Assembly: GCF_003171515.1 (NCBI RefSeq)
Contig: NC_089390.1
Coordinates: 4,712,001-4,776,000 of the forward strand
DNA: 64,000 nucleotides
Direction: 5' to 3'
DNA from: Pyrenophora tritici-repentis
Lineage: Eukaryota; Ascomycota; Dothideomycetes; Pleosporales; Pleosporaceae
Shown in pieces: positions 1 to 64,000 of this stretch (the stretch's first letter is position 1; each line of letters begins with the position of its first letter). The notes beneath the pieces were generated by a model. It made no database searches and was not told where the DNA came from. It saw only the letters and a program-made list of their open reading frames with translations. Both the position numbers and the translations under genes were made by a program.

Positions 1-966
1 ATTGAAGTACTTGACTGTATGAAGATACTCCCGGATGGTCGCATCAAACACCTCTTTATTGACAGATACACGTTGCGACCGGATTTTCGCCCAGCTAAGA
101 GCCATTGACGCGCTGGTGCGTGTGCGCGTGGTATTTCCAAGAAGACCTTCGTGTAATCGTGCCAAATCTTACTACACATGTGTAGTCAACATTCTCAGCC
201 AAAGCAATTCCACTGATGTGAACTTGCTATTGAAGATGCCATTGTGTTCAGTACTATAACAAAGACCGATGCAGCATCATGTTGCTAAACCTTGTACCTC
301 TAAATTTTGGCAGTGTTGTATTCACATCGACTGCGACAATAGACGAGACAATCATGTGTAGGGATGATGATACTAGCTAACAGATACGATGCATCGTAAT
401 CAAGTAAAACATCAACAGAAACATTGTCGTACAATACCCAGGTAGCATGTAGAACAGAGGTGAAGGCAGATCGAAGAGAACCTGCTGCCTATCACATGAC
501 AGACTCACCGCGCACCTTCCCACTCAGCAGTTCTTTTACCATTGTCTTTTAGGCAGCCATCACGAGTCTGCGTCGCTGGCAATTCTCCAATCTTCCCCAC
601 AGTTCCCATATAAGAATCTTCTGTTCCCCCACACAACTCTCCCACCTACATTCTCACAGCCTACATCAACCTCGCTGCCAGACAAATACCACCAGAACCA
701 GAAGCTCCACACAAGCTACCACAAGCTAACTTGCATACTACAAGCCCTACAAGCCTCCCGGTACTCGAGTACCTCAACAACCTCAGGAGTATACAAGCAC
801 CCCCACCTCCTCAAAACCGCAGCTTCTCAGTCACCCCGGGAGCATACAAGCACCCAGAAGACCCACGCACACGACCCAAAACGGTCACTGACTTGTTCCT
901 CGCCTCACCATCTACTCACCAAACCCACCCTCACAACACCTCGACACCCTCCCCGCACCTGCCACC
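1..966. other. Upstream intergenic region and probable 5' leader
   Basis: No convincing gene is visible. From about 600 to 960 the plus strand is strongly C- and CT-rich with few G, as in many fungal promoters and 5' leaders, and it runs straight into the ATG at 967. A TATA-like ATATAAG lies near 608. Two related stretches with the core ATACAAGCACCC occur near 790 and 843. The open frame at 731-1051 overlaps the gene at 967 and looks like low-complexity leader sequence. Confidence 0.4.
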
Positions 967-1182
967 ATGTGCACCGCCACGGTCCGCCACTGCACCAACT
1001 GCGGCATGGACTTTACGCGTCCACCTACTCTGTGCGCAGAGGCCGAAGTGAGCGGTCGCCGCTGCAAGGCCGACAGCGTGGACGAAGAGGGCAAGCCCAA
1101 GAACAAGCATGTTGCGCTTCGCGTGACGTGCTCGGTTGCGTGCCGCGAGGACCAGAGCAAGAAGGACCAGCATGTCGAGTAG
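967..1182 (+). CDS. Small cysteine-rich protein (71 aa), function unknown
   Basis: A single-exon frame of 71 residues beginning at an ATG in good context (CCACCATGTG). It has seven cysteines (positions 2, 9, 12, 23, 33, 55 and 59), including a CxxC pair (HCTNCG) and a CSVAC segment, separated by a charged lysine-rich linker. There is no signal peptide, so an intracellular role is more likely than secretion. The spacing suggests a small zinc-ribbon-like fold, but this is inference. The CT-rich leader, the start context and the regular cysteine spacing support it as real. I do not recognise a named family. Confidence 0.6.
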   Translation: MCTATVRHCTNCGMDFTRPPTLCAEAEVSGRRCKADSVDEEGKPKNKHVALRVTCSVACREDQSKKDQHVE

Positions 1183-1738
1183 GGAGGGCGCCAGGGCGCG
1201 GGCAAGGATGGGTCTTCCGAGAGACAGGAAAAATCCCTGATCAGATAGGATGAGCAACGACGACATGGCTTACGTATGACATGATATGATAATAAGGAAT
1301 ACTAGCACCTTAACCCTGCACGCGTGTGTCTGCAATGTCAAAAGCAATTTCTCCGTGATGTGAAACGAGCATAATTTTAAAATACTTAGTATTCAATCTA
1401 GCGAAAAACATTTGCAAACCAGCTAATCGTGCAAAAAGTGGACATCGGTATATCTCTCTCTCCCTTTTCAAATAAACCCAAGACATTCGGCATCTGTATG
1501 CAATACTGAACAAGGAGTAATACAGGCAAGCAGTGACGATGGCATCAATCTGCTGCGCATGAGCGGACGTGTCTTTTTGTAACAAGCAAGAGTCAGAGGC
1601 TACACAGCTTGAAGCTATTGCTGAAGTCCGAGACACCAACCAAGGAACGCCGTAATACGAGGAGGTTTGAGAAATAGAAGCAAGGCTTGAGAAACGCAAA
1701 AGTGGCCGTTGCTGAATTGGATGATATGTCGTGGCTGT
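1183..1738. other. Convergent intergenic region, nothing recognised
   Basis: This lies between the small cysteine-rich gene and the 3' end of the chitin synthase. It is moderately AT-rich and probably holds both 3' untranslated regions. The open frame at 1310-1699 on the minus strand runs past the chitin synthase stop codon and shows no family resemblance. Confidence 0.4.
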
Positions 1739-4740
<3,002 letters not shown>

Positions 4741-6450
4741 GACGTGCTGCAGTCCACGTTGGGGTCCTGCAGATGGCGGTGTTTTACGGGGCCGTGGTGA
4801 TGGAAAGCGAATGAGATGTTAAAAAAAAGGCAGCGAGCGGCCAACTGGGGGTGTCGCTTGATAAAGGCAGATGAATGTCTGGGGCGCTCTCAGGGCTGAG
4901 AAAGCTGAAGGGACGCGCACTAAACCCCTTGAAGCGGGCACTGGGATGGGGGGCAGATGCGCTAGGGAAACGGCCGCGCTGAAACACAGGTAATTGGTTG
5001 ACCTCGCGTTTCGGAATGGATGCGGGCAGAGGCGCCTTTAACAGGAATGTCTTGGTGCGACGGGCCTTCTTGGGTGGGCGCGCTCTGCTCTTCAACAAGT
5101 GCAGACGAGGCAAAAAAACCACGGTAGAGGCGGTGACCACACGACGGAAGCACATGGACGATCCATCAGTGTCGTCTGTCAGTGTGGCACTAGCTGGCCA
5201 CTGCACCTAAAATTAGACGGGGCCTTTGATCAGCTCCACGTTTGACCAGCACAGCCTCACACAAAATCATCGACACCGCCGTCCCCGGTCTCGTTCCCAA
5301 GCACAGAGCCCTACACAGTACCGTAAGCCTACTGCTTGGCCCACCGCTACATCCTAAGTACATGTCTGATGTTGGGACTTTGGAATGCTGACAAGCCCTT
5401 GTGGCGTGGCCATGGCGCAGAGACGCTGCATAGTTTGACTCTTGTAGTGTTTGCATCTACTCTTCATACGCCTAGGCCGCCGTCTTTCTGGCAAGCTAGG
5501 GGCTGCACGGTACGTCAGCGACCTTTGCAAGCCTGTTAGCTGTTCCGCACATGGGACCCACTCGGACAGATGCTGGATGCTCAGCACCCAGGTTTTCCAC
5601 TCGGGGTTGCATGCGCTGGTCCTGTACCGCCATGTAACCCAGACTATACGGCTCTATAGTCGGAGCGACCAGAACTGCCGCCGTTTATTGGTATGTTGGT
5701 CTTGCCGCAGCCGCTTCGGACATCCCTTGGGCTTGCATAGTGACCTTCATCTCATTCGTTTGCTAGGGTGTACGATTGCGACGCAATAGCAGGGTCCGGC
5801 CGGTTGGCGACTTCTCCTGTCCGCGCGTGTGGGTCACGCATGTAGGCCTGTTCCTGGACCCTTTGAGATACATGTTAGAGTGAGTGAATGCACCACACAA
5901 TGCCATGCATGACTGTCCACCGCGTTGTTACAATTTCGGAATGCGGCGGCTTTGCTTGGTCATATCTGCTTCGTCCAGGGCTAGGACCACTGGTTGCGGC
6001 GGCTGCCCATGTTCGAACCATCACACAAGACCGGTCGACTGCAACCTCTGAACTGTCTGTGCTAAAGACGCCACTGCAAAAGTGTTATGGAACGTAAAAA
6101 AAAAACCGAGCAGCCACACCTGCAGCCCCTTATGACATCAATAGTCATGCGTGCGCTCCTTCCATCTTCAGATCTATCCAACGACGCGGGGAAGAGCAGT
6201 TCGCACTTGCACCTTCCGTCATTCAGCGTCCCAACAGAGTGCCTACCTCTATTTAGGTACTTTAGAAACTTCACCTACTTTAGATGTTGTTCCCTGTACA
6301 CACTCTGTTTATTCACCAATCTATCGCTTGTGGTTTATTTCTGTCGTCCTAGATGCTTTTCGCCCGTATCGGCATAATACCTGTCACGTCAGTCGCACCA
6401 TCGCGCTGACCATATTTCTCACCCCATCTATCAAACCGGTACGAGCCGTC
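4741..6450. other. Divergent intergenic region of 1.7 kb
   Basis: This lies between the chitin synthase start and the DUF218 gene start and should hold both promoters. I see no gene with family resemblance. The open frames here (for example 4784-5206 minus and 5451-5789 plus) overlap one another on opposite strands and have no recognisable motifs. A run of nine A's lies at about 6097-6105. Confidence 0.4.
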
Positions 6451-7567
6451 ATGGCGTCAACCTCCCGACTGGTGGGCCTACCCAGATCAAAAGGCACGAT
6501 TCCAAGACCCACAGCCACCATCTCCTCCGGAGAGTCTCCAGCGCATGCCAACGTCAATCGCTTGCCTGATAACCCAAACTTTGTCCATCCGGCTCACGTG
6601 ATACCTCCACCAAGCTACCCGAGCGTCGAGAACCTTATCATTGTGTGCTGCCATGCCATCTTCCTTCCTGATGCAGATGCACCTGATTTCCCACTGCACA
6701 GCCCTCATTATGAGTCCAATTGGCTTCTGGCACCCTTCCAAAAGTCGAACACGAGTACGAATAAACTAAGCGAACACGAGACGTTTCTCGCACATGTCAA
6801 AGCGGGCATTGACGCCTTGACCGTGGGAACAGACGTAGAGCATCCCACCTCAAGTCTTCTCGTATTCAGTGGTGGTGCTACCAAACGCTCTGAATCCCTT
6901 AAAACAGAGGCGCGATCCTACTATCATGCAGCACTAGCAGAAGAGTTGGCGAGCGGACATATGGGTGGTGGTCCTGCCCATCGGTATGTCAACCATCTCG
7001 CGTGCATTTCAACTTTATCCTGGTGCTTTGGCTTCTAAAAACAGGGGCCCTTGATAATCATGTTGCTGGCATAACATTACTGACTTGGGCCGAAGATTAT
7101 ACAATAAGCGCTACATATTGCTAGAAGAACAAGCTACCGATTCTTTTCAGAACCTGCTCTTTAGTATCTTGCTATTCAGAAAGGCAACCGGGAGGTACCC
7201 CAAGCAAATCCGTGTCATCACACATGCCTTTAAAGCGAAGCGCTTCCTCGAGCTACATGCACCGGCTATTCGATGGCCACAGGACCGTATCCAGGTCCAA
7301 GGGATTGATCCATTAATGGATATGGATGCACTAAGCGATACTCTCAGAGGAGAAGAGGAGTCCGGGTATGCGGCATGGAACGCCGACCCCATGGGAACTG
7401 GCGACCTCCTAGGCGGGAAGAGACAGTTACGTGGATGGGATGCTAGTAAGGCAGCGAAACACTTCACGGATCTGGAAGATAGCGTCAAGAAGCTATTCCA
7501 AGGCATAGCGTCAGACGATTTACCATGGATAGAAGGAAGCGTAGGTACTGTCCTACAAGTGTCCTAG
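6451..7567 (+). CDS. DUF218 (YdcF-like) domain protein
   Basis: Two exons, 6451-6983 and 7096-7567, separated by a 112-nt intron, give 334 residues. The DUF218 fold is visible as a hydrophobic strand (LIIVCCHAIFL), then LLVFSGGATKRSES, then ILLEEQATDSFQNLLFSI and IRVITHAFKAKRF. These correspond to the SGG, E-x-A/S-T-x-x-N and late-strand motifs of the family. The joining codon CG|A gives HRLYNKRYILLEE and keeps the frame. The frame is open upstream of 6451, but the ATG at 6451 follows a promoter-like stretch and is the natural start. There is no signal peptide. Biochemical function in fungi is not established. The stop codon is 2 bases from the stop of RIB7 on the other strand. Confidence 0.85.
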
Positions 7568-7569
7568 CG

Positions 7570-8424
7570 CTACTCTTTTGTTTGCCGAATCAATCTGTTA
7601 GGCTCCCCACAAAGTACTACATCCTCTCCCAGAGGTATCCATTTCACATATCGCAACCTTGTCATGGGTAACCGCTCACGACCACCATCCGGGCAGACCT
7701 GTACGCCACCTTTGCCTAGCCAGGTTGGTGCAATTGTAACAATAACGGAATTAACAAGAGAGTATGCGGGACTAGGACCGAGGAAATCATTGATTACAAA
7801 ACCACCGCCCTCGATCATGACACTCCCAATACCTTCCTGCTTCAATGCATCGAGAATGATGTGCCACGAGGAACCAGCCTGGCTCACATCTCTTGCTGAT
7901 AAACCCAGAAACAAGAACTTCCCTCCCACGTTTTCGAGGGTCGCTCTTCGGTCTGCGGGTGGATTTGTAGAGGTGACAATGTAAGGTGCCTTGCCCTTCC
8001 CTTCCTTGGCGAGTCTCAACACCTTGCTCTCTTCATTGAATTGCCAGCGACCATGTGGATCTACGACGACTGGCCTTGGTTGGCCAACGAGTCCTTCGCC
8101 ACCATAACCGCCAACGCCCTCTAGTCGACAGTTCAAGGACGGATTGTCGGCAATGGCTGTGCCTGCTCCAATCAAGATGGCGTCATATCTAGATCTCAGA
8201 AAATGGGTCATGGCCTTTGAACGTGGCCCAGAAAGGGCCGTCTGCACACCGGGAGCAATAGCGAGCTGGCTGTCGAGGGAGGTAGCGAAAGTCAGGGTGA
8301 CGAAAGTTTTCGCGATATCTTCTGGTCGCATACATTCTGCAGAGGAAGGGAGTGGTATGTACTCCTCAAGCTGATGTCTATCGGAATCTGGAAATTGTAA
8401 GGCATCTCGGGCTGGTGCAGTCAT
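7570..8424 (-). CDS. RIB7: 2,5-diamino-6-ribosylamino-pyrimidinone 5'-phosphate reductase
   Basis: A single exon of 284 residues. Rib7 performs the NADPH-dependent reduction of the ribosylamino side chain in fungal riboflavin synthesis, acting before deamination. The dihydrofolate-reductase-like fold is recognisable from TFATSLDSQLA near residue 46, DAILIGAGTAIADNPSLNCR near 81-100, RPVVVDPHGRW, and the late glycine motif VMIEGGG near 200. Length matches the fungal Rib7 family. No deaminase domain is fused to it. It converges with the DUF218 gene with two bases between stop codons, and diverges from UBC12 across 466 bases. Confidence 0.92.
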   Translation of the reverse strand: MTAPARDALQFPDSDRHQLEEYIPLPSSAECMRPEDIAKTFVTLTFATSLDSQLAIAPGVQTALSGPRSKAMTHFLRSRYDAILIGAGTAIADNPSLNCRLEGVGGYGGEGLVGQPRPVVVDPHGRWQFNEESKVLRLAKEGKGKAPYIVTSTNPPADRRATLENVGGKFLFLGLSARDVSQAGSSWHIILDALKQEGIGSVMIEGGGFVINDFLGPSPAYSLVNSVIVTIAPTWLGKGGVQVCPDGGRERLPMTRLRYVKWIPLGEDVVLCGEPNRLIRQTKE

Positions 8425-8890
8425 GGTGACTATATCTCCAGGTCGTGTATATCGCGACCGTAACTTCCGCTAAATCCAAAGTTTTTAATTGTTTCTTGGT
8501 AGTGAGTTTTGAAGGTTTCTCATACCGCGAGTGAAGGCAAGAAGTTGTGAGAGGGGCAAGCCCTCCATGCTGACTAAGGCAGTGAAGTGGCGCTGGATTC
8601 GTGTTCGGCCGCGGTCGCACCCCACGTTGAACCACGGCCCGACGATCGTGGCAGCCTGCCCAACTATTCTTCCCTCTCGACTTAGAAACATTTCCTTTGG
8701 CGTTCAAGACATTCTCTCTCGTCGCTTTTCTTTTAGCTGCTATCTACCGCGCCTTCTCTGCTACAGCCGGCCGCGTGCCTCTACCCGCCGCCGCTTACCT
8801 CCGACTCCCTCACTCGCGCCTGCTGCACACACGCGATCACGTCTACGAAACGGCATTACATAGCCAGTTACTCCGTGCAATACCGCCAAG
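8425..8890. other. Shared divergent promoter region, RIB7 / UBC12
   Basis: 466 bases between two divergent starts. It contains pyrimidine-rich stretches on the plus strand near 8660-8880, consistent with the UBC12 leader. No specific regulatory site was recognised. Confidence 0.4.
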
Positions 8891-9609
8891 ATGATGAAAA
8901 TATGGTCTATGGCAAGTTTCTCATCCCTAATGCAGGGTTCGGCGACTAGTTAAAATGCTAACACAGGCTACAGAAGAAGCAGCAGCAACAAGATGAAGCC
9001 GCAGCGGCTGCCTCAAGTAAAAAGAAGAAGGTTACTCCAGCTCAGCTGCGCACACAGAAAGGCACGCAACCAATTAGCCTACCCATCTTGCGCGCAAATG
9101 CTAAATGAGTGTAGATCTCGAAGAACTCTCTCTCGGCACAACAATGAAGACACACTTTCCCAACCCTGACGATATCCTCAACTTCGAACTTACTATCGAT
9201 CCCGACGAGGGCATGTACAAGGGTGGCCGTTTCAAGTTTGACTTTAAAATCAACCAAAACTTCCCACACGACCCACCGAAAGTCAAGTGCACCCAGAAGA
9301 TATACCACCCGAACATCGATCTGGAAGGCAACGTCTGCCTTAACATTCTGCGCGAAGACTGGAAACCAGTGCTGAACCTGAACGCAGTTGTTGTCGGTTT
9401 ACAGGTACGGTTTCGCAGAGTATGTAGAAACATGGACAAGTGCTGACAGACGACAGTTTCTCTTCCTCGAACCGAACGCGTCGGATCCGCTAAACAAAGA
9501 AGCTGCAGAGGACCTAAAAGTGAACCGAGAAGGCTTCAAGCGCAATGTGCGCGCATCGCTGGGTGGTGGTACGGTCAAGGGACAAAGCTTCGATCGCGTC
9601 CTCAAATGA
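8891..9609 (+). CDS. UBC12: NEDD8-conjugating enzyme E2 Ubc12
   Basis: An E2 enzyme that carries the ubiquitin-like NEDD8/Rub1 to cullins. Four exons (8891-8911, 8974-9061, 9115-9404, 9457-9609) give 183 residues, the usual Ubc12 length. The N-terminal MMKIWSM peptide, which docks the NEDD8 E1 in this family, is followed by a Q/A/K linker and AQLRTQKDLEEL. The catalytic site is [13 protein letters not shown] with Cys111, preceded by the HPN motif ([10 protein letters not shown]). The C-terminus ([12 protein letters not shown] and FDRVLK) is family-typical. Introns 1 and 2 both begin with GC instead of GT (GCAAGT and GCACGC). The conserved protein sequence on both sides of each junction leaves no workable GT alternative. 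Intron 3 is ordinary GT-AG. Confidence 0.93.
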
Positions 9610-10433
9610 ACGGTTATATAAGTTCAGGGTTGACCAGCGTCTTGTACAGCGAGCCTGATGTGGGTTGGTACGGAAGTTTTGTCTTGGAGGCATAAGAACC
9701 GGCACCAAGAAGTTGGTGTCAAAGAAGCGTTGAGGTCGGCGGCTCGGGATACAATACATACCAAACACCAGGGCTGCATATATTGAGCGTTGCATTATGT
9801 ATAGGGAGCGTGGCGTCGCATACGGGCGGATATAGCATTCTGATTTCCTGTCAATGTGATGGAGTATTTGCGTATAGCACGGTGATACCCTTTGTAAATT
9901 CTGCTTTACACAAGTGAATTCAAAGCCCGTGGCCTTTCCGCGAGGTTCGCTTGGAATGTTGCGTTATGATGCTAACCGACTGGGATGTATATCCCATCTT
10001 CATGCCCTGGAGCTTGAGTTCTGCCAGGTACAACCTCTTCGAATGCGCGACCGTGTAAGAATATTTTCCTCTTTGGTGGGAACGCGCGAACAAAGAAAGA
10101 TGACAGCACCAAGTTAGTTATCAGCCGCCATGCACTACACGTATGACTGTGTTGAGCGATGCTAGACGATGATACGAACGACCGCCGTCGGAGAGACGCA
10201 TTTCTCCCCGAAGACCCTCTAATACCCCTGCTAGAGCGTCGGAGCGGTCGGAGCGGGGCGGTTCATTGGCCACGGATGCGAACGGCCAATTCTGGGGCAG
10301 CGATAATCGGCGTGGCCTAAGCTCGCTCAGTCGAAATTCTAGCTGCTGTAAAGTGTCGAGCCGCAACCTTAAAAGCTCGTTGTCCCCGCCGAATACCTTT
10401 CTGACCCCAAGATACCCCTCACACACTTTCACG
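9610..10433. other. Intergenic region, UBC12 3' end to ILV5 promoter
   Basis: No gene is recognised. The last 200 bases before ILV5 contain a short imperfect repeat, GAGCGTCGGAGCGGTCGGAG, near 10233, followed by GGCGGTTC. This GC-rich patch could be part of the ILV5 promoter, but no known binding site was identified with confidence. Confidence 0.35.
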
Positions 10434-11762
10434 ATGGCTTCAAGACCTGTTTCCCGCGCTCTCCGCCAAACCGCCCGCCAATTGGCTGCTACTCCTGCTC
10501 AGAAGCGCACTTTTGTGTCTGCTCTGAGTGCGGGTGCTAAGAAGGCTGCTCCTAGGGCGGCTGTCACCAGCCAATTCCAGCAGACTCGTGGTGTCAAGAC
10601 CATTGACTTTGCCGGAACCAAGGAGACTGTTTACGGTAAGTTTGAGTTTATTCATGTTTACACGGAAGAGTATGTGTTGTCATTGAGCGAAGCTGACAAC
10701 AACATTTAGAGCGTGATGACTGGCCAAAGGAGAAGCTCCTTGAGTACTTCAAGAACGACACCCTTGCCCTCATCGGCTACGGCTCCCAGGGTCACGGTCA
10801 GGGTCTCAACCTCCGCGACAACGGCCTAAACGTCATCGTCGGTGTACGGAAGAACGGTGCTTCGTGGAAGGAGGCCGAGCAGGATGGCTGGGTCCCCGGC
10901 AAGAACCTGTTCGACATTGACGAGGCCATTGGCAAGTCCACCATTGTCATGAACCTTCTCTCAGATGCGGCTCAGTCCGAGACCTGGCCCGCCATCAAGC
11001 CCCAGCTCAAGGGAAAGGTATGCACTCACATGCGGAAGAAGTTGACTGTCACACTAACGAGAATAGACTCTCTACTTCTCCCACGGCTTCTCGCCCGTCT
11101 TCAAGGACCTCACCAAGGTCGAAGTCCCCAAGGACATCGATGTCATCCTCGTCGCCCCCAAGGGTTCCGGCCGTACCGTCCGCACTCTCTTCCGTGAGGG
11201 CCGTGGAATCAACTCTTCCATTGCCGTCTTCCAAGACGTGACCGGCAAGGCCAAGGAGAAGGCCATCGCCCTCGGTGTTGCCGTCGGTTCCGGATACATG
11301 TACGAGACTACTTTCGAGAAGGAGGTCTACTCCGACTTGTACGGCGAGCGTGGCTGCCTTATGGGCGGTATCCACGGCATGTTCCTCGCTCAATACGAGG
11401 TTCTCCGTGAGCGCGGCCACAGCCCCTCTGAGGCTTTCAACGAGACTGTCGAGGAGGCTACCCAGTCGCTATATCCCTTGATCGGTGCCAACGGCATGGA
11501 CTACATGTACGCTGCCTGCTCGACCACCGCCCGTCGCGGTGCCATCGACTGGAGCAAGCGCTTCAAGGATGCCCTCAAGCCCGTCTTCGACGACCTCTAC
11601 ACCTCAGTTGAGAACGGCAGCGAGACCAAGCGCTCGCTCGAGTACAACTCGCAGCCCGACTACCGTGAGAAGTACAACCAGGAGCTCAAGGAGATTGACG
11701 ACCTTGAGATCTGGCGTGCTGGAAAGGCTGTCCGCTCCCTCCGCCCCGAGAACGCTAAGTAA
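10434..11762 (+). CDS. ILV5: Ketol-acid reductoisomerase, mitochondrial
   Basis: Catalyses the NADPH-dependent isomerisation and reduction of acetolactate or acetohydroxybutyrate in valine, leucine and isoleucine synthesis, in the mitochondrial matrix. Three exons (10434-10635, 10710-11017, 11067-11762) encode 401 residues, as expected for a fungal class I enzyme. The first roughly 60 residues are rich in Arg, Ala, Ser and Gln and lack acids (MASRPVSRALRQTARQLAA), a typical matrix presequence. The nucleotide-binding loop is ALIGYGSQGHGQGLNLRDNG. The metal-binding region includes DLYGERGCLMGGIHGMF, and the C-terminal domain has EATQSLYPLIGANGMDYMY. Both introns are GT-AG with clear phases (74 and 49 nt). 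Confidence 0.96.
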
Positions 11763-13066
11763 AATGCGTTTCGCTATTGGGAAGAGGTTGAGCCTGGGGA
11801 CAGAAGTAAAAGGTTAAGGGAATTATGTAGATAGGTCATGTCTTTGTTACGATTACGGATTTGTGGCGTTGGCGCGCTCTTTTTTGCTTATGAAAGGGGG
11901 GTTTCCAACATCCATGACTATACATGGTAGAAAGAAGGAAGCTTAGTCTAAAAGCATAAATGATACCTTTTCATGACAGCAATTTGTGTGTTTGCTTTGA
12001 TGTTCGCTTTTCAAGGTGCTTTTAGATAGTACGATATTGAGCGGTTTGCTACAGGTGGTGTTTCCATAGCTGGTTGTGAGGGACATTGTTTGCTTTTCTG
12101 TCTCCAACGAAACGCTTTGTCAGGCTATGTGAAAAGAAAGTATATTTGTCTCACTGCGGTGTTGGATTCCAGATATGCCGGTACGGATAAATATTGTTTC
12201 ATTGAGCACATGCGGACGCCACTGCTGACACTGTTCTGTGTAAGTTTATTTGGTAGTCATGTGCTAATGACTGTAACTATCGAACTTGGTATTATAGTAA
12301 GGCTGCTCACCTGGGCATCTACCAATATCACCCCGGCGCTAACCCGCCAGGGAAAGCCCTGGAGAACGACCCTTCCGCGCCAGACACGGCAATCCCTTCT
12401 CCCCCCATCTTGCCAGATGCTTACCGCGTCTAAGCACTTGCTCGCTCAGGAAAACGCCCAGAGATTTCAGGATAAATTCCCCGCATTCTGCCCACTTACT
12501 CTCTTCGACACGGTCCGCACCACGCTTGGTTTAGCGTCTTTATCCCAGACCTGGGGCGGGCCATCGGGTCAACTGAGTCCAGCCTCGCGTAACACACTTG
12601 CACATACACATGATGCTGGCTTCGTTTTCTTCTGATGGTTGTACTTGTGTAGTCATGTAAGATATGGAAACTCCACGATAGCGGCAAATTATTCCGTGGT
12701 ACGCGAGATACGGCGTGTGAAAGATGATCTGGTGTACTGTTGTACAAAATCGCTGGACCCAATCGTCCACTGCCCTCTCTTGCATGCTTTGATCAACAGT
12801 CAGCCTTTTCGAGGTGAGCAAAGGATGCGATCAACCAACCCATGGGGTGCATTACCCCGCAAAGCCAAGGGGAATAGATACGAGCGTATGCATGTTCCTA
12901 ATCGCTTGCACGGGGTTTTGGGCCGGTGAATCCTGGCTTGTTGGTGTGTACTGTATGGTGGTGTTGAATGGAGGGGGGTATTTAGAAGGGGGTAGCCTGG
13001 GCTGATACGACTGTGTACGCCTTCTTACATGCTACTTCCTTTGAGATTGAGATATTGTTGTGAAAT
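11763..13066. other. Intergenic region of 1.3 kb, nothing recognised
   Basis: This lies between ILV5 and the transporter, which are on the same strand. An open frame of 181 codons at 12090-12635 has no recognisable motif and is crossed by open frames on the other strand. I treat the stretch as the 3' region of ILV5 plus the transporter promoter. Confidence 0.4.
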
Positions 13067-14726
13067 ATGGCACCAGCGGTCGCGGGTCCTGGCGATGGCA
13101 TTATCGAACGCCTTGTTGCGGCGGATACTGTGAGGTGGTGGAATAAGCCGAATCTTCGACGGCTTTATCTGTTGCTTGTTCCGTTTTGTCTGTTTATTGA
13201 GTCAACGTCTGGGTTTGATAGGTAGGTGTTCGATACCTGTGTTGTGAGGACAGTGTGCTGATGCGGTGGAAGCTCGATGATGAACGGCATGCAGGCGTTG
13301 AATTACTGGCAAGAGTACTTTGGCCATCCCAAGGGAGGTCAGCTTGGGTTGCTGGTTGCTTGCTACAATCTGGGCGCTATTACTAGTATCCCGTTTGTGG
13401 CAATTGTGTCTGATCATCTGGGGAGACGTAAGAGTATTGTGTTGGGCTCTACTATTATGATCATTGGGGCGATTATGCAGGGGCTGTCTCAAAACTGTAC
13501 GTTTTACATCCCTGGTATTACGCGGAGCTGACATACATGCAGTGGCCATGTTCATTTTCAGCCGCATCTTTCTCGGTCACGGCATCGTATACGCCATCAT
13601 ATCGGGGGCTGCCCTTCTCGGCGAACTGGGCCATCCAAAAGAGCGTGCCTTCCTCGGCAGTATGTTCAACGCTTTCTTTGGAGTAGGCTCCGTCCTTGGT
13701 GCAGGAATCGTAGTGCGCACACTACTTATTCCAAGTGACTGGTCTTGGCGCCTACCATCGATCCTCCAGGCAATACCGTCTGTAATTCAGATCGTGTTTG
13801 CTCTTACGGTGCCAGAGAGTCCCAGGTGGCTTGTTTCAAAGGACAGGAGTGAAGAGGCTCTCGAGATCTTGATCAAGTATCATGCTGAGGGTGATGCATC
13901 TGCTGAGCTACCTCACATTGAGATCGCTGAGATTCGTAAAGCGCTGGAATTAGAAAATGAGTCTCGTCAAAGAGGCTGGGCTGAGCTCTTCCAGTCTAAA
14001 GGCATGCGACACCGCGCTGTTGTAGCTGCTGGACTTGGTATCTTTGTGCAGTACAGCGGCAACAATCTCATCAGCCAGTACCTCGTACCGATCCTCAAGA
14101 AGATTGGCATCGAAGACAGTCACACACAGGTACGCTACAACGTTGGCTCCGAAGCTTGGGGCTTCCTCATGGCACTCGTCATGGCCAGTGTTTCGCCTCG
14201 CTTCCCGCGACGAAGGATGTACCTCTTATGCGCGAGCTGTCTCTTATGCGTATACACTGCGTGGACTATTGCACAGGCTCGGAACCGCATGACTGGATCT
14301 AAAGAGACTGGTTACGCAGTTCTTGTCATGATCTTCCTCTACAAGCCCGCATACAACATCGCCTACAACGCCCTGACCTACGTCTACATGGTCGAGCTAT
14401 TCCCATACTACGTCCGCACCAAGGGCCTTTCATGGTTTCAACTCTTCAACAGATGCTCCGTCATGCTTGGGTCCTTTACCAATCCCATTGGGCTACAGGA
14501 CCTTGACTGGAAGTTCCTATTTGTGTACATTGCCTTGCTATCTTTTGAGATTGTGTTCATTTACTTTCTGTTTCCGGAAACATACGGCAAGACATTGGAG
14601 GAGCTCACATTCCTGTTTGAAAGCGAGAAGCAGGATCGCGAAGCGCTTGCTGTGACTACGGCCAAGATATTGGGGCAGGATGGCAACGTTACCGAGATTC
14701 ACGAGGCGCCAGAGAAGAAGGCTTAG
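13067..14726 (+). CDS. MFS sugar/hexose-type transporter
   Basis: A plasma-membrane proton-coupled or facilitative carrier of the sugar porter family. Three exons (13067-13221, 13273-13496, 13543-14726) join to 520 residues. Family signatures are DHLGRRKS after transmembrane segment 2, GHGIVYAIISGAALLGEL, PESPRWLVSKDRSEEALEIL at the central loop, and PETYGKTLEELTFLFE near the C-terminus. About twelve hydrophobic segments are visible. The segment GFDSSMMNGMQALNYWQEYF is the usual region after transmembrane segment 1, where the first intron falls. The closest functional class is the fungal lactose/hexose permease-like branch, but the substrate cannot be read from sequence. Frame and phases are consistent throughout. 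Confidence 0.9.
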
Positions 14727-16709
14727 ATTAAGGCACAATGGTAGCTGAGGCAGGCTGGAAGAGGTCGGCCTTGCGAGCGTTGCATTTGGCGCTGAGGAAG
14801 TGGGTTTGAAGATGGCAGGAAGATCACTGAATCTTGTCAGGCGCGTCTGGAACCAGCTGGTCGGGAGAAACGAGAACAAGGTTCCATAAACCTTTTGAGG
14901 TTGGGCAGTACCAGCCCTTGCATGTTATGCTTTTTATGTAAGCCATAAGCTTATCTTTTCGTCCGCAACGAATCACTGTCTACTATTCAACCACCACCGT
15001 CAGCAGTGAGGCTCAAATACCGACCACATAGGTCGAATAGTGCATGACCCACGTAACAGATAGGTGTCATGTCTCCGGCTCAGAACGGGTAACTTGCTGG
15101 CCAACTCTCTGGACTAGCTTACGGCACAGCAGTATTCGAGACACCAGGTTGCATTCGTGATGAACGTTTTTAATCTATTCTGTCTCACGACCAGCCATCT
15201 CATATTGAAAGAGGTTAGAAACGCGCCGATACTCCTCTATCAGTCTGGAGATCCGTTTCAAGGATGCACCAATAGCTCATCCTTGCAAAGAACGACCATA
15301 CCGATCAAGAGCCGGCGGCTACAAGACGTAGTCTCCCGAATGACCGGTCCGAGTGGGAACGAGTGGGAATTCCCCGGGCGAATAGCAAGTTAGTGGCATC
15401 GAAACAAACAAGAAAGAGTCAGTCGTCGGCCAGTGAGTGAGCCGAAAGAGCCTCAATAGCCGCGATCCAACATGGCCGATCAGACGCCACTGCTAGTACA
15501 CGTGTCAGTTAGAAGACATATCGAATGGCACAACGAGCTTCAAGCCTTCGTGGTATCAGGAGCATATCGCCAAGTGTTGGATGTTGACAGAGGGCTGGTA
15601 TCAGCTATCGCAATTTTCTTTTCCATGTGACCAGCATGGGATGGTCGCCCAGCATGCTGTCAAACCTCACCTGCTTCCCCTGTGGAAACTGTCGTCACGT
15701 GAAGCTTGCATCATGCATGCAAACTGCTATATATGTGGACATCTTGCACCAAGATCAGATATGCACGATAGAAGCGACGAAGAATATTCGAAAAATAGAC
15801 GACTAGACGACGTGGCTGAATTTTACTCGACCATGATAGGCCGCTATTAATAAGCGGGGGTTCTTAATCGGCTCCGCGCCTAACGATAGCGGGCCCCCGC
15901 TATCGTGCTCCCCCAAAGAAAGTCGAAACTGGATGTTTGGCCGACTCCACGACCATCCACCCCGCGCAAATTTCATGCCATCGCCTCTGCGGCTAGAGCG
16001 GCGCATCGTCATTCGCCCGAGAAGAGGATCCAACACTCCTCCTCCGACTTTGACGTCTTCGCATTGGTTTCAAGGCACGATGAGGCTCGAAGCGCCTATA
16101 GCAACTGTGTCACATCGTCATCCCAAAGTGACCTCATGGAGTCACGGAGGGGCCAAAACTAAGAATAAGCCTGCATGCATACGTTTTTAATACCACGGCG
16201 GCAACAGGATACGCTAGGCTACGCTGCCGGCCCTGCCAGCGGTTATACATCTGTTCTGTACGGCTACGCCCTCGCCGGCGCTCCGGGCTGACAGCTCCCG
16301 ACGACTACGCCGCACGCAGGTGGAGTGGGAACGGCCCTCAGCCGCCTCTCTTGGCGAGCTTTCGTCGTGGTTGGACTTGGTCCTTGCACCTAGCTCGTGC
16401 CATGAATGGTGGGTGAACTCGGTAATGCACATACTATCCAGAAGGATGGCATAGTTTGCATGTACGCCGCAGTAACAGCTGTGTTTGATGTTTCGAGCAT
16501 GCTCCAATCATGGATTTGGTGGGTGGAGGCTTATACTGCGGCTCAGTGTTGTTATAGTGTGGTGATGGTAAGGGTACACAGAATCATTCTGCAGCTTCTA
16601 TCTAATTCGGCATTCCCATTTCCAAGACGCTTGCCTCTCAGCTTCACTTCTTCCTTTTCTCTTATTTAATAGTGGAAAGCATAATCATAGTCAGCTTCAC
16701 GTTAGTTCG
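14727..16709. other. Intergenic region of 2 kb with possible transposon remnants
   Basis: No intact gene is seen. A perfect inverted repeat lies at 15883-15906, followed by a stretch (15907-16150) with CG-rich sequence unlike its surroundings. A second GC-rich block lies at about 16190-16360. Both look like decayed pieces of repeats or mobile elements, but no transposase or reverse transcriptase frame is visible and no terminal repeat pair was found. Confidence 0.35.
15883..15906. repeat. Perfect 11-bp inverted repeat with 2-nt spacer
   Basis: Arm ACGATAGCGGG (15883-15893), spacer CC, then the exact reverse complement CCCGCTATCGT (15896-15906). The upstream flank carries a related sequence, CCGCTATTAATAAGCGGGGG, at 15841-15860. 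It could form a stable hairpin or be a remnant of a terminal inverted repeat. No associated open frame was identified. Confidence 0.8.
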
Positions 16710-19187
16710 ATGCCCTACCCCATTACCATACCGGGGTCTCCATCGAACATGCCTCAACCAGAGCGTAGTCCCATGCACTGGCCCACCTTCCCCGACATTC
16801 CAATCTATCTCGATACAGGGAACAGCCGTATCGCGCCCAAGTCTTACGGAACGACTCCCACAACACCCACAACACCAGAGATACTCCCTCATGGCCGCCC
16901 TACATATCTGAGCCCGGCCCATATCAACGCCCCACCCATCACCCCAGCCGAACCGAGCCCAACTACTACCATCGAGACATCTTCTGATCATCGATCAGTG
17001 GTGTGGCCAATTCCAGAACCGCCTCCAGAGGTGGTGAGGCAGCAGCCCCGACGACCACTTCTTCGCTTTTTCCCCAGTGATCGACCGCGTGTCCGACTTG
17101 ACACGGCTTTTCCCCAGCCCCCATATGAGGTCTCAAACCCAGAAAAGCAGAGCGACAACGACCGCAAGTCACACCTTGGTCTAGGCATCAGTGGTGGTCC
17201 ACCTAGACCGCCATCGATCCGGGTACAGCCCCCGACATTCGAAAACGAGAAAGCAGACCCGTCTGCGAACATTGCACAACGCATCGAAGAGAAGCTTTGG
17301 AGCTATAACTCTTCAGGCAACGTCATCGAACGATGGCTACTCGAGATAGTCAGTTGGTTGATCAGCGCTGTGTGCATGGGCGCGATCATCGCAGTGCTTG
17401 TCGTCCTCAAGGACAAGCCATCCTCTAAATGGCCCTTCAACAACCTCGGTATTACCCTGAACGCCTTTGTTTCTGTACTCTCGCGAGTTGCAGGTGCTGC
17501 TCTTTTACTCCCTGTCGCAGAAGCTCTTGGGCAACTGAAGTGGAGCTGGTTTATCCGAGGAGATTCGAAGAAGATGTGGGATTTCGAGATGTTTGACAAC
17601 GCATCTAGAGGACCGTGGGGTGCTTTCCTCTTGCTCATACACACTAAGGGAAAGACCATCGCTGCTCTTGGCGCCCTAGTCACAATATTCGCCCTCGCAT
17701 TGGATCCTTTCTTTCAGCAGGTCGTCAGCTTTCCCACGCGCTGGACGATGCAACATACAAACAGCTCTATCACGCGAGTTGTACGATATGAACCAGCATA
17801 CAATGTTCAATACGAAAATGGCGAAGCTGTAGCTGAGCTAGATGCGATCATCGGGAGCGTTGCTGACCCATTTTTCATCAACAACGGAACCCAGCCAATG
17901 CCTTTCGGAAATGGAACTCGCGCAGACGTACCTATATCATGCCCTGGCAGCAACTGTACTTGGCCAAGCTATGAAACACTCGGTGTCTGTAGCCAGTGTG
18001 TAGAGGTACCGACTCTCCTCAACTTCACGTGTATGTTCACAAGGGTAGACTGGACTTCAAAGCTCAATGCTACGGAGTCTTCATACCCCAAGGCGAACGT
18101 ATGTGGGTACTTCCTCAATTCCACTAGTGACAACCCAATCCTCATGTCTGGCTACATGGTTGACGAAGCTGGAAACAAATCTGGTGAGGTTTTGCTGTCG
18201 CGGACGCTACCGTTGACAACCAACTATATGCGAGAAGCACTCTGGGGGGATGGCTCTATCAACTTCAAGCATATACGAAACCCCATCGTAGATGCCTTGA
18301 TCTCTAGCGCCTCCAATAACACTGACGATGTATTTTCGGATAAGATGCCGGCATTACACGAATGCGTCGTGTCTTGGTGTGTCAAGACTGTCCAATCGTC
18401 TTACTACTTGGGCACATATCAAGAAGTGGTCACGAATGTCTTCCTGAACGACACGCAAGGACCATATCCCTGGCATACTACCTGGTTGGCAGACGAAGGG
18501 TATGCGCTCACTGACTATTTCGAGAATGTCACTATATCTGCACCACAAACCGGTCAAAGCTTTCCAGAACACGGATGGGGAGTCAGTAACGATACTATGC
18601 TCAACACAGTACTTATTTTCGATCGCGTCTTTCCTTCTTTTACGACGTCTACGAACGAATCCGATGTTCCAGTCCTTCGCTGGAGAACTGGAAGCCCAAC
18701 CTTGGCGAGGACATTGTTTCCAGAATTCAACCCTTGGTTATCACCAAACAATATTACACGACACATGGAAAGGATGGCCATTTCAATCACAAACGCAATT
18801 AGATCTTCAACAAGCGGCGAGACAGTATTCGGACATTCCTATGAGAACGAGATCTATGTCGAAGTTACCTGGGGCTGGCTGAGCCTACCGCTTTGCCTTC
18901 TCTTAGTCAGCTTTATATTTCTTGTTTCTACGGTCATCAAAAGCGCTAGCGAGAAAGGCCAAGTGAGCATAAGGAAAAATTCAGCGATTGCTACATTGCT
19001 CTATGGACTTCCCGATCATTATCAAAAACAATTGACAAAGTCGAACTCAAAAGGTACTCCAAGAACGAAAGCGAAAGATCTCAGGGTCAGACTATCTGCA
19101 ACAAGAGGTTGGAGAAGCTCTGGAAATATTTTCACACCCTTGACTCCAAAGGCACCATCAAACTTGCCACCACCAGGGTGGATTTGA
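16710..19187 (+). CDS. DUF3176 membrane protein, paralog 1 (825 aa, intronless)
   Basis: A single exon of 825 residues. The first roughly 190 residues are a proline-rich cytosolic-type tail absent from the two neighbours. The DUF3176 region starts near residue 195 (IEEKLWSYNSSGNVIERWLL). It has three membrane spans (about 208-232, 248-272 and 315-340) with signatures LGQLKWSWF, WDFEMFDNASRGPWGA and KGKTIAALGALVTIF. A long loop with many N-glycosylation sites and paired cysteines follows (CPGSNCTWPSYETLGVCSQC), then a final span near 717-742 and a basic tail. The loop is probably extracytosolic, by inference from the Cys and Asn-X-Thr pattern. The family is widespread in filamentous ascomycetes and its function is unknown. 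It is the first of three same-strand paralogs. Confidence 0.9.
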   Translation: MPYPITIPGSPSNMPQPERSPMHWPTFPDIPIYLDTGNSRIAPKSYGTTPTTPTTPEILPHGRPTYLSPAHINAPPITPAEPSPTTTIETSSDHRSVVWPIPEPPPEVVRQQPRRPLLRFFPSDRPRVRLDTAFPQPPYEVSNPEKQSDNDRKSHLGLGISGGPPRPPSIRVQPPTFENEKADPSANIAQRIEEKLWSYNSSGNVIERWLLEIVSWLISAVCMGAIIAVLVVLKDKPSSKWPFNNLGITLNAFVSVLSRVAGAALLLPVAEALGQLKWSWFIRGDSKKMWDFEMFDNASRGPWGAFLLLIHTKGKTIAALGALVTIFALALDPFFQQVVSFPTRWTMQHTNSSITRVVRYEPAYNVQYENGEAVAELDAIIGSVADPFFINNGTQPMPFGNGTRADVPISCPGSNCTWPSYETLGVCSQCVEVPTLLNFTCMFTRVDWTSKLNATESSYPKANVCGYFLNSTSDNPILMSGYMVDEAGNKSGEVLLSRTLPLTTNYMREALWGDGSINFKHIRNPIVDALISSASNNTDDVFSDKMPALHECVVSWCVKTVQSSYYLGTYQEVVTNVFLNDTQGPYPWHTTWLADEGYALTDYFENVTISAPQTGQSFPEHGWGVSNDTMLNTVLIFDRVFPSFTTSTNESDVPVLRWRTGSPTLARTLFPEFNPWLSPNNITRHMERMAISITNAIRSSTSGETVFGHSYENEIYVEVTWGWLSLPLCLLLVSFIFLVSTVIKSASEKGQVSIRKNSAIATLLYGLPDHYQKQLTKSNSKGTPRTKAKDLRVRLSATRGWRSSGNIFTPLTPKAPSNLPPPGWI

Positions 19188-19296
19188 TTCCATTCTATTC
19201 TACATACTCCGCAATAGGATATGGAGAAAATATTGATACACTTCTTAAGAAATTATTAGAACTAATACCATCTGTCGCCGCTTTCACGAACACTCA

Positions 19297-19880
19297 TCAC
19301 CGGCTTATTTCTCCACTGGGGTCTCCTCCGCAGTGATTCCTATTTGCCACGTTTACGTTCTCTTCTGTCAAATCAACATCCCGTCGGCCTCCAGGGCGTA
19401 CACGAATCGATCGCTCGACCTTCTCTTCTGCTGGCTCAACATCCCGGCCTCCAGGGCGTACACGAATCGATCGCTCGATATGATCTTCTGTTGACTCAAC
19501 ATTCCGCCCTCCGGGGCGTACACGAATACTACGCTCGACGTTCTCTTCCGTCGACTCCACGTCCCGGCCTCCAGGGCGTACCCTAATAGAACGTTCGGCC
19601 TTCTCTTCTGTCGGCTCAACGTCCCGGCCTCCAGGGCGTACCCGAATCGAACGCGCGACCTTCTCAACCATCGAGGTCCTCTCCAGGATGTTGCTGATAG
19701 CGCTGGTCACCGGGAAGGCATTGCGACGATCCGCAGTTGGAAACACGGGACTAATCTATGTCACAAGTCAGATGGACCAACGGACTCAGAATTTGTAGCA
19801 CTAACGTTGCTGGGCAGTACTGGCGCTGTGATGGTGGGGAGTACCAAATACGCGGCGAGAAAGAGAGTATGTCCGCGCAT
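19297..19880 (-). CDS. Predicted secreted protein with five tandem 20-residue repeats (177 aa)
   Basis: I reconstruct two exons, 19880-19806 and 19755-19297, around a 50-nt intron (donor GTTAGT, branch-like CTGAC, acceptor CATAG), both in phase 0. The first exon encodes a convincing signal peptide: basic start MRGH, hydrophobic core TLFLAAYLVLPTI, then a TAP-type cleavage region. Residues 26-57 are a spacer containing an Arg-Arg pair (TADRRNAF). Residues 58-158 are five repeats of the form (V/A/I)-(A/E)-R-S-I-R-V-R-P-G-G-R-(D/N)-V-E-x-x-E-x-x; the last repeat has one extra Arg. A short tail with one cysteine ends in GEISR. A TATAAA sequence lies about 20 bases before the ATG. I recognise no known family. 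A secreted effector-like protein or a repeat precursor cut by proteases are both possible. The classical Lys-Arg Kex2 sites of known fungal repeat precursors are absent between units. Confidence 0.6.
19357..19659 (-). repeat. In-frame coding minisatellite, five units of 60-63 bp
   Basis: Four 60-bp units and one 63-bp unit, read on the minus strand, each encoding one 20-21 residue protein repeat. The most constant part spells S-I-R-V-R-P-G-G-R. Units differ at scattered bases, mostly in the T/E-rich second half, so the array is not freshly expanded. All units keep the frame. Confidence 0.92.
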
Positions 19881-22800
19881 GATGACAATGGTTAAAGCTT
19901 TATATTGTTATACAGGAGAATGGTTAGAGTATGAAGAAAAGAATCGTTGGCACAGCCAAGCAAGAGTTTGTTCCCGATGGGGTGGTATGCTGGGATGTGT
20001 TGTATTTGGGATGGTATCTCGAATGTGGGAACAGTCCACGACTTTATCCACGACCCTGGATTCACAGCAACGCTTGACGACATCGCATCACACATCACAC
20101 TCATTTACACTATCCCTACACTATCCGTCCACGTTGCCTCCACGGCGCTTCGAAACGCGGTGACTATCTCAACGATAACCGCCTTGGAAGCCACCGACTC
20201 GACGCGGAATCAAGGGGCGAGCAGCGTATTGTTCATGCCGTGTGACAATTAAACAGTCATTGGGGGTGATCCCGGGAAAGCATAATGATTGGGGTACGGA
20301 TTCGGCAAGCTGAAACGCAAAAATCGATGCGACTGGAACACAAGGCGTTAGATGGGAAAGGCTGAAAGCCTGACTACGCGTCGCAATGCATCCCGCAGCC
20401 TTTGGCAACTTTCATCACATCGGGTTATCACACTACAAGCGCTGGAGGGGCTCTCTACAAGGCAATTCGGGAGAGTCGAGATTTTGGTAAGTACATCACC
20501 CGCAAATCCCGTAGTCCTCATCAACTTCGTCAACTGCCAAAACGATTTCTGACCAATCGACAGGTTTTCTCGGTGTGACGTGGCTTGGCGGCGTTTTGGA
20601 CTTACCCCGGGAGCTGAAGCGATTGGCTATTCATTATCGGTACCTTGCACAACGGCGGCCTAGTCACATATTACCCGTGCACGTGACGTATCCCGGCGTT
20701 ACGCTTTCAGCGAATTGTTGATTCTAGTAAAGACTCAATAGCTTGTGATTCAAGAGACATAGAGTAGCCACTGAGTCGCCATCATTCTCATTCTCCCATA
20801 CTAGACAACATCCCTGTACACTCATAAGACTTCGTTTGCATCATGCAGCCTCTAGCACTGAGCGTGCCGTGATTGCATGCAGTGTACTAATATTTACGTT
20901 TTCCACATATCTTTCCCTTGCTGACAACGATACATCATAGGATTGCTAAAGAGTGAATGTACACTGGCAAAATTTGAGGAGCCGTCTGGTATTACACATT
21001 TATTTACTTAGCCATGCTATCGTATCAATATTCATGCTTCGCTTTGTGGGACTACTTTGTCTTCAGATGTCGAAAAGATACCACCAATAGTGAGTAGCCA
21101 TTAGGCGCCCACAGCCCACACTGATGTTGGCATATCACACTCACCCGATGCAATCTGCCTGCACGTCAACCTTATCAACACGAACTCCACGCGACTCAGT
21201 CCTTGACTTATCTGGACCAGAAAAGAGTGCTTGAGCGACTGCTACGAGCGCTACAGATCTGATCACGTCATGGGAGTATGACTGCGTGAATTTTAGCACC
21301 TGCATCAAGGCAATGCAATGCACCTTGATCACGGCGCGGACACCTCAGCTCATTCTGATGTTTTCTTTTCTCAACCCCAGACTTTGGTTTCTGCTAAAGC
21401 TGCAGCCACGGAATTTTTGCCACACCTCGCTTCCACATGTCACGAAACGTGTTCCACTCTCTCACACATGCACTTCTTGTGTGCTTTTGTAACCACAGGT
21501 TTGACAACCAGTCGACTTTAATCTTTGACGGGTGCATTCTGTTGTCAGAGGTTTCTCGGGTGCACGCTCAAACTCCCCACCTTGTGCGAGGTGTTTTGGG
21601 CCAGAGTTCACCCAAAGCTCAGAGTCGCAACATCGCGCATGCGATATGATAGAATCTGGTGAATACAGAGAAGAAATGACCCACTAAAACCTAGTCGCAT
21701 CGCCTCCTGGGCATCACACGTCAGTGCCTCGTGTGCCAATTTCGTAAAGTCTCAGTGCCTTTTGTGCGGATTCTACAGTACCGTACCCGATAGATTTATC
21801 GGCCCATGAGTTTGATGATGTATCTCTTGTACCATGGATATGAATTCCAACGACATATGCAGTGAGTGTCAACAATGTGAAGGCGTCAAATAATATTCAC
21901 TGATACCCTCTCTAACAGCCTTGGCAAGCTTTGCTAATGGCGACAAGGCCCTCAAAGAGGCCGAGGTATGATGACATACAGTACGTACCCGGTACCTACT
22001 TCGTGTCCCCTAGCGTGTCGATCCGTTGTCGGCACGGTGGACGCAACGGCGGGCCGCAGGCACTGGGCCTGCCCTCTAAAGACACCCATTCGCTTCAAAA
22101 TGACCGCTCGTACAGTCAAGACTCAAGTATTATACAATTTATGCCAAGTTTTGAGTCTTATCTGTAGTGTCGCATTGATGACAGACCGCTTTGACGAAGC
22201 CCTTGTTCGGCTATACCGGTCCCTAGAGCGCGATACACATGACCCTCAAGGGTACATGCATCTTCATGATTTGACGCACAGATCATGTTGTTGGCAATGA
22301 GCTTACGACCTTATGGGGCTAGTATGCAAAGGAAATGATGAGACGAAACGCATGCACACCACCAGCTCTTGCCCAAGTGTGAGAGTGAGTAAATCCGATG
22401 CCGACTCGTTTTCCCAGGCTCACCCCAATTGACGCCGGATAATTCATCCGGCTCTATCAAACACCTCACTATCTCATGCGCACTTCAACGCTCGTAACAC
22501 GGCCCTATTCAAATGTCAATGCGCAAAGCCGAACGATAATCCCGGCTCACAGCCGTCCATTCCCTCATGCAGCGGTGAAGTCCACCGAACTACCATATCT
22601 GTCACAGCGCTTCATATCCCATATGCCTACCGTTTCAACAGTAAAAAATACTAAGCCGACCGCGGCCTCCTGCCAACAGATGCTAAAACCTCCGAGGCTT
22701 ACAGCACGGTCTTGTATTGGATCAGGAAACTGCCCTCATAGTCCCCAGAGAAATTATCAGAGGTGTCGGATCGTGAGTATCGGTAGAGACGTCGGCTGCT

Positions 22801-24535
22801 TGACACTTCGGCCCGACTTCGGCCCACCTTGCGCAGAGCTTAGGTATACCTTCGTAGCAGCTATGTTCGTAGACAATCAATCAGAACCACTGGACAGAAT
22901 GCATTCCTAGTTATCGTTATTTCCCTTTACGCACTTAGTGCAAAGCCAACCAACAAGAGGCAATTATCTTATGTCACACGACTCCTGGAATTGTTCTATC
23001 GGAGTATCATCAAGATACCTCGAAGGAGAAAAAGAGTCGTCGACCCGCGCTTGGTGAAGCAATGAAGTAAGAATTCAGTTGCTATCTGGAAAGCGTATGT
23101 AGTTAAGTTTCACTCCTTCCCTCACTCCCTATCCAGTTTCTCGACATCCATCTCTCTCATATTCATACCCGCTGCCTTCTCGGCACGTGTCATGTGTGAT
23201 AGATGATTCTCTTAGCTACTGTTTGTTTTAAGTTGGTAGAAATTCCCTGCAAACTGGACCTAGCTTCTCCAGATTCGTTGTCAATCATATTAAGTTTAGT
23301 ATGGTGGCTGTCGCATCAGATTTCACTATTATCCACTTTACCTAATCCTCTTTTACCTAGGCAAGTACATCCAGCCAAGGATGGGTGATCTCAGCTGTGG
23401 GTGTGCTCGTTTTAACTGCGCAGTTGTGCAATAGCCTTAACTATCTGATTAACATTGTATTAAGCTATTGTACATACTGTATTGGTCAAATAAGTGTGCA
23501 GTGTTAGTAGGGTGCGGTGCGCGCTTGCCAACCATGTCAACTCGTAGCGAAGATCTTGGTGGCAGGTGGTAGTCCACCATAGCAATCTCGAACCATCTTT
23601 GCTATCATCGATATCGCTTATCAAAAATGTCACGGTGGCCACATAATGCTAGCCTTGCTTAGATATGGCCACTCTGCACCGATAATCGTCTTCAGCTCAT
23701 TTGCCTAAGCCGTCTCCCTCACTTTCAGAGAAAACCGAGCGCGCAGAGAGAGTATCTCAGTAGGTTTGCCGTTCGAAGAGGAAGACAAAGAAGTGTAATG
23801 TTATTCGGTACAAGTTAACTACCTAGGTAGTTCCCGATTTGGAATAGACTGTGCCGTGCACTATCAGTCATTCCGGGGGCTGGGCACACAAGTAACTACC
23901 TAGATGAGTCCAGGTCGCCTTGCGTTCGCCTACCCAGATAGTATATACGCTTCTTTCTACGAAATTTCCAGCGCTTAGCTCTTTGGATGTGTTCACGGAT
24001 ATACTACAAATGCTGCTTGCCATGTGCGCCTGTTCAACTCGTGTGGAGTTGAACTGTATGAGTAGACATTCAGCAAGTCATCAGCAATTCAAGCGTCCCC
24101 AAACATCCTCTAGGGTCACTCTTATCAATTAACTAAGCTTCACAGTTGGCGCGCTCAATATGCCATGCTTGCAGGGATGTTCCGCCAGCGCTACCACCGC
24201 GGCGGCTACACGATCCGTTCGACCGATCAATTCCCCGAAGCCGCAGATCTGGCTCGCAACCTTGGAATTGCGGCGCTAATTGCTCTGCTTCTATAGGTTT
24301 GAGGACGATGGATGTCACTTTTTGCCCTCATCTGGATTATATCGCCAACACATGCGCCATTCTAGGCACACGCCCGCAAACATGTCGTCAACAGGATGCC
24401 CAGCAGCACCTAAGCGCCCGTTATCGATGGTGCGCTACGGACGTGGCTACCAATCATCAAACTTAGCACTTCTTCCGAGAAATCACATCTAGTGAGCGTT
24501 CGCGCTTTCGAATACCGGTTCAGCAAGAATACACG
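19881..24535. other. Gene-poor region of 4.7 kb
   Basis: I see no gene that I can support. There are several short open frames on both strands, the longest being 144 codons (22476-22910), none with a family signature. AT-rich patches occur near 23200-23650. A perfect 16-bp palindrome lies at 23817-23832. An exon-like stretch near 21837-21970 (a short coding-like segment with a GTGAGT donor and an AACAG acceptor) ends without a credible continuation and may be a gene relic. Base composition is more AT-rich than in the flanking housekeeping genes. Confidence 0.4.
23817..23832. repeat. 16-bp perfect palindrome with TACCTAGGTA core
   Basis: AACTACCTAGGTAGTT reads identically on both strands. A near copy, AACTACCTAGATGAG, follows about 60 bases later. 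The ten-base core TACCTAGGTA also occurs at 32535-32544 and 48452-48461, in both cases outside genes. Confidence 0.85.
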
Positions 24536-26758
24536 ATGTTACGTACACACGACAGCCACCTACCCCTTTCTCGCCTCGAAGCATCATTTTCCAATGAATA
24601 TTCAAGTAGACCACGTCCTCCGTCATACCGAGCCTCCGTGCACGACCAGCCTTCACTCGACATCCCAGGACGCATAGAGCAAAAGCTAGCACAATACAAT
24701 GCATCCCAGAGCATATACAAGCGTTGGCTATTCGAGATTATCAGCGTAACAATTAGCGCAGTTTGCATGGGTATGAAAGCTCCATTCTTTCTTCTCGTAT
24801 TCTCACGTGCCTAAGTGCAACAATAGGTGCAATAATCGGATTGCTGCATTATCTCCATGACCAGTCCCTCAATAAATGGCCTATGGGCTTAACAATCATC
24901 ACAGTGCTCTCCAAGATCGCATCAGCAGCACTTATCTTGCCAATCTCGGAGGCCATTGGACAACTGAAGTGGACTTGGTTCCATGGGAAGAAATCTAGGG
25001 ACGTGTTCGACTTTGAAATCTTTGATAAAGCATCACGCGGTGCATGGGGCTCAGTCATGCTCTTATTCCGGACGAAGGGCAAGTCGCTTGCTGCTTTGGG
25101 TGCACTCTTGACAGTGCTCCTACTGGCAATCGATACCTTTTTCCAACAAGTGACTGATTTTCCAGAACGCTGGCAGCCACGAGGGGATAGCTTCATTCCG
25201 CGCATCGTTCGTTACGAACCAACCATCGAAACTGCGTACGATAATCTCAGCGATGTTCCAATAGCACAAGTAAACGGCGAATTAAGTAGGGTGATAAAAC
25301 CGTTTTTTTACGACAAGAACGGTACCCAGCCGATTACGACCGGAAATAGTACTCAGGCCGAGATACCACTAATTTGCCCTACTGGTAGATGTGACTGGCC
25401 GGCTTATGAGACCTTGTCAGTTTGTAGTGCTTGTGAGGATGTATCGAATCTTCTCGAGTACGCCTGTCTCACGACGAGAATGGACTGGATGAAGAACTCT
25501 ACTGGCCCAGGTACAGAGAGAACATATCCAAATGGTACGTGGGACCCCAAAAACGCAATTGAAATTTATCAGAAACAAAGATGGAGGGTCCTCATTCCAG
25601 CCTGATTCGGACCGGATACAGAGTCGTCATTGAATCAAAGCTGTACCGAACCACTTGCTAACCATTCATATCACAGGAACTGCTTGCGGTTTCTTCTTGA
25701 ATGCTACCAGCGAAGACCCGGTCCTAATGTCGGGTTATCGAGTGGGAAATGGCACGCCATCGTTGCAGGGAGAAACCCTTCTCATGCGCACTCTACCGCT
25801 CATCACAAACCCCTTAAGACATCCCTTCTACGGCAGCGGAAGCATCAAATTCAAACACATTCCATACCCTATCTTGGACGCTTTGATTGTGAGCTCACCA
25901 GATGGTTCAGTAGACAGCGTCTACGAGAAAAAGCCCCCGGTTGCTCAAGAATGCGTACTTTCGTGGTGCGTCAAAAAGATTCGCTCATCCTATGTATCTG
26001 GGGGGTATGAAGAGCAGATATTGGAGACTTTCGAGAACACGACCAGCGTTGATTGGCCATGGTGGTCCCAAGACTTGCCAGAGTTGGACATGTTTGAGCT
26101 GGAGTTCAAGGCGAACATTACCATACAACCGCCATGGATGAACAACAGCAAGACCGCCTTTGGAGTCTCCAACGAAACATTCATGGACGTTGTCACAATC
26201 ATGGACGAGGTTTTCCCTTCGTTCATCACCGTGTCCAACGCATCAGCGCCACCATTCATAAAAGTTCGGACAAGCTTCACAGACAAGGTTGTGTTTCGCC
26301 CTGTTCGCTTCAGCCCATGGCTTGCTCCTAACAATGTGGCTCACCATCTGGAGCGGATGGCTCAAGCCGTGACCAATGCGATCCGATCCTATCCTAGCGA
26401 TCATGAGCTTATTAAAGGCACTGCGTATATACGAGAGACGTACGTTGCAGTACATTGGGCGTGGCTCACCTTCCCTCTCGCCATGCTTCTCTTGAGTATC
26501 GTGTTCCTGGCCGCCACTATACTGAAGACTTCAAGCAATACCCACAACGAAGTCGGAATCTGGAAGACATCTGCTCTCCCTTCTCTGGTGTACGGTTTGC
26601 CAAAGGAAATGCAGAAGGATCTCATTTCAACGGCAGCTCCGGTGAGCTCAACAAGCAGAGGTCCGAAGAAGGTGCGGATCAAGTTATCTCCACAGCAAGG
26701 ATGGAGAGTCTCTGGTCATGTTCAAGCCGGGCCAGCAGCACCACCCGGGTTCATATAG
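24536..26758 (+). CDS. DUF3176 membrane protein, paralog 2 (674 aa)
   Basis: Three exons, 24536-24770, 24827-25534 and 25677-26758, give 674 residues. Family marks are IEQKLAQYNASQSIYKRWLF, LGQ/IGQLKWTWF, FDFEIFDKASRGAWGSV and KGKSLAALGALLTVLLLAID for the three N-terminal spans. They are followed by the cysteine- and N-glycan-rich loop (CPTGRCDWPAYETLSVCSAC, then CGFFLNATSEDPVLMSGY). A last span (WLTFPLAMLLLSIVFLAATI) and a short basic tail complete it. It lacks the proline-rich N-terminal extension of paralog 1. Introns fall at VCMG|AII and YPNG|TACG, positions uninterrupted in the other two paralogs. The second intron (142 nt) is longer than is usual here. The upstream frame ending near 24491 is probably leader sequence. 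Function unknown. Confidence 0.88.
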
Positions 26759-27626
26759 TAGTCATAGCTATGTCATTAGGAAATCAAATGTAAGCGTTCT
26801 TCACAACGTCGCCAGGCCATCCCGAAGCTCATCATAATGGATTTATTTATATCCTCTCTTCTCGACCACAGGTACAATGGTCTGGGGTACTCACTACGCT
26901 CTCATTCCGACATGATCGGTGCAAATGTCCACCCTTTGTGTCTTGTCAACTATATTTCTCGTATATACCAGAGACCTTATTCTTTCCGTGAGCAAATGCA
27001 CGTCATGACTGCATGGAAATATGAGAGTTAATTCCAAAATAGGTTAGTCATGCTACTTAGTTAGTGGCACTTGGGCAGCACCGAACTTTTGGGCGAACCC
27101 GCCCCAATTCACCACACGGTGGATAATTAGGTTCATCCTAGCACCGCAGTGTGCGGTATTCAGCCGCATGTCGGTTTGTATCCGATTGTAACATAGTGAT
27201 GACGGGTGTACCTGGAGGGGTTTGGGGGTGGGCCTATACGGGGCTGCGGCGCTAAAAGCAGAGCCCCTATAGGTACACGATAACGAAGCGCACGATCTAG
27301 AATAATGTCGTAAGTAAGCTTGCAGTCGACACATGGTACCCTGCAAAATACATCATGTCGGCTACAGGCTCAGCGCTAATTTCAGCATTGTCAACGTTTT
27401 CTGTAGCACGGCAAAAACTCCGGCGGCTGCGTGTACAATATAGCCTCAGAGACGCATGCTTGCTATCGTCGCCTTCCCTACTCTTGGCTTTCATATACAC
27501 TGCTCCCCCCCATCATGACATAGCGCACGAAATAGTTTCCTATCGGTCACTTCTAGGGCCCAATCAACTGCACATAACCGGTGATCAACAAGATCTTTTA
27601 CGGCTGACGCAAAGCCCCCCCTCTCG
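26759..27626. other. Intergenic region between DUF3176 paralogs 2 and 3
   Basis: 868 bases with no gene recognised. It should contain the 3' end of paralog 2 and the promoter of paralog 3. Open frames at 27355-27819 run into the start of paralog 3 in a different frame and look spurious. Confidence 0.4.
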
Positions 27627-29711
27627 ATGGCTACGCAATACGAATCCGGAGACACTCCAGCGCAAAATATGCGTAACTTTGAGCCCTCGACAACATATCT
27701 ATTCCATGAAGATAAGAAACAGAAGCCGTCGCTGGATTTTACCCAAAGAATCGAGAGGGCTTTGGCTAGATATAATGCATCAGACAATGTATTCAAGAGG
27801 TGGCTATTTGAAACGTTGAGCTGGCTCGTTAGTGCGTCTTGCATGGTTGCGATCATTCTTATAAACCTCCGGATCAAGAGCAAGCCCATGGTCCAGGAGC
27901 CTTCGTCCCTCAACTGGATTAATGTACTGGGAAAGATATCCTCTGCGGCTCTTATCGTCCCAACCACCGAAGCGCTCGGGCAATTGAAATGGAATTGGTT
28001 CCACAAATCGAAAGCGATGTGGGATTTTGAGATATTTGACAAGGCTTCTAGGGGCCCTCTTGGTGCCCTTATGTTGTTGTATCGAACAAAGGGTCGCTCA
28101 TTAGCTGCACTTGGTGCACTGCTAATTGTTCTACTTCTTGCGATCGATACCTTCTTCCAGCAAGTCGTGGACCTTCCCGATCGGTGGAAGCTGCATGCCA
28201 GCTCCGGCGTTTTACCTAGGACGATTCATTACGTTGGACAAGTACCCAACGCCTACGTTGACGGCGTGGAAATGCTTTCAGACGATAAAGATATGTTTCA
28301 CACCGTAGAGAAGTTTGCATATGGAAACGGCACACAACCAGTTCCGTTTGGTAATGGTACACGTCCTGATATACCCCTCGTAAGTACAGTCCTCGACAAG
28401 CACTGATTAGTGATGCATTCGTATAGCTAACACTTCTTTCAGTCTTGTCCGACAAGTAACTGTACATGGCCAGTGTACGACACATTGGGAGTCTGCAGCC
28501 AATGTGCCGATATCTCAGAGCACCTTGATTTTGCCTGCATGGTGAACACGGTTGACTGGACATCTTCCTTGTCGGGTGGGTTTATGGTAGAAGGCGGCTA
28601 CCCGAACGCGACCATGTGTGGCTACTTCCTCAATATCACAAGCCACAACCCTATCCTCATGTCTGGATACATTGTCAACTCGAATACATCGGCTTATAGC
28701 GAAACGCTAATCATGAGGACTCTGCCTTTGACAACAACCCTGTTACATGAGCCTCTCTATGGAAACGGATCAATTAACTTTAAGGAGTTTCGCAACACCA
28801 TCCAGGATGTGCTCATCGTGTCGGCTGTGAACGGATCAGCAGCATCTGTTCACCGTAACGAGACGCCTATCGCACAGGAGTGCGTATTGACTTGGTGTGT
28901 CAAGACAATGCAGTCTAGTTACAGCCTAGGCGAGTACAAAGAAGAGATACTGGAAACTTTTATCAATACAACATCTGGACCCTGGCCTTGGATAGCATCT
29001 TCCTTCTCGGATGGAACATCAAATGGGACAGATTCTTTCTTTCTCCAAGATATCCACATCGACATTGGTATTACGCCGAGTGGGCGTAATATCTCGGGGT
29101 ACGGCATGGCCAATTCAAGCGTTGCGTCTATCACGGTGGGCTTTACTGACGTCTTCCCTGCATTCGCAACCGTAATGAACGAATCTTCTGTTCCGTTGCT
29201 GCGGTACAAGACTTGGATGGCCAATGTAGCATGGAACCGGATCCTCGACTTCAACCCATGGATCTCACCCAACAATGTCACAAGGCACATGGAACGCTTT
29301 GCTACAGCAATGACTAATATCATACGCTCATCCGAAAACATGGAGATGCTTTCCGGAGACGCATGGGTGATGGAGACCTTCATCTCAGTGCGATGGGCAT
29401 GGCTCAGTTTCCCGTTCATACTCCTCGTTCTCACTCTCGTTTTCTTGGTTTCTACCATCATGAAGACCTCAAAAGACAACGAAACGAGATTATTCAAGAA
29501 TTCAGCTATGCCGACTCTCATCTACGGTCTTCCCAAAGAGACCCAGGGCCAGTTTACCAATTCATCAACGTGGAACAGCACAAAGGAAACGAAAAAGGTC
29601 CGCATCAGGTTGAACCCGAAGACTGGATGGAGAGTATCGGGCCAGAGTCAACTGAGTACATCACCGCAGCTACCGCGGCCCGCTGTCCAACCTCATCATA
29701 GCTGGATATGA
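27627..29711 (+). CDS. DUF3176 membrane protein, paralog 3 (673 aa)
   Basis: Two exons, 27627-28379 and 28443-29711, give 673 residues, almost the length of paralog 2. The order of parts is the same: a short N-terminus; RIERALARYNASDNVFKRWL; three spans including LGQLKWNWF, WDFEIFDKASRGPLGALML and KGRSLAALGALLIVLLLAID; a glycan- and cysteine-rich loop (CPTSNCTWPVYDTLGVCSQC, CGYFLNITSHNPILMSGY, AQECVLTWCVKTMQSSYSLG); a final span (WLSFPFILLVLTLVFLVSTI); and a tail with a KKVRIRLNPKTGWRVSG motif shared with the other two. The single intron interrupts DIPL|SCPTSNC, which is continuous in paralogs 1 and 2. The start is the first ATG of the open frame. Function unknown. Confidence 0.88.
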
Positions 29712-30133
29712 GATCTTTTGTAGTTTTATTCTTAAATTGAGCGATTTATGTAATGTGAATCCCTCTTCACATCAAAGTCCCATTGATATTGTGTACAAAT
29801 AAAAGTTACGCCGGGGTATAATGCAATGCTTCCTTCCACTTCTGGATGCTCCTCTTCTTCTACCACTTATTTCGTTCCTTGCGTCCCTCAGCGCAGGCTT
29901 CCTTCACCTTCTACGACAACAGTTCGACTGAAGCAGTAGTTATAGTATAGCAGCTCTCGATGATACGCCCGTCAAGCAATTATATACCCGCGCGGATGCT
30001 TGAACGTGGAGTATGGACGATCGTCCGGCGATGCGCGCTTCATGAAATGCAAGCGCCCCAAATCCATATAATACGGGCGCGTGACAGCCAGGGCAAAGTA
30101 GCCAGTATTCATGTCTCTTCAATCCATGACCAC
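29712..30133. other. Convergent intergenic region
   Basis: 422 bases between the 3' ends of paralog 3 and the membrane-protein gene on the other strand. An AATAAAAG sequence near 29799 could serve as a polyadenylation signal for paralog 3. Nothing else is recognised. Confidence 0.4.
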
Positions 30134-31381
30134 TCAAACGAGTCTTCCGATGAGCAAGCTCCCATCACTCTCACTTGCCCGCAACTCCGGGTTGCGATAT
30201 ACCGTATGCGCCGGTCTGGGTAAAACCGGTCCTTCGCTATCCCAACTATCTTGGCTCAGATTTCTCGTCGGCGAGGACTCAGCGGTGGGCTGCTGTATCT
30301 GAATTATGGGTATCTCTGGCGATTTCTTGGGCTTCGAGAATAGAAGGCGAAATTTCGGTCGCGTTTTCTGCTCGTTATGTACAGCTGGTGCACTAATTGG
30401 CTCCAAAGCACTGCACTCGATAAACTCTTCGCCGCGGGATGGCGATCTGGAGAGTCGTCGGTTGGTAACGGTGCCAGGAACGGACCCGCGATGCACAGTG
30501 TCACCGGCAGAGCTGAATTTGCGCGCTACAATGTCGTCGAGTACGGACTTGAAGTCGTCAAGGAAAATGGTATCGGATGCGCATTTGAACACTAGTGCGA
30601 TGCGCCAGTATGGGTTTATGCCGCTGAGAGCTGTGATCTTGGCGGCGCTTACGACAACGTCGGCAATTAGAAAGGCGATAGAGAGCAACATGCATGCCAG
30701 CATGACGCCGAACCTTCTGTTGATACAAATCAAAGTCCAAATACTGTAAGCATAAGTCTGCTTGATCGAGTGCATCAGCTTCCAGGTTGTGAAGATCCAC
30801 CAGGGATCGCGGAGCAAAGCTTCCCAGGGGCGTGTGCGGAGGTTGACTTTGGAACCGACTTTGAGTTGGTTGAAGTAGGCAAAGTTGGACCATGCCTCGA
30901 CGACCCAGAAGGGCTGAACGCAGAGGAGCGAGATGATGAAGAGACGGGATCCCCAGCATGGTAGAAAGGGCCTGATCTTGAGCCACGAGACGACATTGTG
31001 GAGGAAGTAGGAGATGAAGAGAAGACTCGCTGTGGAGCTAAGATACCAGCCATATCGCGGATCCTCGACGAAGATGAAGGTGCCGTGCCAGATTGCAAGA
31101 ACGAGCTATTTGTCTTAGTTTCGACACCTAAGATGTGTCAAGCTTGGACTAACCTCAAGGAGAATGAGCTTGTGTAACCGTATGCCAGATCGATAGTTGC
31201 AGAACACCAACAGAATCAAAATGATCAAGCTGCCTACGTTGTATCCTTGTGCCCATGCTTCGAGGAATCCTCCTTCAGTGGTCATGCTACCCCTTGTTGG
31301 GGGTGAGGTGCGCGTCGTCGCCGGCTCGGGAAATCGCTTACTCAATGCTAGCAAGTCCATGCTATCACTGAGTGGTGCCAT
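30134..31381 (-). CDS. Multi-pass membrane protein of unknown function (399 aa)
   Basis: Two exons, 31381-31154 and 31105-30134, with a 48-nt intron joined in phase 0. Hydrophobic segments follow the start: GYNVGSLIILILLVFCNYRSG, then LVLAIWHGTFIFVED, WYLSSTASLLFISYFLHNVVSW, SRLFIISLLCVQPFWVVEAW, a segment around residue 225-250 (MLACMLLSIAFLIADVVVSA), and possibly one more. There are about six or seven spans. The C-terminal roughly 140 residues are soluble, rich in Ser, Pro and Arg, and probably cytosolic. The arrangement is like fungal receptor-like or integral membrane proteins, but I recognise no named family and assign no function. Phase and length agree exactly across the junction. Confidence 0.75.
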
Positions 31382-33319
31382 AGTCGTATTCTTTGCTGCA
31401 AATCAGGCTGGATCGGGAGTCCTTGTTGGAGCCATGTACATTGAAGATTGTTTGCCACAAAATGTCCTGTCTGTATGGTGTTGTTGTTGATGTGGGTCTG
31501 ACACGACGACGGGCCGATGCTCATCCAGACGGAAGTGGCAGCAACAAGTTGGATAAAAGGCGGGGTTCATGGCTGCTTTACATATGATCAACGTGTGAGC
31601 TTACCGGTAGATCCTGGGGCAATCATTAACTGAGCCAAGCTACCGAAGTGGCGGTAATGGGCGGTCTGGAGACGGACATGGCGAGGCTGTGGAGTGCTGA
31701 CCGCAGTAAGCATCTCTTACTGGCCACGGCCTTTGTTCGATTGAGCCCCTCAGCGATTTGCCGTCGCAACGGGCATCCCGTCGTCTTAAAATCTTACCAT
31801 GAAGCAGAATTCAAAGGGACCTGCCGTCGCGCTGACTCCTTGATACATCTGTGCACTACAAGGCATGACGAGCGACTGAGGACGATGCGTTGTCGATCGG
31901 CGGTGATGTCAGGCCGTGGCTGAGGCGCGGTGCAGGGGGCCTTGATCCGCTGAACACGAGTTTGAACTTTATACACATTCGTCGTCGTGTTTTAAAACCG
32001 CTGTCAAGGCTCGCCTGCGTTCCATCATTTACAACTCAAAGCAGCGGTCAAGAATTGCCTTGGACAGGCAGTAGAACCGCAACGTCTCCCTCGGTGTAAG
32101 CACGGCTGTTGTACAACTGTGAGCAGCAGAATCAAGGAGGGCGATCCATACCATGACAGGCACTCGTGCAAGTGTTGTGGCTTGAAACAGACCATGTATC
32201 TGTCGAGTCAAAGACGAAGGTAAAAATAACGGAAAGGCTGTGCTTTGTAGTAGACCGGATGATGTCATACAGTAGCTTGGATGATGTAGCCATCTGCCCG
32301 CATACCTGTCCCAAATGTTTCACTTTGAACCATTTTGCTTCGGGATTTACTCCTATATCTGAATTGATTGCTCCTATTGCCCACTATCGAAGCTATTTAA
32401 CTAGGCAGCCTGAATAGAAACGCGGGCAATGTTTTCTGTTGCGTATACCCCCAGTGGCATAAGCGAACAAGCGATACAAGTGTGGCGCATAGAACAACCC
32501 TACCTCATTCGGACTGCCCCCATACACATGACACTACCTAGGTAAGCGGCTAGTGTTCCCAGCCGCGAATTTGGCCGCCAGTAATCCCCGTACTTGAGCT
32601 GTGGTCTCTATGCGCAATTGCGACGATACTGGTAGGTATCTGATCTTTCGGCCTCGGCCCCGTCTTCTTCATCTGAATCGTAGGCGGTGTATACAGGCTT
32701 CATCCTCTGAAACCCTAGAAGTGTTGCTGTCCACATGCTTCGATCAAGACCCTTGACCAACACGGTTGCAGACTCAGGTACATGTAATACGGCCGAGAGA
32801 ATGCACCATCCCCCGCACACCAACATCGTCCAGTATGTTTTCGAGTTAACTATCGTCAATCATTGCTGCATGCGTAGAGAGTGGTAACATCTTGCTTTAT
32901 GTAAGCCGAGTGAAGGATCAGGGTTCGATAGTTGCAACATATGCTAATGCATTAGCCATGTTTGTCGGTGTACGCACCCATCCACAGCGCCATGGTATGG
33001 GAGGAAACATCTTACGATCAAAAGAGGCTGGCCCCGACAAAGTAACTTTACCGACATTGAACAGCTCGGAGGATGCCATTTGGGATATACAGATACAAAA
33101 GACGAAAGACAGAGGCAGCGTGCCGCACACGACGAGAAGCATTGGAAGAGAGACCATTTGTCATGGGAATACCATGCTTGCACAATAAATTTCAGCTCAC
33201 ATCAGCCAGACGCGTACTAAAAGGGGGAAGCTCGTAAGTCCTGAGTTCGTCCGGGATTCAGTGCGTCCGCCAGGAGCTCACTGCTTCGGCCAAGCATGAC
33301 ACGCTTACGTTGATGGCAT
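31382..33319. other. Gene-poor region of 1.9 kb
   Basis: Apart from the doubtful small gene at 32608-33157 on the minus strand, I see nothing supportable. A TACCTAGGTA palindrome lies at 32535-32544. Open frames at 31648-31923 and 31890-32099 have no recognisable content. Confidence 0.35.
32608..33157 (-). CDS. Doubtful small membrane or secreted protein, two exons
   Basis: On the minus strand an ATG at 33157 opens with a strongly hydrophobic stretch (MVSLPMLLVVCGTLPLSFVF) resembling a signal peptide or span. Further on, a separate open frame ends at 32608 and contains a second hydrophobic segment (WTMLVCGGWCILSAVLHVP) and an acidic tail (AYDSDEEDGAEAE) that looks protein-like. Joining them needs an intron of roughly 210 nt, possibly from a GTAAAG donor near 33050 to an acceptor near 32840. 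That fits the phase but is not strongly supported. The two pieces may belong to different genes or to none. No family is recognised. Confidence 0.22.
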
Positions 33320-34274
33320 TTATTGACTCTCAAGCACCTTCTTTGCGCCATCGACAATGCGCTTGACCTCAACGTGGCCCTTCTTCACCACCTCCTCCAT
33401 CAGCTTTTTCGCTTTCTGTAAATCGTCCGGGAGCACTTCACGGTTCAAGCCGTACTGCCTGAGCTTCTTGTTGTGTTCCTGGCGGGCTTGCTGTATGAGC
33501 CTGTCAGCCCGTTCAGACGCTTTTCCAGCCGCATCTACAGCCGCACGGCGCGACTCGCCTGTAGGTGGTGGAAGTGGAACCTGGATAGTGAGCGGATTGT
33601 TGGACTCAGGGGAGAGGGGAGTCAGCGAGTGCGGTGAAGCAGCGATGGCCGTGGTTATGGGTTTTACGTGCTGGACCGTGTTAGCTATGGCTTAGCAAAT
33701 AGTAGGGGTTGCATTCGGCCTACCGCTTCCTCTCCGCAAATAACGTTCAGCACTCGCCCTCTAGGCACAACTTGCGCGATGTCTCCCAATCTAACGCTTT
33801 CTTTGCCATGGCTTGCCGTGCCCAGTTGTACCTTCAAGCTCTCCACGATTTCCGGATTAAGCTTTCCCCCGCTGCGCAATTGACTAAGGTCGTGCGTAAG
33901 CTTCTCAAGCGCTTTAAGAATTGAAGCTTCCAGCTCAGAGACATCGTAGGCCTTGTCTGTGGCTGTGGGCTCTTCAACTGTGCCGACGGGAGGGGTCGAA
34001 TCGGTTCGCGCATGCGCTTTGTTCGCTTTGCCGGCCTTTTTCTGCAGCTGCGTACTTGACGAGAAGTTTCGGACAAAGTAGGAAGGGCATTGTGGTGTTG
34101 ATGTGCGAAGAAGAGGGCTGGGTGGTGTGAGCGGAGCTCAGCGTGGTGTTTGCGCAAAACTGCAATTGTGGCTTACAGGGTACGGCATGGTGCCTCAAGT
34201 GTCCTTGGATGTGCGCATAATGGGATTCTAGAGCTGAGTTGTAGGGCTACACGAGGTAGAGCAGTGCGTGACAT
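33320..34274 (-). CDS. RRF1: Mitochondrial ribosome recycling factor
   Basis: Releases mitochondrial ribosomes from mRNA after termination. Three exons, 34274-34177, 34117-33724 and 33670-33320, encode 280 residues. The first exon gives an Arg/Leu-rich presequence (MSRTALPRVALQLSSRIPL) with a phase-2 junction. The recycling-factor domain is recognisable from SILKALEKLTHDLSQLRSGG, GKLNPEIVESLKVQ, VPRGRVLNVICG, NNPLTIQVPLPPPTGESRR and the C-terminal helix LQKAKKLMEEVVKKGHVEVK. These are the usual R-x-G, P-x-P-x-x-T-x-E-x-R-R and K-x-x-E features of the family. The start was chosen because it alone supplies both a presequence and the correct phase; the nearer ATG at 34190 does not. It diverges from a second mitochondrial-type gene. 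Confidence 0.9.
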
Positions 34275-34817
34275 TGTTGACGACGATAGTGAAGACTGGT
34301 GGGCTGGTTGTTAGCGCCCATGTTTCTAAAGCACGGACGGCTCTTCACACGACGAGGACGTCATTGCGTCTGGAGTTTTCTCGAATCGAGTCGACGCTGA
34401 ACCTCCTCATTGCGCATGTATTTTCCCAAAACAAGAGAAAAGGCTTCTTTATCATTCAAGCGTTCCATGAAGCGCACGAACTTTCCGTCAGCAAATTTGC
34501 CAAGACATATATCAGAGTGGGGTTTCGTTCTTCCCCAGGACTAGTAGCCTATAAGGTAGTTGCCCAGATTCTGGCAGTATTCTAACTTTTGCTAATTGAA
34601 CTCGATTACCCTGAACATTGTACGTTGACGTCCAGGGCCGCGCATTGGAAGATGCAATATGGAATGGCAGCCTCGGCTGAAGCTGACTATCGATAACGAG
34701 CCACGCTAAGCCCTGTTAGCAATACGGCGGTTCATGACGTGAGTGACAGCTTCTTTTCCCGAATCTCGTCTTGAGCATCTTCTCTTCACGTCCTGTCCCA
34801 TCGCTAAGATATCCTGT
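34275..34817. other. Shared divergent promoter of two mitochondrial-type genes
   Basis: 543 bases between RRF1 (minus) and the DNAJC28-like gene (plus). An open frame of 105 codons lies at 34268-34585 but overlaps the RRF1 start and has no recognisable content. No particular binding site was identified. Confidence 0.4.
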
Positions 34818-36557
34818 ATGACCGTTTCTGTATTTCCGCGACGTTATATCTGCGCAGCCTGTCTGCGCGCAAAACGAGCACCTCATGTCTTCGTTCCTTC
34901 TCAATCCAGTGCGCGTTACCCTGTGAGGCGATATGGGCAGGTGGCAAGTCAAGCCAATGAGCAAGATAATAGGGTCAATGAACACACATTACCGGAAAAT
35001 GGGCAACAGGAGTCAGGAGTGGGAGAAGAAAAGGAAGAGGGGGCACTGACGCGGCGATTGCGTGAAATGAGTGAAGATGCCCTTGAATCTGGAGGACATG
35101 GTGCGCTCAAGGCCGTAGAGGAAGCAGGCTTCAGTGCAGACCTCAAGGCTCAGCTAGAACAACGCATTGCCGCTGCCAACCTCAGGTCTTCTGAAGCAGA
35201 CTTGCCCGCTTTTGCTTCTCGCCACACACGCGACCTTGCTACGACCGAAGCATGGACTGGCACCGAGTCTCTCCACGATGCAAGCCTGCGCATGCTAAAT
35301 GATGCCCATAAACCTCTGCGACTGGGAAAGCCGCCGAAGATGCCAGGTGTGCCACCACCGCAGTCGATAGATACCGGACGCAAGCGCAATAGTGAGGGAC
35401 GCGGGCTACGATTAGCCAATGCACGCGATAGAAGTACAGTGTACTCGAACCTGAAGGATTCCGAGGAGTTGGAGGCTACGGAACGTGAGAGGCGACTACA
35501 AGATCTCAAAGATCGGTTTGACCCCCATGCGCGCACCATTGTCCCTGGATCGATATCAGGACTCGCTTCGCTTGCAAATAAGAGGATTGAAGACGCAATT
35601 GCTCGTGGCCAATTCAAGAACATACCCCGGGGGAAGACTGCAAATGTGGAAAGGGACTACAACGCGTCTAGCCCCTTTATTGATACAACTGAGTACTTCA
35701 TGAACAAAATCATCCAGAAGCAAGAGATTGTGCCACCATGGATCGAGAAGCAGCAAGAACTTACGTCAGCAGCCAGCAAGTTCAGAAGTCGGTTACGAGC
35801 GGATTGGAAGCGACATGCCGCACGTATGATTGCTAGCAAGGGCGGCTCACTGGTAGATCAAGTTAAAAGAGCTGAAGCGTATGCAAAGGCTGAACTTCTC
35901 TCGAATCCGCTAAAAAAGAAGCACGAGTCTATGACGACGGTCAATGATCAAGGTCATATTTCGCAAGTTTCTTTGTCGGGACAGTTGAAAGTAAACCCAT
36001 CGACGGAGGGATTGGATGCGGCGCCAACGGTGACGGAAGAAGTAGTCGCAAACATGGTCACACTTGATGCCTCGCTAGAATCCGTGTCGCACACACCGGA
36101 AGCACCAAAGGTAGAAGCTACCACCACCCAGACAATGGAGGTGCGTGTCCAAACTCCCGTGGAAGAGGTGCGTCCGGCGGCCTATCCCTTCCGCGACCCC
36201 GATTGGGAGCGCATAGAAGGCAAATACTTGGCTGTTGCAATCAAGGACCTCAACGACAAGGCACGTAGCTACAACCTGCAGGCACCCGAGCTAGCCAAAA
36301 GGCCCTATTTCAATCTACAACGTGAGCTGAACTCTTGCTTCGCCGACGTTGCGCCTCAGCTAGCTGAAGCCATCATCGATCGCGCACGCAGACCACCCAA
36401 GAAGGCTGAGGGTTGGCACAATTCGGGCCAAAAGAGTGTCCTGGACAATATTGTGGGCGGACCCGTTCGCGTGAGAGACGAGCGTCGCGAGAAGCAGTAC
36501 GGCTTCAGACAGTTCTGGAAAGACCTTTGGGCCGACAAGTCGAGCAATCCATATTAA
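34818..36557 (+). CDS. DUF1992 / DnaJ homolog subfamily C member 28-like protein, probably mitochondrial
   Basis: A single exon of 579 residues from the ATG at 34818. The frame is open upstream to 34743 but without an earlier ATG. The N-terminus (MTVSVFPRRYICAACLRAKR) is basic with a CxxC and looks like a mitochondrial presequence. The DUF1992 domain lies around residues 245-315: LANKRIEDAIARGQFKNIPR, then the segment with FIDTTEYFMNKIIQ and PPWIEKQQEL. Human DNAJC28 and fungal relatives share this block; no J domain is visible here. The C-terminal third carries a second conserved-looking part (DPDWERIEGKYLAVAIKDLN, then YNLQAPELAKRPYFNLQREL). Exact role unknown. Confidence 0.85.
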   Translation: MTVSVFPRRYICAACLRAKRAPHVFVPSQSSARYPVRRYGQVASQANEQDNRVNEHTLPENGQQESGVGEEKEEGALTRRLREMSEDALESGGHGALKAVEEAGFSADLKAQLEQRIAAANLRSSEADLPAFASRHTRDLATTEAWTGTESLHDASLRMLNDAHKPLRLGKPPKMPGVPPPQSIDTGRKRNSEGRGLRLANARDRSTVYSNLKDSEELEATERERRLQDLKDRFDPHARTIVPGSISGLASLANKRIEDAIARGQFKNIPRGKTANVERDYNASSPFIDTTEYFMNKIIQKQEIVPPWIEKQQELTSAASKFRSRLRADWKRHAARMIASKGGSLVDQVKRAEAYAKAELLSNPLKKKHESMTTVNDQGHISQVSLSGQLKVNPSTEGLDAAPTVTEEVVANMVTLDASLESVSHTPEAPKVEATTTQTMEVRVQTPVEEVRPAAYPFRDPDWERIEGKYLAVAIKDLNDKARSYNLQAPELAKRPYFNLQRELNSCFADVAPQLAEAIIDRARRPPKKAEGWHNSGQKSVLDNIVGGPVRVRDERREKQYGFRQFWKDLWADKSSNPY

Positions 36558-38701
36558 GCCCCCCACGCAAAACCAATCATGTTTCCACGGACGCCGACAT
36601 TGTTTAATTAAAACCCACTCCGTCGTCTAAAATATCTCTCATGCACGGCATCGCATAGAGAAAGCCTCAAGTCCTCTTTCGCCTACCCCCGCTTGCGTTG
36701 TGTAACGGTGGCTAGAAGGAAGTTCCTTTCTTTTTCGGCGCTCCTGACATATGCACCTGCGTTCAAATCCGGGAGTGGATCAAAGATGCAGGCTTCACAC
36801 CCAAATTCTTCTTTCCAGGTTGGGCGCTACCGAGGTCCTGGGTCGATAATGCAGGAAGTGAGGCGACAGGATTTGATCGACAAACCACCACCCACGGCAT
36901 GGCTCGAGACAAGACAGGGGTTTTGTACCACGACAACGCCATCTTGGCGCTCTGTTCCTCTCTCCCAAGTTCCCGATATCCATATGCGTCACTACCTGCA
37001 GCCATACCTACCGAGTCTCGGTCCGACTTGTTTTTCCAACGGCAGGTGCTGATGTCAAGTAGGTGTCAATAGATGAGTGGTTCCCCCACGCTCGAAGCTA
37101 GGATTTGGTCATGGCGCCGGGTTGCTTGATTGGTCTGTGTAGCCTGTTTGATTACGCGCAAGTTGATGATCGCGGTATAGATAAGATGGTTGACCCGGAG
37201 GTTTTCGATGACATTGAATGATTGGTTTGTGTAAGATGTAAGGGAATGGGCCCGTCCTGCTATGTGGGCGTGATTGGATATTGGTGTTCTAATTTGACCT
37301 CATATTCACCGTCCTGTTCAGTACTGTCATCGGCGATTATTACATCGATACCTATGTGTATGTGCTCATTATCCGGACATAACATAACAGTAGGCTAGGA
37401 GCTGAGCGCAGAAGACTATCCCTCGAACCAGCCGTGCCAGCACATACCGCACTGTGAGAATACGATACCGTTTACGGAGTACGCCGCTGATGGATACACC
37501 TGCTTCTAATGGCAATGGTTCCTCGTCCAAATCACGCCACAACCCAGCCGTGTGTTTCTTAATTTACTCCCTTGTTCCTAGCCACTTCTCGTGCCCGATT
37601 CGTGGTTTCCCCCTTCTTGCGTTATTTCCATCCCGTCTAGCAGCCCACACACACATTCTCTCTCTCGCTTCGATACGATACACTCCCTGCGTCCACATGT
37701 GATCCAACCGATGAATATCCGAGGATCCAAACAACGCATCACATCAATGCAAACTTAGAAGCCCGGCAACTTGGATCCTTTTGCCCGCCCTCCCATCCCA
37801 TGCGGTTATGATATCACTATCAGCCCACGTTTTCTGAATGATATGCATGCAACACGTGCCCCGTCCCTTGCGTTGAGTAAGCCCAGGCATGTGATTATGT
37901 ACTGCTGTTTTGTGAGGCTTGTGGTGCATGAGCTGGGATTTGGACTAAACAAGGTGCTTTTCGGTCGTGTACATGCTGGGTCAGCCGTGTTTTCCCGTGA
38001 CGCCGTCTTTAGTCTGAAGAGTGCACAGTAGCCTGTGACTACTGCATATATACCATCACATGTTTTTTTCTGGTAGCTGGAAGCGAGAAGGAGGTCAAGT
38101 CGATCCCGCTCGTAACGAGTCACTGCACGTGATGGGATCGGCACAGGCCCCGAGGTCTAGCCGTTCCTTGATCATCTAATCCGGATCTGATAACCTTTTT
38201 CTCCACACACATACATACTCTGGAGTCTCTTTCAGTCGAACAAGGGCGTCATAGGTGGAACATCCCCATACAATTACATTCAAAGAAGATGGAAAAATGG
38301 AAAAAAAAATCATGCTGGAGCCGATCATTACCACTTCATTACTTCTACCACTTCCCCGCCATCCTGACTCTAACCATTACCGTTCACTACCTTACCATAC
38401 TTGTATGCCTAGCAAAAGCCACTAACCATATCGTATAACCCTACATCCGCATATCCAAAGTAGTACGTACCGATGTAACTCATCCTTTGCCTCCTCTTCG
38501 CCGACCAGAAAAACGAAATTAGTGTATTTACCGAAACGAGCCTCTAGACGCCAAGGCTGCTACCTATTGTAGTAGCCCCGTTACCCGTTTTCACCTGACA
38601 GTAAACGCTTCGTGCCAGACTGGTAAGGAACCGAGACGCCATTCATGCCTGTACCCACATCGGCACCTGCTGTCACTGCCGATCGGGTCTAGGCGTGGTG
38701 A
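36558..38701. other. Convergent intergenic region of 2.1 kb, nothing recognised
   Basis: This lies between the 3' ends of the DUF1992 gene and the 915-residue orphan. Two opposing open frames at 36693-37052 (plus) and 36763-37005 (minus) overlap each other and have no recognisable motif. I could not find RNA genes here. Confidence 0.4.
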
Positions 38702-41449
38702 TCACCCACCCACAACCACATTTCTGAATGCAGCCCCAACGCCCACAAAACTATCACGTCGCGTTTGGCTGTGCTTTTCCTTATCTGCAATCCTCCTCTC
38801 CCCCTTGTACACCACTGAGCGCTTGCGTACAATGTCGTCGGCCAGGCTGTTGTCCTTGTTCCGTTCGGTGCTGCTCACGACCCGAGCATTTGGTAAGACG
38901 GCGTCCGTTTCCACATCCCTCACGACTGTGTGTGAATTTTCCTTCTTCGATTCATCTCGCATGCTTATCGTGTGACTGCTCATGCATAAGGATTCCGACG
39001 CGACAGCATGCGTCGGCTTTCCTGCGCCATCGAATGGCTGGCAGAAACATACTCTCAAAGCATGCCCGGCAAGCGGTCCGAGAAGCCCTATGTCGCGCTT
39101 ACCTGGCACATTTCGTTTTCGCCTACCCTTTTCCCCGGCACTTTCTGCCCCACTTATCGTTTCGCGAGGCATACTGACGTACGCAGTTGCTGCGGCTCTC
39201 CGGTCTGCAGTGACACGCTTACGAAGGACCCTCCCCTTTCCACTTGTTGTGCAGTGTGCCATGATAGCAGTAATCGTTCGGGCTTTGTGTACTCTTGCCT
39301 CATTTTTGAGGTCCCCAACAAGGGATGCTATTGATCTGCATCTTCCGTAGTGTTGGCGTAACCTGGTCTTCTCGTACGAATAGCGCGCCCGAGAATAGAG
39401 GGCGATGCTTTCGGATCGCATCATACCATCACAGCCCTTTACCGCTGGAGTAGGCACTATGAACGACTCTGTAGAGCTAACTGTAGAGTCGATCTGCGAT
39501 TGCTCAGGACGTCTGTAGTTGTGATGGTACCGTAGATGTGCGGGAAGGGGGGCTGAAGACGTGGGTGGTGTAGTCATCGGTCGCAGAGGTCTCGGAGGCG
39601 GCAGACACGTTTTTGGTGGAAATGCCGTGTAAGTTGCCATAGCATTGGGATTGCCGTAGTACGAAGTTCTGGTAGGCGAGCCGCTGAACTCCGATGCGGT
39701 CGTAGTGTCGGGCGTCGAACTGTCCTCTGGCTGGATGAGACTGCCGGACGGCGAGAAGAAAGATATTTTTGGTGTGTCATAATTGGGACGAACGATACCC
39801 GACGCTGCAGCTATTGGTAGTAGTGTGGTCAGGGCAGACGAGGTAATGGAGCGACGGGGAGGCTGCGTCTCAGTGGCTTGCGTAGCTTCAGGAGACTCGG
39901 AGGTTGAGGCTTGCCGCTCGAGCTCTGCCATTTGAGGTGTAAACCATACTGGCGCTACGGGTGTAGTCGACTGGGAGCGACATACTGGGTGAGGGAAGTC
40001 GTGCTGAAGGTCAATGTCGACGCCGACCACTGGTCCGGAGTAGGATGTGGACATGGTACAGAAGCTTGCATTTCGGCTGGCTTGCGTTGTACAGTCATTC
40101 TCTGCCAGCGGATGGGGGGTGTTACCTAAAGTGGAGATGGCATAGAAGACATTCCCAGTACTACAGCCACTCTGCGCCTCATCTCGTGGTTCGGGGTGTA
40201 CAAGACGCACAGAAGGGGACCTTTCGCGTGGATGGGTTACAGCCGGAGGTGGCAGCAACTGGGGTGTGGCCACAGACGCAGTGTTTGGTTCCAACGCATA
40301 CGGACGAACATTGAGCAAGGGTAGGTCCAAAGAAATCGGAGGAATACGATACGCTGTGGAAACGTCCATTTGCCTATTCTGGTGGTCAAAGCCATGCGTT
40401 ATAATGGCGGTTGAAGATGGCATGGGCACATCATATGGCTTTTCACATCGACCATGTCCTACGGGTCTGTCATAGCCCAAGAGAAAAGTTTCAGAAGCTT
40501 GTAGTTGGCTGTATGAAACAGCTTCATCGGCTTCCTTGCGGTGCTGGCGGTGCTCAGGGATAGATGATGCATCATGTGTTGAGGACGAGCAGGACGAACG
40601 GGAGCGTGTTCGCGAGGCAGTTCGGACATTGTGCAGAACCCCACGAAAGAAGGCTTTCACCGTCTTGGTACTTGCATCGTACTCGGACTCGCCGGTGTCA
40701 TATGCTGCGGACTGGGAGCGCTGAGGGATAGTGGGTACAGAAGGTGTAGCGGGCTCGTTTACCGGGAGCGTGTTGCCGTAACCCTTGTACGAGGGCTCTT
40801 TGGGCGTCTCCTGTGTCAGGCCTAGCAATTGTTCCAGTTGGGCATCTTCCGTGATGCGCTGAAGACGAGCGTGCTCGTCCGCATCCGAAGTCAGCTTGAG
40901 GGAAGTACGGCTTGGTGACGTCGTTTCCACCCCTCGCAGCGAAGGGAAGCGTCCAACGCTCAGCAGAGAGCCGCGTGAGTTTAGCGTCGAGTACGAACCT
41001 TGCTCTATAATAGTGGCGAGTGGCGCGCCATTGGAGCGATTTGCGAGCCGCACGGCAAGATTGTAGGGGACGGCTCGACCTCTGGTTTGTTGTTGTTGCT
41101 GATTTCCGACGTCTTCAACCATGTCTGTACAGCTCATGTCACGGCACGTGTAACCATAGTCGTCCTCTGGCACAACGTCATGACGGCTGCTCCCTTCTGT
41201 GTGCGGCTGCGGCTGCGGCTGCAACTGATACGACCTCGTATCGCTAATAGCGTTGTAGTAGGCGAAAGGATCTGTACTCAATCCCTGGTCAGAGCAGCGC
41301 TGGGGGCTGGCCTTTGATGCCTCGGCCAGATCTGTGGATGCAGACTGGGGCTTGTATCGCGCATTTGCATTGTTAGTGCTAGACGCGGGTTCCTGGCGGT
41401 TGCTTCGATCCAGTAGAGTGGGGTTGCGGGGTTGAGAGGCAGGCATCAT
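38702..41449 (-). CDS. Large intrinsically disordered protein of unknown function (915 aa)
   Basis: A single uninterrupted frame of 915 residues starting MMPASQPRNPTLL. The sequence is dominated by Ser, Thr, Pro, Arg and Gln, with a QPQPQP run (CTG/CGG repeat on the plus strand near 41210), a QQQQQ tract and many SP/TP pairs. There is no signal peptide, membrane span or recognised fold. The C-terminal 200 residues are basic with several Lys/Arg clusters (KRVTADRRAA, KGRRKRNVPGKRD) that could act as nuclear signals. Such composition suggests a phosphoregulated scaffold or signalling protein, but this is inference. The long open frame and the lack of comparable opposite-strand frames support it as a real gene. 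Confidence 0.7.
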   Translation of the reverse strand: MMPASQPRNPTLLDRSNRQEPASSTNNANARYKPQSASTDLAEASKASPQRCSDQGLSTDPFAYYNAISDTRSYQLQPQPQPHTEGSSRHDVVPEDDYGYTCRDMSCTDMVEDVGNQQQQQTRGRAVPYNLAVRLANRSNGAPLATIIEQGSYSTLNSRGSLLSVGRFPSLRGVETTSPSRTSLKLTSDADEHARLQRITEDAQLEQLLGLTQETPKEPSYKGYGNTLPVNEPATPSVPTIPQRSQSAAYDTGESEYDASTKTVKAFFRGVLHNVRTASRTRSRSSCSSSTHDASSIPEHRQHRKEADEAVSYSQLQASETFLLGYDRPVGHGRCEKPYDVPMPSSTAIITHGFDHQNRQMDVSTAYRIPPISLDLPLLNVRPYALEPNTASVATPQLLPPPAVTHPRERSPSVRLVHPEPRDEAQSGCSTGNVFYAISTLGNTPHPLAENDCTTQASRNASFCTMSTSYSGPVVGVDIDLQHDFPHPVCRSQSTTPVAPVWFTPQMAELERQASTSESPEATQATETQPPRRSITSSALTTLLPIAAASGIVRPNYDTPKISFFSPSGSLIQPEDSSTPDTTTASEFSGSPTRTSYYGNPNAMATYTAFPPKTCLPPPRPLRPMTTPPTSSAPLPAHLRYHHNYRRPEQSQIDSTVSSTESFIVPTPAVKGCDGMMRSESIALYSRARYSYEKTRLRQHYGRCRSIASLVGDLKNEARVHKARTITAIMAHCTTSGKGRVLRKRVTADRRAAATAYVSMPRETISGAESAGEKGRRKRNVPGKRDIGLLGPLAGHALRVCFCQPFDGAGKPTHAVASESLCMSSHTISMRDESKKENSHTVVRDVETDAVLPNARVVSSTERNKDNSLADDIVRKRSVVYKGERRIADKEKHSQTRRDSFVGVGAAFRNVVVGG

Positions 41450-44400
41450 GCTCGTGCCCTGTCATCGATATATTGCCAAAGATGAGATCCGATCGATGTT
41501 CAGGACATAATGTGCATAACTGTGGGACCCTACTGATGGCAGAGCGGCAGTGTTTGGGGGTTGCTGAGAAGCTGCAAGTTTTCTTGCCATGTCCTTGCCA
41601 GTATTGCATCTTTTAGGCAAGCACACAGGCACACACTTCCTGAGTAGCTGTCCGTCATGTCAGTCCTGCCTGTCCGACAGTCTTCAATTCAGTCGCTGCC
41701 GCCCGGAGTGACCGTGGACGTGGTATCACCTAGGACGCCGTGTGGGCACATTGAGCTTAGCCAGCGTGATATGAGAAGCTAAAGTCCCATTTTGCTTGGT
41801 GCCTACTAGCCACAAGCGCAGAGGAAGATATCTGACTCGGCAGCCATGCGCAGGGCAGCCCAATCAAAATGCTCCATCTTCCAAGCCCCCAACACCCAAG
41901 ACAGTACCGATTGTCGCAATCGACATGCAAAAAAAGCAACCAGACCAAACTACCTTTGACTCCATGTCCAACCTTTTCGTCAGCATTGTCGCTTTCTTCT
42001 GCCGAACCCAGTCATGATGCTTGCATGCATGCTCGCTGCGAGACCAGGTCAAGGTGCTCTCGGGTCCGATGCCTCAACCTGTCCTGCCCCAGTGCTGCCA
42101 AGAAGTAATGAGCCATGTCCATTGGCAACGCGGCTCATTCTAACCCAGCTGTACAAAGTGCGAAGACGAGGACACCTTCCTGCTGCCTAAACTTGCCCAC
42201 TACGACTCGCCAGCCAGATGATATTGACGTGGGTCTTTGGATAGCGTCCAAACTATAATCCTGCAGCCTGTACACTGCCAGCCCGTCATCTGACCCGCTG
42301 CCGTTCAACGAGCTTGCTACGGGAGCAAGTGGGCCGTTTCCTACGCTTGTTTGTATACCACATGCACTAAAGCGGAAGGGGTCGTCTTTTTCCCCAGCCG
42401 TCCGCTTGCGGCGTCAATAAGACATTCTAACTTGATGTGAAGGTCCGGCACTCACTCAGCCTGTGTTTAGCGCTGGAACGCCAGTGGGGACTGATCATGT
42501 TTCCCTTCAAGAACACGGCGTATCAGGCCCCGCAACGGTCCTACGTCAAGATGCCGAACGCGTGTGGCTGTTAGCCTATCATCGACCCCTTGTAGCGCGC
42601 CCTCTCTTCCAATAGCGCCAGCCAAAAACATAAACTCCACGAACCTGATCCATTCAATAATCATGTACCGTGTGCAATGTCCCCAGGTATTGAGAAATGC
42701 TGCAATACTAGGCTGTATGCGTGTTGGCCAATGAGTCAATGCCGGTTTTTCCAACCCTTACTTGATGTCTGATACGTCAGGCTAGCAATCCATCCAGTGA
42801 GCGTCGTGCATGGTTTAATTACTCAAAATAGCCACTCATGATGGTTTTCTCTGTCATCTGAGCCATGCAGAAGCTGTATGCAACATCAAGAGCCTCCTTC
42901 AGGCATCCAACCGGTCTCAAATTCCGTCCAGTAGAACGACTTGTCGACAAACTCCAATACTTCTGGTGCATCCCTTGGTCAATGGGTAGCTTTTTAATCA
43001 ATCAAAACTTGCCGAACTACGTAGCGCGAAAAAATATCTCAAATGCAGCCGTAGAAATGCCAAGTCTATAATGTGCTCGATGCGCATAACTCCTCCAGAG
43101 ACATGTGCAATTGGACCTGGACATGGTCGGTAGCGATGATGCATACCGGCAAACCAGGTTTAAATCATCGGCTCATTCATTTCCGGTCACTCTTCCACTA
43201 TCCATGCAACCTCTTCAACTGAACCCGTTGGCCGCCTGAGATTACCATCGGTAGACCTAGGATAGAATGGCGATCCCTGCCTCGTGGGTTTGGTAACGAG
43301 TACGACGTCCACCACACTCAAAGCTTGTCGCAGACTACGTTCTGGAATGCTGCACATGTGAGACCAACAAGTACTTTTCTGTGGGGCGTGATCCACAAGC
43401 CTGTATCTCGAGACCAACATCCACCTATTTCCGAGTACACGAGTCGACCTTATGCAGCCCTGTCATTCCACGTCGCACGCACTGTCTCCCAAGGCGTCTG
43501 CACCCGCACCTCTCCGATTTGATCTGAGGTCAGCAGTTTGGAGGATCTCGACGTAGCGAGCCGACACCCGTCAAGACCGCTACATGCGCCATGCAATCCA
43601 GCCGTATCACCCTCGGCCCTGTTCGCAGCTGCCATGAGGCCCGTCAAAGCACTGCAGTGACGCAGTCCCGTCTTCTCGTGCAGTAATTGCTTATTCTCCT
43701 CTTTAACCAGCGCTCAAGTCCGTTGACCTGGCTTTCGGAACTCAGCATGCCTTTGCTTCATCGGCGGCCCGAAGTCTGACATGTGGACGTCGTTTGGAGA
43801 GATGGACTAAGCATGCGCTGTTGGGATCAGCAACTAAAATCCAGTACGTTCCATGTCTAGTAATCGATAGGCCATGACAAGTGCGCTGCTCAGCCCATGT
43901 ATGTGAAGCAAACACTCTTGTGACAAATCAAGGCAACAGTATCTTACGCATCTACTTGCCGTTACTGCACGAGAGGGTAGGCGAGAGCCAGGTGACCCAC
44001 CTTGTCCACGTCAATAGATCGCCGAGAACCAAGCATAATACCTGGGATTCGCTAGCTGCATGTCAAGCGCGTCAATGAGATGGCGTTCCGGTCCGAACGG
44101 AAAGAAGTCAGATCCGTCCTTAATCTTCAGGAAGTAAAGCCCCAGCGCATCCCACTGCTCTGGCACTGTGGCGTTTACCCCGTGTCATGGCGAGAAAGTA
44201 AGATAACCGGCCATCAAGGTCACATGACAGCCACTCCAGGCCAGGGGTCTTATCCAAACTGTCGGATCCCGAATGGGGCTATAAAGACGGTAGGCAAAGG
44301 CCATTTCCTCGTGCATTTGGCCACCACGAAACGAAGCGTCGATGTTCGAATCGCCGCGTGAAACACAATCCTCAAAGGCCAAGGCCTCGAGCATGACTTT

Positions 44401-46260
44401 GCCTCCTATCTCCCAGAGTGCCGACAAGAGCACCATTTGCAAACGTCTGGGGATCAACGATCGCGTCCACAGGTTACTTCTTGTAAGGCAATATGTTGCT
44501 GTCGATATTCTGTTGCTGATAGAGTCCGTGTATAGAAAGAAGCCGAAGCTGCTCGTGACGCGTTGAGCAGAAACCCGTATAGCTTGACAGAACACTCAAG
44601 AGCAGATCCTTCTGTAGCGGAGCCCTACAGGTGGGACGAGATATCGGAAACTGCGAAGCACTCGCACGTCTTGCTGGTAGTTCGCAGTGCTTCCGATGAA
44701 ACACGAAAGTGCTACGAACTCGGGCGTTATCAGACACAGGTCAATGAAGAAAACTGGGTGGCCAGGTGGTACCTCTGGCATAGCTTTCGCTATAGGTACG
44801 TTGAACGAGATCATATCGCCATCGGCGGGCAGCACTTATTGTCTTTGCAGGGACAATAGGCCGAGAGATAGAGTCCCAAACACCAGTAGTGCCCCACGTG
44901 GTGGAGGTGAGTGCCCATATGTACTAGTGAGAAGAGGGAACTTCGAAACCGGGTGTTCATCGCTGACTAGCCTTAGGGACACAGCTATACTATGATCCAG
45001 CTCGTGACTATTACCGCAGATGAGGTCCAGTCCATACACCACTCTCAAAATGACGACAGTAGTATAAAGGAGAAGAACGCAAGTCTGCGACGGCACCTGC
45101 CTTTGTAGATGTTTAGGATGTCGTGCAGACTCTGCTCAGTTGGATGATATAGGTGTTACGATTTCGGTTTGTTGTTCGCTCGGCCAGCAGCGATGGCGTT
45201 CAATCGTTCCTGCTCTTCAGTATCGCTCTTTAATGTCCTGTACTTTTTCTCCTTGCAAAATTTCGGCCACAAGATTTCCCAGCGCCGTTCGCTTTGCGGT
45301 CGGCTCGGTCGTGGTCGTCTTCGTCTCCAGAAGCGACAGAGGTCATTTCTACCGCTTCGAACCTTCATTAGTTTTGCCAACATTCTCTGTTTGGATGACG
45401 GTCTCCTTTCAATGTTAGTACTGCAACTGCCTGTGCTGGTCACTTTGGATGAGTGAGTTGTGGTGACGATAAGCTTCCCCAGAGCATAGTCAAACTACGC
45501 AATAAGTGGGGCACAAGCTCAGATCAGGGGTCTCGTGCCGGTGTATTCCGGGCCCGTAGACGGTCATGTTCGTGTGCAGTACGCGAGCTCATTTGGTGCG
45601 TATTGACGGTTGAAGTAGGCATTGACAATACTCACCCTACATCCGGACAGCAAGCCCGGACTGAAGAAATCTACCCACTGTCGTTCCTGACACAGTAGTT
45701 TCCGTTCTCCTTGTTTGCAGTTATACGTCATTGTTGTCTACTGGGTATGTCATACAGAAATGTACATGTAGAGTAACGCGATCTCCGGCTTAAGGGTCTC
45801 AAAAACACGTCGAATTATCTAGCGTTATATGCAGCCAACTAGTGGAGTTTGCCGAGTCCACTGCAGCAGCTTCGTGACATCAGACCATCACTGCAAACAT
45901 ACTCAGTTTCCCAAACTCCGCTTGTCAGATAGAATGCCCCACTTTGGATGCAAGTCTCGCTTGTATGCATCCGCACATGTCATTGTTGTTTGTAACGAGC
46001 TACCTGAAGTGATTACATCTATCTGCACATTGATGGAGATTGAAAAGCATCGACCTTCATATAGAGGATCTACATCTGACCTTGAGATGATGGAATAATA
46101 GTCGGTCTCTGAACCATAACGCAGTTCATCCCAAGCATTGAGTGGCATGAATGATTATTTCCGAATGTCTACTGTGCAAAGAGCCAGGTTCACAAACGCC
46201 TTCGCTATGTAAGAAATGAAAAGGCAGTCGACGTTTGCATCACATTGATCTTTGATCAGC
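41450..46260. other. Gene-poor region of 4.8 kb
   Basis: No gene can be assigned with confidence. The first kilobase (41450-42430) probably holds the promoter and leader of the 915-residue gene. Further right are short coding-like frames on the minus strand (45903-46148, a 56-codon frame around 45550-45735, and 45156-45443) that might be exons of an unrecognised gene. Between them lie a GTGAGT donor near 45640 and a perfect TACTAAC branch-point sequence near 45420. I could not join them into one consistent model. Confidence 0.35.
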
Positions 46261-48284
46261 TCATGCAGTTGTGTTCGCGGAATTGCGCGCTATCTGTTCC
46301 TGTAGTGCTTTTTGGTATTGACCCCGCGCCGCATCGATCGCTCGAAGCAGAGGATCCACGATTTGATTAATGGCTTGTTTCCCACCCTTGATGGCCTCAG
46401 GATCGAATCTTCTTTTCTTTCTCTCTCGTTGATTGGACAGCTCGTTTTCTCTGCGTGCTTGCTCGATTCTGGCCACCCTGTCTGCCTCTGCCCTATCGGC
46501 TACAGCCTTGATGCGGTCGAGCGACTTATCCAGTGTCTCAATGAGCCGTGCAATCTCGTTGGCGCGATCTGGATCCCCCGAATAAAATACCGCCCAGAAG
46601 TAATGGAGAAACTCGACAGTGGTGTTGTGTGTCATGGTAAGATCGTCAAGTATCACTTCGGAAACATCTAGCTCCTTGGCTCGTTCACTTGTAGATATAG
46701 AGTTTGAGGATGACAGGTCGTCATTGTGCAGATGCCGTTTTCGAACAGCAGTCAGAACCTGTGAAGAGGCTGCACTGCGCGAAGATTTGCTCCCAACCTT
46801 TGTCTTCTTGGGAGCAGGACCCTCCTCATCACTACTGCTTTCATCGTTGATGTCGATTATGGAATGGAGATCAACGGTCGAAGAGCGACCATTATGCTCG
46901 TCGAACTTGCGAAGATCCTTCTGCAGAGTAGAAAGTGCCTCAGCAGGTGTACGCTTCGTATATGTCGCAGCACTCGTAGACGTGTGTACGCTCTGGCCTG
47001 CGGAGAAGAATCGGCTCTGATCATGTACTTTGAGAACAACCCTGTTGTCATCGTCGGCAAGCTGCAAGTCACGCAACCGTAACTCCTTGTAGGTCTGCTC
47101 ATCGAGCCCAACTGGACCATGCCGACTCGTGTCGGAAGGTGGGACATCCTTCATCATTTTCTCGCTCATACGATTCAGGACTCGGAGGATGGGTGCTTTC
47201 TCGTAATTGGATGGGTTCATGGTGAAGTCGGGTCGGTTGCCCTGCTTCTGACTATGATTGTTTTCGTTTGCCTCAATATTGATGAAGTTGGGAATGGAAG
47301 AAGCAAGCAGGTCCTGGGAACTATCTGCTGCCTCATCATAAGTCAGATATTTGTCGAGCTTCGGGTCGGACACATCCTTATCTTGGATGCGCTCGCCCTT
47401 TAGTTTTTTCATTAAGCGACTGTGAAAGAATCTCTCCCAGAAATCGCCTTCGCTCAGTTGGGGAACATTCTCGTTGTAGGCTTTCTGAACTATGGGGTGC
47501 TGCCTGAAAAGGAGCTCAATTTGCTCTTTTGTCAAGTTTAGCATCAGAGTGCCATTGACTGACTTTGACTTGATAACGGACAAGACGTTGTATGTTCCGG
47601 TAGTCTGCGATCTCTCCGTCGCATGTGACCTCAACATGTGCACGCGAGTAGACCAGAACTGCATAGAAAATTGCAAGACGCCGACAGACTCGGGTTTCTC
47701 CAAGAGAGCACGATCGAAGCGTTGACGAAGTGCTGGGCTCGAGTTGAGCAGTGACATTTGAAGCGCAGTATCAGCGAGTAGCTTTGCATCCTCGTACGTC
47801 TCCTCCTTGTCCTTGCCAGCTGCCGTCACGGTCTGGGCCATAGCCATGGCAGCCGATGCGCCATTGTCGCCTCCGGCTCCAGCAGTAGCAGCAACAGCAG
47901 CAGCAACAGGCGCTGGAGAAGCTTCACTTTGCTGTTTGGAAGCCTCAATCCACTTGCGCAACAGGCTGGTTATGTTCTGCTGATCATTGCGAGCGGCCGT
48001 GGAGGTGAAGGTAAAAGTGTGGTTTCCGGTTTGCGGTGATGGCTCCTTTACGACAATCTTTATGGAGGCTTTGGCCGAGGTAGCGGGCGTCTGCTGGAGA
48101 TCTGAACAGTTTAGCAACTTGTCAACTTCCCTTGTCTTGGTGTAGGCATACTTCCAATGTCTGCTATGGCTATGGACAGCGGAGGAAGCGCACCGCTGGC
48201 AGACTTCCAGGTCACTGTTTTGCCATCGGCAGACACAGAGACGATGCCATCCTGCTTCTTGTACTGAGCCGCGGCGTCAGTCAT
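46261..48284 (-). CDS. TFB1: TFIIH core subunit p62 / Tfb1
   Basis: A structural subunit of TFIIH, acting in RNA polymerase II initiation and nucleotide excision repair in the nucleus. Two exons, 48284-48152 and 48101-46261, join to 657 residues with a codon split A|AT giving IGNLQQTPATSAKASIK. The N-terminal roughly 110 residues form the PH/PTB-like domain (KKQDGIVSVSADGKTVTWKS). Two BSD-type regions follow near residues 170-205 and 238-285, the second with LTKEQIELLFRQHPIVQKAY and FWERFFHSRLMKKLKG. The C-terminal part contains VEFLHYFWAVFYSGDPDRAN and ends in a helix with RQ-rich repeats, as usual for the family. The linker around residues 65-90 is Ala/Gly-rich and looks species-specific. 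Confidence 0.93.
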
Positions 48285-49193
48285 TCTAGTGCGAGTATGG
48301 GTGGCGGCTGTGGTGTTGAGTCTTTGAGTCTGACGCGCACCAGCGATGGAAGTATGTACTAGTCTATCTTTGGCTTCCCCAGACTGACGCGGTGCACGTG
48401 ACCGCGCATCAGCCGCATCTACACATTTAGCCGCATCCCTCACTGGTAAGGTACCTAGGTATTTGGCTTTTGACCGCTGACCTAATCAAGAGCCACTGAC
48501 GGACATGAGATGCAAACCAGGGCGGGCCCAAGGAGCGTACCACCCCCCCTCTCCCCACCGTGGTATCTCGTTCGTTTGACTGTTCATTGACTGATGCTGA
48601 CGCATGTCATCGCAGATGGGTGAATGGGCAGCGTATCAGCCAAGAAGGTCAATACAGTTCTGCTGCAGCGGATACATATCCGTGTCAGCGCGGTAGGCTT
48701 GGCCACTTGTGCAAACACTATCGGCTGCAGAACACACCTGCGCCAGGCTTTACATAAGACGTGCGCTACTATTGGCTAGTGCGCCTCCGAGTATCCTCAT
48801 GAGCATTTGGTGCGTCATAGGCAGTCAGTCTCGTTCCTGGGCTGTGACGGGCAACAAAGGGCAGTGTCATGTTTGCGCATTCAAAGGCAAGAGGTAGTAC
48901 GCGGCACTCGTCTTATGCCCGTCACAGGGCCGGTAGCGAGGAAAAAGGAGTTGAGTCAGGCTCAAACACTTGCCTGAGTTAATCGTGTTTTGAGGCATTT
49001 GGTGAGGCCAGTCGGAACCAGGCTCGATCCACCGCGCGCTAGACCAGGACACGGGGCCGTACGCATGTGCTCATGCCAGGCTTCCTCATATTCTAGTAGA
49101 CGGCACATTGCTACCGCAGAAGCTTTCTTCTGTCCACCATCGTCGGCTTGGATGACACACATCCCCACGTCCGCTTTGACATCTTAATCCACC
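48285..49193. other. Divergent intergenic region, TFB1 / KGD1
   Basis: 909 bases that should hold both promoters. A TACCTAGGTA palindrome sits at 48452-48461, about 170 bases upstream of the TFB1 start. No gene is recognised. Confidence 0.4.
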
Positions 49194-52100
49194 ATGCTGC
49201 GCAATACTCTGCGCCAATGCTCCCGCCAGCTGCTGAGCACGCCGGCAAAGGCATCCTTCTCTAGCCTCGCACAGCCATCGAGGGCTGCCATTTCGACATG
49301 TCGCAGGCCTCTCGCCCTTGCGCAGCGTCGCCAATATGCAGTTTCCTCGGAAGACACCAACAAGGGCGTTGTGCGTGGAGCCCCAGACCTCATGTTCAAA
49401 CTCTGCGACCATGGCTAACCATGACCGCATAGGACCCCAACGACTCGTTTCTCCAAGGCAACACGGCAAACTACATCGATGCCATGTACATGCAGTGGAA
49501 GCAGGACCCCTCGAGCGTTCACTACTCATGGCAGGTCTATTTCCACAACATGGAGTCTGGCGACATGCCCGTGTCGCAAGCCTTCCAACCGCCGCCCAAC
49601 ATCATGAGCTCGCCCCAGGGCGCCACCCACAAGCCGGGAATGGGCATGGCCGCCGCCGAAGGCACCGAGGTCATGAACCATCTCAAGGTCCAATTGCTCG
49701 TGCGAGCCTACCAGGCCCGCGGTCACCACAAGGCAAAGATCGACCCACTGGGCATTCGCTCAGAGGCCGAGCAATTCGGATACAGCAAGCCGCGTGAGCT
49801 TGAGCTGTCGCACTACAACTTCACCGACAAGGACCTGGAGCAAGATATCGAGCTGGGCCCGGGTATTCTGCCGCGCTTCAGGACCGAGAGCCGCAAGAAG
49901 ATGAAGCTAAAGGAGATCATTGAAGCCTGTGAGCGTCTTTACTGCGGTTCCTATGGTATCGAATACATTCACATCCCGGACAGGGAGCAGTGCGACTGGC
50001 TCCGTGAACGCATCGAGGTCCCCACCCCATTCAAGTACTCTGTCGACGAGAAGCGCCGCATCCTGGACCGCCTCATCTGGGGTACCAATTTCGAGGCTTT
50101 CCTGGCTACCAAATACCCCAACGACAAACGCTTCGGTCTAGAAGGTGGTGAGAGTTTGATTCCGGGAATGAAGGCCCTGATTGACCGAAGTGTCGACTTT
50201 GGCGTCAAGGACATCGTCATTGGCATGCCGCATCGTGGACGTCTTAACGTGCTTTCCAACGTTGTCAGGAAACCCAACGAATCCATCTTTAGTGAATTTG
50301 CTGGTACTGCCGAGGCCAACGAGGAGGGCTCTGGTGACGTCAAGTACCATTTGGGCATGAACTTTGAGCGACCCACGCCATCTGGAAAGCGTGTCCAGCT
50401 CTCCCTGGTCGCTAACCCATCCCATTTGGAGGCCGAGGACCCCGTTGTTCTTGGAAAGACCCGCGCTATTCTGCACTACAACAACGACGAAAAGGACGCC
50501 ACGAGTGCTATGGGCGTTCTTCTCCACGGTGATGCTGCTTTCGCCGCACAGGGTGTTGTATACGAGACCATGGGTTTCCACCAGCTCCCCAGCTACCACA
50601 CTGGTGGAACAATCCACATCATCGTCAATAACCAGATTGGTTTCACTACCGATCCCAGATTCTCTCGTTCCACTCCATACTGCTCGGATATCGCCAAGGC
50701 CATTGATGCACCTGTCTTCCACGTCAACGGTGATGATGTCGAGGCTCTCAACTTTGTTTGCCAACTTGCAGCCGATTTCCGTGCTGAGTTCAAGAAGGAT
50801 GTCGTGATTGACATGGTCTGCTACAGGAAACAGGGTCACAACGAGACCGACCAGCCTTTCTTCACTCAGCCTTTAATGTACAAGAAGATCTCCCAACAAC
50901 CGCAAACACTAGACATCTACACCAAGAAGCTCCTAGAAGAAAAGACATTCACTAAAGAAGACATTGACGAGCACAAGGCCTGGGTCTGGGGTATGCTAGA
51001 TGAGAGCTTCAGCCGCAGCAAGGACTACGTTCCCAACTCCAAGGAGTGGCTCACTTCGGCCTGGAACGGCTTCAAGTCGCCCAAGGAGCTTGCTACCGAA
51101 GTACTGCCTCATCTACCAACTGCAATCGAGGAGTCTCAATTGAAGCACATTGCGGAGAAGATTGGAAGCGCACCGGAGGACTTCAACGTACACAAGAACT
51201 TGAAGCGTATCTTAGCTGGCCGCACTAAGACTGTCATGGACGGCAAGAACATCGATATGGCCACGGCGGAAGCACTGGCGTTCGGAAGTCTGTGCATGGA
51301 AGGCCATCACGTCCGTGTTTCCGGACAAGATGTCGAGCGTGGAACCTTCTCCCAGCGCCATGCTGTGCTCCACGACCAGGAGACAGAGAAGACATACACA
51401 CCTCTGCAAGACCTTAGCCCAGACCAGGCAACTTTCACCATCAGCAACTCTTCCCTAAGTGAATACGGAGTGTAAGCAAAAGGAAGCGTCTTGTTACACG
51501 TCACATTAGCTAATCATTCGCAGGCTCGGCTTCGAGTACGGTTACTCGCTGTCTTCCCCCAACGCTCTCGTTATGTGGGAAGCCCAATTCGGTGACTTTG
51601 CCAACACGGCCCAGGTCATCATCGATCAATTCATCGCTTCTGGTGAGGTCAAGTGGCTTCAGCGTTCCGGTCTCGTAATGAGCTTGCCACACGGTTACGA
51701 CGGTCAGGGTCCTGAACATTCCTCGGGACGTATGGAGCGCTATCTGCAATTGTGCAACGAGGACCCGCGTATCTTCCCATCACCGGACAAGCTTGACCGT
51801 CAACACCAGGACTGCAACATGCAGATTGCTTACACCACGAAGCCATCGAACCTCTTCCATCTTCTCCGTCGTCAGATGAACCGTCAATTCCGCAAGCCGC
51901 TTGTTCTCTTCTTCTCCAAGTCGCTCCTCCGACACCCGATCGCGCGTTCCAACATTGAAGAATTCACTGGAGACTCACACTTCCAGTGGATCATTGAAGA
52001 CCCGGCGCACGCAACTGGTGAGATTGAGTCGCATGAGGGAATCAACCGAGTCATCATTTGCACAGGTCAGGTTTACGCAGCGCTCGTCAAGGAGCGTGAA

Positions 52101-52439
52101 GCCCGTGGCGAGAAGGACGTTGCCATTACACGCATCGAACAGCTGAACCCCTTCCCATGGCAGCAACTCAAGGACAATCTCGACTCGTACCCCAACGCAC
52201 AGAACATCATCTGGTGCCAAGAAGAACCACTCAATGCTGGTGCATGGAGCTTCACCCAGCCCAGAATCGAGACGCTTCTCAACGAGACACAGCACCACAA
52301 CAGGAGGCACGTCATGTACGCCGGGCGCAACCCCAGTGCATCCGTTGCCACCGGACTGAAGGTCTCGCACAAGAACGAGGAGAAGGCCCTGTTGGAGATG
52401 GCCTTTACGGTCAAGCAGGACAAGTTGAAGAGCGAGTAG
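49194..52439 (+). CDS. KGD1: 2-oxoglutarate dehydrogenase E1 component, mitochondrial
   Basis: The thiamine-diphosphate-dependent decarboxylase of the TCA-cycle 2-oxoglutarate dehydrogenase complex. Three exons, 49194-49370, 49433-51471 and 51524-52439, sum to 1043 residues, a normal length. Exon 1 encodes an Arg/Ser-rich presequence ([19 protein letters not shown]). The E1 N-terminal segment is [19 protein letters not shown]. Core motifs include [17 protein letters not shown] near residue 325, [78 protein letters not shown] and [14 protein letters not shown]. The junctions GV|DP and EYGV|LGF preserve phase. The first donor is GTGCGT and the second GTAAGC. Confidence 0.96.
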
Positions 52440-53532
52440 GATTTCTCTTAGACTTCTGTAGGCCAGACTTATCGTTAGTTGCATTGCATTATTCCCATTC
52501 CTGCGATGCCATGAAGGCGAATTGGGACTTAGGTGGCTGGGTCTATAGGACTGTGTAGCTGTATATTTCCATCACTGCGGAGTTTTGCTTGCTCTAGTGT
52601 AATAAAAAAGCTGCATGTTTCTCTGTTATAATTCGGTATCTGTTCCCATGCCGTGACTGTAGCATGTATGATCACAAGCACAGACCGTGTGATAACCAAA
52701 AGATGTTCCGACTCGTTCGTGGGTCTCGGGTGAAGTAGAGCGAAACATAGTGACTTGATCAAAGCAGATAGGGACGCGATGAACGACATGTATCTACACA
52801 AGACCATGTGATGAAATTCTTCCGAGGGATTGAATGGCAGTTAGTTTTAGCCGTGTTGCAGTGTAGCCATATCAGGTAGAAGTCGATGCGAAACAAAAGA
52901 CTGAGGCTGAAGCTGACGGGCACAGGATGGTGATGGGATGGCTCTATGTCCGCGGGCCGGAAGATGTCGGGCAAACGTCAGTGTCGCGGTCTACATGGGC
53001 AGGAGCCCCGCCAACCCCTCGCACTCGTGCCCCTCCACTTTTCCGCCTCCGCACCGCATCATTGCCTTTAGCACGCGCGCTCCCGCAACAAAGCGCGTCA
53101 AATGCCGCCCAGCTCAGCAATCTACTCGTCTCGTCTATGACCAGACCGCGTCGAGCACCAATCTCGGCATATCTTTTACGAGAAATTCGGCCTTCATCCG
53201 GACTGACTGTGGCTGCTATCGGCGGTTGAGGTATCGTGAGCTCGTCACACCCGATCTCTTGCCGAGGGCTATAGCTCCAGTGCGCCTGCCAAACAAATGG
53301 CACAAAAGTGTGGTCCGCCTGCCCGACTCTACCCACCCTGACTTCATAATAACACCTGGCTCCGCTTTTGCTGAACTCGAGCTTGATAGCTTTTCACCGT
53401 CTTCTCCAAACTTCCCCATTCCCCATACTCACGCTCATCTTTGCTTCATCGTTGATACCATTATTGAAATCTGTAGCCCTTCAACCACGTACCACTTGTA
53501 CTATATATCCGACACAACAAAGCCTATAAAAT
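52440..53532. other. Intergenic region, KGD1 3' end to FBP1 promoter
   Basis: About 1.1 kb. The first part is AT-rich and contains AATAAAAAAG near 52601, a plausible polyadenylation signal for KGD1. The second part (about 52930-53530) is C- and CT-rich on the plus strand and is probably the FBP1 promoter and leader. It contains an open frame running into the FBP1 start, which I take as leader sequence. Confidence 0.4.
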
Positions 53533-54748
53533 ATGGCAAGCAACGGCAACGGCGAGGGAGGAGCAATTGCGCAGGAGAAGATCAACACAGACATCATCAC
53601 CCTCACACGATTCCTCACTGAAGAGCAGGCCAAGGTCAAGGAGGCGACAGGAGACTTCACGTGCGTTCACATGTCAAACTAGTACTTTGGACCCAGATAG
53701 CTAACTCTGCCTGCTACAGACTGCTATGCCACGCGCTTCAATTCGCCTTCAAGAGTATTGCATACTACATCCGAAGAGCAACATTGATCAACGTACGCGA
53801 CACCTCCATATTCCTGACTGACATCGACTGACATGCGCAGCTCACTGGCCTCCAAGGTACATCTAATACCACTGGTGATGACCAAAAGAAGCTTGATGTG
53901 ATTGGCGACGAACTCTTCATCAGCGCTATGCGCTCCTCGGGTCGCGTGCGCCTCCTCATCTCTGAAGAGCAAGAAGAGGCCATCGTCTTCCATGAGCACC
54001 CCAATGCCCGCTACGCCGTAGCCTGCGATCCAATCGACGGTTCCTCCAACCTCGACGCTGGTGTTTCCGTCGGCACGATTTTCGCAGTATACAAGCTTCC
54101 CGAGGGCTCCAAGGGTGTAAAGGAAGAGCTGCTCCTTCCTGGCACCGAAATGGTTGCCTCAGGCTTCACCATGTACGGCGCATCTGCTCAACTAGTCATA
54201 ACGATGAAGGGCGGCAATGTCAACGGCTTCACTCTTGACAACGCCTTCGGAGAGTTCATCCTCACTCACCCAGACATGAAGGTTCCCAAGACTAGGTCTA
54301 TCTACTCTGTCAACGAGGGTAACAGCATGTACTGGGAAGAGCCCGTCAAGGACTGGTGCAATAGCCTCAAGAACCCTGCCGAGGGCGGGAAACCATACAG
54401 CGCACGATACATTGGTTCCATGGTTGCAGATGCATACCGAACACTGCTATATGGAGGTATTTTCGCATATCCCGCAGATAAGAAGACACCAAAGGGCAAG
54501 CTGCGCATTCTCTACGAGTGCGCGCCTATGGCCATGGTTTTCGAGAATGGTATGGCTCCCGAACTTAATCCCCCATGCCGATAGCAAGTACTAACATATG
54601 CACAGCTGGCGGCTTGGCAGTCAACAGCAAGATGGAGCGCATGCTCGAAGTCGTTCCCGAGCACATCCACGACCGATCAGGCATCTTCTTGGGCTCAGAA
54701 GGTGAAGTCCAAAAGGTCATTGACGCGCACAAGAAATATCAGAAATAG
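53533..54748 (+). CDS. FBP1: Fructose-1,6-bisphosphatase
   Basis: The cytosolic gluconeogenic enzyme hydrolysing fructose 1,6-bisphosphate. Four exons, 53533-53660, 53720-53792, 53841-54549 and 54606-54748, give 350 residues. The N-terminal region has TDIITLTRFLTEEQ and FAFKSIAYYIRRA. The metal and active-site segment is ACDPIDGSSNLDAGVSVGTI near residue 130, preceded by DVIGDELFISAM. Substrate-binding features follow in YIGSMVADAYRTLLYGGIF and GKLRILYECAPMAMVFENAG, with the C-terminal RSGIFLGS. All three introns are 48-59 nt with GT-AG ends (GTGCGT, GTACGC, GTATGG donors). The start ATG at 53533 lies directly after a TATAAA sequence, which is too close to be the functional TATA box for this start. 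Confidence 0.95.
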
Positions 54749-55715
54749 TGTGCTGGTTAGGTGGCGGTAGAACACTTTGTTGTCAAATATCGTAATGATT
54801 CAAGGGCAGATAGGGTGATTGTATCGCTGATGCTCGAGAGTAATAAACAACTATCTGATACTTTGATTTCGATGTGAAGAAATCGCCCAACGATAACATG
54901 GAGTCATGTGCTGTGATATACGTTACCTCTTTCCAACAAGTCGATCATGGCAGAGGCTTTGACGATCAAGTAAATTCTTCATGAAGGTCATTGTCAAGTC
55001 ACAGCGTCTGAAATCACCACAACAAGTCAGGTAATCTATACTGAGATCAATGAGTATCATCTACGTTCATAAGATCTCTATCGCAGCGCACGCCCTCACT
55101 GACCTATCCAGCCTTGTACTAGATATATCAAACACTAAGCCATGCACACCACATCCACCATGATCATCATCTACCATTCATCCATTAGCCCTGTCCCAAA
55201 CCATTCTCGAGACGCCCGAACCCCAAACATGTAAAAGCCAGTTCATTCATTCATCATGGCTGCCGACTTGTGAGGTATCAAATTTGTTTGCGCTGAAAAG
55301 TCCCACCACTGGCCCACACCCTGTCATGTCGTCAGAAGACGGGGGGCCGTCTATCATACATACTAAAAGCAATTTCAAGGAAAGAAACCATAAAGAAGGG
55401 AAGAACCAAACTCGGAAGATGGAGATTGAGTATTTCGTATCACGTCCGATGTTCCAGTCAAGGAGTCGGTCGTTAAAGAAGAAGGTGTTACTACCAGGCT
55501 CGCCGTGAGGTGAATGCAACCTGGAAGCTGAGAAAGCCGACATCGAATCGTAAAACTTTTGAGTGCAATTGGTCATGAAAGCCGTCCCATGTCGTGAGAG
55601 AAAACCGTTGCCCGTGCGCCATTCGCCGCCGAAAGAAATCATTAAGCCATCACAACTTGCTGCCGTTCGAGAGAATCGCGGACCGAGCTCTACTCAGCGG
55701 CAACTAGAAAGAAGT
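54749..55715. other. Convergent intergenic region, FBP1 / PAB1
   Basis: 967 bases that should hold the 3' ends of both genes. AATAAACAAC near 54842 could be the FBP1 polyadenylation signal. Short open frames on both strands (55247-55642 minus, 55563-55871 plus) have no recognisable content. Confidence 0.4.
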
Positions 55716-58008
55716 TTAAGCTTTTTCTTCTTTGGACTCTTCCTTGGGAGCGTCCTTCTCAGGCTCACCCTCTTTGTTCTTGACGTATTCGTCATAGACG
55801 CTCATAGCCTCGTCAACCTTGGCGCGGAGAGCAGCCTCGTCGGCAGTGCTGACTATGTTAATACCAACTAGTTAGAATAAGGCGAGGTAACACTTACAGG
55901 TTGATCAACTCGCTGTTGTCCATCTCGAGAAGCATACCAGTGATCTTTCCAGCAAGCTCGGGCTGCATCTCGGCGATCTTGGGGTAAAGAGCCTCACCGA
56001 GCATCTGCTTCTGCTGGCCGGGGGCAGCACCTTGCAAAGCGCTCATGTCAACACCGGCGCCTCCAGGACCGCCGCGGCCACCCGGAGGGTAGTTAGGCAT
56101 AGGAGACTGTCCAGGACGGCCTTGAGGCATACCGCCACGTCCAGCGCCCTGAGGAGGGAAGCCCTGACCGCCGCGCATACCAGGAACACCAGCCATGGGC
56201 ACTTGAGGCATACCGGGCATAGGAGCCATGGGGACGCCACCGCGACCACCACGTCCGCCCATAGCCTGCTGTGCTGCCTGTGCAAGCTGCATGTACTGCT
56301 GGTTCATGTACGCAGGAGGGAAGGCACCGGGTGCCATGCCAGGAGGCATGTACATGGGGGGCATCTGCTGACCGTTGGGTCCGCCGCGACCGCCCTGCTG
56401 ACCGGGCATGCCGCCAGGGAAGCCAGCGCCACGGCCGCCTTGCTGACCAGGTATGCCAGCGGGGAACGGCATCTGACCTCGGCCACCGGCAGGGAACATC
56501 ATGGGCTGCTGACCAGGTGCAATGAACATCTGAGGGATGCCACCGAATTGTTGCTGCTGTTGTTGCTGCATGCGGAGCTGGTTGCGAGCCTGGATGGTAG
56601 CCTCGAGCTGGTTCTTGCGGACATCCTTGCGCTGGGCAAGGGCGACGTAGAGAGGCTTGTTCTCGATCATCTTCTGGTTCATCTCGGTGACAGCCTTGGT
56701 AGCCTCGTCGGGGTTGCTGAAGCAGACGAAACCGAAGCCCTTGCTCTTACCGAGGATCTTCTTCTCGCCCTTGATGGTGACCTTGTCGGCCTTCTCATCC
56801 TTCTTGTCATCGGAATCCTCCTTGGACTCGTCCTTGGCCTCCTCAGACTCCTCCTTGGACTCGTCCTTCTTCTCATCAGTCGCATCCTCGGAGCCCGCAG
56901 CAGGCATGGCATCACGCATGACCTTGGCGGAGGTAATGGTACCGAAAGGAGTGAACATGTCACGCAGCTTCTCGTCGTCGACATCGTCGTTGAGGTTCTT
57001 GATGTACAGGTTGACGCCCTGGTACTTGGACTGCTTCTCGAGACGCGCAGCCTCGTACTGCTTACGGAGCTCCTCCTCACGCTCATGCTTCTTCTGTGCA
57101 CGACCGACGTAGAGCTTCTGACCGCGGAAGTCGGTGTCGTTGAGAGCATCAACAGCAGCAGAGGCAGCCTCGTGCTTGATGTAGTTGACGAAACCAAATC
57201 CACGGCTCTTGCCCTGGTCGTCGCGGGCAATGGAGGCAGAGGTGATGTCACCGTGCTTCTCGAAGAGGTCACGGAAGTCCTCGTCAGAGACATCGAGATC
57301 GATGTTCTTGACGTAGATGTTGGTGAAGTTGGCCTTCATCTCCTCGAACTTGCTCATGCGCTCCTTCTTGGGGATGTGGTGGCCCACGAATACCTTCTTC
57401 TCGTTAAGCAACATGCCGTTCACATGCTTGATAGCATTGTTGGCGGCCTCAGCAGTCTCGTAGTGCACGAACCCGTAACCCTTGGAGTTACCAAGCTCGT
57501 CCTGAGCAACCTTGCAGCTCAAGATGTTACCAAAAGCGGCGAATGTGTCATGGAGAGCCTTGTTGTCAATGGCATGGTCCAAGTTCTTGATGAAGACGTT
57601 GCCCTGACCAGTCTTGCGCAGAGCGGGGTCGCGCTGAGACCACATGATACGGCAAGGCTTGCCCTTGATAACGGTGTAGTTGAGCTCTTCGAGGGCCTTC
57701 TCGCCGTCCTCAGAGCTGTTGTAGTTAACATAGGCGTAACCGAGCGAGCGACGGGTAACGGCGTCACGGCAGACACGGATAGACGCGACTTGGCCAATGG
57801 AGGAGAACAGCTCAAAGAGCATGGCCTCGGTAACGGAGGGATCGAGCTCGCCAACATACAGCGACGCAGAGTTCTGGTTGTGGGCGGGGGCAGCGGAGGT
57901 GGGAGTGGAGACCTCGCCCTGGGCAGCGGGGACGTTGGTGTTGATCTGAGCGCCGTTGGCGTCAGCACCGTCCTGGACGGGCGAGGTAGCGTTGGCAACT
58001 TCAGACAT
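55716..58008 (-). CDS. PAB1: Polyadenylate-binding protein
   Basis: Binds mRNA poly(A) tails and links them to translation initiation and deadenylation. Two exons, 58008-55898 and 55848-55716, encode 747 residues; the small last exon supplies the end of the MLLE domain ([20 protein letters not shown]). Four RRMs begin near residues 49 (SLYVGELDP), 136 (GNVFIKNLD), 229 (TNIYVKNID) and 332 (VNLYIKNLN), with RNP1 motifs such as GYAYVNY, GYGFVHY, GFGFVNY and GFGFVCF. RRM4 is interrupted by an acidic, Glu/Lys/Asp-rich insertion of about 50 residues. A long Pro/Gly/Met/Gln-rich linker leads to the MLLE domain ([20 protein letters not shown]). The very long open frame on the opposite strand is a by-product of this composition. 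Confidence 0.96.
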
Positions 58009-59163
58009 GATGTGTGTCTATCTGAGTGGCGGTAGGTCAGTCGAACTTGCCCGAATGTTGCGGGCAGGATTCAGGGTCGACAAGTGCAGGTGCGCTCGCT
58101 TCGCAAAAAAAAGTTTAACCACGAACCTTGATCTTCGAACTGTTGCAACAGAGCAGGTGCGGGGTAGCAAAGTTGTAATACCGGTTCAAAGGTATTTGCG
58201 AGGCGAGTGCGCTGAAATCTTCTTCTTGCGAAAAAAGCGAACTCAAGTAAGACGTCTGTCGGGGGCTAGCGACAGGAAGAGACGAAGAGTTGGCGAGGTC
58301 GTCGTCGGACGGGCTTTTCTTGTTGTTTTCTGTATTTTTTTGTTTCTTTTTCTGTTATGAACGGTCCGCTGGGAACCGGGGCTTTGAGAGCTGGTGAGTG
58401 TAGTTGGCGTGGGTAAGCGTTTGGGGTGCAAGACACAACGAGGTCATCAGTCTTTATGGGCAGGTGTGTGCGGCGTTTTTTTGGGCGGTCCGTGCCCTCT
58501 CCGCTTAGCCCGTTTGGGACAGCGCAGCCAGGGCGGTGAATGAAAGAGCCTTGCTGCGGGACCGACAATGGCAATGGAGGGGCAGAAAAAAAGTGCAGTG
58601 ACATCAGAACCATGGAAGGAGAGGGCACCTGGGCAGTGCCATGTTTCTTGTTTGCCGCTGTTTCGGGAAGGCGAACACAAGCGCAACGGCTACGGCAACG
58701 GCCACAAAATAGACCCTGGCGGGGTGTATCACATGTCAGATTCGCAAATTATACGAGCGCCTTACAACAGGCCCGGGCGTGTACCAATGCGCCGGACCGT
58801 ACATGTGGCTTCAAGATAAAGGATGTGCGGATCAAAGGTGATATTTACGAAATAGGAACAAAGACACAGAGGCTTTCATGTAGTGAGGGGTAAGAAATTC
58901 TCCACCACGACTGTCTAGGTTAAGGCGCATCTCGTGAGACGATACACAGCATACATGCACGATGCCGGCAGATGAACGATGGGCTTGTGGAAAGAACAAT
59001 CGCGACGCCTTCAAGGCGTATCCCTGTTGTATTCAAACTACCAAATAACATGATAGAAACCAACAGTCGTCCAAACAGAGTTCGCAAAAGGGTATCGGTG
59101 CTCGCGCGTGAACGCTAAAATCTGCCAAAAGAATCATGTTCCAAATGCTCCGTATATACAACA
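58009..59163. other. Intergenic region of 1.2 kb upstream of PAB1
   Basis: This contains the PAB1 promoter and probable leader with the A-rich tract at 58315-58358, and on the right the 3' end of the next gene. Open frames at 58540-58893 and 58266-58628 lie on opposite strands of the same DNA and have no family resemblance. Confidence 0.4.
58315..58358 (-). promoter_or_regulatory. A-rich tract in the probable PAB1 5' leader
   Basis: On the PAB1 (minus) strand this 44-base stretch is almost entirely A with scattered C, G and T, including runs of five, seven and four A. It lies about 310-350 bases upstream of the PAB1 start codon. Poly(A)-binding protein mRNAs in other eukaryotes carry oligo(A) in the 5' leader and are repressed by their own product. 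The same role here is inference and depends on this tract being within the transcript. Confidence 0.4.
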
Positions 59164-62100
59164 TTACTCGCGCAAAGTATCGTCCCAGCCACCTTGCTCG
59201 GTGAGGTGATTCTCTACTCGTGTTTTGCAGTCTTCCAAACCCTGGCCAAGCGCTTCATTCCATTGGCTCTCCACCAGGCCGACCTTCTCCTTCAGATCAT
59301 CCGTGAGTCGTCGTTCCTCGTCTGCCCTAATGGCTTTCATCTCTTGGTTCACTCCTGCCAGATCCTCGCCCTCCATCAGTCGCTGTGTCTCAAGCAGTCG
59401 CGAGCCGGCCGTCATGACTCCGGTCTTGACCTCATGCAGCAGACACAGCAAATTGATCTGAGATTCAATAAACTGATGTGCAGAGCGACCCGCATGCGCT
59501 AGAAGTGTGTAGAGATACTGCAACGGGTAGTCATGGTATGCCGGTGTTTCTTCATACTCTTGCGGTGGGACCAGAACTTCGAAGCCCTGTAGATTCCGAG
59601 GAACCTGTTGCACAATCTCCAGCAGTCCAGGCGCAATATCCCAAAATGCAGATAACTGAGCCTCGACACCGCGAGTGACGTTCTGCTCAATGACGTTCAT
59701 GAGGTCCTCGTACCGTTTGAGTGTTTCCTTCTCAAAAGCAACCTTGCGGTCTTGTCCATCGCGCTGGAAGAATGTGGTGGCTTCCTTGACCTTCTGATCG
59801 TTGTTGGTTTGGACATAGGGGAGAACGATGATATCCCGGTAGAGGTCGTTGCGCTCATCTTCCAGCTCAAACATTTCCTTGTGCAGTTGTTCCCGTGCTT
59901 CAAACAGCCATTTGAGCAAAGTGAGCATCTCTAGGAGTTCTGGTTTCTCATCACCTTCTTCCTGCGTTTGGTTAGGGTTTGGCTCTTGCGCTTCACTGGA
60001 CAGGCGCCCTTTGAGATGCTCCATCGATGCCGTGGCCTTCGTGATACGCTCGCAGAACATGGCGTGCAGGGGATTGGCCACCTCGGCCTGGAAGCTGTCG
60101 AATATCCATTGAACTACGTCTTGAGCTCTCTGATGCTCACGATTCTCGAAATCTGCCTCTGCCTTCGCAGCCTCTGCAAATGACATGACACCATTTCGCA
60201 GATTGTCCTGGATATTGTACCGGAGTTGTGCCCTTCGATCGGATAAGGAAGCATTCTCCTGCTCTTTCCTTGCTTCGATCTTAGCCTTGAACTTTGCCTT
60301 TGTATTCTTGACTTCATCCAGTTCCGAAAGACTGCGCAAGCTGCTCCGTATTGTAGTCAAGTCAGGATGACTATTGTTTACTGCGGGATGATGTCGAGGG
60401 TAGGATGGCGGAAGCGTGACCAGTCTCGAAACATCCAGCTTGTGTGGGTCAGGCGTTGTTGTAGTCGACCTTGCATAGTACCCATAAGGTTGTTGTTGTG
60501 GTAGCTGTAGACTCTCTTCATGTAGACCAACTTTCTCGGGAGGGTAATCGTTGGGTCCATACGCTGGTCGACTACTAGACTCGCCTCGTTGGATTGGAGT
60601 GTTCTGATCCATACCTGCCCACTGTAGATTCTCGCGGGCCTCTTTCGGCAAACTCATGTACTTGGACTCTCTCTTACTCCGCTCCAGTCTTCTGTCACCA
60701 CCCACGCCTGAAGAGCCACCGTCGCTTTCCCACCAGCGGCTTGCCGATCGACCTCTGGAGTCTTGTTCGTCAGGAATGGTACTCATAGCCATGCTTGGAA
60801 TGGGCGAAAGTGATGGGTGATAATTATTAGTCCATGAGACATCTCGGGCTTTTTGGCTGGATGCACTGGACGGAGACGCTGGTTCGGTGTGCGGCGTGAA
60901 GTTCCCAATAGAAGATGCAGGGCTAGCAGCAGTAGTCGGCATCGAGTTGGAGAAACGGGTATCCGGAGATTCGCCTGTGACTGAGCCTTGAGATCTTCTG
61001 TTACCACGTCCCGCAGGGGTGACCTGAGTATTTGGTGTAGCCGATCTGCGACCGGAGTTACCGTATGAGCGCCACATATCCCTTGTCAGATCCATGATAT
61101 CTCCAGCCATTGCATCAAAGGCTCCAGAGTAACGGTCGCGGCGAAGCCTTGACTCGGTAACAATGAATTCCGCGAACAACTCCAGTCTATCTTGATCTGT
61201 TTCAGCCGCCATCTCTTTCTCAATGAAGCTTCGATGTCGGTCCATGGCGGCACGGGCAAAATTATGAGCGTCTGATTGTCTCGGTGTGGTTATCGTCGAA
61301 TCCTGTACTGCGACATGTGAGGCGTTTGGCGTGTGAATAGTACCATCGTTTACAGCTCCTGATTGATGAGTCAGGTCTGTGTTCCTCTCATCGGCATAGA
61401 TACGAAGTGGTGGAGTAGGTAACGCTTTGGAGGGGAGCGAGACTGGAGCTTTCTGGGCTGAACGACTGAGATATTCCATACCTGGCGAGAAAGGTGGTGT
61501 TGGGACAGCCATGAATGCGCCCCTTGAAGGTGTATCCACTCGAGGTGTAGAGTTTGAAGACCCAGGATCGTCAAACAAATGTCCGCTTCGTGGTGATCGA
61601 AGAGCACCACTGCTTCTTGGAGTGCCTCTTGTGACAGCACCGCGACGCGTCAATCCGCCTTCTGGCGTTCCGAGATCAAGATTCGCTGGTTTGGCTGCTT
61701 CTGTATCTAGATCTTGTGCCCAGGGGTTATTGCTTGGCTCTGTACGGTGCTCTCGAGCTGCCCGACTCTCACTTCTTCGTTCTCGAATTCCCCGGGTACT
61801 TGTGTCACGTTTGTGAGGTGTGCGCTGGAGATTACTACTGGATGCAGATATTGAAGTGATGGTAGTTGGCCCTGATGAAACGGAAACGCTCCCACTTTCT
61901 GATACCGGTCCAGGCTGCTCACCTGGACAAACAGCACGGGGGCTCGTGTCAATGTGTAGGCCATGGGCTGCCGGGGATTTTGACCGCACATTAGTAGGCT
62001 CATCTTGCCAGCCCATGGGTGTCGGAGGAATGGGCGTCAGCGTTGTTTGACCCGGTCTTCTTGTAGGTGGTGCAGAAGGGAGCGTAGGTCCTCGGCTCGA

Positions 62101-63454
62101 TGTAGGCTCTGTCCCAGGCCCCATACTCTGCGACCTTGAACTACTAGGTGGAGGACCGGGGGGAGGTGGGGGTAACGGCACATTGCGACTCCAGCTTCCT
62201 GATGGGACGATAGGCGACTCATCAATGGGTGTTCGTGTCTCGTAGCCTGGTACGCCAGCAGATGCTGCCCTTCGAGAGGTAGGAGGCCTTATGGGCGACT
62301 GTGTCTCAGGACTGTAACGCCGCTCAACAAAGGTGTTCGCTATGTAACTACAATTACATTAGTCTTGACGTGCTTGATAACCTCGGATCCAATGCATACT
62401 TGGAAGTGGCCCGCTGTGCGACCAACCCAGGTGAAGCTGGGGCTCTCTGGATCGCATCTGAAGTGCTGATGTGGAGCGAGTCGATGTTGCTTGGGCCAGG
62501 ACTATGATCACTATTCCGGTTCCTGAACGACGACAGACTGAATTTCGAAGCCAGCTTGTCACGCGAGACCGATCGACCTGTTCCATTTCTGGGTGGTGGA
62601 GGCGGAAACTGTGGATTCGACGTCATACTCGTTGCACTCGACGGTATGACCATAGAGCCCGGCCGGCTATGGTACCCCGAGATTGGTCGCGCGGATGATG
62701 GGTTGCTGCTCGGTGGTGGGGGCGGGGGAGGATGAGGAAACGCGCCGGCAGACATTTGAGGGGATGAGGTAGTGCTGGTACTCAGAGACTGTGACAAGTT
62801 TGGATTTTGACCAGGCGAATATGGAGGTGGAGGGGAGGGCATCGACGCTGGTACAGTTAGCATCACATATTGCTATACGTCAAATATATGGTCGAAACAT
62901 ATGCGAGGCTGACAGGTACACTATGCAAGGACAGGTCTACACATTCCACGCTATACAGAAATAGAAGACTCAATGGATCTACTGAATTCGATGTGGGTTT
63001 CGGAAGCAAGGGAAGAGCAATATATACCTTCCATGCCTGTGACATCCTGAAGCCTCGTCGGCACCGACGTCTGGCTGTGCTGGATATGCTGGCCACTGGT
63101 ATTCCCACCCCGCGTCCATTGCTGCGGATTGTATGGTACGGTCGGACCCGAGCCCCTCATAGCCATGGGAGAAGCGGCGACGGCTGGAGAAGGCGCATAC
63201 GTCGAGGGGGTGCGCGATGGCGAAAAGGGCAGACTTAAAGATGAGGCAGTCGCAGGAGTATTTTGCGAGCCATGCAAATACGCGTGCCCGGACGGTGGGG
63301 GCGGCGCGAGGGTCGTGTTCAAGAGGGGAGGTTGGACAGCGAAGCGCCTGGGAGATATCTGCGGAGCCTGTAGATGGGAGGGATGCGGTGAAGGAGGTGG
63401 TGGAGGCAATCTGGGAGACGGCGGCGCCGGATTGTAGGCATGCTCTGAAGCCAT
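59164..63454 (-). CDS. Large proline-rich protein with C-terminal coiled coils, function unknown (1352 aa)
   Basis: Three exons, 63454-63028, 62847-62400 and 62347-59164, sum to 1352 residues with consistent phases. The first intron is long for this window (180 nt) and the second is 52 nt with a GTATGC donor. The N-terminal roughly 450 residues are low-complexity with repeated polyproline runs (RLPPPPPSPHP, then FPHPPPPPPPS and VPLPPPPPGPPPSSS), which could bind SH3, WW or profilin-type partners. A conserved-looking block begins near residue 900 with LVTLPPSYPRHHPAVNNSHP. It continues through long charged helices (FKAKIEARKEQENASLSDRR; EAREQLHKEMFELEDERNDL) of coiled-coil type, ending in WNEALGQGLEDCKTRVENHL. 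A cytoskeletal or polarity scaffold is a reasonable guess only. No catalytic domain or membrane span is seen. Confidence 0.72.
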
Positions 63455-64000
63455 GGCTAGTATTAACCCTCTTGGTCTACTACCTAGACTATGCTACGAG
63501 TATAGTTAGAGCAAGCGTGATGTGCCGCGCCGAAGCCCTCAGCGGCTCCAGCCAGTGGTACGGGCGAATCCTGCAACGGGTCGAATATGGGGCGGCGTTG
63601 GGTGCTGCACCACTAGGTGGTTGTCACCTTACACAAGAATGCAGAGGCCGGCGCGCGCAAGGATGCGTGGTCATGCTGTGTGTCGGTGTAGTGTGAAGAC
63701 GGACGGAAACAGTGATGGACTGACACCCAGCTGGCCAATTCGACGCCTGGCAAACGGGGTCGATCATGTCGGCCACGACGGTTTGAGAGCAGGCCTGGGC
63801 AAGTAATGCGTCTAGGCCCGAAGCAGTATCAGTCATGGAGGTTTGGCCTTGAGGCGAGCCTGGTCTGTTGCTTGTCCAGCGAATGGGCACCGCCTCATGC
63901 AAAAGGCGACATGGTCCCGCTGCAGCATCCCTACCCGGCGAGCAGAGGCCGGCGGCTAAGTAAAGAACATGGGCCCAAGGCCTCAGACCACTTACACTAC
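63455..64000. other. Right edge, upstream of the 1352-residue gene
   Basis: 546 bases probably carrying the promoter of the neighbouring gene. Overlapping short open frames on both strands show nothing recognisable. Confidence 0.35.

What the first reader, a model, noticed from the sequence alone, without database searches (positions are those of the whole stretch)
19297..19880. Hidden gene for a secreted, five-repeat protein beside the DUF3176 array
The repeats are visible as an open frame, but the true start is only apparent after adding a short first exon that supplies a strong signal peptide through a 50-nt intron in phase 0. The product has five 20-residue units built on R-S-I-R-V-R-P-G-G-R. 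Known fungal repeat precursors (ustiloxin-type RiPPs, Kex2-processed repeat proteins) share the plan of signal peptide plus near-identical units, but use Lys-Arg cut sites. Here the units join at E-R or A-R, so this would be a different processing logic or a structural repeat effector. No modifying enzymes typical of fungal RiPP clusters are adjacent.
Basis: partly seen in the sequence, partly recalled or inferred. Interest (0 to 1): 0.75.

Follow-up and report, generated by a model that had tools for sequence, protein, structure and literature searches.

The report
Secreted five-repeat protein of tan-spot fungus
A small gene in a wheat leaf-spot fungus encodes a probably exported protein built from five near-identical charged units; the gene is real and already in public databases, a relative was found only in a barley-infecting cousin, and its job is unknown.

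Summary
The gene is real. Two exons (19880-19806 and 19755-19297, minus strand) joined over a 50-nt intron give a 177-aa protein. It is letter for letter the public model A1F94_001146 of Pyrenophora tritici-repentis, so it is annotated, not hidden. One relative was found: PTMSG1_00089 of P. teres f. maculata. It conserves the leader across the splice join and has six intact repeats. IRVRPGGR is identical in all 11 intact repeats of the two proteins, although nine distinct nucleotide changes separate the five window cores.

Both proteins have exactly two KR/RR (Kex2-type) sites, DRR before the array and GGRR closing the last repeat, and none between repeats. The likeliest product is one secreted chain carrying +4 cores separated by acidic, length-tolerant spacers. 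The protein fails the published test for Kex2-processed repeat proteins, and the nearest UstYa match on the contig is about 546 kb away. It resembles unprocessed repeat-containing secreted effectors such as Rsp3 in plan only. Secretion, cleavage, expression and function are untested. Verdict: a narrowly distributed new member of a known kind.

The parts
19806..19880 (-). Exon 1: start codon, hydrophobic signal-like stretch (residues 1 to about 18) and residues to 25
   Evidence: 9-residue hydropathy maximum 2.72; aligns with P. teres relative
19756..19805 (-). Intron, 50 nt, phase 0, GTTAGT...CTGAC...TAG
   Evidence: the spliced product equals public model A1F94_001146; no transcript data seen
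19297..19755 (-). Exon 2: rest of pro-segment, linker, repeat array, tail, stop codon
19723..19728 (-). Arg35-Arg36 (ADRR), conserved Kex2-type site before the array; Asp at P3 is described as unfavourable for Kex2
   Evidence: P3 remark from PMC8528282 section 4
19384..19653 (-). Repeat array: first core R60 to R149; five copies of RSIRVRPGGR with acidic spacers
19381..19386 (-). Arg149-Arg150 (GGRR), conserved Kex2-type site closing the last repeat

Best explanation
A gene for a repeat-containing protein that is very probably secreted. Shown by comparison: the gene model, the homolog, the invariant core and the two bracketing Arg-Arg sites. Inferred: a signal peptide leads it into the secretory pathway; Kex2 cuts after DRR (residue 36) and after GGRR (residue 150), removing a pro-segment and an acidic tail; the product is one mostly disordered chain of about 114 residues that displays the cationic motif IRVRPGGR five times between acidic spacers. 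It would work by multivalent binding, to a polyanion or a protein partner at the hyphal surface or in the plant apoplast, as a lineage-specific surface protein or effector that works like Rsp3. The partner and the effector role are guesses.
For: IRVRPGGR identical in 5 of 5 and 6 of 6 intact units of two species, while flanking residues and spacers vary. Nine distinct nucleotide changes among the window's five cores leave the protein sequence the same. KR/RR occurs only at the two ends of the array in both proteins. Cores are +4 and the four spacers between them -4 or -5. Spacer length varies and AlphaFold2 finds no fold (mean pLDDT 48, pTM 0.10), in line with a flexible chain. Seven of fifteen U. 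maydis repeat effectors are likewise not predicted to be cut by Kex2 between repeats (PMC5923269, passages).
Against: No expression, secretion or binding data were seen. Asp at P3 in DRR is reported as unfavourable for Kex2 (PMC8528282 section 4) and the preferred aliphatic P4 is absent at GGRR. P. teres has two sites of the wider Kex2 motif LxxR inside or next to its array (LFGR, LGIR), and both species have ILER before the array, so further cuts are possible. The AlphaFold2 alignment held two sequences, so low confidence does not prove disorder. Only two sequences support the conservation claims.
Confidence: 0.4

Rival explanations
1. Multi-copy peptide precursor: proteases other than canonical Kex2, fungal or of the host, cut at single Arg residues (after E-R or after PGGR) and release (R)SIRVRPGG(R) peptides that act as signal, antimicrobial or host-peptide mimic.
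For: Conservation is concentrated in the core, not the spacer; cationic cores alternate with acidic spacers. Nematode GrCLE1 shows the plan of short core repeats plus spacers, cut by host proteases (PMC4617103, passages). Kex2 tolerates some residues other than Lys/Arg at P2 (PMC8528282 section 4).
Against: No dibasic site between units in either species; one P. teres junction is K-L. The core has internal Arg residues that a monobasic protease might also cut (inference). No CLE or other peptide family match above a cut-off.
Confidence: 0.22
2. Fungal wall or spore-surface protein without a role in infection.
For: Many unprocessed repetitive fungal proteins are wall-bound (PMC5923269 passages).
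Against: I saw no GPI-type hydrophobic C-terminus by eye; no predictor was run. No data on location.
Confidence: 0.2
3. Repeat-containing effector that enters host cells and binds nucleic acid through its Arg-rich cores, as CgEP1 of Colletotrichum graminicola binds DNA.
For: 27 Arg in 177 residues; CgEP1 as precedent (PMC5923269 passage).
Against: Net charge of residues 37-150 is only +4, because the spacers are acidic. No nuclear-localisation test was run.
Confidence: 0.1
4. Chance open frame over a 60-nt minisatellite.
For: A 60-nt period keeps a stop-free frame open; codon usage near neutral.
Against: Protein-level conservation in P. teres including the non-repeat leader; third-position bias and silent core changes.
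Confidence: 0.02

Closest known systems
A1F94_001146 (P. tritici-repentis) and PTMSG1_00089 (P. teres f. maculata), hypothetical proteins
   Same: The first is this protein; the second is a homolog with the same leader, the same core motif and both Arg-Arg sites.
   Different: P. teres has six intact cores plus a decayed one, G for S in its four inner cores, 20/21-residue spacing and a shorter tail.
Unprocessed repeat-containing secreted effectors, e.g. Rsp3 of Ustilago maydis (PMC5923269, passages)
   Same: Signal peptide, repeats without Kex2 sites between them, no GPI anchor noted, repeat-number differences.
   Different: Rsp3 has Cys-rich and Gln/Pro-rich regions and a proven role; our protein has one Cys (none in P. 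teres) and no tested role. No sequence relation was tested or is claimed.
Kex2-processed repeat proteins (KEPs; PMC6339444, PMC7329392)
   Same: Signal-like start, near-identical repeats.
   Different: KR/RR only at the two ends of the array, three fragments instead of at least four.
Kex2-processed pro-domain effectors, e.g. SnTox3, ToxA (PMC8528282 sections 4, 5 and passages)
   Same: Short segment between signal peptide and an N-terminal dibasic site.
   Different: Repeat array instead of a folded domain; Asp at P3; cleavage not tested.
Nematode CLE-like repeat effector GrCLE1 (PMC4617103, passages)
   Same: Short core repeats separated by hydrophilic spacer repeats.
   Different: No family match; likeness of plan only, core letters not compared in any call.

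Membership tests
Kex2-processed repeat protein (pipeline of PMC6339444, section 24) | Cleavage at every KR or RR (else KK) gives at least four fragments, with at least three similar ones | tested here: not met
   Two RR sites, no KR or KK, so three fragments in each protein; none separates repeats
Kex2-processed repeat protein (pipeline of PMC6339444, section 24) | Signal peptide by SignalP | tested here: inconclusive
   Hydrophobic N-terminus, peak 2.72 and 2.88 in the two proteins; SignalP not available
Dikaritin-type fungal RiPP (ustiloxin, phomopsin) | UstYa-family gene beside the precursor gene | tested here: not met
   Exon-level search of the own genome gives 23 UstYa matches, none in the window, nearest on this contig about 546 kb away; Pfam on all 41 window frames of at least 170 aa gives none
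Dikaritin-type fungal RiPP (ustiloxin, phomopsin) | EDYXI-like Tyr-bearing core between Kex2 sites | tested here: not met
   The only Tyr lies in the signal-like stretch (residue 11); the repeats have none; core named in PMC6339444 section 10
Repeat-containing secreted protein or effector | Secretion signal plus internal repeats | tested here: met
   Repeats by TRF and by protein; signal by hydropathy only
Repeat-containing secreted protein or effector | Acts on the host or on the host interface | not testable with these tools
   Needs expression, deletion and infection data
Kex2-processed pro-domain effector (PMC8528282) | Disorder-promoting segment followed by KR, RR or LxxR in the first half of the protein | tested here: inconclusive
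   RR at 35-36, conserved in both species; Asp at P3 unfavourable; the low-confidence model has no helix or strand in residues 19-36
Thyrotropin-releasing hormone precursor (PF05438) | Score above Pfam gathering cut-off | tested here: not met
   19.5 and 14.4 bits against 27.8

The most novel reading that the evidence does not exclude
Cereal-infecting Pyrenophora species may encode a multi-copy precursor of a strictly conserved cationic peptide, (R)SIRVRPGG(R), whose units are freed by single-Arg or host proteolysis while only the ends are trimmed by Kex2. That would be a fungal peptide-precursor logic outside the dibasic rule of the published KEP pipeline, which would miss such genes.
Probability: 0.2. 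Interest if true: 0.65.

Novelty: new member of a known kind. Interest (0 to 1): 0.33.

Why it matters
It is an unstudied, probably secreted protein whose repeat core is under visible constraint in two cereal pathogens. A search that demands dibasic sites between repeats discards it, and it has no family match, solved relative or confident fold for other searches to use. If the core peptide is the active unit, it would point to a class of fungal peptide precursors that present scans cannot see.

Tried and rejected
Chance minisatellite: rejected on the homolog and substitution pattern. KEP and dikaritin RiPP: rejected on defining features. TRH-like precursor: below cut-off. NCBIfam: one match, 10.9 bits against 43.1. 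P0003, a bacterial acetyltransferase at E 0.25, dismissed without further test. PDB profile search: 0 matches up to E 1. AlphaFold2: mean pLDDT 48, so no fold search was made. Own-genome protein search up to E 10: only the two exons of this gene; it scored three candidates. Search with the leader alone (residues 1-57): only the protein itself among 3 candidates; it missed the P. teres relative although 41 of 57 residues agree, so absence of further relatives is weak evidence. The profile search scored only the 7993 candidates sharing most words. Papers: the species-plus-tag search and the core-letter search found none. A search for the locus-tag stems listed 10 papers; I looked at passages in two, and none shown names this gene. 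PMC7329392 lists two KEP types that include Pyrenophora; their sequences are in supplements that I could not open, so I cannot say whether this protein is among them.

Full report
What was checked. The window lies in a 40,899,269-base assembly of 41 contigs. The protein match points to Pyrenophora tritici-repentis, the wheat tan-spot fungus; the size agrees with the published 40.9-Mb reference of isolate M4 (PMC5913888, abstract and passages), but that the window is M4 is inference. On the minus strand an ATG at 19880 opens exon 1 (to 19806); a 50-nt intron follows (19805-19756; GTTAGT donor, CTGAC branch-like site, TAG acceptor); exon 2 runs to a stop ending at 19297. The 177-residue product equals the public hypothetical protein A1F94_001146 letter for letter. 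The database shows it as one member sequence on 8 contigs, and no length variant came up in that search.

Is it a gene? Yes. The one relative found, PTMSG1_00089 of P. teres f. maculata (210 aa), aligns from the first residue, across the exon join and through the array; 41 of the first 57 residues agree. Among the five window repeats 14 of 25 variable columns are third positions of this frame (P 0.002; core alone 5 of 8, P 0.056). pN/pS is 0.41 in this frame and 1.28 and 3.13 in the other two frames of the strand; the three antisense frames give 0.85, 0.44 and 2.26, each with at least one stop. In the ten-residue core, nine distinct nucleotide changes leave RSIRVRPGGR the same in all five copies, among them a TCN/AGT serine switch. 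The rough odds printed (5e-5) treat changes as independent and each step of the serine switch as silent, so they are only a guide. A whole-window scan for ATG exon, fungal-type intron and about 120 open codons gave 7 open models, one with a signal-like start, this gene; the thresholds were set afterwards. Codon usage is near neutral, and 138 of 2000 random stretches of the same length are open, so neither helps much.

Anatomy. Residues 1 to about 18 look like a signal peptide (9-residue hydropathy peak 2.72; 2.88 in P. teres); no dedicated predictor was run. Residues 20-36 form a short segment ending in ADRR. Residues 37-59 are a linker, with a low-confidence helix at 41-54. Residues 60-150 are the array; an acidic tail follows GGRR. 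In both proteins the only KR/RR sites are DRR before the array and GGRR closing the last repeat. Each core is +4 and the four spacers between cores are -4 or -5; residues 37-150 are 40% charged with net +4. IRVRPGGR is identical in 5 of 5 units here and 6 of 6 intact units in P. teres, while the residues before it change (RS, RG, LG) and spacers change in sequence and length: core spacing 20, 20, 20, 20 here and 20, 21, 20, 21, 20 there. In P. teres the first and last intact cores have S like the window's, and the four inner ones have G; that inner copies were gained, lost or homogenised is inference.

Points against simple Kex2 trimming. Asp at P3, as in DRR, is reported as unfavourable, and Kex2 prefers an aliphatic P4 (PMC8528282, section 4): P4 is Ala here, Val in P. 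teres, and Gly at GGRR. The wider motif LxxR is absent here but occurs twice in P. teres (LFGR in the decayed unit, LGIR at the start of the third intact one); ILER before the array is shared. So the number of cuts is open.

What it is not. The KEP pipeline cuts at KR/RR, then KK, and asks for at least four fragments (PMC6339444, section 24); both proteins give three. The genome search for UstYa, exon by exon and with capped scoring, gave 23 matches, none in the window, the nearest on this contig about 546 kb away. Pfam on all 41 open frames of at least 170 aa in the window found genes of metabolism, transport, chitin synthesis, transcription and RNA binding and three DUF3176 frames, and no RiPP enzyme; shorter exons were not scanned. 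No paralog came up in this genome, nor a Pfam, NCBIfam or PDB relative (TRH 19.5 bits under a cut-off of 27.8).

How it most likely works. Trimming at both ends would yield one chain with five cationic IRVRPGGR motifs on acidic, length-tolerant spacers. The length tolerance and the lack of a predicted fold favour beads on a string over a solenoid, though AlphaFold2 had only two sequences. The lack of dibasic sites between units favours one chain over free peptides. I infer multivalent binding as the mode of action. Rsp3 of Ustilago maydis, predicted to be an unprocessed repeat effector, decorates hyphae and blocks plant antifungal proteins (PMC5923269, abstract and passages); it is a model for how such a chain may work, not a family to which this one belongs. 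The multi-peptide reading stays open because selection keeps the core more than the spacer. Expression, secretion and function are not shown.

Context. The stop of the gene lies 109 bases from the end of an 871-codon DUF3176 open frame that runs towards it. Two more DUF3176 frames follow on the plus strand at 24757 and 27585. Nothing found ties them to the repeat protein. GC content around the gene is ordinary (0.497 at 19000-19999).

Verdict. A new, narrowly distributed member of a known kind with one unusual point: an invariant cationic repeat core with Kex2-type sites only at the ends of the array.

Noticed in passing
16572-19187, 24757-25605, 27585-28406 (+): Three DUF3176 (PF11374) open frames on the plus strand within 12 kb; the first converges on the repeat gene with 109 bases between the stops.
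   Followed up: partly
19495-20163 (+): A 222-codon open frame antisense to the repeat gene and its promoter side; no Pfam match, taken as a shadow frame.
   Followed up: partly
3280-3398: Perfect 59-nt tandem duplication (two copies, 100% match), just upstream of the minus-strand chitin-synthase frame 1901-3274.
   Followed up: no
P0002 (P. teres f. maculata), residues about 58-83: A decayed first repeat unit ending in SRKDIESTEEK, absent from the window's protein.
   Followed up: partly
59164-62358 and 38702-41461 (-): Long open frames (1064 and 919 codons) without any Pfam match up to E 0.01.
   Followed up: no
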